Shown here: positions 1 to 34,609 of the stretch, in pieces
Layout: every line of letters begins with the position of its first letter
Position numbering within the stretch: position 1 is the stretch's first letter
IMG/VR virus record: IMGVR_UViG_3300010430_000277
Span: 1-34,609 of that record
Strand: one strand, 5' to 3'
DNA from: a virus
DNA: 34,609 nt
Program-made: the position numbers and the translations under genes
Notes under the pieces: generated by a model
The model's database searches: none
Told to the model about the DNA's origin: nothing
Seen by the model: the letters and a program-made list of their open reading frames with translations, nothing else

Positions 1-1901
1 CAAGCCGTAATAAGAGAGCTTGCGTCGGAGTTGTGGTCGATTTTGGCCCTTGCATTACCCGTATAGCAAGCCGAAAACTCGGACGTCTCCCCGGACCTAA
101 GAGCGACCGTACTCGTTAGACGGCTATTGCGCATCTCGCCCCAAAAATTTGTTATGGAGTCGGCGTGACAATGATCTAGCTCGGTTTCGTCGGACCCGGC
201 CCCAAAAGCGCCGGTAACGTTTATATCGTCCATTAGGCAAGCCGTAAAGTCTTGGCCGTTGATATCGATTTGGCCGGCGTCTTTACCGCCCCATCCTTCG
301 AATTGCCATTTATCATAGGCTTGGGTAAGGGTAAGCGAGCCGCGAATCTTGAAAGCTTGAAGCCCATTTTCCGCCGCAATTAAAAGGGCTTCGGCTTCAT
401 TGCTTGCGGGGTTATTTGGGCTCCCCGGAATTGCGCTACTCGAGAACGCGACAAGGGTGTCGATCCAAACGAAACCACCGAAAGCGGCAACCTTACCAAG
501 ATCTCGCAAGGGTTTATTATTAACAATCCCGGGCAAGGTTTCGGATTTAGTTCCTTTTGCGTCGGGGTCTTCGATCTCTATAAAGGTGCCGGACACATCT
601 TGCAACGTGTCTTTAGACATAGGTTGCTCTTCGATAAGTCTCGTTCCGGCTTGGTCGATAACGTTTGAAACCGGAGCTAACGTATTTGGGAAAATGGCTA
701 ATGGTGTTTTAACTCCAAAGTGAGATACGCCCCAAGGATACGTATTAACAAACGCGGTCCGGTATTGAAACTTATTCGAGGCCACGACTTGAGCGTCGAC
801 ACCGGAGCCGCCCGGAATTGTGGTCGCAAGCGGGGTCGGAAGGTGTAGCGTTACGTTGTTGTCGATAAAGCGTCCAAACTCGGCGTGGATTGTACACGTA
901 TCACTAATCGCAACTCCGGCCGCGACGGGCGGACGGTCAACGGTCAAAACCAAGCCGGCGACATTTGTAATAATAAAGCGGAGTTGTTTTGTCCCTTGAG
1001 TTATGTAAATAGCCTTAAAGTCTTGTGCCCCGGTAGCGTCGGCGACGGTTATTTCGTCCGGACCATCGGTTACGGCTGTAACGGTAGTATTATTACCGAG
1101 GGAGGTTTCGAAATTTTCCCACGTGTTTTCGTCGAGAAGGTCTCCAAGTCCGCCACCCATAAACCAAGTGTGGGGGAAAAGCCCGGTTTGGGTGGCATGG
1201 GTCGGGATATAATCGGGCGCTTGGACGGGAGGCCCAAGAACGGCGGGCGTATTGCCGAAGCTTTGGTTACCGCTAAAAATCCACGGCTTAACTTGGGCGG
1301 AGGTTAAGACGAGCTCTAAAATTGAGGCGTTAAGGTTCGAGACAAACATATTTGGAGCCCCAATAAATTTATTATCCAAGATAATAAGCTCCGAAATCTC
1401 GGACACATAGTTTGAACCCGCGATAACATTAACCTCATTACAAACAATGCCGAAAATCGTATTTCCGCCTGTCGCATCTCCACCGAAGTTGAATCCGATA
1501 ACCCCGCAACGTTTGGCGGCTCCCTTAATTAGAAGCGCGATACGGTCAACGGCCGTGCCCCCGGTTAGGGTTGTGGGTCTCCAATAAAAGGTCCGGGCCG
1601 CAATAAAGATAATTGGGAGATCTTGACAAAGCGCCGACTCAATATGTGGAGTTACAAAGGCGGTCGCGGTGGTTGAGGTCACTACGATATAGTGTTGCCC
1701 CGCATTGCCCGCGGCGACTTCCGTAGCCACATCGGCGATAGCGGCCGTAATTGTTATTTCCGGGGCCGACTTTTGGCCCGTACTTACGCCGCCAAAGTCC
1801 GGGTTTACGTAAAAAACATTATTACCCGGCCCGGTTTGCGCGTCCGGAAGGAGGAGAACCGAGTCCGCAAGGGATCGTATCGCTTGTGCTTCGGCGCTCA
1901 T
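1..1901 (-). CDS. tail fibre/tailspike-like protein, beta-helix type (C-terminus beyond window)
   Basis: This is the last gene of the leftward late operon that can be seen. It is open from an ATG at 1901 to the window edge, so at least 633 residues are present and the C-terminus is missing. The start overlaps the upstream stop as ATGA. The N-terminal part (about residues 25-200) reads as alternating short hydrophobic strands, asparagines and glycines with repeated 'I..N.F.G' turns, the texture of right-handed beta-helix or pectate-lyase-like tailspikes. By position at the end of the tail cluster I infer a receptor-binding or polysaccharide-degrading fibre. No catalytic residues can be assigned by eye. 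Confidence 0.6.
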   Translation of the reverse strand, partial: MSAEAQAIRSLADSVLLLPDAQTGPGNNVFYVNPDFGGVSTGQKSAPEITITAAIADVATEVAAGNAGQHYIVVTSTTATAFVTPHIESALCQDLPIIFIAARTFYWRPTTLTGGTAVDRIALLIKGAAKRCGVIGFNFGGDATGGNTIFGIVCNEVNVIAGSNYVSEISELIILDNKFIGAPNMFVSNLNASILELVLTSAQVKPWIFSGNQSFGNTPAVLGPPVQAPDYIPTHATQTGLFPHTWFMGGGLGDLLDENTWENFETSLGNNTTVTAVTDGPDEITVADATGAQDFKAIYITQGTKQLRFIITNVAGLVLTVDRPPVAAGVAISDTCTIHAEFGRFIDNNVTLHLPTPLATTIPGGSGVDAQVVASNKFQYRTAFVNTYPWGVSHFGVKTPLAIFPNTLAPVSNVIDQAGTRLIEEQPMSKDTLQDVSGTFIEIEDPDAKGTKSETLPGIVNNKPLRDLGKVAAFGGFVWIDTLVAFSSSAIPGSPNNPASNEAEALLIAAENGLQAFKIRGSLTLTQAYDKWQFEGWGGKDAGQIDINGQDFTACLMDDINVTGAFGAGSDETELDHCHADSITNFWGEMRNSRLTSTVALRSGETSEFSACYTGNARAKIDHNSDASSLITA

Positions 1902-2212
1902 GCTACAAAGGTCCCCACGTATCCTCCGTTTTCGTGTGCCCATTGGTCGGATTTATTCCAAGGCTCGGCCGGATCATCGTCGAACCACTCCTTAACAAAA
2001 AGCTTGCGGCAGTCCGCGTTCTCGCTTTTGCCCGGACCCGGAGTATCGACACAATGCAACGCATATAAAACCCGATAAATGCCCTTGACCGTTACAAGTT
2101 CGCCGTTAATTGTTTGCGTTTTGGCTTCACGCCCCCAATATCGGCGGCGAACGTGTAAGTGGTCTATGGTATCGCCATTAAGCGTAAAAGTTGTGGTTAG
2201 GTTTAGTCTCAT
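1898..2212 (-). CDS. small protein of the tail-fibre cluster
   Basis: A 104-residue protein of unknown function. It is joined to both neighbours by ATGA overlaps (its start at 2212 with the stop of the 201-residue gene, its stop with the fibre start), so it is probably translationally coupled in the late operon. The N-terminal half is beta-rich; the C-terminal half is acidic with several Trp (FDDDPAEPWNKSDQWAHENG). It has no signal peptide, membrane segment or Cys pairs. By location it could be an accessory virion protein or a fibre chaperone; the sequence does not decide which. Confidence 0.7.
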   Translation of the reverse strand: MRLNLTTTFTLNGDTIDHLHVRRRYWGREAKTQTINGELVTVKGIYRVLYALHCVDTPGPGKSENADCRKLFVKEWFDDDPAEPWNKSDQWAHENGGYVGTFVA

Positions 2213-2814
2213 GTTACGGCCCTCGTAATTGAGTCGAGACGGTACTTATTGCCAACAAGAGTATAAGCGTAAGTATCGGTAACCGTATTACCTACCGCAA
2301 CCGAAGACCATGCAATCGTATTTACGCGCTCGTCTTTGGTCCCGAAATCTAGCCAAGTAAAGGCCTTTAGAACATCGTCGGCCGCAAAAACCTCGGCCGC
2401 GATTGTGGCCGTCTTTTGAAGCTCGGAGATAATTGTGTCTTGCTTGGCCTCGGTAGACGCCCCGGTCGGTAGAGGCACGGTCCCAATAACGGTAACGTTA
2501 TGGCCGTCCGCAAGTTGACCGGAGAGAAGAGCGGCTAAGGTTGTTTGGCTTGCAAAATCTTCAGCGGTAAAGGCGGTTAAAAGCGCGTCTAGAGTGGTCT
2601 CACTACTGAAGTCTTCCGTATTGAAAGCGAGGAGGAGTGCCGCGAGCGTGACTTCGGTGGACGCTCCGGTCGGGAGCGGAAGAGAGACCGCACTAATTGG
2701 CTGAGGAGTTGTGCCGGTAGGATCAGTCCGTAAAGGATCAGAAACCACGCCGAGAGTTGTATCAGCATCGTCGGTAACCTTGACCCTATCGTCTCGACCA
2801 AGTCTGCCACTCAT
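2209..2814 (-). CDS. repeat-containing tail/virion protein with LPTGASTE motifs
   Basis: A 201-residue protein in the fibre cluster, linked by ATGA overlaps at both ends. Two copies of the short motif LPLPTGASTE (around residues 45-55 and 114-124) flank imperfect repeats of the form 'TLxALLxAFxxEDFxSxT'. This LPTGASTE-type repeat is familiar from hypothetical phage structural proteins next to tail fibres. The C-terminal 60 residues look like a beta-sandwich tip. I infer a minor virion or fibre-linker protein. The DNA here carries many more CAG/CTG triplets than most of the window, hinting at a different origin from its neighbours. Confidence 0.7.
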   Translation of the reverse strand: MSGRLGRDDRVKVTDDADTTLGVVSDPLRTDPTGTTPQPISAVSLPLPTGASTEVTLAALLLAFNTEDFSSETTLDALLTAFTAEDFASQTTLAALLSGQLADGHNVTVIGTVPLPTGASTEAKQDTIISELQKTATIAAEVFAADDVLKAFTWLDFGTKDERVNTIAWSSVAVGNTVTDTYAYTLVGNKYRLDSITRAVT

Positions 2815-4271
2815 AACAGTCCTAGCATAATTTTTTTAGCTTTAGAAGGTCCGTCGGAGTCCGGGCCCGGAAATCCGTTATTATATTTTACGCCGCTAAT
2901 TTGGTTTTCGATCTCGTCGTCGGTAAGACCGCGCCCCCAAAAGTCCATAACGCAAAGACGGACGTCGACGGAATTTCCCGAGCCGGTAAGGCTATCAATC
3001 CAGGCATGAGCTTGGGAAGATGCGCCGGGTACGGTATCGGTTTCAGTATCTACTGATTTAACCCCGTCAATCCAAACCTCAATAAGAGCCGCCGCATTTC
3101 TACGAATAATAACTTCCGAGAAGTCGCCTTGTACACCTTCGGTAATTGTAAAGTTTTTCCCGCCTGCAATCACGCGGAAATCACCCGCCCCCGTTCTATA
3201 AACGGAAACGTTGTCGTTAGAGTTGTTACCAATACCGCCCCAATAGGTCGCGGTTGCCTCTTCCACCGTGGTTGGCATATACCCAAACCAACGCACGGTG
3301 TACTCTTCGTTTAACACGTTCGATTCTGAGGCGGACCCGGAAAAGGGGCAAATTGTATTATTCTGACAATTAGTTCTAGTGTTGCTTGCGTCCGCTTGCC
3401 AAGCCGAGCCCCAAGGGGCGGGAGCCGACACAACGGAAAACGATCCGGGGTTGGTTACGGTAATCGTAACTTGTGACGGGTCCGGGCTAAATTGGGGAGC
3501 AAAGTTAGCGACCGTAGCCTCATCCCAAAAGCTAATCGAGGCCCGAAAGTCGGTCTCTAGGTCGGCGACGGTAAAGTCGGAATCCGAAGATTTGTAGGTC
3601 AAAAAGCTACCGGCATTGTACTTAGAGGTAATATCGGCCGTTGAAACGGCCGCACTCCAAATACAAAACTCGGCAACATCAAGCCTCAAAAATGAGCTAG
3701 CATTGGACCGACCGCCTATATAAATATCTTGCGCTTGGTCGTGAGCATCGGCCCCACCGGTGGCGGATATGTCCGGAGTCGCGTTGCCATCCACGTAAAC
3801 GTTTAAGGTATTGACGCCATCAAAAACGACAAAGATTTCATGCGGGTTGCCGTCGTCTATGGTTGCGGTTCCGGTCGCTTCGGTCCCACCAAATAGAGTC
3901 GCGGCTAAATTGTTGCCGGTTGTGCCGTCGGTTTTAACGGCAAAGTAATTTTCGCCCGCCGAAGTCCCGGACCGGTTTAAGATATATGCGTCCGTTACCG
4001 TTTGCTTAACCCGTAAAATCAAGCTCATAGACCAAGCGTTGTCCCAATTAGAAATAATGGCCGATATTTCCGAGTTAGCAACGCTTAACCTACCATTAAC
4101 GCCGTCGGTTCGATTTGCCCAACCCGCGCGTGGTATGCCGTACACCCTTTCGTTAGCCGCAATATTGGTATAGGTTAACGAATGGGTGTTAACTAAATCG
4201 CTTTCAAGTGTGCCGGTGGTCGCATTAAGCGACATATTCCAAGCGGCTTCTAGTCCGGTAAGAAGAGCCAT
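2811..4271 (-). CDS. tail-associated protein with two LamG/concanavalin-like domains
   Basis: A 486-residue protein. I chose the ATG at 4271, which shares one base with the upstream TGA, over an in-frame GTG six bases earlier. Two consecutive jelly-roll modules of the laminin-G/concanavalin type can be seen: the first at about residues 40-230, ending with the typical 'LDVAEFCIWSAAVSTADI' strand-helix, and the second at about 270-465, ending with a similar 'CVMDFWGRGLTDDEI'. Such domains bind glycans or other surface ligands. In the late operon beside the fibre genes this fits a receptor-binding or virion-decoration protein. The C-terminal tail is short and ends in a hydrophobic IMLGLL. Confidence 0.7.
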   Translation of the reverse strand: MALLTGLEAAWNMSLNATTGTLESDLVNTHSLTYTNIAANERVYGIPRAGWANRTDGVNGRLSVANSEISAIISNWDNAWSMSLILRVKQTVTDAYILNRSGTSAGENYFAVKTDGTTGNNLAATLFGGTEATGTATIDDGNPHEIFVVFDGVNTLNVYVDGNATPDISATGGADAHDQAQDIYIGGRSNASSFLRLDVAEFCIWSAAVSTADITSKYNAGSFLTYKSSDSDFTVADLETDFRASISFWDEATVANFAPQFSPDPSQVTITVTNPGSFSVVSAPAPWGSAWQADASNTRTNCQNNTICPFSGSASESNVLNEEYTVRWFGYMPTTVEEATATYWGGIGNNSNDNVSVYRTGAGDFRVIAGGKNFTITEGVQGDFSEVIIRRNAAALIEVWIDGVKSVDTETDTVPGASSQAHAWIDSLTGSGNSVDVRLCVMDFWGRGLTDDEIENQISGVKYNNGFPGPDSDGPSKAKKIMLGLL

Positions 4272-4480
4272 CACCACCCCCTAGTTATTGCGCCGGCTTC
4301 GTCGTCGGTTTTTTCGACTCCGCCTTCGGTCACGCAATCGGCACAGCCGGAATCTTGATCCGCTTTAGCTACGGCCTCGGATTCGTCGCCGTTATAAATT
4401 ACGCCGTTAGGTTCTCCGTGCGTGTCGAGATGAGTTCGAGCCGATCCGGTAGCGTCGGAAAAAAAATAGTATTTCGCCAC
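4271..4480 (-). CDS. small tail-cluster protein, unknown function
   Basis: A 69-residue acidic protein starting with GTG at 4480, one base after the stop of the upstream gene; a GGGG stretch lies about seven bases upstream. It contains a short CADC motif near residue 46 and ends with a one-base overlap with the next ATG. No family is recognised. Short proteins of this type are common between tail fibre genes and may be virion decorations. The tight junctions on both sides support translation. Confidence 0.6.
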   Translation of the reverse strand: MAKYYFFSDATGSARTHLDTHGEPNGVIYNGDESEAVAKADQDSGCADCVTEGGVEKTDDEAGAITRGW

Positions 4481-4481
4481 G

Positions 4482-4838
4482 TCAAGTCCCCATAAAGATG
4501 ACGTCGCCCGTACCGGCTCCGTTATCGAGGACGAGTTTAAGAGTTAAAGCCCCGGCGTAAGAATCAAATTCCACATAACCCGCGGCCGTTAAATCTATGG
4601 TGTCGGCGGTGGCAACGGTGTTACCGGGGTAACCCACGTGAATCGTTGCGGTTGTCGCACCGGCCGCAAAAGCGGCCGTTACCAAAAAGCCGAGAATACC
4701 GGCTTCGGAAATATCAAACTCGGGCGAGTCGGTTCCGGTCCCGTCGAAGTTAAATTTCGTCCCGATCGTAGGGCGAGCCGGGTTTGAGGCCCCGACCTTT
4801 GTGTCGATGGTTACATCCCCATCGGTTGTATTTGCCAT
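4482..4838 (-). CDS. small beta-rich virion protein, unknown function
   Basis: A 118-residue protein from an ATG at 4838 that abuts the upstream stop. It is rich in Thr, Ala, Gly and Asp, lacks Cys and His clusters, and its second half reads as successive beta strands (AAFAAGATTATIHVGYP, then TLKLVLDNG), suggesting a compact beta sandwich. It has no membrane segment. In the run between the hub and the fibre genes I infer a virion-associated or head/tail decoration role, but nothing specific supports an exact function. Confidence 0.6.
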   Translation of the reverse strand: MANTTDGDVTIDTKVGASNPARPTIGTKFNFDGTGTDSPEFDISEAGILGFLVTAAFAAGATTATIHVGYPGNTVATADTIDLTAAGYVEFDSYAGALTLKLVLDNGAGTGDVIFMGT

Positions 4839-5158
4839 TATTCAATCTCCGTATTATCAAGTTTCATTATAAGACGCTCGAAGATCCGGTTTTGACTTTG
4901 GATTGCTTCGGCAAGTTGGTCTATTGATTTAGCGAGGCTTGGTCGGACGTACCAAATCTTAACGCCGTCTTCATCCTCTTTTGAGTGCCATTCGTGAAGG
5001 TCTTTTATCATTCGCTCATTGTTATATGCAACCGTTTTAAGCTTGGATAAATCTTCTTTTGTCTCGCCCCCACCACTACCGCGACGCCGCATAACCTCTT
5101 GGTATAAGAGGATACAAACGACACCGAGAACGCCGTAAGTTTCGATAATGGCTTCCAT
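4838..5158 (-). CDS. small membrane protein with coiled coil, holin-like candidate
   Basis: A 106-residue protein. The ATG at 5158 overlaps the upstream TAA as TAATG; an upstream in-frame extension would run through the neighbouring gene and was rejected. The N-terminus holds one membrane segment (about residues 3-19, IIETYGVLGVVCILLYQ), then a basic RRR and a Gly linker, then a charged, probably coiled-coil C-terminal domain (about 35-100). This plan resembles small haemolysin XhlA-like or holin-associated phage proteins that also lie in tail regions. No endolysin is visible beside it, so a lysis role is only a suggestion; a tail-tip membrane protein is the alternative. Confidence 0.55.
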   Translation of the reverse strand: MEAIIETYGVLGVVCILLYQEVMRRRGSGGGETKEDLSKLKTVAYNNERMIKDLHEWHSKEDEDGVKIWYVRPSLAKSIDQLAEAIQSQNRIFERLIMKLDNTEIE

Positions 5159-5364
5159 TAGTCTTCCGTAACTCCGGTGTGAGAAAAGACGTCCGTATCG
5201 GTGTCGTCGGCGGCGTAGTCGGCCAACTTCCCGAAGAAGGGACAATCGGCCTCGGTCAACCCGGAGTTAACGGTCGCCGCGGTTACGGTGTAAGTCGAGC
5301 CGTTTGCGGTTAGCGTGTAATCGCCGTCGGCTTTCATTTCTAGTTTATAGATTCCAATCGCCAT
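5158..5364 (-). CDS. 68-residue tail-cluster protein, unknown function
   Basis: The start at 5364 was chosen because GAGGG stands seven bases upstream and the ATG lies two bases after the preceding stop; a longer reading from 5382 would overlap the previous gene. The protein opens with a beta hairpin (IGIYKLEMKADGDYTLTANG) and is acidic after that (AADDTDTDVF). It resembles small phage decoration or fibre-tip proteins in composition only. The stop shares a base with the next ATG, implying coupled translation. Confidence 0.6.
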   Translation of the reverse strand: MAIGIYKLEMKADGDYTLTANGSTYTVTAATVNSGLTEADCPFFGKLADYAADDTDTDVFSHTGVTED

Positions 5365-5366
5365 TC

Positions 5367-6377
5367 TTATGCCCTCGGCCATGCACGGATGCGCGCGGAA
5401 ATTGTTACGCCCGAACCGGCGTCGAACCTAAATCGGATCTCGCGGTCGTTTGTTACCGGCAAATCAAGGATAACGTGCCCGTTGGTATTGCCGGTGGTGT
5501 GGGGCCATTTGCCGACGGAGGAGATAACGCCCGAAGTAACGCTATAATTAAAAATTCGCATTTCGGTTGCGTCGTGACCGGTTCCGGCCGAGTTGACGTT
5601 ATAGGTCCCGAGGAAGCCCGTATTTGTCGGTGTGCCAGTAACACTAATCGCACAAACCACCGTACAACGTTTTGTACCGGCCGGTAGTGTGCCGGATATG
5701 TCGTAAGTCGTGGTTCCGGTCGTATTTGTTGCAGTAAAGATAAGGGTCCCGGCGTCGGAACTAAGCCAATCGGTCCCGGTTCCGATTGCGGTGTCGAGTT
5801 GAGTACGGGTCGCAACATCACCAACGGTCGCAAAGGGCTCGGCTTTATCCGCGTTTGCGGACCTAATCCCGTCCGGGTCCGTAATGGCGTCCGCTAGGTC
5901 TTGGGTCATGCTTTGATCTTCGGCGACGTTAAGTAGATTTTTAAGGTCTATCTTTGCCCCATCCGGATCGGTGGCGGCTCCGTCGTGAGTGTGTCCAAGC
6001 AAGACATAGGTGTCGGATGCGGCGGCGCCCAAGGCGGCGACGTTAGTGTCTAAGGTAAGGGTGTCGGTTCCGGCGACGGTACCAACGATTTTAAACCGGT
6101 TGCGGCTGTTGGCGGAGAAAACGGAGCCCGAGGTAAAGTGTAGGTACAAGCCGTCGTACTTATCGTCTTGGTCGATTGTGCCGATTGTCGGATTTGCGTC
6201 TACGACGTCGGTAGTTGACACCGAATCAATGGCGCCGGCGAGAAGTTGATCCACGCCCTCGGAGCGAATATACTCGAGGCTCATCTCTTGGTTTACGTCA
6301 TAACGCTCCATGAGATCTTCGGAGAGCGGGCTCTTGAAATCGCGTTGAGTGTCCGAGATATTTTTATGGATGCTCAT
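5367..6377 (-). CDS. tail fibre-like structural protein
   Basis: A 336-residue protein immediately downstream of the large hub-like protein. The N-terminus (about 1-40) is helical and polar. The rest is repetitive and beta-rich with Thr/Asp/Gly motifs, including a 'GHTHDGAATDPDGAKI' segment near residue 130; HTHDG-type turns are frequent in phage tail fibre shafts and tips. The C-terminal 110 residues read as a beta sandwich. I infer a short fibre or tip protein attached to the hub. No chaperone or protease domain is evident. Confidence 0.65.
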   Translation of the reverse strand: MSIHKNISDTQRDFKSPLSEDLMERYDVNQEMSLEYIRSEGVDQLLAGAIDSVSTTDVVDANPTIGTIDQDDKYDGLYLHFTSGSVFSANSRNRFKIVGTVAGTDTLTLDTNVAALGAAASDTYVLLGHTHDGAATDPDGAKIDLKNLLNVAEDQSMTQDLADAITDPDGIRSANADKAEPFATVGDVATRTQLDTAIGTGTDWLSSDAGTLIFTATNTTGTTTYDISGTLPAGTKRCTVVCAISVTGTPTNTGFLGTYNVNSAGTGHDATEMRIFNYSVTSGVISSVGKWPHTTGNTNGHVILDLPVTNDREIRFRFDAGSGVTISARIRAWPRA

Positions 6378-6378
6378 T

Positions 6379-8175
6379 CTAGCTCACTATGTAAGGGGGC
6401 TCACCGTCCCCGAAATTATTGGTGCCATCCGAGGCGAACGCAAACAATTTTTGCTCTTCGTCCACCTCATCGTAAGCCGCATATCGTATTTTGTGCCCCG
6501 GACCCGGCGTAACCGACATGGCCGTACCTACCGTGATAACCTCGCCCGTAACGTCGGTTATGGTGTGGGGGCCGCTCACCTTGTCGCCCGTAACCCGGTC
6601 GAATAACTCAATAACTTGGTCTTCCTCCCACTCGGCCCGGGCGGCTTCTCCGGTCTCGAGGGTAAAGACGGTGGTCGATGCTCCGGACAAAACCCCGGAA
6701 GCGGGGCTTATAAACCCGAACCGGTTCCCGGTCAAGAAGGGGCTATTATTGACGTCGTAGGTCACGACCCCCCGCTCGAGGTCAAATTTCGAGTTTACGA
6801 TCTCCATAAATTGATCGGAGATGCCCTTAGCGCCGTTTAGGAGGTCGTAGATCTTCGAATGGAAGAATTTTATCTTATCCCCGGGCTTGTAAAATTGTCG
6901 CTTCCAAAGCGTCTTAACGCGGCTAATAAGCCCAAAAGGTTGGGCGACCCGCCGATAATACTTCTTGGCGAAGTTGTCGGCTAGATTTGAGCCGTCCAAA
7001 CCGGCCCGGATTCCGCGGCTTTCGTAAATCTTGGTATCGAGCCGGACCCCAAAATCGGTTTGGGAACCGGTCTCGGTTTCGTCGATAAGCTCGTCTTTTC
7101 TAAAGGTGCCTAGCTCGGCGTCGTAATCGTACTTAACCCGAAGTTGGTTTTTAACCCGGTCCGAGTTAGAGGAGACGGCCGGCAAAGGGATTATGTCTTC
7201 TTCGGGAAGGTCGCCTTGAAAGGATTGGATACTCGGCTCCATAAAGGCCGTGCAAGCTATTTTCCCGTCTTCGTCAATATATAGGCGTGCGGCCGTAAAT
7301 TGAAAAATCTCTTTTTCAAAGAAGGCTAATAGGTCTTTTATCTCATCGGTGAATTCAAACTTCCAAACATTGCCGGCCAAATTTGTGTCGTCCCGAACCC
7401 CTTCAAAAGAGGTTACATTGATCTCGGCTTCGGCCAATCCGAGCCCGTAAGGCAAAACGTCGTACGAGCCCCCACCCCCGGGCGACACCATTAATTGAAG
7501 CATCATTGTAATGGGGTTTTCTTCTAGCGTAAAGAAATAATGGACGTCGTCGCCCGCGTCGTGCTCTTGTGGGTTTACGGCTGACCTAGTGAGGCCGCCG
7601 AATGTGGTTGCGGTCTTGCTAGTGTATTTTATCTTTTCGTTATTAGCGAATACAAACGAGGTGCCACCCGGAAAGTCGGAGGTATCCTCTACGTTGATTG
7701 TGGTGTCGGTGTCGGTCGCGTCCGCGGTTAGGATCGTCCTCGGAAATGTGACCGGCTCTTTTAGATCCGTTATGCGGTCTCGGCCCTTGATTTTAACTTG
7801 GATGCCGTCCGAGCTTGAGATATCGTAGATCTTAAACTTTGAAAGCGCGTTGTAGTCGGCAAAATCTAGGTTTGTGAAACCGCGGTAAAATGTGATCTCT
7901 TTTTGATGGAGCTCGTTTGCGGCTAAGACCGCCATAAAATCGCCGTCCGGATCGAAAAGCGTAACCTCAAGAGTGCCGACGCTTGTTTTTACCGAGTCGA
8001 TCGTGATTTTTGACGGATTCCAACGCATATTAGTTATGAGCGTTTCCACGGTTCCGCCGTAACCAATGACCGGCTTACGACTAAACGCGGTTGAAACCCC
8101 ATCGATCTCGATAAGGTAATTAATATCAATGGCCCGGTTTTGGGCCTCCGCGGTATAGTTAGCCGAAATTGTCAC
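6379..8175 (-). CDS. tail hub/baseplate-like protein
   Basis: A 598-residue protein beginning with GTG at 8175 (GTGA junction with the upstream stop). It follows the tape measure and a small distal-tail candidate, the usual place of the tail hub. The N-terminal region (NYLIEIDGV...GTLEVTLFDPDGDF) resembles the first beta barrel of hub proteins. At about residues 145-190 there is an inserted 'DTTINVEDTSDFPGGTSFVFANNEKIKYTS'-type module (split here by me), familiar from phage hub and tip proteins. The central part (about 225-480) is mixed and contains a long strand-rich core. I infer the hub that joins tube, tape measure and fibres. Confidence 0.65.
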   Translation of the reverse strand: MTISANYTAEAQNRAIDINYLIEIDGVSTAFSRKPVIGYGGTVETLITNMRWNPSKITIDSVKTSVGTLEVTLFDPDGDFMAVLAANELHQKEITFYRGFTNLDFADYNALSKFKIYDISSSDGIQVKIKGRDRITDLKEPVTFPRTILTADATDTDTTINVEDTSDFPGGTSFVFANNEKIKYTSKTATTFGGLTRSAVNPQEHDAGDDVHYFFTLEENPITMMLQLMVSPGGGGSYDVLPYGLGLAEAEINVTSFEGVRDDTNLAGNVWKFEFTDEIKDLLAFFEKEIFQFTAARLYIDEDGKIACTAFMEPSIQSFQGDLPEEDIIPLPAVSSNSDRVKNQLRVKYDYDAELGTFRKDELIDETETGSQTDFGVRLDTKIYESRGIRAGLDGSNLADNFAKKYYRRVAQPFGLISRVKTLWKRQFYKPGDKIKFFHSKIYDLLNGAKGISDQFMEIVNSKFDLERGVVTYDVNNSPFLTGNRFGFISPASGVLSGASTTVFTLETGEAARAEWEEDQVIELFDRVTGDKVSGPHTITDVTGEVITVGTAMSVTPGPGHKIRYAAYDEVDEEQKLFAFASDGTNNFGDGEPPYIVS

Positions 8176-8570
8176 GTAATGGCCTCACGCACAACGAGCT
8201 CGAATTCCCACAAGTCTCGGCCCGGTGTCATTCTCCGGGGCTCGAATGTTTTACCGATAAGTTGCACGGTTGTAAAAACACCGGTTACGGTTTGGTCCGG
8301 TATGTATTTAAAGGTGTTGCCGGCCAAGACCCAATCTTTCATCATGGTATCTACGGAATCGACTATCGCCTCGGTCTCGAATGAGAAAGAGAGCGTAATA
8401 ATTTCTTCGGTATAAAAGTTATTGCTTTGTCTAATTCCGGTTCCACCGAAAACGTCTTTACGCTCTTGCTCTAGCTCGGGGTGGTCGTCTACATCGAGAC
8501 CGCCCGCCATATTTATAACGATCGGACCACCGCCCGTATCATATTCTAAAGCCGGACTAACAAAACTCAT
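8172..8570 (-). CDS. distal tail-like small protein
   Basis: A 132-residue protein directly after the tape measure (its ATG at 8570 abuts the tape-measure stop codon) and overlapping the hub gene by GTGA. It is beta-rich in its second half (TFKYIPDQTVTGVFTTVQLIGK, then DLWEFELVVRE). The size and position between tape measure and hub match distal tail or tail-tip ring proteins of siphoviruses, but the sequence is too divergent to assign a named family by eye. Confidence 0.6.
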   Translation of the reverse strand: MSFVSPALEYDTGGGPIVINMAGGLDVDDHPELEQERKDVFGGTGIRQSNNFYTEEIITLSFSFETEAIVDSVDTMMKDWVLAGNTFKYIPDQTVTGVFTTVQLIGKTFEPRRMTPGRDLWEFELVVREAIT

Positions 8571-11309
8571 CTAGAAGCCTCCCGCATCGGTCGCTAGGCG
8601 TTGGTCTACGTTGCGAAATTCGAAAGCGTCCGAAATGCGGCTCGTAAGCTCGTCCGCAAATTCTTCGGTCCCGATAAAGGTATCAATCATAATATTAACG
8701 TTTTGACCGCCACCGAGAGAGCCGCCATCATCAAGGAATTGTGTTAGGTCTTGGTTGGTCTCGGCCGGCACAACACGCTCGCCACGGTGGATAAAGGCCA
8801 CTTGGTCGTTCGGAACAAAGTCGGCACCATTGGCGGCGCCGGCCAAGATAGTTCCGGCACGACCGGCCGCAAAATTAGACGCCCCTTCCGCGACGGCGGG
8901 CGCAAGGGCGGGGCCAATAATAGGTATCGCGGCCGTCGATGCAAAGGCGTTGATATATGTCGTCGCCTTACCCGACGCGATTTGAGACTTGGCGAAGCCG
9001 AGTTGCAAAATATTGTTAAGGAGGCTTTGTATCCCAATACGAACCAAGGCCGCCAAAAGCTCTTTAATAATCGTCTTCCCGAGATTCTTAAAGATGACGG
9101 ACGCTTTTTCTCCCCCGAAAATCATTGCATCAAAAGCCGATACGACCGCTCCTTCCACGTTTTGGAAAGTACCAACTAGGAAATTACCAAAGGTTAGTGT
9201 TATATCGTTAAGTGTGTTGCCGGTGAGTTGGAAGGCTTCGATGAGTGAGGCATTAAATAAACCAAAGGTCTCTATCCTTCTTTCAAAGCTCTCGTTTTCC
9301 GCGATCTCTTGGGCGAGTAAGTTCTCTTGTTTAGCCTCAAGTAAAAACGAGTTCTCGAGGAGTGTGGATTGTGCGAAGGGCGAAGAGCCGGGTTCAAATC
9401 CGGGAGCAAGGGGCGGACCGCCGCCGAATACGCCCGGGCCAACGGTCTCGGGCTCGGGAGTATCTCGAGCTATGGGCGACCTTGTGTTATTAAGTTCAAT
9501 TTGTTTTTGGATAAGGCCATCGATTGCGCCATCTAGGGCGTTAATCTCGCCTCGAATTTTGTTAAAACCCGCCTCGGTCTTCTCAACTTCGGCGGTGTAT
9601 AGCTTCGCGTTGTCTTGCAAGTCTTTTGTAAAGCCGGTTATGGTTGCCGTTTCGGCTTTAATTTTCTCGAGACGCTTCTCTTCCTCCGGTGTGAAAAATT
9701 TAATTTGAGCGGCCGTTACGTCGCGAATCTCGGTCTTTAATTCCGCGAATCTACCTTGTAACCCCTTTAGAGCCGCCTCGGGAAAGAATCTATTCGCGAT
9801 AGGGTTTTCTAGAATCTCTTTAATTATGCCGATTTGAAATTTCTTAAATAGAATTCGAGCCTCGTTAAACGCAAATCGGAACGCGGGGATAATAGAAAAA
9901 GCGGCGTCGGCGATAAGGTCGGCAACGAATTTAAATGCCTCGGCAAGTCCGCGCAAAATAAGGGCTCCGGCTTCGCCCAAAAACGCGAATCCTTGGCGGA
10001 AGTCGTTTATAACGCTCGCGCTTATCACGATGGTTTTTGCCAATATGATAAACCCGTCGGTAAGTAGGCCAATAATGGTTAGCGTGGCGCCCGTTACGAG
10101 CCTGTCGTTTGCCTCGACCCATTTCCCGACACGACTAATAATCTCGGACGCGACCTTGGAAAACTCACCTAAGATCGGTAAAAATTTATCCCCAATTTGA
10201 ATTGAGACGGCCTCGATATTATTTCTCAATACTTGCACTCGAGATGCAAAGTCTCGGAAACGGAGTTCGGATTCCTTGGTTAATGCTTCGTTTTCAATAA
10301 AGGCCGCTTGAGATCGAGCCAAGGAGCGGTTAAGTACGTCGCCCGCTTTCGCAACCGACAAGAGGGCACGACGTGTGCGCTCGTTCTCAAGGTTAAGCGC
10401 ATCGAGAACCGGGGTAACAGTACCGGCCTCCTCCGCAATGCGGCCCAAGCCGGTTACAAAAAGATCGATTGCGGCGGCGGGATCTTCCCCAAATTGGCGG
10501 CGGAATTCTTCGGCGGTTACGCCGGCAACCTTTGCAAAGGTCTCGAGCTTCTCGCCACCTTCCGCGGCCGCGTCCCCAATCCGAGTAAACACCTTGCTAA
10601 ATGCGGTGCCGCCGGCTTCGGCCTCAACCCCAACGGAGCTTATCGCCGCACCAAAAGCGAGTATATCTTCGGCGGATAGGCCCGCAATAGAACCGGCGGC
10701 GGCTAATCTAGTCGAGAGAGCCACGATTTCGGGCTCGGAGGTGGCAAAGTTATTACCAAGGTCGACGATTGCGGCACCAAGACGGTCTATACTCTTGAGC
10801 GGAAGACGTGTAATATTGGCAAACCGAGCGAGGCTAGTTGCGGCCTCTTCGGCGGAAAGTTCGGTGGTTACGCCAAGACGTGCGATTGTTTCGGTAAATT
10901 TCTCAATGTTTGCAATCGGAATACCGAGACGGCCGGCGGCTTCACCAATGCCGGCGAGCTCTTTAGCGGTTACGGGTATCTCTTTGGAGAGATCGATAAA
11001 GGTCCGGCGAACTCCGCGCAACTCTTCTTCGGTGGCGTCTAAAACCTTGACCACGCCCGTAAAAGCGGTTTGAAAGTCGGTCGCGTCTTGGACCGCGGTC
11101 TTAATGGGTAGAGTTGCGGCGCTAATGGCCCGACTCGCAAGCCGGAATCCACGCGCCGCCAAGTCGAAAGCTTGGTTAACGGCGACAACATTACCCTTAA
11201 GCCCGGTTAAAAAGTCTTCGGTCTTTTTGGTGGAGCGCCGTACTTGTGACAATCCCTTTTCGAATTGCTCCGCACGTAGGCGTAGAATGAGTTCCGCGGT
11301 TTCGGCCAT
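8571..11309 (-). CDS. tail tape measure protein
   Basis: A 912-residue protein that sets tail length and occupies the tube lumen. The N-terminus is a coiled coil, and about residues 85-300 match the TP901-type tape measure core (VVKVLDATEEELRGVRRTF, KEIPVTAKELAGIGEAAGRL and the repeated 'AAGSIAGLSAEDILAFGAAI'). Hydrophobic stretches near residues 395-430 could cross the host membrane during DNA delivery. The C-terminus is Gly/Ala-rich and ends acidic. It lies just downstream of the frameshifted chaperones, as is usual. At roughly 1.5 A per residue this would correspond to a tail near 130-140 nm; that figure is inference. Confidence 0.95.
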   Translation of the reverse strand: MAETAELILRLRAEQFEKGLSQVRRSTKKTEDFLTGLKGNVVAVNQAFDLAARGFRLASRAISAATLPIKTAVQDATDFQTAFTGVVKVLDATEEELRGVRRTFIDLSKEIPVTAKELAGIGEAAGRLGIPIANIEKFTETIARLGVTTELSAEEAATSLARFANITRLPLKSIDRLGAAIVDLGNNFATSEPEIVALSTRLAAAGSIAGLSAEDILAFGAAISSVGVEAEAGGTAFSKVFTRIGDAAAEGGEKLETFAKVAGVTAEEFRRQFGEDPAAAIDLFVTGLGRIAEEAGTVTPVLDALNLENERTRRALLSVAKAGDVLNRSLARSQAAFIENEALTKESELRFRDFASRVQVLRNNIEAVSIQIGDKFLPILGEFSKVASEIISRVGKWVEANDRLVTGATLTIIGLLTDGFIILAKTIVISASVINDFRQGFAFLGEAGALILRGLAEAFKFVADLIADAAFSIIPAFRFAFNEARILFKKFQIGIIKEILENPIANRFFPEAALKGLQGRFAELKTEIRDVTAAQIKFFTPEEEKRLEKIKAETATITGFTKDLQDNAKLYTAEVEKTEAGFNKIRGEINALDGAIDGLIQKQIELNNTRSPIARDTPEPETVGPGVFGGGPPLAPGFEPGSSPFAQSTLLENSFLLEAKQENLLAQEIAENESFERRIETFGLFNASLIEAFQLTGNTLNDITLTFGNFLVGTFQNVEGAVVSAFDAMIFGGEKASVIFKNLGKTIIKELLAALVRIGIQSLLNNILQLGFAKSQIASGKATTYINAFASTAAIPIIGPALAPAVAEGASNFAAGRAGTILAGAANGADFVPNDQVAFIHRGERVVPAETNQDLTQFLDDGGSLGGGQNVNIMIDTFIGTEEFADELTSRISDAFEFRNVDQRLATDAGGF

Positions 11310-11312
11310 TAG

Positions 11313-11846
11313 TTATTTTCTCCGAGCAAAGGGGGAAGATTTACCGCCCCGTTGTGGCTTGTTGGCCTTGCGTTGCTGTTCTTCGAGTTGCTCCTTTTCA
11401 ATGGCTCCGATTTCGTATCGAATAACCTCGATTGCGCGGACGAATTTTTCGCTTTGCTCCCAAAGTTCTCCGAAAGGAAGTATGCCGTGAGCATCGAGCC
11501 AACCATACGCGCGGAAATATTCGCCAATGTGAGAGCGGTTAACAATGGCTTGGGGGCAAGTTTGAAACTCGTATCCGGACGGGTTCCGGACGGGGTTAAT
11601 TGCGGGCTCGCCTCGGCATCCGTAGAGGTCTTGGAGGTTTTCGACGTTTTGTTTTCGGGCTTCGGGGTCATCGATTATATACCCCCGTTGCGAGGGATCT
11701 TTGCACCACTCGCACGACTTCGGCCCGTTGGGCTTCTTCGAGTTCCGAACCGCCCACTTGAGGGCTTCCGCTTCCTCTTCGGTGAGCGTATTTTGATAAA
11801 CGATTTCGGCCGCGAGCTCCGCCAAGAGTCCGCGCCCGCTCGTTAT
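11313..11846 (-). CDS. tail assembly chaperone, frameshifted C-terminal part (gpT-like)
   Basis: This frame has no good start of its own (its first usable codon is a TTG at 11825 without a clear Shine-Dalgarno site). It is reached by a -1 slip at the A-AAA-AAA heptamer at 11852-11846: after the slip the ribosome reads ATA ACG AGC and continues for 177 codons, giving a 307-residue fusion with the upstream 130-residue protein. The extension is rich in Glu and Lys, with a CEWC motif and a CRGEP segment in its first half. By analogy with lambda gpG/gpGT, the fusion should bind the tape measure protein during tail assembly. It ends three bases before the tape measure start. Confidence 0.8.
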   Translation of the reverse strand: MTSGRGLLAELAAEIVYQNTLTEEEAEALKWAVRNSKKPNGPKSCEWCKDPSQRGYIIDDPEARKQNVENLQDLYGCRGEPAINPVRNPSGYEFQTCPQAIVNRSHIGEYFRAYGWLDAHGILPFGELWEQSEKFVRAIEVIRYEIGAIEKEQLEEQQRKANKPQRGGKSSPFARRK

Positions 11847-12235
11847 TTTTTTGAGTCGTCGTCCTCATTGTCGGCCCCATGACTTGAGATTTTTTGAAAA
11901 AGGCCGGTCAAAAGTCCACTAGCGTAATAGATATCGAGAGTCTCGTCGGCTACGACTTCCATATTTTTACCGTTAAGGCGGCTCTTACTCACCTTAAACG
12001 GAACCTCGGAACCATCTTCGAACTCTAAGCCGGAGTGACCCTTCACCCCGTACTTAACGACGTCTAATTGAATGTTTAGCATATCTTCACCCGATGCCTT
12101 GCCCGCCACTTGCCGTTGACCGGCGTCTATGAATTGTGCATAGATGGTGCGGGGAATAATCCCGATTTGGAAAACGCCGCCTTGATACTTAAACTCGACG
12201 GTGTGATCGGGTCGGACACAAACTAGTTTACTCAT
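11843..12235 (-). CDS. tail assembly chaperone (gpG-like)
   Basis: A 130-residue protein between the tail tube and the tape measure. A strong AAGGAGG lies eight bases before its ATG. The N-terminal half is beta-rich and the C-terminus is acidic, ending DNEDDDSKK at the slippery site. This is the position and length of the short tail chaperone made without frameshifting; a small share of ribosomes should produce the longer fusion. No sequence family is recognised directly; the call rests on position and the frameshift signal. Confidence 0.8.
   Translation of the reverse strand: MSKLVCVRPDHTVEFKYQGGVFQIGIIPRTIYAQFIDAGQRQVAGKASGEDMLNIQLDVVKYGVKGHSGLEFEDGSEVPFKVSKSRLNGKNMEVVADETLDIYYASGLLTGLFQKISSHGADNEDDDSKK
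11846..11852 (-). promoter_or_regulatory. programmed -1 ribosomal frameshift site A-AAA-AAA
   Basis: The last three sense codons of the short chaperone are TCA AAA AAA followed by TAA, so the heptamer sits exactly in the zero-frame X-XXY-YYZ register. The -1 frame is open from here to 11313. CGAGC just downstream can pair with a GCTCG about 20 bases on, a possible stimulatory stem. This is the classical arrangement for tail chaperone pairs. Confidence 0.85.
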
Positions 12236-12331
12236 GGCCTAAGCCTCCTTGCGTAAGAGGTCCGGGGTCGGGCATGATGGCCCACGCAAGAAAAGCCGCC
12301 CTTCCCCAAACCAATTTCTATAACCTTGCGT

Positions 12332-13507
12332 TTAGACGAAGCCCAAAAAGATTTCGTCTTGAAGTGCAACGGATTCGTGAGCGGAAAAGGGTAGCGAGTG
12401 AACCATAGTCCCGTCGCTATCTTCGAAGCCCACACCGGTAAAGTTATTAAACGGCATCCAAAGGCCGACACCTTCTCCGGCGATAAAATCGTCGGAAGCA
12501 TCAAGGCTCGCAATACCCACTTCCAATTCGAAGTCGGTATTATCGACAAAGTCGGTCCAAATTGAAATGTTAGCCGCGTCGACTTGTGGGTCCACGGTGC
12601 CGGTAACTTCACGATCGGTAATGAAGAGACGAGAACGTCCGCCGGTGTTTGTAATACATTCTTCCGGGGTGACGGTTTGCGCCATAGTCATTTCGATATT
12701 GTTTACACAAAAAAGCGTATCACTTCCGCCGCCAGTCGCACTCCGATACACATTACCACCGATCGCAACCGGGGGAGGTGTGGCGTTAAAGGTCGGAGTA
12801 AACGGGCTTGAAGCCGCGACCGAATCGTAATCCAACATCTCGAGAGTAAGGGTGAGTTTTGGAATTTGACCGGTTGCGAAGTCGGTAAAGGCCACGTTAG
12901 AAACGCGACAACCAACGCCGCGGGCTTCCCATTCGTCGCCATACCAAACCGTGATAGAGAGCGGATCATGAGAATCATTGGCGGGTTTGTATGTGTATCC
13001 GCCGATAACGTCCACCGCGGCGGCGGGGGCGCCCTTGTCTAGAGCCCGGTTAAGGGTCAAGACGTCGCCGGCCACGCTACGCACAAAGCGAAGCTCGCCG
13101 TCAATGTGAACCACGTCGCCCTTTTCGTAGGCCGCGCCTTCGCCGGTATCGACATTAATGTCGGTATCGGTTGAGCCGCCAACGGTTGTTGCATTGCCGG
13201 GGGTAGTCTTGCGCCCGAAAGCGGACTCGAGCAAGACGTCGGCTTCGGGGGCGTCAACCACGATGCCGGTTACGCCTCCGGATCGAAGCTCGATTCCGAG
13301 CTCCATTGTGCCGGACCGAATCCCATGTAGGGGTTTCAATCGGCCGATGCTACCTTTAATGAGGTTACGGTCGAGTTGCTCCACTTCCGGATTGAAAGCG
13401 GGAACGTCGACAATTTGCACATAGTCGGCCCCGGATGCGGGAGCAACGTAGGTGCCTTCGGTAACTTCGGCAACCACGGCAACGAGTGTACTTCTTGTAA
13501 GTGCCAT
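12332..13507 (-). CDS. major tail (tube) protein
   Basis: A 391-residue protein located between the neck proteins and the tail chaperones. The first residues (MALTRSTLVAVVAEVTEGTY) match the typical start of phage tail tube proteins of the gpV/phiCbK-like type, 'VAEVTEGTYVAPA'. A beta-rich tube domain fills most of the length, with an inserted 'GDVVHIDGELRFVRSV' hairpin near residue 130 and an Ig-like or C-terminal domain after about 280. It is expected to be one of the most abundant virion proteins. A 96-base gap separates it from the next gene. Confidence 0.8.
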   Translation of the reverse strand: MALTRSTLVAVVAEVTEGTYVAPASGADYVQIVDVPAFNPEVEQLDRNLIKGSIGRLKPLHGIRSGTMELGIELRSGGVTGIVVDAPEADVLLESAFGRKTTPGNATTVGGSTDTDINVDTGEGAAYEKGDVVHIDGELRFVRSVAGDVLTLNRALDKGAPAAAVDVIGGYTYKPANDSHDPLSITVWYGDEWEARGVGCRVSNVAFTDFATGQIPKLTLTLEMLDYDSVAASSPFTPTFNATPPPVAIGGNVYRSATGGGSDTLFCVNNIEMTMAQTVTPEECITNTGGRSRLFITDREVTGTVDPQVDAANISIWTDFVDNTDFELEVGIASLDASDDFIAGEGVGLWMPFNNFTGVGFEDSDGTMVHSLPFSAHESVALQDEIFLGFV

Positions 13508-13519
13508 TAGTTTACCTTT

Positions 13520-13963
13520 CTAAACTAAGTTGATATCGTATTTCATACGAAAGATAAGAGTGGAGACCAACCACTCACCGTTTTCGGTTTCAACGAGTTC
13601 AACCGTTGAAGATTCGATGGTCTCAAAAACGATACCGGAGTCTATCCTTTGCTTAACCAAAGATTTAACTACGGTTTCCTCATTATCGAGAACGTCTCTA
13701 TATTTGTCTTGATTTGCAAGGCCGGCATAGGAAGTCGGCATCTTGTAAAGGACGACAATTTCGAGATTTCGCTCGATGGTAAGCATCTTATTAATTGCTT
13801 TGCGGTCAAAGTCGGGACCGGCCGAGAGAAAGCGAGCCGAGTACGACTTATCTCTAATGGTCGCCGGTATGCGGGCGGTATCAAATATCACGTTTGACTC
13901 CTCGAAGCCGAGGTTCTTCATTCGTATATTTAACGCGTCCAATACATCTACCGGCGTTGACAT
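13520..13963 (-). CDS. tail terminator/tail completion-like protein
   Basis: A 147-residue protein starting with a TAATG overlap with the upstream neck gene and followed 12 bases later by the tail tube gene. The fold suggested is alpha/beta: an N-terminal helix (VDVLDALNIRMKNLG), then strands such as NLEIVVLYKM and WLVSTLIFRMKY separated by an Ala/Asp-rich helix. Size, order and architecture fit the tail terminator proteins that cap the tube (lambda gpU-like), although sequence similarity cannot be shown by eye. Confidence 0.6.
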   Translation of the reverse strand: MSTPVDVLDALNIRMKNLGFEESNVIFDTARIPATIRDKSYSARFLSAGPDFDRKAINKMLTIERNLEIVVLYKMPTSYAGLANQDKYRDVLDNEETVVKSLVKQRIDSGIVFETIESSTVELVETENGEWLVSTLIFRMKYDINLV

Positions 13964-14400
13964 TAGATGCGACCCAAGCGGGGGCCGTGATCGGTTTGGA
14001 TTTCGTCTTTGGTGATTTTGCCGTCGTTGTTTTTATCAACGCTCAAGCTACGCTTAACGTTTTCTAACTCATTGTTAAACATCGAAAAATATTTCTCTTC
14101 CTTGGCCGCGAAGCGATCTCCGCCGTTAACCATGAGAAAGCCGAAAATAATCTCGAGAGTTTTAAATGTGCTAAGTAAACGTAGCTCGCTTGTCCGGACG
14201 AGTTGGGACTCCGCGTCACCCTCGGAGAACTCCGCATCAAGAACCTTGTCCTTAATTAGGAGATCGAGGATCTCGCGCTTTGCCGCGTTGTGTTGCGGTA
14301 AAAAGTCGCCTTGCCCCTCCGGTATATAGCAATTAATCCCGGGCTCGCGCTCGAGAAGGTCTTGGTCGTCGGACCAAACATCGCCGTAAATTTCACCCAT
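13963..14400 (-). CDS. head-tail connector-like protein with an EF-hand loop
   Basis: A 145-residue protein between the major capsid protein and the tail terminator, where head-completion or adaptor proteins lie. Its middle is helical (residues 40-115), like gp6/gp15-type adaptors. Unusually, residues 122-133 form a canonical EF-hand calcium loop, with Asp at positions 1 and 5, Asn at 3, Gly at 6, Ile at 8 and Glu at 12. The C-terminal part after the loop is short (12 residues), so only one EF loop is present. I infer a metal-stabilised neck protein. Confidence 0.65.
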   Translation of the reverse strand: MGEIYGDVWSDDQDLLEREPGINCYIPEGQGDFLPQHNAAKREILDLLIKDKVLDAEFSEGDAESQLVRTSELRLLSTFKTLEIIFGFLMVNGGDRFAAKEEKYFSMFNNELENVKRSLSVDKNNDGKITKDEIQTDHGPRLGRI

Positions 14401-14419
14401 TCCAAGCCCCGTTCAAATT

Positions 14420-14443
14420 GGGGGAAGGCCTAAGCCCTCCCCC
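14420..14443 (-). terminator. hairpin after the major capsid gene (attenuator or mRNA stabiliser)
   Basis: Arms at 14420-14429 and 14434-14443 pair over ten positions in the leftward RNA, with one G-U pair and a four-base loop. On the rightward strand the same position is an A-C mismatch, so the hairpin is better in the late mRNA. No U-run follows, so it is more likely a processing or stability element, or a leaky terminator, than a full stop. Confidence 0.5.
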
Positions 14444-14466
14444 GTTTTTGATTACGAAACGTCTAA

Positions 14467-15300
14467 TTAGACGTTACGCTCCACAACTTGGACGGCGTCT
14501 TCTTGGACGAGAACGCCACCATAGAGCACGAAGCCCTTGAGCAAGTCGGCAAAGCCTTTTTCACGACGGGCGCTTTCAATGGTGAGCTCTTTTTGCTGAG
14601 CCCAAGCCAATGCGCTTTCGTGGAAGAAGGGGTTTTGGTAGGTGTCGGGAGTGGCACCGGATTGTGAGACCGAGGTCGACACAACGATACGGAAGCCCAT
14701 CAACATACCAATTTCGCCTTCCATCAAAGCAACGCGGGACCCGTACTGATCGGCGTTAATGATGTTGGCATTACCCAAGAGGTCGCCTTCGACTTCGGGA
14801 TGGATCACGGCCCAACGGCCATCTTGTGGCACGTCTTGACTATTCAAGGCCACGCGAGCGTCCCGGAAGTCGTTAAGGTCGACGGTAGCGCCGGCCGAAA
14901 TGGGGGTGTTAGAAGTAGCGGCACCCAAGAGACTCAGCAAGTGCTGGTTCTGAGTAAGGGCGATCTTCTCGGCGGCGTCCCGGATAATGGGGCTATCGAG
15001 AGAGATGTTCGCTTGGATGGCGTCGACGTCGGCTACTTCCATAGCGAAGTAACGCTCTTGGTCGATGGGAAGATCGACTTGGGTCGAGGCAATGGTGTCG
15101 ATGGTGATATCACCGGTTCCGGCCGCGGCCAAATCGCGCACGGTGATTCCGGAAAACTTGTTAATGTGCACCACGTCGCCGCGACGGTTAATGTCGCCTT
15201 CATATTCACGAGTGGCAAGAAAGCGCAAGTCGCGTTTCTCTTGGAGAATGGCGACGAGAAGGTCGGACCAAAGCTCCGGTTTAAAGTTGTCTACTGACAT
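14467..15300 (-). CDS. major capsid protein
   Basis: A 277-residue HK97-fold type capsid protein. It follows the scaffold gene and has GGAG about seven bases before its ATG. Typical segments are the N-terminal helix with EKRDLRFLATREYEGD, the beta motif 'GDVVHINKFSGITVRDL', 'DQERYFAMEVADVDAIQA', and the C-terminal 'HESALAWAQQKELTIESARRE' preceding the final strand. There is no obvious maturation protease gene nearby and the N-terminus is short, in keeping with a separate scaffold protein and no delta domain. Its DNA has somewhat more CAG/CTG triplets than the replication genes, perhaps reflecting selection for host-optimal codons. Confidence 0.9.
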   Translation of the reverse strand: MSVDNFKPELWSDLLVAILQEKRDLRFLATREYEGDINRRGDVVHINKFSGITVRDLAAAGTGDITIDTIASTQVDLPIDQERYFAMEVADVDAIQANISLDSPIIRDAAEKIALTQNQHLLSLLGAATSNTPISAGATVDLNDFRDARVALNSQDVPQDGRWAVIHPEVEGDLLGNANIINADQYGSRVALMEGEIGMLMGFRIVVSTSVSQSGATPDTYQNPFFHESALAWAQQKELTIESARREKGFADLLKGFVLYGGVLVQEDAVQVVERNV

Positions 15301-15324
15301 TGTTTACTCCAATGTTAAACGGGT

Positions 15325-15960
15325 TTAAAGTCTATTTTTCTTCCGCGCTTGCTCGCGTTTGCGAAAAAGGGCGATTCTTTGGTCCCGCGGTAACTTAGAG
15401 ATTTCATCCATAGAAAGGTCTCCGCCTTTCTCATTGAATTTTGGCCCCTCATTGCCACGAGTGGTTGAGGGCGTCTTTTCCGTAGATTTAAATAGGTATG
15501 AATGGTTTTTACGAAGAGATTCGAGGGCTTCGGTAACGCCGTGGACGTCGCCCGTTTCCTCATCGAAAGCAATAATGCCACGATCGAGGAGCTTAAGGCA
15601 ATCGGAATCCTTGATACCCATCCGAATGGCTTCCGACTCAATCTTTGAGTGGAGCTTATCTTCACGAATCCGGGAACGGAGGCTATCAACTTCTTTTTCA
15701 CGTAGTTCGGCAAGCTCTTTGTACTTGTTTTGCTCTTTGAGCTTCTCTTCGGCAAATTTCTTTTGTTCCTCTTCAAAAGCACGGAGTTTTTCCTTACGCG
15801 AGATTGACTCGCGCGTAACGTCCGAAAGCTTTTTTTGAGCTTCTTCATACTTGGTTTTTAATTCCTCTACTGAAAATTCGCCTTCTTGATCGTTTGTCTC
15901 GACCGGCTCTTGAGAACTATTTTCGGCGTTCTCGGCTCCGTTGGCGTCTGCCTCCGACAT
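15325..15960 (-). CDS. capsid scaffolding protein
   Basis: A 211-residue protein directly upstream of the capsid gene. The first 30 residues are acidic and polar. About residues 30-110 form a long charged coiled coil (EELKTKYEEAQKKL, then RAFEEEQKKFAEEKL), followed by a region with 'SEAIRMGIKDSDCLKLLDR' and an acidic low-complexity segment. The C-terminus is basic (FRKREQARKKNRL), as expected for the coat-binding tail of scaffolds. The overall plan matches DUF4355-type phage scaffolds. It has an AAGGGAG ribosome site beside a GC hairpin. Confidence 0.85.
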   Translation of the reverse strand: MSEADANGAENAENSSQEPVETNDQEGEFSVEELKTKYEEAQKKLSDVTRESISRKEKLRAFEEEQKKFAEEKLKEQNKYKELAELREKEVDSLRSRIREDKLHSKIESEAIRMGIKDSDCLKLLDRGIIAFDEETGDVHGVTEALESLRKNHSYLFKSTEKTPSTTRGNEGPKFNEKGGDLSMDEISKLPRDQRIALFRKREQARKKNRL

Positions 15961-16036
15961 TGTCGGCTCCCTTGGGGCACGGCCCCGGCTTTGCGTTATC
16001 TTAAATGGTTGAGGTTTTTAAGATCCGAGTCAAGTT

Positions 16037-16537
16037 TTATCTAATCTCAATTCGGCGACTACCGCGAGCAATGAGTCCGCGCAACTCTACCCCGAATCGG
16101 TTACTCAACTTTTTAACTTGGCGTGGGGACAACCCAACCCAAGTACCCTTGAGGCGGGAGGTATTGTCGGCCTTCTCTTGTTGCCTCTTTTGGGTAAAGC
16201 CGATAATCGCTTCACGCCTAGAGGCACGCTTAACCTTAAGATTATTCATCATCCGGCCGGCAAAGGTGAGGTTAACAATGTCGGTCCGACGGCTATTCGC
16301 ATTTCGGAAGGCCTTATAGCCGCCCTCGAATCTTTTAGACTTTCGGTCCTTTAGTCGAAAATAGCCCGGATTGGTGCTGTACCCCGGAAATTTGTTGTCG
16401 TTAACGTCTTTGCCGCTTTGTTGGGTGCGGTCGATAACCTCGACTAAGGCGTCGTTAGCTAGGGTCTTGATTAGTTCCCCGCTCTTAAAGCGTTTATCGA
16501 TGAGCGATAGGGTCGCATTAAATAACTTCCTCGCCAT
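16037..16537 (-). CDS. Mu G-like virion morphogenesis protein
   Basis: A 166-residue basic protein. Its motif 'GKDVNDNKFPGYSTNPGYF' near residues 42-60 resembles the 'G..W.PLS..T' region of phage virion morphogenesis (Mu gpG-like) proteins, followed by 'VNLTFAGRMMNNLKVK' and a basic C-terminus. It follows directly after a Mu F-like gene, the same F-G order as in phage Mu. These proteins act in head completion or tail joining. The ATG at 16537 comes one base after the preceding stop. A 76-base spacer with a GC-rich hairpin separates it from the scaffold. Confidence 0.6.
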   Translation of the reverse strand: MARKLFNATLSLIDKRFKSGELIKTLANDALVEVIDRTQQSGKDVNDNKFPGYSTNPGYFRLKDRKSKRFEGGYKAFRNANSRRTDIVNLTFAGRMMNNLKVKRASRREAIIGFTQKRQQEKADNTSRLKGTWVGLSPRQVKKLSNRFGVELRGLIARGSRRIEIR

Positions 16538-16538
16538 C

Positions 16539-17399
16539 TTAAGACCTTACCCCCGTATTCCCGGCCTCTTGCTCTTCGGCGAAGGCTTCGGGAGAGACCG
16601 GTAAAAGGCGGTGACGACAACCCCAACCGCCCGGATTGGACATAGAAGCCGCCCCGATCGGGTTTCCGGCCACATCGTCCCGGATTTCGGAGTCGGTAAA
16701 GTATCGACCGGCCCGACGGGCGCAAAAATCTCGGTTTGCACCGTCTAGGGGACCGGAGTAATACCAACCCCCAATCGCGTCTCGGTCGGTGGCTTGTTGA
16801 ATGACTTCGCCCTCGAAGGTGTTATAGGCGGTCATGGCCCAAGTTCGGGCGTGCCTCGCCATTGGATTACCGGCCCGATCCACGGTCCCGGCGACCGTTG
16901 ATCTTAAGCGCCGAATTAGGGTCTCCTCATCGACTCGGGTCGTGAGGCTTTGAAAGATGGTGTCCGAGATAACTTGGGAGGTAGCGGCCGCACCCCCATT
17001 AAACCGGTTAAGATTGAAATTTAAGAAAGCCGAAACGACCTCCCTATCTACGGAGGCGAGCCTTTGGTCCGCATTAAACCCGGCCGCGGTTAAGCTCCGG
17101 TTAAGATCGGCGGTTATGCCCCGGATCTCTATAAGTAGGCTTTCCTTTGCATCGTCCGCAATGGCGTTAAGCGCCCCGTCTAGGCTTTGGATGATAGTTA
17201 GGGCTTGATTAAAGTTCTCACGATTGAGCTCGAGAAAGTCGTCATCACTTAAGACAAAGCGGCGGGAGGCGACGATAAGCTCGTCCGACAAGGCTTGAAG
17301 CCCGGACGCGACGCTTTTCTCGGCTCGGTCCATGCCCCGATCTTCGAGCTCCCTAAGATCGATCGCAATCCGTTCTATTTCCGCCGGGTCAAAAGGCAT
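16539..17399 (-). CDS. Mu F-like minor head protein
   Basis: A 286-residue protein after the portal, joined by TAATG. The C-terminal third carries the hallmarks of the phage head morphogenesis (Mu gpF, SPP1 gp7) domain: 'RTWAMTAYNTFEGEV', then 'WYYSGPLDGANRDFCARRAG' and finally 'GGWGCRHRLLPV', in which Cys and His residues are conserved. The N-terminal 150 residues are helical. Members of this family sit at the portal vertex and may enter the cell with DNA. The identification by motif and order is firm. Confidence 0.9.
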   Translation of the reverse strand: MPFDPAEIERIAIDLRELEDRGMDRAEKSVASGLQALSDELIVASRRFVLSDDDFLELNRENFNQALTIIQSLDGALNAIADDAKESLLIEIRGITADLNRSLTAAGFNADQRLASVDREVVSAFLNFNLNRFNGGAAATSQVISDTIFQSLTTRVDEETLIRRLRSTVAGTVDRAGNPMARHARTWAMTAYNTFEGEVIQQATDRDAIGGWYYSGPLDGANRDFCARRAGRYFTDSEIRDDVAGNPIGAASMSNPGGWGCRHRLLPVSPEAFAEEQEAGNTGVRS

Positions 17400-19009
17400 T
17401 ATCTATCGCGGCCTCGACCACGGTTGTCGGAGTTGCCTAGAGATTGACGAACGAGAGCCGCAACCCGGTTACCGGTGTCTTCCGGTTGGGGTTCTTGAGG
17501 TTCGGTCCGAGCCGGATCTCGAGTCGGGTCGAAACTATCGAATAAGCCCGAAGCCCCGCGAAGACGCTCCATCTCGGCCGCTACTTCCTCGAGATATTTC
17601 TCCGCGTCCTTTTCGTTAAAGGATGGCTTCATAGCCATAATTATTTCGGTTGGCTTAATGAGGCCTTGGGCCTTGAGCGCCAACATATTGGTAACTTTGT
17701 CCGACATGGACTCGAAGGCATCGTCGGGACGGTTGTAAACGATCTTAACTTCGAGATCATCGGGAAGCTTGTCGGCGTCGATTTCTCCGGCGTCTACGCG
17801 GAGATTCCACATTGGAACCATAACCTCGAGGAGCCCGGACTCGACCTCGCGATAGAATTCTTCGAGAGATTCGCGGATCTCGATAAGGGGCGCATTACGG
17901 ATCTTAATTGCGACCCCGGACTCGACGGCGCTCTTAGTTGTGCTGAATGTGTTTTCCGGCAAACCCCGAGAACGCGCAAAGCCGGCCAAGATGCGGTTAA
18001 CGGTCTCGAATAAACCATCGAAATCGGCATCGGGCTTAAGAAATTTAAGCTCGGCGGCATGGTCGGGGTCTTTGGCCTCGAAGGTGACAAGGGACTCCGG
18101 ACCCCATTCAACCGAGGTTGAGAAGTCCACGTTTTGCCCCACAAGTTGCCCATGCACTTGGAACTCGGAAAGATGCAAGGCATCGGACAATAATAGGTTT
18201 ACGTTTAGGTTTGTGTTGGATAGGTTGAGATCGGCGTCGCAATAAATACCGTCGTCGGGCACGACTTGACGAACAAGGACAAACGGTATAAGGCCGTCCG
18301 GGTTAACGTTGTCGGGATTCTCTTCGTTGGGCATAACGTTAAGTTGATCGTCGAGCTTCCAAAAGTTTTCCTTAGTCCAAACAAAATATTTTTGCTCTTT
18401 AATGTGGTCTTCATCGAGATATGAGGAAAGCACAACCGCGGCTAAACGGCCGTCCTCATCCAACATCACATCAAACAAGAATTGGGGCACGACGCTAGTT
18501 TGTAGCTTATCGTCCATCCACCGGACCCAAATAAGATCGGTGCGATCGAAGTTTACATAACGCTCTAGCTTTTGGAATTGCATATCGAGCTTGGCGTCGT
18601 TAACCATGCGATCGTAAGTCGATTGGATTTCGGCCCGTTCGGCGTCTAGGGCCTCGATCTCGGCGTCGGAAGCTTCGGAATCAATATCGGCACCGACTAC
18701 GCGGTCGGGGGGTTGTTTGTAGACGACCGAGATTGAATCGACAATCATTCGAGACACGTTTTCGACGTGCTTCCGGCGAGAGGTTACCGTTTTTGGGAAA
18801 CGTTCCCGCATCTCCTCGGTTAAAAGCTCGAGTTGGCGCGTGCCCCAATAATAATCGTAAACCTCTTTAGATATCTTTTTTCGGCTTTGTTGGCCTTCGT
18901 CGCCCTCATTTTTATTGAACTCGATAAAGGCGCGGACGTCGCTAAGTTGGATATTCTCTACGTCTTCGGGCTCCGGTGCCGGACGTCGGTCGTCGGTTGT
19001 TTGTGGCAT
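17399..19009 (-). CDS. portal protein (SPP1 gp6-like)
   Basis: A 536-residue protein between the Maf-like gene and the Mu F-like gene. The region from about residue 60 to 420 shows the portal pattern: 'HVENVSRMIVDSISVVYKQPPD', 'LPENTFSTTKSAVESGVAIKI' and 'LPDDLEVKIVYNRPDDAFES', followed by a helical C-terminal part with 'EIIMAMKPSFNEKDAEKYLEE'. The last 45 residues are polar and disordered. It forms the dodecameric DNA gate at one capsid vertex. TAATG overlaps link it to both neighbours. Confidence 0.9.
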   Translation of the reverse strand: MPQTTDDRRPAPEPEDVENIQLSDVRAFIEFNKNEGDEGQQSRKKISKEVYDYYWGTRQLELLTEEMRERFPKTVTSRRKHVENVSRMIVDSISVVYKQPPDRVVGADIDSEASDAEIEALDAERAEIQSTYDRMVNDAKLDMQFQKLERYVNFDRTDLIWVRWMDDKLQTSVVPQFLFDVMLDEDGRLAAVVLSSYLDEDHIKEQKYFVWTKENFWKLDDQLNVMPNEENPDNVNPDGLIPFVLVRQVVPDDGIYCDADLNLSNTNLNVNLLLSDALHLSEFQVHGQLVGQNVDFSTSVEWGPESLVTFEAKDPDHAAELKFLKPDADFDGLFETVNRILAGFARSRGLPENTFSTTKSAVESGVAIKIRNAPLIEIRESLEEFYREVESGLLEVMVPMWNLRVDAGEIDADKLPDDLEVKIVYNRPDDAFESMSDKVTNMLALKAQGLIKPTEIIMAMKPSFNEKDAEKYLEEVAAEMERLRGASGLFDSFDPTRDPARTEPQEPQPEDTGNRVAALVRQSLGNSDNRGRGRDR

Positions 19010-19890
19010 TAGTCTTTACTCCCGCCGAAATCGGCAAATTTGTCTTCGAGGCTCATTACTTCGCAAGTGGTGTTACCTTCGGTCATGGCGCCGCCCTCGG
19101 TGCAATTTACAACCTTCATACCGAAATCGCCGTCGTAGTTATGGAGGAACCACATAAAGTGCTCGTTGTAGATGTTGGTTAGGTTGATTTGGGAGGAATC
19201 CCAATCCATGCGAAAGCCGGAGCAATGGTGTTGATCCGGGTAGCACATCATGTCGTAACCCAAAAGAACGGCCTCTTTGGCGCCTAGCTCACGGCAAAGG
19301 TCGATTGCGTGGAAGCCGACCATACTTACCTTTGGGCGAAGAAAGGGAAACTCGATACCCGCCGGGAAGGCGTGCGGGTGGAGATCGTGCATAAATCGAT
19401 AGCGGCGGTCGTAATTAATGTAATAAAAGACGGGGCCGGTATAGTCCGCTTGCCAAAGATCAATAAATTTGTAGTTGCACCACGTATCCGCGATTAACGG
19501 AATCTCTCGATAGAAAGAGAGAACGTCGTCCTCGAGGAGATCCTCGGTCGTGGGAACGTCGCTCCGGGTGTGCTTCCCGTCCGCCTCGCTTGAGATAACA
19601 TAGTCCGGCCTCATGCCATGTAGCATTAAGGCTTTCACCGCTCCGTCGGTGGCAACAACCACCCCCGCCCCTCGGTGATACTCACGCGAAAACAACTCGA
19701 TATTATTGTCTAGGCTAGGGCCGGCCCCGATAAGGAATACGGTTTGGCCCTCAAATTTAGGTCTAAGCTCTTCGATGGTGTGCACCCCAATAGAGGGGAC
19801 ATTGGCCTCGGAGTATTGGAAGTTTTTCTTCATATTGATAAAAAAGACGTGCGACTCGAGTTGGTCGTAGGTCATGGGTTTTTGGCTCAT
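19009..19890 (-). CDS. Maf/MptE-like DUF115 family protein
   Basis: A 293-residue protein lying between large terminase and portal. It carries the N-terminal signature of the MAF_flag10/DUF115 family: 'VFLIGAGPSLDNNIELF' (residues 51-67), a lone Asp at 82 in 'VVATDGAVKALMLHGM', and 'PDYVISSEAD' (95-104). A second conserved patch is 'KVSMVGFHAIDLCRELGAKE'. Relatives include archaeal MptE pterin pyrophosphokinase and Maf proteins that glycosylate flagellin with nonulosonic acids; the shared fold is glycosyltransferase-like. The substrate here is unknown. Its place inside the packaging block suggests virion or host-surface modification, but that is inference. Confidence 0.8.
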   Translation of the reverse strand: MSQKPMTYDQLESHVFFINMKKNFQYSEANVPSIGVHTIEELRPKFEGQTVFLIGAGPSLDNNIELFSREYHRGAGVVVATDGAVKALMLHGMRPDYVISSEADGKHTRSDVPTTEDLLEDDVLSFYREIPLIADTWCNYKFIDLWQADYTGPVFYYINYDRRYRFMHDLHPHAFPAGIEFPFLRPKVSMVGFHAIDLCRELGAKEAVLLGYDMMCYPDQHHCSGFRMDWDSSQINLTNIYNEHFMWFLHNYDGDFGMKVVNCTEGGAMTEGNTTCEVMSLEDKFADFGGSKD

Positions 19891-19894
19891 TCGG

Positions 19895-21385
19895 TCACCA
19901 TGTAAAGGATGCCTTGTTGCGTGTGCCCTTGGACTCGGCGAGCTTCATATAGAGAAGGAGGTCTCCGAGCGCGTCCATTGTGTGATCGTTGTCCTTGATC
20001 GGATCGCCTCCCTTAGCGTCGCCACTCTTTGCGTGCTCCACCTCGGAACGCATATACGATTCGAACTCAAAAATCGTATTCTTGCACTCCGCGGAGATAA
20101 TTAAGCCCGGTTTACCGTCTTCTTTATCACGAAGTAGGGACCCAACGCAATCTATTTTTGCCTCGACGGAGTCTTTACCCTTCTTACAAGGCAAGGTCCG
20201 GATACCGAGCTTCGCTAGTTGGTTTCGCTCTCGGGGTCCTTCGGAGTCCGATATTTGACGGTCAAACCGTCCGGTGAGATTGAAAAAAGCCCCCTCTCCT
20301 CGGACCGTCCGAGATTTGATTTTTCGGGCGTCGAATTGTCGGATTTGGGCGGCGAGGTCTTCGAGGAGCGTTTCCGTTTTGTAGATTTCGTGGAATACGT
20401 ACCACCGGTCCACGTTGTTTTCATTAAAACGAGCCACCCAAAGACAAGCGAAAGGATGAGACCAACCCCAATCAATACCACGATAGTACCGCCAATGAGG
20501 CTGTAAAACGTAGTCGCTAGGATCGACAACATGAATCTTACGATCAAATTCCGCGTAAACCCGGCCACCTTCGCTAGTGTATTCGCAACAATGCTCGCGA
20601 TTGAAGGCCGCTTCGGACATTCCTCGTCGGGTCTTTGCTTCCCAATTGTCATCGTTCTTTTTCTCCGGGTTCTCGTGCCAAAAGATCTTATCAAAGTCGA
20701 TACCCCATCCCACTTGATTAACGTCTAGGGCGTAAAAGTAGCCTACTCGGCCCTTTGGCGGGCTCGAGAACATATTTAGGTATACGCAACGGCCTTTATT
20801 GGCGTTGTATAGATCTTCGAAATTACGGTTAAATGAGGCTTCATCGAATACGCACCGAAACCAAGTCTCGCCCCGTCCCGCGGTCGGGCTCGAGGTCATA
20901 AAGTAGATGCGGGAGAAGTGGGAGTCGCCGTGCTTAAGCTCGATTTCGGTCTTCGAGTCGGACGTGATCTCAAAAGGAAACATTTCCTTATTAAGATGGT
21001 CGAAAATGAATTGGCAACGCTTCTTAACCTTCTTGGCTTCGGTCTCACCAATTGAGAAATAACCGTCCGCAATGTTGGGGCGAAAGATCACATCATGGAC
21101 ACAAACCGCGGCCGCAAGCCAAGTTACGAGGTTTTGGACGGCCTTAAGACTAGCCACCGGCACCCCGGCTTGATTCCACCGGTCGTGCGTGCGCTTAAGA
21201 TAGGCCCAATCGGGAAAAACCCGGGCTTGGCCCTTATCGTCCGCGGTTACGCAATAATGAGTAATGAAGTACCACGAATCACTCTTGCACTTCCTCCACT
21301 CCTCCTCCATCAAGTGGGAGTTTAGGATCTCCAATTCGTGCAAGGATAGATTCGATAATCGCTTCTTTAGTTCGGTCTCTCGCAT
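19895..21385 (-). CDS. terL: terminase large subunit
   Basis: A 496-residue packaging ATPase-nuclease. Walker B is clear (CVFDEA, residues 178-183). The Walker A region at 80-90 is deviant (KAVQNLVTW): a Lys at its start, as in lambda gpA, but Val where most relatives have Arg. The nuclease domain shows 'YRGIDWGWSHP' (Asp305) and the C-terminal 'DNDHTMDALGDLLLY'. The first ATG overlaps the small terminase by 107 bases, unusual here; a later Met at 21310 may be the true start because recognisable homology begins just after it. It moves DNA into the capsid through the portal. Confidence 0.93.
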   Translation of the reverse strand: MRETELKKRLSNLSLHELEILNSHLMEEEWRKCKSDSWYFITHYCVTADDKGQARVFPDWAYLKRTHDRWNQAGVPVASLKAVQNLVTWLAAAVCVHDVIFRPNIADGYFSIGETEAKKVKKRCQFIFDHLNKEMFPFEITSDSKTEIELKHGDSHFSRIYFMTSSPTAGRGETWFRCVFDEASFNRNFEDLYNANKGRCVYLNMFSSPPKGRVGYFYALDVNQVGWGIDFDKIFWHENPEKKNDDNWEAKTRRGMSEAAFNREHCCEYTSEGGRVYAEFDRKIHVVDPSDYVLQPHWRYYRGIDWGWSHPFACLWVARFNENNVDRWYVFHEIYKTETLLEDLAAQIRQFDARKIKSRTVRGEGAFFNLTGRFDRQISDSEGPRERNQLAKLGIRTLPCKKGKDSVEAKIDCVGSLLRDKEDGKPGLIISAECKNTIFEFESYMRSEVEHAKSGDAKGGDPIKDNDHTMDALGDLLLYMKLAESKGTRNKASFTW

Positions 21386-21911
21386 CTATTTCTATCTTTT
21401 CGGGGTCTTTAACGACCATCCCAATCGATTGTAAAAGCTTCACTTTCTCGACCTCAATTTGGCGGGCGGCGTTGTGATCTTCAGCCTTAATCGCCATTTG
21501 ATACAAGTGGTCAAATTTGCGAATTACCTCTTCGGCCGTCTCTCTCGGCGTTTGCATAAGATTGCCGGCGCTATACTCTTCGGAAAAACGAGCTAGGTCC
21601 CGGTTTAAGGTCTTGTACGTGATGTTTAAGAGCTCGCAAATCTCAATCTTAGAGATTCCCCTTACGATAAATTGTTGGATTACCTCTCGGCGGTCGTCCA
21701 TGCACATATCGGGCGGGGGCGAGCCCTCGGCCTTGGCCCAAATAACGAGCTCAATAAGTGGCTCAATTGGTTGTGGCGGCGGTTGATCGGCCTTAGATCG
21801 ACGCTTTTTCGAGACTTGGGGAACGTAAGTCGCCTCTTTAGAAGGGGGCTTATCACTCTTTGCGGCTCTCTTGCGTGGCCGACCGGGTTTATTACGGTTT
21901 TTGTCCGGCAT
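21279..21911 (-). CDS. terS: terminase small subunit
   Basis: A 210-residue DNA-binding protein before the large terminase. The N-terminus is basic with an AT-hook-like 'GRPRKR', followed by a Pro-rich linker. A helix-turn-helix is seen at about residues 83-110 (QFIVRGISKIEICELLNITY). The C-terminal half is helical and ends acidic, as expected for oligomerisation and large-subunit contacts. No Shine-Dalgarno sequence precedes the ATG, but a promoter (TTGCGC-16-GATAAT) places +1 exactly on its A, so the late transcript may be leaderless. It should select the packaging site. Confidence 0.85.
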   Translation of the reverse strand: MPDKNRNKPGRPRKRAAKSDKPPSKEATYVPQVSKKRRSKADQPPPQPIEPLIELVIWAKAEGSPPPDMCMDDRREVIQQFIVRGISKIEICELLNITYKTLNRDLARFSEEYSAGNLMQTPRETAEEVIRKFDHLYQMAIKAEDHNAARQIEVEKVKLLQSIGMVVKDPEKIEIDARDRTKEAIIESILARIGDPKLPLDGGGVEEVQE

Positions 21912-21917
21912 ATTTCA

Positions 21918-21945
21918 ATTATCTTAAACGCCAAACCCGGCGCAA
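21918..21945 (-). promoter_or_regulatory. candidate late promoter (TTGCGC-16-GATAAT)
   Basis: The -35 lies at 21945-21940 and the -10 at 21923-21918 on the leftward strand, spaced by 16. The predicted +1 is 21911, the first base of the small-terminase ATG. A GCC-N6-GGC dyad overlaps it, but in a different register from the early operators, so I do not count it with them. A TTACGCGTAA palindrome lies just upstream at 21951-21960. Confidence 0.5.
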
Positions 21946-21976
21946 GGATCTTACGCGTAATAAACTAAGGAAGCTT

Positions 21977-22144
21977 TTAAGTCGAATCGAGGCCTTCGAT
22001 AATTTCCCTCATCCGATTAAATGTCCCGAGGCATGGGTGACACCACCACTCGAGGTCGTCGTCGGGCTCAACCCCAACGCGAATAAAGTTCATCTTGCTG
22101 TAAGCCTTGTTGCAATTTTGGCAAATTCGTAAGTCGTCGCTCAA
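21977..22144 (-). CDS. small zinc-ribbon protein
   Basis: A 55-residue protein starting with TTG at 22144 that overlaps the preceding stop (TTGA). It has two Cys pairs, CQNC (residues 8-11) and CHPC (35-38), the spacing of a treble-clef or zinc-ribbon fold, with two Trp before the second pair and a helical C-terminus. It is the last gene of the leftward early operon. The function is unknown; such small zinc proteins are often phage regulators or host-takeover factors. Confidence 0.6.
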   Translation of the reverse strand: MSDDLRICQNCNKAYSKMNFIRVGVEPDDDLEWWCHPCLGTFNRMREIIEGLDST

Positions 22145-22275
22145 TCTTCGTCGTCCCGGTGATATAAAACTTCGCGTATGGTAATGCCTTCATCGAGCAT
22201 AACTTCGGAAACTTGGTCGACTAAGTGGCGGTGAATACGTCCGGGAGGGGTGAGGCAAAAGGCAACGCGCATCAT
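22141..22275 (-). CDS. 44-residue protein, unknown function
   Basis: It starts at an ATG with AAGGTG six bases upstream and ends in a four-base overlap with the TTG of the zinc-ribbon gene. The sequence begins MMRVAFCLTPPGRIH and ends with an acidic DDED after a helix (VDQVSEVMLDEG). No family is recognised. The Shine-Dalgarno site and the tight downstream junction are the only support for translation. Confidence 0.5.
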   Translation of the reverse strand: MMRVAFCLTPPGRIHRHLVDQVSEVMLDEGITIREVLYHRDDED

Positions 22276-22285
22276 TTGGCGCACC

Positions 22286-22768
22286 TTATTTATCTTCTTG
22301 GCTCTCTCCGGATCTTTCAACGTGCCTAGCCTTAATCATCTCACCGAGGGCAAGATATCCAATTGCGTCGATTCGGTTATCGCGTTTAGGCTTATTCTTC
22401 TCCCTTATAAGCTTCAACGCAACCATACACAAGCAAAAATCGTGCGCGGTTACGGGCGCACCAATAATCGCGCTCCACATTTGGGCCACCTTTTCGAATT
22501 CGGCCTCGGCGTCTCCGTATTCGGCGTTGCGATCACCAAGGATTAAGCCCTCAACATCACTAAACGCGGATTTAACGCTTACCCGGTCATCGATACCGGA
22601 AATTACATCTTTTCCGATTTCGCAATCCTTGTTAAGGATAAACTCCATAGCGCCGTCGCCGTGCTTATCTAAAAGCTCTCGAGCCATCCGAAAATGAGCG
22701 GGCTCTATTGTTCCGTCGGCTTGCTTGCCGGCCAAGAAATCTATTATTTCATCTTCCCCTATATTCAT
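22286..22768 (-). CDS. DUF6378-like phage protein
   Basis: A 160-residue protein. The ATG at 22768 overlaps the previous stop as ATGA; a GTG 15 bases upstream was not preferred. The C-terminal half shows the DUF6378-type pattern: 'DRNAEYGDAEAEFEKVAQMW' followed by 'FCLCMVALKLIREKNKPKRD' and 'IDAIGYLALGEM', an all-helical domain found in many phages and usually of unknown role; its acidic helix pattern loosely recalls MazG-type folds, but I cannot show the nucleotide-binding residues. The N-terminal half is acidic. Confidence 0.65.
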   Translation of the reverse strand: MNIGEDEIIDFLAGKQADGTIEPAHFRMARELLDKHGDGAMEFILNKDCEIGKDVISGIDDRVSVKSAFSDVEGLILGDRNAEYGDAEAEFEKVAQMWSAIIGAPVTAHDFCLCMVALKLIREKNKPKRDNRIDAIGYLALGEMIKARHVERSGESQEDK

Positions 22769-23031
22769 TTCGTCGGTTTCCACCCCGGGCCGGCCTCAAC
22801 CGCCTCCGCAATTCTTTTGCGAATTTCGGGACCCATTTCCGCGATTGCGTCGTCTAAACCGGTTGGATCATTAACATAGAACCCGACAAAGACTTTCTTT
22901 CCGAGCCGGTTCTTTAGGTTTACTTTTGGGAAGCCCTCAAGGTGATAAGTCTCGATACCGATACGGACTAGGTAAATTTCCGTATTCTCGAGCTTCTTTT
23001 CGATCTCGGGTGTGATTTCGGCCTCGCTCAT
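22765..23031 (-). CDS. 88-residue protein, unknown function
   Basis: It begins with an ATG overlapping the previous TGA (ATGA) and ends in another ATGA. The N-terminus is helical (EITPEIEKKLENTEIYLVR); the middle is a beta-rich segment (VGFYVNDPTGLDDAI) and the C-terminus helical and Ala/Glu-rich. No Cys pairs or membrane segment are present. No family is recognised. It is probably co-translated with the DUF6378-like protein. Confidence 0.6.
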   Translation of the reverse strand: MSEAEITPEIEKKLENTEIYLVRIGIETYHLEGFPKVNLKNRLGKKVFVGFYVNDPTGLDDAIAEMGPEIRKRIAEAVEAGPGWKPTK

Positions 23032-23186
23032 ATTGGCTTTACTCCCTTTTCTAGTGCGTCTCTTGCGATTTTATATTCCGGTGTACCGGGCGGGCAAATT
23101 TCCGCAATCCGGCTTAATGCGTTCCGATATATCCGGGCCTTTTCCGTACTTACTTCCGCCTTAGCCCGCCAAAAGTTCTCACTCAC
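23028..23186 (-). CDS. 52-residue helical protein, unknown function
   Basis: It starts with GTG at 23186, with AAGGGG about six bases upstream, and ends in ATGA with the next gene. The sequence (MSENFWRAKAEVSTEKARIY at its start) is a charged, amphipathic helix followed by 'CPPGTPEYKIARDALEKG'. The start lies inside the end of the preceding gene. It has no recognisable family; its very short length and basic charge suggest a regulator or host-interaction peptide. Confidence 0.55.
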   Translation of the reverse strand: MSENFWRAKAEVSTEKARIYRNALSRIAEICPPGTPEYKIARDALEKGVKPI

Positions 23187-23328
23187 GATCGCCCCTTAAA
23201 TCTTCCTTTGTAATCCCATGCTTAAGCATGAGCTTTGCGGCCCGCTCAAGTTGGTCATTGTTCTTAGTAACCTTTGCCCACGAGATCATATTTCGGATCT
23301 TTTGAATCATAAATTCGCGATTAGGCAT
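23179..23328 (-). CDS. DUF2786-like short protein
   Basis: A 49-residue protein from an ATG at 23328 inside the last codons of the upstream gene. The pattern 'MIQKIRNMISWAKVTKNNDQ' followed by 'LERAAKLMLKHGITKEDL' resembles the first helical repeat of DUF2786 proteins, in which a lysine-rich helix is followed by Asn residues, an A..L helix and 'HGI'. DUF2786 proteins are usually longer, so this is either a reduced version or a chance likeness. The domain has no known activity. Confidence 0.5.
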   Translation of the reverse strand: MPNREFMIQKIRNMISWAKVTKNNDQLERAAKLMLKHGITKEDLRGDRE

Positions 23329-23566
23329 CCGGCATACTCACCCTAGGTGCGGCATCGAGGCCGCAAGTGCATTTGGTTTGTCCCTCATTGGGAAAGCTCG
23401 AAGTGTCTTGAACAAGGGCGCACTCAATCTTGTGCCTCCCATACTTCTCCAACGCCGCACGGAGGCGGGTGATTTCGTCCTCGTACCAATTCCTCTCGCC
23501 CCTCCTCATTGAAATGATTTCTTCGGGGTCGCCCAAGATGTTTCCGTCACCATCTCTAACTACCAT
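23321..23566 (-). CDS. 81-residue protein with a C-terminal Cys cluster
   Basis: The ATG at 23566 has a good AAGGGG upstream; a longer reading was rejected because it overlaps another well-supported gene. The N-terminal part (VVRDGDGNILGDPEEI) is followed by a charged helix with 'YEDEITRLRAALEKYGRH' and then 'CALVQDTSSFPNEGQTKCTC', giving three Cys and a preceding His that could bind zinc. It overlaps both neighbours by about ten bases. Function unknown. Confidence 0.55.
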   Translation of the reverse strand: MVVRDGDGNILGDPEEIISMRRGERNWYEDEITRLRAALEKYGRHKIECALVQDTSSFPNEGQTKCTCGLDAAPRVSMPDA

Positions 23567-23681
23567 CCGGCCCCCCTTCCTCGGTGCGGAGGGCGGCTTC
23601 GCCGTCTTTCTTCCACTTTTCAAGTTGAGCAAACATTTTCTCCAAATGGATCTCCATCCACTTCGGCACATCATCGGTCAT
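23556..23681 (-). CDS. 41-residue protein, unknown function
   Basis: It starts with an ATG that overlaps the upstream stop as ATGA, and ends 11 bases into the next gene. The peptide is a single amphipathic, Lys/Glu-rich helix (VPKWMEIHLEKMFAQLEKWK) with a polar tail. No family is recognised. The tight coupling is the main evidence that it is translated. Confidence 0.5.
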   Translation of the reverse strand: MTDDVPKWMEIHLEKMFAQLEKWKKDGEAALRTEEGGPDGS

Positions 23682-24097
23682 TTGTTCTGCTCCCGATGCT
23701 TCAGCCTGTCAAGAAGCTCCTGAATTGCCCTCTCTTCTTTGTGGTCGGGTGGGTTTATCACCGCATGGATGGCATCCACTTGTGCGGCTGTTACTCCGGT
23801 GGGGAGGGCGTGTAGTGCGTTTACCACCATCCTTGCTAACTTTCCCTGGTGGATGGGCTTTTTGTCGGGGCGTGGTTTGATTTCTTCGATTCCAATGAGG
23901 AGGGCGGTCATCGGCCAATCGTGCTTGTGCGGGGTTATGTAGTGGAGCCATTCTTTTGTTCCATCCCCATAAACCCGCACCCCCTCGGCGGCGAGTTTGG
24001 CGTTTGCGATTTGGGCGGCCCACACTCTCGACTCACCAATCTTGCTGTGGATATACTCATCCTTCGGTAAAAAATCCTCCGGCTTGAAGAAGCTCAT
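23678..24097 (-). CDS. 139-residue protein, unknown function
   Basis: The start (ATG at 24097) overlaps the stop of the basic 50-residue gene (ATGA). The middle contains 'WLHYITPHKHDWPMTALLIG' and the C-terminal half is helical (VVNALHALPTGVTAAQVDAI, then an acidic-basic helix). It lacks Cys pairs. The DNA of this gene has about seven CAG/CTG triplets, near the random rate, against almost none in most neighbours, so it may have arrived from a different source. No function can be named. Confidence 0.6.
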   Translation of the reverse strand: MSFFKPEDFLPKDEYIHSKIGESRVWAAQIANAKLAAEGVRVYGDGTKEWLHYITPHKHDWPMTALLIGIEEIKPRPDKKPIHQGKLARMVVNALHALPTGVTAAQVDAIHAVINPPDHKEERAIQELLDRLKHREQNK

Positions 24098-24246
24098 ACA
24101 ATCTTCTTTCCGTCGATACTCAACCCACGCAATCCGAAATCAATCAACGATCCCGGCCAACCAATCGCACTCAAGGCCTTGCGCTTTTGGGCTCTCTTTT
24201 GGAGCCATTGCGTCTTGAGTGCGTTTTTATTTTTCTTCTTCTTCAA
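24094..24246 (-). CDS. 50-residue basic protein
   Basis: It starts with TTG at 24246, preceded by GAGGAG eight bases upstream, and ends in ATGA with the next gene. The N-terminus is almost entirely Lys and Asn (KKKKNKNALK), followed by 'QKRAQKRKAL' and a hydrophobic stretch with 'GWPGSLIDFGLRG'. The strong positive charge suggests nucleic-acid or acidic-protein binding. Alternatively it is a chance open frame, though the ribosome site and junction argue for translation. Confidence 0.45.
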   Translation of the reverse strand: MKKKKNKNALKTQWLQKRAQKRKALSAIGWPGSLIDFGLRGLSIDGKKIV

Positions 24247-24403
24247 TCTCTTTCTCCTCGTAAGCGTACTTAATCCAAAGTTTTATATCATCGGCCAAGC
24301 TTCGATGGTCCGTGCGGTGAGAGTTCCGGCGTTGCCTCATGGCGCACTCGAAGTCGTGAGCCGCCTTTGCAAGCTCGGCGGTATCTTTTAGGCCGTATTT
24401 CAC
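24227..24403 (-). CDS. 58-residue helical protein
   Basis: It starts with GTG at 24403, four bases after the previous stop, and ends in a poly-Glu/Lys tail that overlaps the next gene by 20 bases. The sequence begins MKYGLKDTAELAKAAHDFEC and has a second helix with 'LADDIKLWIKYAYEEKE'. It resembles small all-helical phage proteins, but I recognise no family. An alternative GTG in another frame four bases upstream gives a less protein-like product. Confidence 0.5.
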   Translation of the reverse strand: MKYGLKDTAELAKAAHDFECAMRQRRNSHRTDHRSLADDIKLWIKYAYEEKEIEEEEK

Positions 24404-24407
24404 TCAC

Positions 24408-24749
24408 TCATTCCGCCCCGAAACTAAAGTCGAACTCGTCGCGCAATGGCAAGACTTGAAATAGCGTCCCTTTCTTGTAGCAAAATTGGCCTTGAATTGC
24501 GGCTTTATCTTTTGCCTCAAAAAATCTTACTTCCGGCTCCGCGTTTCGACCATCCGGCCACGCGATTAAAACAAAGCCCTTGCCGCAACCATCCTCGCGG
24601 ACAACGTTATCGCGTTGCACCTTGTCGAGAAGCTCGGCATAATTCGCGCGCCACGTACAAGCCGAACAACCGGCCAAGCTATCATAAAAACCGCCGCAAG
24701 AATCGCACTCGATTAGAGCCTTGTTTAGGTCTATACCGGACTCGTGCAC
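24408..24749 (-). CDS. zinc-ribbon protein, 113 residues
   Basis: The frame is open for another 249 bases upstream, but that stretch is fully covered by the preceding gene in a better-supported frame, so I place the start at the GTG at 24749, four bases after that stop. Near the N-terminus lie CDSC and CSAC pairs spaced by about nine residues (C-x2-C-x9-C-x2-C), a clear zinc ribbon. A beta-rich part follows (GKGFVLIAWPDG, VRFFEAKDK). Function unknown; a DNA- or RNA-binding role is possible. Confidence 0.6.
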   Translation of the reverse strand: MHESGIDLNKALIECDSCGGFYDSLAGCSACTWRANYAELLDKVQRDNVVREDGCGKGFVLIAWPDGRNAEPEVRFFEAKDKAAIQGQFCYKKGTLFQVLPLRDEFDFSFGAE

Positions 24750-24753
24750 GGTC

Positions 24754-25071
24754 TCAAATTTCTCCGGTTTGAGATCTAAGGCTTTCGGCTTCCGCGGTCC
24801 GGATTTCTTCGCCGACTTCGTTATAGATTTCCGCGATAACAAGGCGTCCTCGATCGACTTCCTCCGAATTCCATCCCGACTGACGCGTAACCTTAGTAAG
24901 GAGTCCAATATGTTTAAAGGCGGTTTTCGCAATGTCTTGCGCGGTTTCAAGGTTTGACGCACCGCCGATTTCCCGGAGGGCGTGTATCGCGATTTCATAT
25001 TTTGCCTTTCTTCGTTTGTAATACGATTGGTTTATTATGGTCCGTTTTTCGGGCTTGCTTGGGGTAGGCAT
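24754..25071 (-). CDS. 105-residue protein, unknown function
   Basis: The first gene after the internal terminator. It has its own promoter (TTCACA-17-TACAAT) and a GGAGG site eight bases before the ATG. The N-terminus is basic (RTIINQSYYKRRKAKYE); helices follow (IAIHALREIGGASNLETAQD, then FKHIGLLTKVTRQSGW). The order of helices loosely suggests a winged-helix or other DNA-binding fold, but I would not assign it. Strong expression signals suggest a role early in infection. Confidence 0.65.
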   Translation of the reverse strand: MPTPSKPEKRTIINQSYYKRRKAKYEIAIHALREIGGASNLETAQDIAKTAFKHIGLLTKVTRQSGWNSEEVDRGRLVIAEIYNEVGEEIRTAEAESLRSQTGEI

Positions 25072-25096
25072 GGGGGGACACCTCCGGTTATGTCGG

Positions 25097-25125
25097 ATTG
25101 TAGCTCAAGGTTGATACATTGTGAA
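25097..25125 (-). promoter_or_regulatory. promoter TTCACA-17-TACAAT with dyad operator
   Basis: It lies just downstream of an intrinsic terminator and drives the genes from 25071 leftward. A TGTAGCT-N6-TGATACA dyad at 25099-25118 is centred 18.5 bases upstream of the predicted +1 (25090), the same geometry as six other promoters in this window. The 19-base leader carries CCGGAGG. Confidence 0.65.
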
Positions 25126-25126
25126 G

Positions 25127-25173
25127 AAAAAAAAGCCGACCGGGCGTCTTTGTAAGGAGAATACCCGGCCGAC
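25127..25173 (-). terminator. intrinsic terminator with a leader-complementary loop
   Basis: In the leftward RNA a ten-base-pair stem (25173-25164 with 25144-25135, two G-U pairs) is followed by eight U residues. It ends the 26848-25222 operon. Its 19-base loop contains AUUCUCCUUAC (25162-25152), an exact complement of the first 11 bases of that operon's mRNA, GUAAGGAGAAU, and of 9-10 bases of four other early leaders. The terminator call is firm; the pairing function is inference. Confidence 0.8.
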
Positions 25174-25221
25174 CAAGAGAGAGCCCGACAATTAAGCCGG
25201 ACAAGAGAAGAAGAACCCGCA

Positions 25222-25467
25222 TTATAGCTCATGTTGAGAGCCGCGGTCCGAAAATTCTCCGCAATAATCGGCCGATTTAGTCCGGGGGTGGTGCGCGGCC
25301 GAGTCGAAACGACCACCGGACATACAAGGCGGAAACCGGACGCACTTACCCTCGGTGGGGTGTGGTTGAGGCTCGAGCCCCATTGGACGAATATACGTAC
25401 TCCGCTCCCAAAAGTGACAATGGTCGCAACGTAAGCCGGATTCCGGCCCCTTCACGAGTTCGGACAT
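25222..25467 (-). CDS. Cys-rich small protein (paralogue B)
   Basis: An 81-residue protein whose ATG at 25467 overlaps the stop of the upstream gene (TAATG). It has the pattern CDHCHFW, then 'GKCVRFPP', and near the C-terminus 'TKSADYCGEFSDR'. The neighbouring upstream gene has the same order of motifs, so the pair arose by duplication. This 'C..C.fW...C.RfPP...DwCGEF' pattern occurs in short phage proteins of unknown function and probably binds one metal ion. It is the last gene before the terminator. Confidence 0.65.
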   Translation of the reverse strand: MSELVKGPESGLRCDHCHFWERSTYIRPMGLEPQPHPTEGKCVRFPPCMSGGRFDSAAHHPRTKSADYCGEFSDRGSQHEL

Positions 25468-25718
25468 TAGGCACCCTCCCGCGGTATAAATTCTCCGCAC
25501 CAATCGTAATTAACGGTTTTTGGGTATTGAGTCGAGAAAATGGTCTTTGTGGACGGAGTTACGGCCAAACCCCTAAATTCGTAAGCGGTCGGAACCAAGG
25601 TCGGCGGAAACCGGCAACAATCGCCCTCCGTATTTTCTCCGGTGGTTCCATCCCAATACACGCACCTCGAGCACGACTTAACGGGATAGACGGTTGGGTC
25701 TATCTTCGGCTCGCTCAT
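25467..25718 (-). CDS. Cys-rich small protein (paralogue A)
   Basis: An 83-residue protein with CSRCVYW near residue 16, 'GDCCRFPPT' near 33 and 'VNYDWCGEFIPR' at the end. The downstream gene has the same layout. The ATG at 25718 overlaps the previous stop as ATGA, with a GGGGAAAA stretch before it. Four Cys are conserved between the copies, suggesting a small metal-binding fold. Function unknown; retention of both copies implies different partners or dosage need. Confidence 0.65.
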   Translation of the reverse strand: MSEPKIDPTVYPVKSCSRCVYWDGTTGENTEGDCCRFPPTLVPTAYEFRGLAVTPSTKTIFSTQYPKTVNYDWCGEFIPREGA

Positions 25719-25870
25719 TTTTTCCCCATTTCCTTAAATAGACAAACATAACAAAGCACGTCTTGAGGTCGGATTTTACCCGCCGCCCAATTACGGCGAC
25801 CCTCCGGACTAAAGTCGGTAAGCTTAAGCTTGACGCCGCACCGATCACATTTGGGGGTAGGGTGGGTCAT
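25715..25870 (-). CDS. small zinc-ribbon protein
   Basis: A 51-residue protein from an ATG at 25870 (ATGA with the preceding stop) ending in ATGA with the next gene. It has CDRC at residues 8-11 and CYVC at 40-43, the two knuckles of a zinc ribbon, with 'FSPEGRRNWAAGKI' between them. A Lys-rich helix ends the protein. Function unknown; it is one of at least five Cys-pair proteins in this operon. Confidence 0.6.
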   Translation of the reverse strand: MTHPTPKCDRCGVKLKLTDFSPEGRRNWAAGKIRPQDVLCYVCLFKEMGKK

Positions 25871-26025
25871 GAGTTGGCTTCCTCATGCGAAATATCATCG
25901 ACTAATTTTTGGATCGCTTTATATTCGTTGCCATAACCCAAGAAGGCACGAAGGACGCGGCTAATGCGGTGCTCAAGATAGACCACCTTTTCGGCGTCGC
26001 TCATCTTTGCGTATTTCTTTAGCAT
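25867..26025 (-). CDS. 52-residue helical protein
   Basis: I chose the ATG at 26025, which overlaps the previous stop by seven bases, over an in-frame ATG at 26067 that would overlap by 49. The sequence starts MLKKYAKMSDAEKVVYLEHR and continues as helices with 'AFLGYGNEYKAIQKLVDDI'. It is wholly alpha-helical, with no Cys. No family is recognised. The start remains uncertain. Confidence 0.5.
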   Translation of the reverse strand: MLKKYAKMSDAEKVVYLEHRISRVLRAFLGYGNEYKAIQKLVDDISHEEANS

Positions 26026-26288
26026 GATCTCAACCCCAAATCGGCGCGCGGCAATTTGTGCCCGCATTTCGTTTCGGTAAGTTTCCAAAGCCCCATCTCG
26101 CGCAAAATTTCCACGCAACGAAATCGAAATTTTTCTTCGGTCAAATTCGAGAATCTCTCCCGTACGTGAGTATCGTACGTCGTGTCTTCGGGATGAACCA
26201 AGAGCCAATATTGGTATTTTTCGAATTTATACAAAATAAACTCGAGCCCATGCTCTCGGGCGATCTTTTTCGCGGTTGCGTAGTGCAT
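26019..26288 (-). CDS. 89-residue protein, unknown function
   Basis: The ATG at 26288 is preferred over a TTG at 26339 that overlaps the previous gene. The N-terminus has an Arg/His helix (YATAKKIAREHGLEFILYKF) followed by strands (YQYWLLVHPED), then a helix with 'FRFRCVEILREMG' and a Lys/Cys-rich tail. A perfect 6-bp hairpin (CCGGGC loop GCCCGG, loop CTAA) lies just before the ATG, where a ribosome site would be, so translation may be coupled or repressed. Function unknown. Confidence 0.5.
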   Translation of the reverse strand: MHYATAKKIAREHGLEFILYKFEKYQYWLLVHPEDTTYDTHVRERFSNLTEEKFRFRCVEILREMGLWKLTETKCGHKLPRADLGLRSC

Positions 26289-26302
26289 CGAAGAGCCCGG
26301 GC

Positions 26303-26848
26303 CTAAGCCCGGACCTCCATAAGCGGTTTTGGTTCCCAAGATTTGTAACGAGCTTCTTGTTTCTCAATGTCGCCGAGAAGGTGCTCCAAATTCCTTTCGG
26401 CTTTAAGGATTGCGTTATCGCGGAAGCGATCTATCGCGGAGTCGAGATCGTACAAGCCGCAAGAAATCGCCGAGCGGGTCCTCTCGACTCTTTCGGCCCC
26501 ATTTCTGCCCGCCTTAATTTCGCTAAATATAATTTGCAACTCTCCGTCGCCGTCAACCTCGAGGCGGACCGGATCACCTCCGCTAATGAGCCCCTCTTGG
26601 CTCTTGCTTTTTTTGAGCTCGTATTGGCGGTCGACATTTCCCTTAAAGGTTGCGATCATACCCTTGAGGCGCTCAACAAAACGGCCCAAGACCTCGCGAG
26701 ATTCTTCGAAGGGTTGCTCTTCGGAGCCGGGACAAGTTCCGCTAAACTCTCCCCATTGGACCCGGTAACCGTGCTTTGATAGTTTGCCTTTGGGTAGCTT
26801 TTGAAGCCGTCCGCAAATTTGGCAAGTGCCCTTGTGGGTTGCTTTCAT
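26303..26848 (-). CDS. zinc-finger phage protein, first gene of the leftward early operon
   Basis: A 181-residue protein. Its N-terminus 'CQICGRLQKLPKGKLSKHGY' followed by 'VQWGEFSGTCPGS' matches a widespread family of phage proteins with a Cys2-His-Cys-like zinc site and no assigned role. About residues 45-170 are charged helices with a short strand-rich part (VRLEVDGDGELQIIFSEI), probably coiled. It is the first gene after promoter TTGCCA-17-CACAAT; the mRNA should start with the 14-base leader GTAAGGAGAATCCA directly before the ATG. High early expression is likely. Confidence 0.7.
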   Translation of the reverse strand: MKATHKGTCQICGRLQKLPKGKLSKHGYRVQWGEFSGTCPGSEEQPFEESREVLGRFVERLKGMIATFKGNVDRQYELKKSKSQEGLISGGDPVRLEVDGDGELQIIFSEIKAGRNGAERVERTRSAISCGLYDLDSAIDRFRDNAILKAERNLEHLLGDIEKQEARYKSWEPKPLMEVRA

Positions 26849-26868
26849 TGGATTCTCCTTACGCCCCT

Positions 26869-26897
26869 ATTGTGGCCCAAGCTCGCCACGTTGGCAA
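26869..26897 (-). promoter_or_regulatory. leftward early promoter TTGCCA-17-CACAAT with operator
   Basis: The -10 hexamer is at 26874-26869 and the -35 at 26897-26892. The dyad at 26871-26890 (TGTGGCC-N6-CGCCACG) is centred 18.5 bases before +1 (26862). The transcript begins with GTAAGGAGAATCCA directly before the ATG at 26848. It is divergent from the promoter at 26943. Confidence 0.75.
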
Positions 26898-26942
26898 GTC
26901 CAATCCGGAAAAAAGATTAAAAAACTTTTTTAGAAAAAGAGC

Positions 26943-26970
26943 TTGCATTGTAGCCGGTTTGGGCTACACT
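26943..26970 (+). promoter_or_regulatory. rightward early promoter TTGCAT-16-TACACT with operator
   Basis: The dyad TGTAGCC-N6-GGCTACA (26949-26968) is a perfect 7-base inverted repeat filling the spacer and overlapping the -10 element. The predicted +1 is 26977, giving a 14-base leader GTAAGGAGAGCGAA to the ATG at 26991. This is the best operator copy in the window. Confidence 0.8.
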
Positions 26971-26990
26971 AAGAGAGTAAGGAGAGCGAA

Positions 26991-27155
26991 ATGAGATACG
27001 CAATAACATTAAAAAACACCGAAACGGGCAAAAGCAAAATTTGGCAATATAGCTCGGACTTGGAAAACGCCAACGCCATTCAAAACGACTATTACAAAAA
27101 CCAGCAAATTGATGGCGTTAAGTGCGAAATCGTCAAAGTGGAGGACCGGTCCTAA
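26991..27155 (+). CDS. 54-residue early protein, unknown function
   Basis: The first rightward early gene, expressed from the promoter at 26943 with a 14-base GTAAGGAG leader. The protein (MRYAITLKNTETGKSKIWQY at its start) is rich in Asn, Lys and Tyr and has a beta-beta-alpha feel, with a single Cys. Its stop overlaps the ATG of the metallopeptidase gene (TAATG), so the two are translated together. No family is recognised. Confidence 0.65.
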   Translation: MRYAITLKNTETGKSKIWQYSSDLENANAIQNDYYKNQQIDGVKCEIVKVEDRS

Positions 27156-27547
27156 TGGGCCGGCTTCCTTCCTCTAGGTGGGGCGAGGCTCGCGACATGA
27201 GCCCCGAAACCTACAAACTCCGTCGGGCCGTTATGAAGCTTATCTACGACGCTAAAGCCCTACACGGCGGCTCTATGGCCCGCGTCGAGCTTCGCATAAC
27301 CGACCTTAGCGAAGAAGGCGAAAAAAGGCACATCTTGGGCTCCGCGCTCATGGGCAAGCGCATCGTCTATATCCCGGCCTCTACGGTGGTCGATGCCAAG
27401 TTACGCCAAGTCGTCTACCATGAGCTTTTACACGCCCTATACGGCGTCGAACACGACGAGAGTTGCCCCCTTATGACCTCTTGCTTCGCCTACGACATGA
27501 GCCGAGAGGAGGCCGACGGCCTATTTCGGAAATACATCGGGGCCTAG
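27155..27547 (+). CDS. predicted zinc metallopeptidase (HExxH)
   Basis: A 130-residue protein. Residues 89-107 read HELLHALYGVEHDESCPLM: the HExxH zinc motif with Glu90, a further His100 as probable third ligand and a CPLM segment like the Met-turn region of archaemetzincins and other minimal zincins. The third His lies one residue further than in the classical HExxHxxGxxH. A preceding strand (RIVYIPAST) and helix (KLRQVVYHELLHALYG) fit the zincin core. There is no signal peptide, so it acts in the cytoplasm. A host protein may be its target; that is inference. A terminator overlaps the stop codon. Confidence 0.75.
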   Translation: MGRLPSSRWGEARDMSPETYKLRRAVMKLIYDAKALHGGSMARVELRITDLSEEGEKRHILGSALMGKRIVYIPASTVVDAKLRQVVYHELLHALYGVEHDESCPLMTSCFAYDMSREEADGLFRKYIGA

Positions 27548-27563
27548 TGCCCCGATTTTTTTT
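27538..27563 (+). terminator. intrinsic terminator overlapping the peptidase stop codon
   Basis: CGGGGC (27538-27543) pairs with GCCCCG (27549-27554) around a five-base loop that holds the TAG stop, followed by A and eight T residues (27556-27563). A ribosome at the stop would cover the hairpin, so termination may depend on translation ending. Confidence 0.85.
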
Positions 27564-27584
27564 CGTCTTTTTTTAAGATTCCCC

Positions 27585-27612
27585 TTGTATCGTGGCCCAA
27601 TTAGGCTACACT
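27585..27612 (+). promoter_or_regulatory. rightward promoter TTGTAT-16-TACACT with operator
   Basis: The dyad CGTGGCC-N6-GGCTACA (27591-27610) has its centre 18.5 bases before the predicted +1 at 27619. The transcript would start with the 14-base leader GTAAGGAGAACGAG before the ATG at 27633. It follows directly after the terminator at 27538-27563. Confidence 0.8.
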
Positions 27613-27632
27613 AGAGAAGTAAGGAGAACGAG

Positions 27633-27839
27633 ATGAAAACCACCACCTACCACATTAAAAAGACCTTCACAAAGGGCACTCTCGAAGGCATGACCTTTTG
27701 GGATTACGACGCGGTGAGCTATCCCGCCGGAACCGATTTCCAAGCCCACCACGTCGACGGAGTTAATAAAAATCACTCTAAAGGCCGAGTCGATTACAAA
27801 ATCGTCGAATGGATGGTGGGAAACCACAAGACAATCTAA
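27633..27839 (+). CDS. 68-residue early protein, unknown function
   Basis: A single gene unit with its own promoter and 14-base GTAAGGAG leader. The protein begins MKTTTYHIKKTFTKGTLEGM and continues with Trp, Tyr, His-rich strands (FWDYDAVSYPAGTDF, HHVDGVNKNHSKGRVDYKI). Beta-rich, basic and small, with no Cys; several His could bind metal. No family is recognised. Its isolated promoter points to independent regulation, typical of host-takeover genes. Confidence 0.65.
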   Translation: MKTTTYHIKKTFTKGTLEGMTFWDYDAVSYPAGTDFQAHHVDGVNKNHSKGRVDYKIVEWMVGNHKTI

Positions 27840-27903
27840 GACCCGAAGCCGGAGCCCCAAGCGGAGGCGGAGGGGCGGATTTGAAAATCGACCCGGATTT
27901 CTC

Positions 27904-27931
27904 TTGTATCGTGGCCGCGTTGTGCTACTAT
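27904..27931 (+). promoter_or_regulatory. rightward promoter TTGTAT-16-TACTAT with operator
   Basis: The dyad CGTGGCC-N6-TGCTACT (27910-27929) is centred 18.5 bases before the predicted +1 at 27938; the leader GTAAGGAGAAGGCA is 14 bases long. The right half-site is one or two bases weaker than in the two preceding promoters. Confidence 0.75.
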
Positions 27932-27951
27932 ATGGGTGTAAGGAGAAGGCA

Positions 27952-28128
27952 ATGAAAAACGAAAGCCAAAGACGGAAGGCTCAAAAGGCGGCTTGGAACC
28001 GGACCTATAAAGCGGCCTCAAAAAGGCTCGCCAAGGGCGAGAGAAGCCGCACAAGCCTCGAACTCGCCCGCCTCATGGATAGACTAGACGGCGGAAACCG
28101 GGTCGAGACCTTCCACAAGGGGGCCTAG
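27952..28128 (+). CDS. 58-residue basic protein
   Basis: It starts with the ATG at 27952 that follows the 14-base leader; an upstream in-frame ATG would precede the promoter and is rejected. The sequence MKNESQRRKAQKAAWNRTYK is followed by 'ASKRLAKGERSRTSLELARL'; it is highly basic and helical, suggesting nucleic-acid binding. No helix-turn-helix or Cys pair is visible. The stop lies in a GCC-TAG context before a GC-rich non-coding region. Confidence 0.65.
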   Translation: MKNESQRRKAQKAAWNRTYKAASKRLAKGERSRTSLELARLMDRLDGGNRVETFHKGA

Positions 28129-28463
28129 AGCCCGGAGCCGAGCCGGGAGCGCCCCAAGCGCGGACGGCGACGGAGGTCCGACGGGCGTGGTCGACTGCCA
28201 TTATGGCGGTCTTTCCCGGTTTATCCTTGATTTTTAGGGCTACCCTCCATAGGCTAGGCATGGGCGGCGGCTGATGCCCACGAGCTCGGCTACGACGAGT
28301 CGGCTCCGCCTTGGGGGCTCCGCCTCCTCGAGCCCCGTTGGTGGTGCGATTGAGTGAGGGCTTACCGGGGTCGTGACCGGCTTTCCGTCTATACAAAAGG
28401 GGTCTTAAGTTGTAATGGGCATCTTAAGGGGCCGGGGTATGATGGGGGTGTAAGGAGAGAGAG
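28129..28463 (+). other. 335-base GC-rich non-coding stretch
   Basis: No convincing gene lies here on either strand. It holds CCCGG-type short repeats, a seven-pair hairpin (28193-28199 with 28205-28211, then TTT) that could be a weak terminator, a pair of GGCTCCGCC copies around 28302-28328 and the promoter of the next gene at its right end. A similar GC-rich patch follows the gene ending at 27839. Beyond that I see no clear function; a replication-origin role cannot be excluded. Confidence 0.5.
28416..28443 (+). promoter_or_regulatory. candidate promoter TGGGCA-16-TATGAT
   Basis: It gives a +1 at 28450 and the same 14-base leader (GTAAGGAGAGAGAG) as four other early genes, which supports the call. 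The dyad operator found in the other promoters is absent, so this unit may escape the shared control. The -35 element is weak. Confidence 0.5.
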
Positions 28464-28700
28464 ATGGAAAAGCCAAAAATTAGATTTCGGAAAAAGGCCC
28501 TCTTTGAGCATCATAAAAAGCTTATGGAGGAGCATTGGAAGCTAGCGAAGAAAGACCCGAAAGACCCAATCGTAAGGCGCGAACGATCGGACAACCGCCA
28601 AGCCCGAATGAGCATTATGGATACGATTAGGTTCTTTTTTGAGTGGTCCGAGGCCGAAAAGATTATTTCGGAGATGAGAGATTACGCCAATCTAAGTTAA
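28464..28700 (+). CDS. 78-residue helical protein, unknown function
   Basis: The last rightward early gene. It has the standard GTAAGGAG leader. The sequence is highly charged and helical (FRKKALFEHHKKLMEEHWKL, then RRERSDNRQARMS and a hydrophobic 'MDTIRFFFEW'). No Cys pair or membrane segment is present. Its stop TAA overlaps the stop of the convergent leftward gene inside a TTAA, with no terminator visible between them. Function unknown. Confidence 0.65.
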   Translation: MEKPKIRFRKKALFEHHKKLMEEHWKLAKKDPKDPIVRRERSDNRQARMSIMDTIRFFFEWSEAEKIISEMRDYANLS

Positions 28701-28834
28701 GCCCGGTCCGCCTCTTCCGTTAGGCGGCGGCGTTGGTCCGCGTTTGCCATCTTCCAAATTGCCTTAGCCGTCTTAAGGGTGCAACCTAGCTTTTTCGCCA
28801 TCTTCCGGCACGTCTTGGACGCCTTCCCGTTCAC
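28697..28834 (-). CDS. 45-residue basic protein
   Basis: It starts with GTG at 28834, overlapping the previous stop as GTGA, with AAGG upstream. The sequence MNGKASKTCRKMAKKLGCTL continues 'KTAKAIWKMANADQRRRLTE'. Lys/Arg-rich helices with a possible short helix-turn-helix (KMAKKLGCTLKTAKAIWK) suggest DNA binding, but the peptide is too short to be sure. It is the final gene of the leftward replication operon. Confidence 0.5.
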   Translation of the reverse strand: MNGKASKTCRKMAKKLGCTLKTAKAIWKMANADQRRRLTEEADRA

Positions 28835-29052
28835 TCTAAGCCCTTCTTCCAACCTTCCCCGTCGTCGTCTTCTTCCTCGATGCTCACGGTCTCGTTGTTG
28901 TCGGCAAAGACCATTAACTTTAACTTTTCCAAGACGCCAATAACCGTTAGATCCTCGATCCCGAGGTCGATCCAATGCTCGATAACGGCCTCGAGATCCT
29001 CGAAAAGCCCCTCGTCCGGGAGCCGCGGAAGCTCCTCTTTCTCTTTGCTCAT
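28831..29052 (-). CDS. 73-residue acidic protein
   Basis: The ATG at 29052 has a strong GGAGG five bases upstream, better than an ATG 21 bases earlier. The protein is acidic and helical (LFEDLEAVIEHWIDLGIEDL, then 'VIGVLEKLKLMVF') and ends 'EEEDDDGEGWKKGLE'. The charge and size resemble DNA-mimic or inhibitor proteins made by phages, but that is only suggested by composition. It overlaps the next gene by four bases. Confidence 0.6.
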   Translation of the reverse strand: MSKEKEELPRLPDEGLFEDLEAVIEHWIDLGIEDLTVIGVLEKLKLMVFADNNETVSIEEEDDDGEGWKKGLE

Positions 29053-29097
29053 GATGCCTCCGGTCGGCTTCATGCTAGGTCGTTACCGGGGCCGACT

Positions 29098-29274
29098 CTA
29101 GGCTTTTTTATGGGCCGTTTTGAGGCGCTCTAGGCGTATGATACGGCTTAAAATTTGGGAGCCGCAATTGGGGCAAAACTCCATCGGCTCGAGCTTTTGA
29201 AGGTTCCCGGCCCGCCTCGTGAGGTCGTAAGATTGGTTATGCCTTATGGGCCAATCGTGCTTACAAACCCGCAT
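29098..29274 (-). CDS. 58-residue Cys/His protein
   Basis: The ATG at 29274 lies inside the end of the nuclease gene (14-base overlap); a TTG 15 bases earlier is an alternative. It has one Cys and a His near the N-terminus (VCKHDW) and a CPNC pair at about residues 34-37, so a one-metal zinc site of mixed ligands is likely. A basic helix ends the protein. Function unknown. Confidence 0.55.
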   Translation of the reverse strand: MRVCKHDWPIRHNQSYDLTRRAGNLQKLEPMEFCPNCGSQILSRIIRLERLKTAHKKA

Positions 29275-29752
29275 GAAGGCATCTCTCAATGAATGTATCC
29301 CAACCGTAAGACTCCACTTCGGGTTGATCCCGAAATCGCATTACCCAATTGCCATCATGGGCCTCGAAGGCGTCCTTTATATCGTGAATATCGGGCACGG
29401 TAAAGAAGGTTAACGCGTTCGTTTGGAGCCCCATAAGATCGCCCGTATAAGCGGCCACAATATATTCCCGCTCGCGATACTCGTCGTAAGCGTGCCGAAG
29501 ATACGCCTTGTGGTCGACGATGTTTATCCAATCAAAATAAGCCGGATTCTTTTTGTATTTGCACTCGACGTAACGCCTAAGATCCGGGAGGTATAGATCC
29601 GGCGTCTTGTCGGTTGGCCCATCTTGCTCGTAAAGACGCCCCCGACCCGAGGGCTTAATGTCGACCCACTCGTCGCCGATCGCATCTTCAAGCAAGACCT
29701 CGAAGCGTTCCCCCCACTCCTTATAGGTTTCGAATTGGGAGTCGGGCTTCAC
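29261..29752 (-). CDS. PD-(D/E)xK family nuclease
   Basis: A 163-residue protein starting with GTG at 29752 (GTGA with the preceding stop). Residues 51-65 read 'PDLYLPDLRRYVECK', matching the PD-x(10)-ExK core of restriction-like nucleases (Asp52, Glu63, Lys65); an earlier Glu (about 18, in RFEVLLEDAIG) fits the helix that completes the site. A later 'YIVAAYTGDL' strand fits the fold. In phages such proteins act as VRR-type or Holliday-junction nucleases in replication. It lies in the helicase operon, consistent with a DNA-processing role. Confidence 0.65.
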   Translation of the reverse strand: MKPDSQFETYKEWGERFEVLLEDAIGDEWVDIKPSGRGRLYEQDGPTDKTPDLYLPDLRRYVECKYKKNPAYFDWINIVDHKAYLRHAYDEYREREYIVAAYTGDLMGLQTNALTFFTVPDIHDIKDAFEAHDGNWVMRFRDQPEVESYGWDTFIERCLHAGL

Positions 29753-29922
29753 TTGTGTCCAAAGGGTGCTTTCGGCACAAAGGAGACTTGCAAATCCATT
29801 TCGAGTAAAAGGCGGGCGTACTCGTGGGCTGACTTGCCCAAGACTCGGCCTTTCTTCTCGGCAAGTTTGTACATTTCCGGCGAGATCCGGAAGCGTATCG
29901 GTGGTGATTCTTTAGTCTTCAT
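29749..29922 (-). CDS. ribbon-helix-helix-like protein
   Basis: A 57-residue protein. After a short polar start there is a strand (PIRFRIS), then a helix (PEMYKLAEKKGRVLGK) and a second helix (SAHEYARLLLEMDL), the order and length of ribbon-helix-helix regulators that bind short DNA dyads as dimers. It overlaps the preceding gene by 11 bases and the nuclease by GTGA. It is a reasonable candidate for the protein that recognises the TGTRGCC-type operators of this region, but nothing shows that directly. Confidence 0.55.
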   Translation of the reverse strand: MKTKESPPIRFRISPEMYKLAEKKGRVLGKSAHEYARLLLEMDLQVSFVPKAPFGHK

Positions 29923-30193
29923 TTGTCCCCCCCTTGGGATTAAGTACCTTTTCCACGGCGTCGAAAAGCTCGCCTTCTTTTTCGTTTTGGGGGATATACG
30001 TATCTAAAAAGTCTTGCAAAAGCCCCTCGCATTTTTCGGCCCGGAGCTTGTAGCGTCGGCTTGTGTCGCGGCTAACCTTGTGTTTTCCGCTAGCTTTTAG
30101 GTATTTCTGAACATCTTTCCACTTCACCCACTCGCCTTTCGGCGTTCTCATGAAGCCCTCGCGGGTGCTGTTATACCTTTGCGGCTCGTCCAT
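29912..30193 (-). CDS. 93-residue protein, unknown function
   Basis: The ATG at 30193 shares a base with the TAA of the leaderless gene upstream and has GAGAGG six bases before it. The N-terminus includes 'TPKGEWVKWKDVQKYLKASG' and the middle is basic (HKVSRDTSRRYKLRAEK), followed by an acidic helical C-terminus (LLQDFLDTYIPQNEKEGELF). The WKDVQKYL pattern appears in small phage proteins with an unassigned domain. Function unknown. Confidence 0.6.
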   Translation of the reverse strand: MDEPQRYNSTREGFMRTPKGEWVKWKDVQKYLKASGKHKVSRDTSRRYKLRAEKCEGLLQDFLDTYIPQNEKEGELFDAVEKVLNPKGGTNED

Positions 30194-30318
30194 TATTTGC
30201 CTCTCCACGGTCCTCGGACCCGATCGCGGCTCGCCTCACGCTTTGCCTTTTGGAAGGCGCGAAAGCGGGCCTCTTTTTCCTTGGAAGGTGTCGGCTTCCC
30301 TTGCGTGGGAGTTTTCAT
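30193..30318 (-). CDS. 41-residue basic protein, predicted leaderless
   Basis: A peptide (MKTPTQGKPTPSKEKEARFR at its start, rich in Lys and Arg) with no ribosome site. The promoter TTGACA-17-CACAAT places the transcript start exactly at the A of this ATG. It is the first gene of a leftward unit downstream of the helicase; its promoter overlaps the helicase stop codon. Likely a nucleic-acid binding peptide, but no family is seen. Confidence 0.5.
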   Translation of the reverse strand: MKTPTQGKPTPSKEKEARFRAFQKAKREASRDRVRGPWRGK

Positions 30319-30324
30319 GGTCTC

Positions 30325-30353
30325 ATTGTGGCCCAAGTGTGCGCCCATGTCAA
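30325..30353 (-). promoter_or_regulatory. leftward promoter TTGACA-17-CACAAT with operator
   Basis: A consensus -35 lies at 30353-30348 and the -10 at 30330-30325. The dyad TGTGGCC-N6-TGCGCCC (30327-30346) is centred 18.5 bases before +1, which falls on 30318, the first base of the ATG. It sits across the helicase stop codon, so the downstream genes can be made independently of the helicase. Confidence 0.75.
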
Positions 30354-31600
30354 GAGCCGGAGGCTACCGATTTAAGATCTATAAGGCTTTTGTCCGTCGT
30401 AATTTGGCCGATAAAGCCCGTTGCGGGGTTGATATGTAAATTAAATTTTTCCGTTGGCCCGTTTCGATTTTTGGCGACTCTCACCTCGAGGTTACTCATG
30501 GTGTGGGTTTCGGGATCAACCTTATAAGGCCACCAAGCAAGAAGCGCCAAGTGCGCGTTTTCCTCGATGCCGCCGGACTCTTTTAGGTCCGATAAGTTAG
30601 GCATACGATTGGCCGAGCCCCGGTTAACTTGGCTTAAGATCACCATTGCGGCACCGTATTTATTCCCGAGTTCCCGTATGCGGCGGCTTAAATTGCTTAT
30701 GTGGTAGGCCGGGGTTTGACCCTTGTCTTCCGGCATTACTTGGCCTAGAAGTTGGATATGGTCGATTACGACTAGGTCGGGCTTGTGCTCAATCATGACC
30801 GCCTCGATATCCCCAAGATCCGGGCAATCAAGAAGCCGGAACCGATCCTCGTAACGAGTCTTAAGGCGGCTGATTTCCTCTTCGGATTTTTTAAGCGCGA
30901 ATTCGTCACGACCCACAAGAAGCGTATGTTTGTGCATCTTGGCCGCAATCGCGGTAAGTCCGTACACGATGCCCCGCGTCCCCATCTCATAATCACAATA
31001 AAGAACGCGTTGTCCCTCTTTCATAACGTGGTGAACGCAATTTAGGGCGATCGTGGTTTTGTTGTGCGAGGTCGGGGCCGATATCACGCTTAAGGCCCCT
31101 CTTGTAAACCCGCCCGTAATTTCATTGAAGTCGGACCAAGGGAGCGGGATATCCGGTTCTTGCTTTTCGACCCTCAATCTTACGCCCTCGATAGCATCGG
31201 CGAAAACATCGACGGCCGCTTGCCGGTCGAACCCATGTCGGCGCCATTCCTCCATCGTCTCTTGGATGGCGTTAAGATCGGCCCCCGCATCTTGAAGCTT
31301 CCCCATGTAATGAGAGTCGCGCAAGCCCTCGACCCGATGGCGGACAATGTCCGCGCTTAGTTCCGGGCTCTCCCCCGTAAGGGCGACAACCTTAGAGATC
31401 CGCTCTTGACATTGGGTCGCGACCGAGACCGCGTCGAATTCGGTCCCCTCCCAAATATGCTTAACGATGCAACCGTAAATCTTTTGGTAATCGGGGCTTA
31501 CCCAATCAACATCGATACGGGAAATATAAGGGCGGGCTAGTTCGGAATCTAAAAGGAAGGCACCAAGGAGTTGCCTCGTTAAGATCTCCGAATCGTGCAC
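30350..31600 (-). CDS. replicative DNA helicase (DnaB-type)
   Basis: I start the gene at the GTG at 31600 (GGAG nine bases upstream), giving 416 residues; the open frame runs back to a TTG at 31663. The N-terminal domain begins with 'HDSEILTRQLLGAFLLD', as in DnaB proteins. The C-terminal domain has a deviant Walker A (SAPTSHNKTT, with Asn instead of Gly before Lys), 'YCDYEMGTRG', Walker B 'DLVVIDHIQLL', 'VILSQVNRGS' and 'LSDLKESGGIEENAHLALL'. It should unwind the phage replication fork as a hexamer. No loader or primase gene is visible nearby. Confidence 0.9.
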   Translation of the reverse strand: MHDSEILTRQLLGAFLLDSELARPYISRIDVDWVSPDYQKIYGCIVKHIWEGTEFDAVSVATQCQERISKVVALTGESPELSADIVRHRVEGLRDSHYMGKLQDAGADLNAIQETMEEWRRHGFDRQAAVDVFADAIEGVRLRVEKQEPDIPLPWSDFNEITGGFTRGALSVISAPTSHNKTTIALNCVHHVMKEGQRVLYCDYEMGTRGIVYGLTAIAAKMHKHTLLVGRDEFALKKSEEEISRLKTRYEDRFRLLDCPDLGDIEAVMIEHKPDLVVIDHIQLLGQVMPEDKGQTPAYHISNLSRRIRELGNKYGAAMVILSQVNRGSANRMPNLSDLKESGGIEENAHLALLAWWPYKVDPETHTMSNLEVRVAKNRNGPTEKFNLHINPATGFIGQITTDKSLIDLKSVASGS

Positions 31601-31702
31601 GCGTGCCGGCTCCGTAAAAAAAGCCGGGGTATACCCCAAGGCTTGACCGGAATACGACCGCAACGGACCGCACTTTTTGGGATAACCCCGGCGAAAACTT
31701 AG

Positions 31703-31722
31703 GGTGGCCGGTCAAGACCACC
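31703..31722. promoter_or_regulatory. orphan operator-like dyad between divergent operons
   Basis: GGTGGCC-N6-GACCACC is a seven-base inverted repeat, matching the core of the early operators (GTGGCC-N6-GGCCAC on the other strand). It lies between the leftward helicase and the rightward nuclease genes. No good -35/-10 pair fits it (leftward TTGTTG-15-CACCCT is weak), so it may be a pure binding site or a weak helicase promoter. Confidence 0.45.
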
Positions 31723-31760
31723 AACAATTTAACCGCGGAAATTTTTTTTGCAAGGCACAT

Positions 31761-31788
31761 TTGCAATTGTGGCCCGTTTGTGTATCCT
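31761..31788 (+). promoter_or_regulatory. rightward promoter TTGCAA-16-TATCCT with operator
   Basis: The dyad TGTGGCC-N6-TGTATCC (31768-31787) is the weakest of the set. By -10 spacing +1 is 31795, and by operator register it is 31796, the first base of the nuclease ATG; either way the mRNA has essentially no leader. It drives the recombination genes. Confidence 0.65.
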
Positions 31789-31795
31789 TGTGTTT

Positions 31796-32785
31796 ATGCC
31801 GCTCGAGACTATCTCCACCTCGGAAGCCAAAACTTGGCTATCGTGTCCCCGCGAAGGAAAGCATAAATACGTCGACCTTCGAGTCTCGGCCCGAGAGAAT
31901 AAGCATCTTTGGATGGGCTCTCTAGTTCACTTTGCGCTTGAGCGGTTTTGGCAAAATAAAAAAGCCACCGAGATGGACATTATTTCCGCGCTCAATGAAT
32001 GGAGCGAAGACAATCCTTATAATGATGCCCGCGACGAAGAGATTTATCTCGCGCAAGCCCGGGCAATGATGGCCGGCTATTGGAACGCGTGGCACCGAAG
32101 CCGGGAGGATTGGGAGTACATCGGCGTCGAAGGGCCGGTCCGCATGGAGTTGGAGGGCACCGGTTACGAGTTTGTCGGTAAGTTTGACGCGCTCGCGACT
32201 TATATCCCCCAAGATAAAAAATTTCTCATTGAACACAAGACCACCTCCGAAGATATCGAAAGGCCGGACGCCTTTTATTGGCTTAGACTCCAATCCGACA
32301 AGCAACTTACGGGATATAAGGCCGCTAAGGAGCGGGAAATCGGCGAAGAGATCGGTCTCCTTTATGACGTTTTGCGTAAGCCAACGGGTCGTGGCCCAAA
32401 AATGAAGAGCCGCATTGTTAAGCGTAAGACCGAAACCCAAGAAGAGTTCGAACTACGTAAGGCGGATGCCACCGAATCCTTTTTTGAATATCAAGAACGG
32501 CTCGAGGCCGAGTACGTTGAGGCGCCCGGAACATTTTTCGCACGCCGGGAAATTTTTCGCACCCTCGAAGATCTCGAAGAGTGGGAACAAGAGTTAATTA
32601 CCACGATAAAAACCGTTGAACAATTTAAGGCTTCTGATATATTTCCTCGTAATGATGGTCATTGCAAGAGATTCGGGTCCGTTTGTCCCTACTTCGGGGT
32701 ATGTAATAAAATGGAGTCGATTGATTCCGGCAATTTTAAAGACAAGGAGTCGAAGCACGTAGAGCTTCCCTTTCTAAATACGTAA
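31796..32785 (+). CDS. Cas4/RecB-like PD-(D/E)xK exonuclease
   Basis: A 329-residue protein from an ATG at 31796 without ribosome site, predicted leaderless. It shows the RecB/AddB/Cas4 nuclease order: 'SEAKTWLSCPREGKHKY' with Cys17, 'GSLVHFALERFW' (His45), 'VGKFDALA' (Asp131), 'LIEHKTT' (Glu146, Lys148) and 'QLTGYKAAK'. The C-terminus has three Cys (HCKRFGSVCPYFGVCN) which with Cys17 can hold a 4Fe-4S cluster. It should degrade or process DNA ends for recombination, together with the ATPase and SSB-like proteins that follow in the same operon. Confidence 0.85.
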   Translation: MPLETISTSEAKTWLSCPREGKHKYVDLRVSARENKHLWMGSLVHFALERFWQNKKATEMDIISALNEWSEDNPYNDARDEEIYLAQARAMMAGYWNAWHRSREDWEYIGVEGPVRMELEGTGYEFVGKFDALATYIPQDKKFLIEHKTTSEDIERPDAFYWLRLQSDKQLTGYKAAKEREIGEEIGLLYDVLRKPTGRGPKMKSRIVKRKTETQEEFELRKADATESFFEYQERLEAEYVEAPGTFFARREIFRTLEDLEEWEQELITTIKTVEQFKASDIFPRNDGHCKRFGSVCPYFGVCNKMESIDSGNFKDKESKHVELPFLNT

Positions 32786-32821
32786 CCTTTTCCCAATTGA
32801 CCTAGTAAAAAGGAGGACTGT

Positions 32822-33763
32822 ATGGGAGTACCAAGGATTATAAAAGGGGCACAAGATAGCCCCGTCCGGGCCGGACTTATCGGCGGACCCGGGACCGGCA
32901 AGACGACGCTTGCCTCACTATTTCCGAAGCCGATTATCGGACAAACCGAAGACGGGGCCTTTGCGCTCAATGTCGACAAATTCGATTTAATCAAGACTTG
33001 GCAAGAATTGATTGAGTCCGTCGAGTGGCTCGAAACCGAGGAGCACGACTATAAAACCTTTGTAGTCGACACCATCGGAGACGCCGAAAAAATGTTGCAC
33101 GATTACGTGTGCAAAAAATACTATAAGGGAAAATGGGACGCGGAACGCAATACCGATTCCTTTATGAATTTCGGACGGGGATACAAAACCTCCGCACAAG
33201 AGATCGACCAACTTACGGAGCGGCTTGATCGTCTCCGGGCCAAGCGTGGCATGAACATTATTCTTATTGCCCACGCCCAAAACTCGATCGAGAAAAACCC
33301 GCTCGGCTCCGATTGGGGCAAGATTACGGGCAACCTCCATAAGGAGGCATGGCAAAAGATTCTTGGTTGGTGTGACATTGTTGGTTACATCGGCACCGAG
33401 AAGCGCGTTATTGGTGGGGATGGCGATCGCGCCGGTAAGGCCGTTGCCAAGGGTGGCCGCACCATTACTTTCGATGGTCACCCCGGGTTAGACGTCAAGA
33501 CCCGCGCCGGTTTTGATTTGCCGGCCGTTATGCCCCTTGACTATGAAGAGCTCGCGGCGCACCTCTTTGGCAATAAAAAGCCCCACCTTGAAGAGCTTAA
33601 AGCCGAGTTCGAGGCCCTTTTGGGCAACGTTGACGCCGAAACCGCGGAAAAGGCGGTCGCCTATATTGGGAAAAAACCCACCGTTGAAAAACTCAAAGCC
33701 GCAATTAACCGACTGATTTTAAACTTGCAAGCCGAAAGTGAGAAAGCTAATGCTACCGTTTAA
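32822..33763 (+). CDS. Sak4-like ATPase (AAA_24, RecA fold)
   Basis: A 313-residue protein with AAGGAGG about six bases before the ATG. The Walker A motif GGPGTGKT is at residues 21-28, Walker B in 'YKTFVVDTIGDAE' near 78, and 'IILIAHAQN' near 142 resembles the motif-III strand of RecA-fold ATPases. This is the plan of phage Sak4-like single-strand annealing or recombinase proteins of the AAA_24 family. The last 60 residues form a helical tail (VEKLKAAINRLILNLQ). The adjacent nuclease and SSB-like protein make up a complete recombination module. Confidence 0.85.
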   Translation: MGVPRIIKGAQDSPVRAGLIGGPGTGKTTLASLFPKPIIGQTEDGAFALNVDKFDLIKTWQELIESVEWLETEEHDYKTFVVDTIGDAEKMLHDYVCKKYYKGKWDAERNTDSFMNFGRGYKTSAQEIDQLTERLDRLRAKRGMNIILIAHAQNSIEKNPLGSDWGKITGNLHKEAWQKILGWCDIVGYIGTEKRVIGGDGDRAGKAVAKGGRTITFDGHPGLDVKTRAGFDLPAVMPLDYEELAAHLFGNKKPHLEELKAEFEALLGNVDAETAEKAVAYIGKKPTVEKLKAAINRLILNLQAESEKANATV

Positions 33764-34214
33764 CCCCGAAGATTTTAACGCCGAAGAAGAGAATAAGCCC
33801 AAGATCGAGCCCGGGCAATACGATTTCCGTATCGTCGAGGCCGAGATGAGATACACCGAAGGCCGCGCCGGAGCCAAGCTCGAAAAGGGCACTCCGTATC
33901 TTAATCTCAAGCTTGCCGCCGAGGTGAGCGAAGCCAAAGACGTCACCGTCTACGACTCGATTTTCTTTTACAGCAACTCGTGGCTTAAAAAAATGAACGA
34001 CTTTTGCAACTCGATCGGCATCAAGTTCAGCAATAACATTGATCCGAAAGACCTTGAAGACAAGACCGGCCATGCAAATTTCAAGATCGGTAAGAATGGT
34101 TATCTTGACGTCGCTTGGTACATTGACGCCAAGGAAGCCGGCGGTCCGAGTGGCTCACCGGTCGCTAATGCCCGGAAGCAAATCGAAGCCGAATCCGGCA
34201 ACATACCGTTTTGA
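33750..34214 (+). CDS. DUF669-like single-strand DNA-binding protein
   Basis: A 154-residue protein; the ATG at 33750 overlaps the ATPase gene by 14 bases (a GTG 12 bases earlier is possible). The sequence 'FNPEDFNAEEENKPKIEPGQ' followed by 'YDFRIVEAEMRYTEGRAGAK', then 'YLNLKLAAEV' and 'YDSIFFYSNSWLKKMNDFCN' matches the DUF669 pattern. The C-terminus ends SGNIPF, like the acidic-IPF tip by which bacterial SSB recruits partners, although fewer acids are present. DUF669 genes beside Sak4 or RecT-type recombinases are thought to be SSB substitutes. Confidence 0.75.
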   Translation: MLPFNPEDFNAEEENKPKIEPGQYDFRIVEAEMRYTEGRAGAKLEKGTPYLNLKLAAEVSEAKDVTVYDSIFFYSNSWLKKMNDFCNSIGIKFSNNIDPKDLEDKTGHANFKIGKNGYLDVAWYIDAKEAGGPSGSPVANARKQIEAESGNIPF

Positions 34215-34250
34215 TTCGAAAGGAGAGCCCGGTAGCCGCGAGGCCCGGTG

Positions 34251-34338
34251 CCAAGGGGTGTTTGTTGATTTCTGCCCTTGGTTTATCCGCTCTCCGTCCT
34301 TTGTCCGAGGGGGAGGGGCTTAATTGCCTCTCCCTCTC
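34251..34338 (+). promoter_or_regulatory. two RNA hairpins between the SSB-like gene and the membrane protein
   Basis: Hairpin 1 pairs CCAAGGG (34251-34257) with CCCTTGG (34275-34281). Hairpin 2 pairs 34307-34319 with 34326-34338 over 13 positions (two G-U pairs) with loop TTAATT, ending three bases before the ATG at 34342. Only three U residues follow, so this could be a partial terminator, an attenuator or a translation block for the next gene. A GGAGAG motif upstream at 34222 lacks a start codon. Confidence 0.5.
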
Positions 34339-34341
34339 TTT

Positions 34342-34578
34342 ATGAAAGGTTCCCCCGCCTTGACGGAATTTGTCTTAGAGCTCCAAAAGACGCAAGCTCT
34401 CATCTTAAGCCTAGATTCGAATTTGACTCGGCTAACCATTTGGGCTTCAATTCTGACCGGCGCACTTGTCGCCGTTGTCTTTATGAATGTGGGAGCTTAT
34501 GCCAAAGCCAAGGCTAAAAGCCGAAGTTGTACATCTTGCCGAGGACCGATTTCACGTTCGGATACCGGTAAAAATTGA
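34342..34578 (+). CDS. small membrane protein
   Basis: A 78-residue protein with one membrane segment (about residues 30-52, TIWASILTGALVAVVFMNVG) after a helical N-terminus (ALTEFVLELQKTQALILSLD) and before a basic Lys/Ser tail with CTSC. Its ATG follows directly on a strong hairpin, with no good ribosome site, so start and expression are uncertain; a TTG six codons upstream or a later TTG are alternatives. Holin or superinfection-exclusion roles are possible for such proteins, but nothing specific supports either. Confidence 0.45.
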   Translation: MKGSPALTEFVLELQKTQALILSLDSNLTRLTIWASILTGALVAVVFMNVGAYAKAKAKSRSCTSCRGPISRSDTGKN

Positions 34579-34609
34579 GTCCCTTAATTATTTTTTACCC
34601 AACGTCCGC

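Follow-up and report, generated by a model that had tools for sequence, protein, structure and literature searches.

What reads the inverted repeats that lie in seven promoters of one virus genome? The record in question, which we refer to at its full length of 34,609 bases as the window, is linear and possibly a fragment; its structural genes (portal, capsid, tape measure, and terminase) form a block that runs leftward, and its right end encodes a DnaB-like helicase, a PD-(D/E)XK exonuclease, a Sak4-like annealing protein, and a weakly DUF669-like protein. A sequence-only reading had proposed one family of operators in these promoters, set at a fixed distance from each, and had named a ribbon-helix-helix (RHH) protein encoded among them as the first candidate binder. 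No relative was found for the promoter region—the single near-identical contig spans only positions 11786-22622—and searches with TerL, DnaB, Sak4, portal, exonuclease, and tape measure yielded no more than remote relatives or parts of the same virus away from the regulatory region, and some yielded no match.

Seven dyads in seven promoters

All seven of the proposed dyads are present in the DNA where they had been placed. They are given here with their two halves described as 9-bp hemisites, one on the -35 side and one on the -10 side.

25099-25118, minus strand: putative operator of promoter 25097-25125; -10-side hemisite TGTAGCTCA exact; a strong site, directed toward the block of leftward genes that includes the structural ones
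26871-26890, minus strand: putative operator of promoter 26869-26897; -10-side hemisite TGTGGCCCA exact; upstream of ORF 26303-26848
26949-26968, plus strand: putative operator of promoter 26943-26970; the best site of the window; -10-side hemisite TGTAGCCCA exact; upstream of ORFs 26991-27155 and 27155-27547
27591-27610, plus strand: putative operator of promoter 27585-27612; each hemisite 8/9; upstream of ORF 27633-27839
27910-27929, plus strand: putative operator of promoter 27904-27931; hemisites 6/9 and 7/9; upstream of ORF 27952-28128
30327-30346, minus strand: putative operator of promoter 30325-30353; -10-side hemisite TGTGGCCCA exact, -35-side half poor (3/7 against the 7-bp consensus); upstream of the cluster that contains the RHH gene
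31768-31787, plus strand: doubtful operator of promoter 31761-31788; -35-side hemisite 8/9, -10-side hemisite 4/9 (downstream half 2/7 against the 7-bp consensus); upstream of the exonuclease and Sak4-like genes

The earlier consensus, allowing up to 3 mismatches, finds 13 matches in the window against 2.0 (sd 1.4) in shuffled sequence, a test that is circular. A spacer of 6 between the halves is favoured, because that spacer yields four sites with at most 2 mismatches and any other between 0 and 14 yields none or one. The weight-matrix scan that had been proposed as a check bears the family out: in leave-one-out runs six of the seven dyads fall within the top 16 of 34,590 window positions. 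The ranks with a symmetric matrix are 16, 7, 2, 2, 14, 10, and 32, the last being that of 31768, where 25 genic positions score equal or higher. With a matrix of all seven sites, the six top positions are six of the claimed sites, all of them intergenic, in a window with an intergenic share of 5.2% of bases by a hand-made gene list, and 31768 comes ninth. At the claimed centre 31 of 49 pairs are complementary, compared with a mean of 11.6 (sd 3.8) over 222 scored centres and a next best of 23.

The claim of a single family in fixed geometry stands for six sites, which share one register with the dyad centre 6.5 bases upstream of the first base of the predicted -10 hexamer, but not fully for 31768, in which just one half is good and which is one base off. 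An eighth, orphan dyad that had been noted at 31703-31722 was dropped as an operator on account of its poor ranks (163, 1721, and 3984) with three matrices from outside the window, and it scores also as a hairpin.

The -35/-10 spacer of the dyad promoters is 16 or 17, which rules out MerR-like activation, a mode that calls for a spacer of 19-20. Recent duplication of promoter cassettes is ruled out by the flanks and inner spacers, which vary among the sites. A consensus promoter scan finds three of the seven dyad promoters (25097, 26869, and 30325), and the promoter-like sites in 20000-34609 number 18 against 11.9 (sd 3.5) in shuffles, a weak excess. Three plus-strand cassettes have CTTGNAT and TAAGGAG in common; a fifth TAAGGAG cassette, at the promoter-like site 28416-28443, is without a dyad.

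Hemisites and their match to antitoxin operators

When the sites are aligned on their promoters, GTRGC and GCYAC are conserved and a central TT is invariant, followed by G in six of the seven. The asymmetry of this TT(G) would be accounted for by a hemisite of 9 bp, TGTRGCYCA, as the unit, present in two opposed copies with 2 bp between them—an arrangement (9-2-9) that describes the sites better than 7-N6-7. One hemisite spans the first four bases of the predicted -10 and the other lies within the -35/-10 spacer; the better of the two is usually the one over the -10. Exact TGTRGCYCA occurs four times in the window (0.21 expected), all four copies being -10-side hemisites of dyad promoters. Facing pairs that match at 14 or more of 18 bases number seven at spacer 2 and 0-3 at the other spacers from 0 to 8; five of the seven are claimed sites and two are genic (10439 and 33836), with 27910 and 31768 below 14/18.

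According to PMC9592637, which cites Ruangprasert et al. (2014) for it, the Escherichia coli DinJ operator is a 20-bp inverted repeat that overlaps the -10 and in which 2 bp separate the two 9-bp hemisites; DinJ contacts DNA with R10 and represses its own promoter from this site. The window sites are alike in being 20 bp long, 9-2-9, and placed over the -10, and the DinJ hemisite TGTAGCTCA corresponds to TGTRGCYCA, which four of the seven window sites carry in exact form. This agreement in length, hemisite sequence, spacing, and -10 position lends support to the earlier proposal of one operator family and one regulon, with the RHH protein as first candidate. Unlike the phage case, with its six or seven promoters, DinJ has one operator that autoregulates one toxin-antitoxin operon.

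Cellular operators allow the likeness to be put in numbers. Four dinJ-type operons in an E. coli collection have the promoter sites TGTAGCTCG-AT-TGAGCTACA, TGTTGCTCA-AT-TGAACTACA, TGTTGCTCA-TG-TGAGCTACA, and TGTAGCTCA-AT-TGAGCTACA; they were reached via a viral contig (L016) that itself came from a window-derived pattern, and were chosen by gene similarity, not by the pattern. With a matrix of only these four, the ranks of the window sites are 2 (25099), 8 (26871), 1 (26949), 3 (27591), 41 (27910), 6 (30327), and 16 (31768) of 34,590. Three window positions score 10 or more, whereas 60 shuffles gave 0.45 such positions on average and 3 at most; because the shuffle maximum is also 3, the weaker sites are not significant by this matrix taken singly, and the case for them is carried by the leave-one-out and geometric evidence.

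The promoter-operator pattern was found on 58 bacterial contigs, where about 7 were expected by our own information-content estimate. The first downstream gene is Phd/YefM-like in 35, RelB/DinJ-like in 10, and other or none in 13; Pfam confirmed all those of the 45 that were submitted, namely three Phd/YefM-like and four RelB/DinJ-like proteins. With 35 of the 58 matches Phd/YefM-like, the GTAGC core alone is not diagnostic—the two kinds of operator have a common core and differ in their inner bases. A matrix of the ten RelB/DinJ operators (retrieved with a pattern whose core derives from the window) gives ranks of 7 (25099), 28 (26871), 1 (26949), 3 (27591), 9 (27910), 13 (30327), and 14 (31768) among 69,180 strand-positions, and the claimed sites are seven of its ten best positions. 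With the Phd/YefM matrix three window sites rank 6 or better and the other four 24, 57, 369, and 2143; a Phd/YefM-type repressor is ruled out as the binder, since that matrix fits only three sites. Judged from sequence, the window dyads are a real operator family, DinJ-type in layout and sequence.

The putative operator class, TGTRGCYCA in 9-2-9 over the -10, recurs in promoters of unrelated phages. Among the 56 viral contigs matched by a relaxed pattern no contig has the exact pattern twice, and several of the matches lie in consensus-like promoters of unrelated phages; a strict promoter pattern gave four viral matches, all within open frames of 173-533 codons. A palindromic upstream half was found on 30 viral contigs and a scrambled one on 17 (a single scrambled control, the contigs not deduplicated and some interrelated). 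Perfect TTGACA accompanies 18 of the 30 compared with 4 of the 17, and 3 of the 30 lie inside a frame of more than 170 codons compared with 14 of the 17.

Genes for RHH proteins stand near some of these sites. A dinJ-like gene starts within about 30 bases of the site in L016, which is tabulated with ten further contigs, and in L018; the same holds for a CopG-like RHH gene (Pfam RHH_1) in L109 and, by eye, for an RHH-like gene in L214. RHH-like proteins are encoded within about 1 kb downstream in L027 (NikA-like by Pfam), L097, and L102, and a 90-kb record (G001) has five dyad-like promoters in 84.0-89.7 kb with an RHH_1 protein at 82.6 kb. Across 29 site-bearing phage records PF01402 was detected in 4 and PF04221 in 2 (PF01402 in 2 of 26 controls), so most of these phages are without a detectable RHH protein. 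A test with alignment A1, for which the window and four phage records were in-sample, added a single match, weak and with an internal stop, and was empty in 26 controls.

Candidate binders

Three neighbouring ORFs enter into the choice of a binder.

29749-29922, minus strand: RHH-like protein of 57 residues, candidate binder; R10, R12, and G29-K30-S31
29261-29752, minus strand: ORF of 163 residues, possible partner; its 5' end runs into the 3' end of the RHH gene; visual inspection suggests a PD-(D/E)XK-like motif
28697-28837, minus strand: HTH-like ORF of 46 residues, rival binder; same cluster as the RHH gene; sub-threshold matches only

The 29749-29922 product is the most likely binder. It has IRFRI where DinJ has VRARI, keeping both DinJ arginines, and its R10 and R12 do not vary across the ten rows of an alignment with RHH proteins from genes close to such sites. 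Its G29-K30-S31 fits a G-X-S/T/N turn of the RelB type; PMC2812701 gives this turn for RelB, together with base contacts by N5 and R7 and a hexad read as [A/T]TGT[A/C]A. From this comparison we infer that R-x-R pairs with a GC-containing hemisite.

The predicted structure of the protein (mean pLDDT 73) combines an extended N-terminus with two helices, a topology in keeping with RHH proteins. Its Foldseek matches in the PDB are mostly RHH proteins, with Arc best at E 0.46 and none at E <= 0.001, and its viral fold matches include several annotated RHH proteins, none significant. Pfam gives a marginal NikA-like match (E 0.12) and, for PF04221 (RelB/DinJ), no match at E <= 1; the protein is therefore not filed as a RelB/DinJ antitoxin, and its 57 residues without a match to the RelB family model set it apart from DinJ. 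A profile of 11 other RHH proteins places the frame first of 653 (E 0.029) and a RelB/DinJ-only profile second (E 1.1); a phage-RHH-only profile did not list it at E <= 10, and a single-sequence search against phages and the PDB gave nothing convincing.

We consider it fairly probable that the dyads are operators of an RHH repressor with DinJ-like specificity, most likely this 57-residue protein, and that it controls the dyad promoters. It is unlikely that the binder is another phage protein, be it the 46-residue HTH-like product of 28697-28837 or a repressor whose gene lies outside a linear and maybe fragmentary record. The HTH-like ORF does share the cluster of the RHH gene; however, its matches are sub-threshold (HTH_50 at E 0.16, and near_KaiC_dom at E 0.012 and far below the cut-off), and a 9-2-9 site over the -10 matches the operator that an RHH protein binds elsewhere (PMC9592637). 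The RHH protein might also form part of an extended toxin-antitoxin regulon in which its level is set by a toxin-like partner (the overlapping nuclease-like ORF) or by host RelB/DinJ; we regard this as quite unlikely, and ORF 29261-29752, which would be the toxin next to the candidate antitoxin, has no Pfam or PHROG match. Were it so, antitoxin loss driven by stress would release many phage promoters together.

Distinctly improbable, to our mind, is a binder encoded by the host—a RelB/DinJ-type antitoxin, alone or with its toxin, by which phage promoters would be wired to the toxin-antitoxin state of the cell. The phage operators closely match cellular RelB/DinJ operators and many site-bearing phages are without a detectable RHH gene, as such a binder would suggest, but the window has an RHH-like gene of its own behind a dyad promoter. 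Very improbable is the reading on which the repeat is not an operator at all and marks a class of promoter for host RNA polymerase, arisen by copying or convergence, whose -10 region is the downstream half. That half overlaps the -10 in all sites, three plus-strand cassettes have CTTGNAT and TAAGGAG in common, and the invariant central TT appears asymmetric; against this, flanks and inner spacers vary among the sites, the upstream half is not a sigma-70 element, and an extended -10 would need the central TG two bases further downstream, a TG that the 9-2-9 model explains as part of the hemisite. The counts in long frames (3 of 30 palindromic viral matches, 14 of 17 with the scrambled upstream half) likewise argue against a promoter class.

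A proposed regulon under one small repressor

If the RHH repressor is the binder, most gene switches of the virus are probably controlled together by a single small protein that it encodes. Each hemisite would receive one RHH dimer, bound by way of the two-stranded sheet, and an occupied site would hinder the binding of RNA polymerase or the opening of the promoter. Such repression at promoter recognition or opening is expected because DinJ represses from the same position and Arc, which binds in the promoter spacer, slows open-complex formation (PMC7730913, in its account of Arc). For two DinJ-YafQ tetramers on the E. coli site, cooperative binding is ruled out by steric hindrance, according to PMC9592637; a protein of only 57 residues that binds with no toxin attached would be expected to avoid such a clash on paired hemisites. 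At the four sites with an exact -10-side hemisite a single dimer may suffice.

The repressor would jointly silence five or more transcription units, those behind promoters 25097, 26869, 26943, 27585, and 27904, and would also repress its own cluster (promoter 30325); the exonuclease/Sak4 operon (31761) would perhaps be weakly repressed. The cluster behind 30325 includes the RHH gene, and the circuit would therefore limit itself. The scope that had been claimed earlier—a regulon of early, replication, and recombination genes—survives in part. The recombination operon lies behind the weakest site (31768), the helicase promoter would need the rejected orphan, and the strong site at 25099 faces the leftward structural-gene block, not early genes.

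Phages offer partial parallels. The candidate would resemble Arc of phage P22 as a small stand-alone phage RHH repressor with an operator in the promoter spacer, and Mnt of the same phage is likewise small and stands alone. The Arc operator differs in sequence from the window sites, and Arc is known for few promoters, not a genome-wide set. With P1 C1 and the stoperators of mycobacteriophage L5, a single repressor serves many operators dispersed over the phage genome, the sites being asymmetric and the repressor folds different; unlike them, the window dyad keeps a fixed register with each -10. SvtR of the archaeal virus SIRV1 differs in having archaeal promoters, a different consensus, and binding mostly upstream of the promoter. 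No report of a phage regulon of this kind was found in the open-licence literature, and a literature search by operator sequence gave nothing relevant.

The operator class offers a search handle for RHH repressors that are missed by sequence profiles, as well as a direct test of cross-talk between antitoxins and phage promoters. If the proposed regulon is true, this bacterial virus would have a switch that acts genome-wide and relies on the same DNA code as a DinJ-type antitoxin—one that would link phage repressors such as Arc to toxin-antitoxin autoregulation.

Operator layout in a second phage-like record and in antitoxin operons

Promoters with the layout of the window's dyad promoters—two 9-bp hemisites separated by 2 bp and overlapping the -10—are also found in the 90-kb phage-like record G001, where five lie at 84033-89659 (loci L034 and L134) near an RHH_1 (ribbon-helix-helix) protein; G+C content over L034 is 38%. 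Near-perfect palindromes, such as AATGTAGCTTCATGAAGCTACATT, occur in Phd/YefM-type antitoxin operons (L137, L147, L173, L179, and about 30 further genome loci) and are located between TTGACA and the start codon, which follows the -10 by about 6 bases, leaving a very short leader. Hence, the GTAGC-N8-GCTAC core, in the same promoter place, is common to two antitoxin families that differ in fold, RelB/DinJ and Phd/YefM.

Further viral sites and a possible short RNA

In eight viral contigs (L211, L217, L222, L224, L228, L229, L233, and L235), TGTAGCCCA/ACA-type 9-2-9 sites that lack a good -35 stand directly ahead of a long protein of 641-660 residues where complete—presumably one resembling ribonucleotide reductase. 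Downstream of the dyad promoter at each of L029:2572, L030:335, and L067:1841 come about 60 conserved bases and a hairpin that carries a T run, as though a short RNA were transcribed from it.

Window genes, transcript starts, and host group

The window genes considered here are:

29749-29922 (-), RHH-like gene, candidate repressor
29261-29752 (-), next ORF
31796-32785, exonuclease gene

The RHH-like gene overlaps the next ORF by four bases, an arrangement like that of antitoxin-toxin pairs, and the protein of this ORF has a PD-(D/E)XK-like motif, as judged by eye. Because the predicted transcript starts of two window promoters fall at or beside the start codon (regions 30319-30353 and 31783-31796), their messages are suggested to be leaderless. 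Among the phage records searched, the exonuclease matches only two Tunturiibacter phages (28-29% identity); their host is an acidobacterium, and these matches faintly hint at the host group of the window virus.

Follow-up and report, generated by a model that had tools for sequence, protein, structure and literature searches.

A terminator loop antisense to the leader of its own operon in a tailed-phage sequence: a possible feedback RNA

The leftward operon described here ends at an intrinsic terminator. Over 11 nt, the loop of this terminator is perfectly complementary to the sequence with which the operon's own mRNA is predicted to begin, Shine-Dalgarno (SD) sequence included. The loop amounts to one antisense copy of a block, GTAAGGAGA, that opens this leader and four others nearby, an unusual arrangement. 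One reading is that the loop provides anti-SD feedback from the 3′ untranslated region (3′ UTR), a possibility to which we would give slightly less than even weight; this and simple coincidence are judged about equally likely.

The leftward operon and five similar leaders

The window, meaning the whole 34,609-base stretch analyzed, is IMG/VR virus record IMGVR_UViG_3300010430_000277. It carries tailed-phage genes (terminase, portal, tape measure) and further encodes a DnaB-like helicase, a Sak4-like annealing protein, and an exonuclease. The ORFs of the leftward operon have family matches that are either weak or to families of unknown function. The operon and the leaders considered here are:

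25222 to 26848, minus strand: leftward operon of six overlapping small ORFs, the first of 181 aa (26848-26303), the last of 93 aa (stop at 25222)
26869 to 26897, minus strand: predicted operon promoter (TTGCCA, 17 nt, CACAAT)
26848 to 26862, minus strand: operon leader, GTAAGGAGAATCCA then ATG, with the predicted +1 at 26862
26977 to 26993, plus strand: leader of gene 26991, GTAAGGAGAGCGAA-ATG, 9-nt match to the terminator loop
27619 to 27635, plus strand: leader of gene 27633, GTAAGGAGAACGAG-ATG, 10-nt match to the loop
27938 to 27954, plus strand: leader of gene 27952, GTAAGGAGAAGGCA-ATG, 10-nt match to the loop
28450 to 28466, plus strand: leader of gene 28464, GTAAGGAGAGAGAG-ATG, 9-nt match to the loop

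All five leaders open with GTAAGGAGA, which includes the SD sequence TAAGGAG and places it at the predicted +1. In all five promoters the block begins 7 nt past the -10 hexamer, making the +1 assignment a reasonable one, and these presumptively early mRNAs probably begin with their own SD sequences. Four of the five promoters also have in common a palindrome, approximately TGTRGCC-N6-GGCTACA, covering the spacer and the -10 (copies at 26949-26968, 27591-27610, and 27910-27929 on the plus strand and 26890-26871 on the minus strand), which looks like a candidate operator, to which a shared repressor or activator might bind.

The terminator loop and the 3′ UTR

The 3′ end of the operon and the start of the next leftward transcription unit have the following elements:

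25127 to 25173, minus strand: intrinsic terminator at the end of the leftward operon (stem 25173-25135, U8 tract 25134-25127)
25145 to 25163, minus strand: terminator loop of 19 nt, TATTCTCCTTACAAAGACG
25152 to 25162, minus strand: anti-leader 11-mer within the loop, ATTCTCCTTAC, the exact complement of GTAAGGAGAAT (26862-26852)
25174 to 25184, minus strand: single-stranded linker adjoining the terminator on its 5′ side, GCTCTCTCTTG, a weaker second anti-SD-like element
25183 to 25202, minus strand: small hairpin in the 3′ UTR, upstream of the terminator
25097 to 25125, minus strand: promoter-like site for gene 25071, the next in the leftward direction, directly past the terminator (TTCACA, 17 nt, TACAAT)

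On the minus strand the terminator reads GGTCGGCCGGG-TATTCTCCTTACAAAGACG-CCCGGTCGGC-TTTTTTTT. Its stem has 10 bp according to a strict terminator caller, and 12 pairs in an RNA fold that includes wobble pairs; the minimum free energy of the hairpin is -22.8 kcal/mol, and the region 25120-25190 has a fold z-score of -2.67 relative to shuffles. A bidirectional terminator was rejected, the plus strand being without a T tract, and a boxA-like reading of the loop, made by eye, was dropped because the loop sits inside the terminator hairpin. Covariance-model searches of the 3′ UTR against Rfam gave no match at the gathering threshold, nor did a local search relaxed to E=5.

The sequence-only reading that drew attention to this locus had described an 11-base complement between loop and operon leader, and this was confirmed with its coordinates. 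Its statement that the match ends at the +1 base, 26862, also holds, the +1 being a predicted one, as do the 10, 10, 9, and 9 nt that it gave for the leaders of genes 27633, 27952, 26991, and 28464. These four additional matches are not independent of the first, since GTAAGGAGA is common to all five leaders.

Two other accounts of the loop are less likely than feedback or coincidence. The first, which we consider improbable, is that it is an inverted relic of a leader, or an example of a recurring DNA motif such as a protein-binding site, without any RNA pairing. The plus strand across the loop does resemble a ribosome site (CTTTGTAAGGAGAATAC), and there is a further GTAAGGAG on this same strand at 24896, 256 nt away. 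However, the likeness to the leaders stops at the 11-mer, and the candidate palindromic operators are upstream of the +1, outside GTAAGGAGA. The plus strand at the loop was also said to have neither a -10 nor a start codon where a copied gene start would need them; this is correct, and counts against a relic. The sequence at 24896-24912 on the plus strand (GTAAGGAGTCCAATATG) is itself leader-like, with an ATG and a 15-codon ORF but no -10, and is located within a minus-strand gene.

The second, which seems very improbable, is that the CU-rich 3′ UTR is a by-product of coding, with the anti-SD string representing Ile-Leu-Leu-Thr codons of a short hydrophobic ORF. Such an ORF can be found, with 44 aa (25222-25088, minus strand; MRVLLLLSGLIVGLSLG...) and a start that overlaps the operon's final stop codon (TAATG), but it would cross both the terminator and the next promoter, and has neither a clear SD sequence nor a family match.

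A perfect TATAAT (25226-25221, minus strand) lies before the terminator, overlapping the stop codon of the operon's final ORF, and a short transcript of its own, some 80-90 nt long, could start from it. A separate small RNA promoter at 25226 was considered, and was not relied on because this hexamer has no recognizable -35.

Strength, selectivity, and chance

The predicted duplex between the loop and the operon leader (26848-26862) has an energy of about -16 kcal/mol; the corresponding values for genes 26991, 27633, 27952, and 28464 are -14.8, -15.1, -16.2, and -15.5 kcal/mol, from calculations with no term for the strain that loop closure would put on the duplex. When the SD-bearing starts of all ORFs of at least 40 aa detected in the window were ranked as loop partners, the top five places went to the five early leaders and no others (-14.8 to -16.2 kcal/mol), with -12.2 kcal/mol for the sixth. 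Gene 25071, directly past the terminator, has an SD sequence (CCGGAGGTG) that differs from those of the early leaders and is not matched by the loop, and its duplex energy is only -6.7 kcal/mol. Both partners are predicted to be accessible, with opening costs of about 2.3 kcal/mol for the loop (11-mer unpaired) and 0-1.3 kcal/mol for the leaders. The usual anti-SD is predicted to bind the leaders more weakly than the loop does, at about -9 to -10 kcal/mol. Joint folding of terminator and leader favors the linker over the loop, which can be read only as a hint, the method having no way to represent pairing between a loop and a linear sequence.

The window has 6 copies of GTAAGGAGA, one at each of the five leaders and one, in antisense, in the loop, vs. 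a mean of 0.195 in dinucleotide shuffles; GTAAGGAGAAT is found twice, vs. 0.01. A search of both strands in 19-nt segments, leaders excepted, gave a complement of at least 10 nt to any of the five at the loop alone; beyond it there are three scattered 9-nt complements elsewhere in the window. An 11-nt match is meaningless on its own, because there are about 735 pairs of repeated 11-mers in the window, and only its location counts: what is odd about this one is that it falls within the terminator of the very operon whose leader it complements.

Coincidence, to which we likewise give not quite an even chance, would mean that the hairpin separating the operon from the next leftward promoter is a terminator like any other, whose loop happens to hold the complement of a consensus-like SD sequence. 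One chance match would then look like five, because the five leaders share the SD consensus. The abundance of repeated 11-mer pairs is in keeping with this, as are the strong constraint on SD blocks and the occurrence of TAAGGAG at non-leader sites at about the shuffled rate. The loop 17-mer also occurs in four other viral contigs; in two of these, from unrelated phages, it precedes a gene as its SD sequence, and in the other two it is plain coding sequence, so that a terminator role in these was ruled out. Furthermore, the look-elsewhere space is large, and the locus has no relatives found that could show conservation.

Against coincidence are the estimated probabilities for a 19-nt loop and this family of leaders, about 5e-4 for a match of at least 9 nt and 1e-5 to 1e-4 for 11 nt, together with two sets of controls. 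The first consisted of 120 viral stretches (1.02 Mb), chosen solely for having GTAAGGAGAAT followed by ATG at equal spacing; none of the 120 has a second copy of the leader 11-mer on either strand. The second consisted of 70 strict terminators from these stretches and other fetched viral loci (1.17 Mb). None of the 70 loops matches a leader over at least 9 nt, the longest matches being 8 nt to a leader in the loop's own stretch and 7 nt to the leaders of this window. Among 20,000 shuffles of the loop, 0.02% reached its duplex energy with its own leader, and none its mean energy over the five. As a rough estimate, the chance of the arrangement is about 1e-4 per such window; allowing for the look-elsewhere effect it is perhaps about 1e-2, a figure that is a matter of judgement.

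Relatives were sought with five proteins of the window and three DNA patterns in IMG/VR, with two proteins in genome contigs, and by megablast against phage records. The last found no close relative of the window, and no sequence found in any of the three collections spans the terminator-leader locus. One 10.8-kb IMG/VR contig is 99.8% identical to window positions 11786-22622, but ends at about 22622, before the locus. Other hits, including those to proteins encoded on either side of the locus, were remote or unrelated. Two unrelated viral fragments, L012 and L013, strikingly resemble the window in promoter and leader (GGCTACATTACAAGAGTAAGGAGA), with these modules (TTGACAGCCTGTGATCGTCAGGCTACATTACAAGAGTAAGGAGA):

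L013, 9480 to 9545 and 9845 to 9900: promoter-leader modules
L012, 16 to 60 and 371 to 420: promoter-leader modules

No protein shared with the window was detected in either; the fragments and the window perhaps have a host, or a regulatory module, in common. Neither has an antisense copy of GTAAGGAGA, both sequences being fragments.

A possible feedback RNA and its known counterparts

If the match is functional, the 3′ end of the leftward operon would be a regulatory RNA element with an anti-SD loop. After termination, the loop would pair with the GTAAGGAGA that heads the operon's own mRNA and four other putatively early mRNAs. The acting form might be the full transcript, or else a shorter one of about 50-95 nt released by processing, with the CU-rich linker perhaps contributing. 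Ribosome-binding sites would be covered by the duplex, which might in addition become accessible to RNase III, so that translation of the early genes would fall as their transcripts accumulate, and genes with other SD sequences would escape. A broader form of this proposal, in which the loop silences a whole early regulon through a 9-nt SD block shared by every early promoter at its +1, in proportion to early transcription and sparing later genes with other SD sequences, appears rather unlikely.

The sequence-only reading had suggested such a feedback RNA, acting on the operon and four other early genes. It stands as plausible because the pairing is exact, predicted to be accessible, strong, specific to the five leaders, and rare in matched controls; what does not stand is the weight of five separate matches, which are a single SD block. 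Also to be counted against feedback are its post hoc choice among very many possible coincidences, the similar promoter-leader fragments (L012 and L013) that have no antisense GTAAGGAGA, the lack of a relative at the locus, the lack of an Rfam match, and, as a hint, the preference of joint folding for the linker.

Were the feedback proposal true, it would provide a very compact, protein-free switch from early to late expression, in which a shared leader defines the regulon and a terminator loop closes it, and would add phage early operons to the bacterial genes in which 3′-UTR autoregulation is known. Its simple signature, a repeated leader block matched in antisense by a terminator loop of the same genome, could also be searched for.

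The individual components have precedents. Anti-SD feedback from a 3′ UTR has already been described for icaR and for OppZ and CarZ, and pairing of a terminator loop with SD sequences for LhrC. In Staphylococcus aureus, a UCCCCUG motif in the icaR 3′ UTR pairs with the SD sequence of the same mRNA, blocking translation and creating an RNase III substrate (PMC3868564). The phage element would likewise set a 3′-UTR anti-SD against the SD of its own mRNA, with 11 nt of exact complementarity to the translation start, as expected of an autoregulatory 3′ UTR. The icaR motif, though, lies in the long 3′ UTR of a bacterial mRNA, whereas the phage motif is a predicted one, is in a terminator loop, and has four further possible targets.

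The Vibrio cholerae small RNAs OppZ and CarZ derive from 3′ UTRs and repress their own operons (PMC7398697), and so resemble the phage element in that the 3′ end of an operon mRNA acts back on the translation of that operon. They are Vibrio-encoded, processed by RNase E, and proven by experiment; in the phage sequence the terminator and its U8 tail can be seen, and a processed form is hypothetical. If real, it would differ from all of these systems, and from LhrC, in being phage-borne and in targeting a set of leaders with an SD block at +1. A limited literature search, of open-licence papers only, found no phage with such an arrangement.

In Listeria monocytogenes, three CU-rich parts of LhrC, two loops (one of them that of the terminator) and one single-stranded stretch, bind the SD region of a target (PMC4132741). 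The phage element is similar in having a terminator loop and a CU-rich linker, but LhrC is an independent, multicopy, trans-acting small RNA with a UCCC motif, and the phage element forms an operon's 3′ end and has UCUCCUUAC. As for the multiple CU-rich anti-SD sites typical of LhrC, the loop is a strong candidate and the linker a moderate one: 71 of 3000 shuffles equalled the mean duplex energy of GCTCTCTCTTG with the five leaders. For the 5′ segment of the 3′ UTR the figure is 394 of 3000, no better than shuffled sequence.
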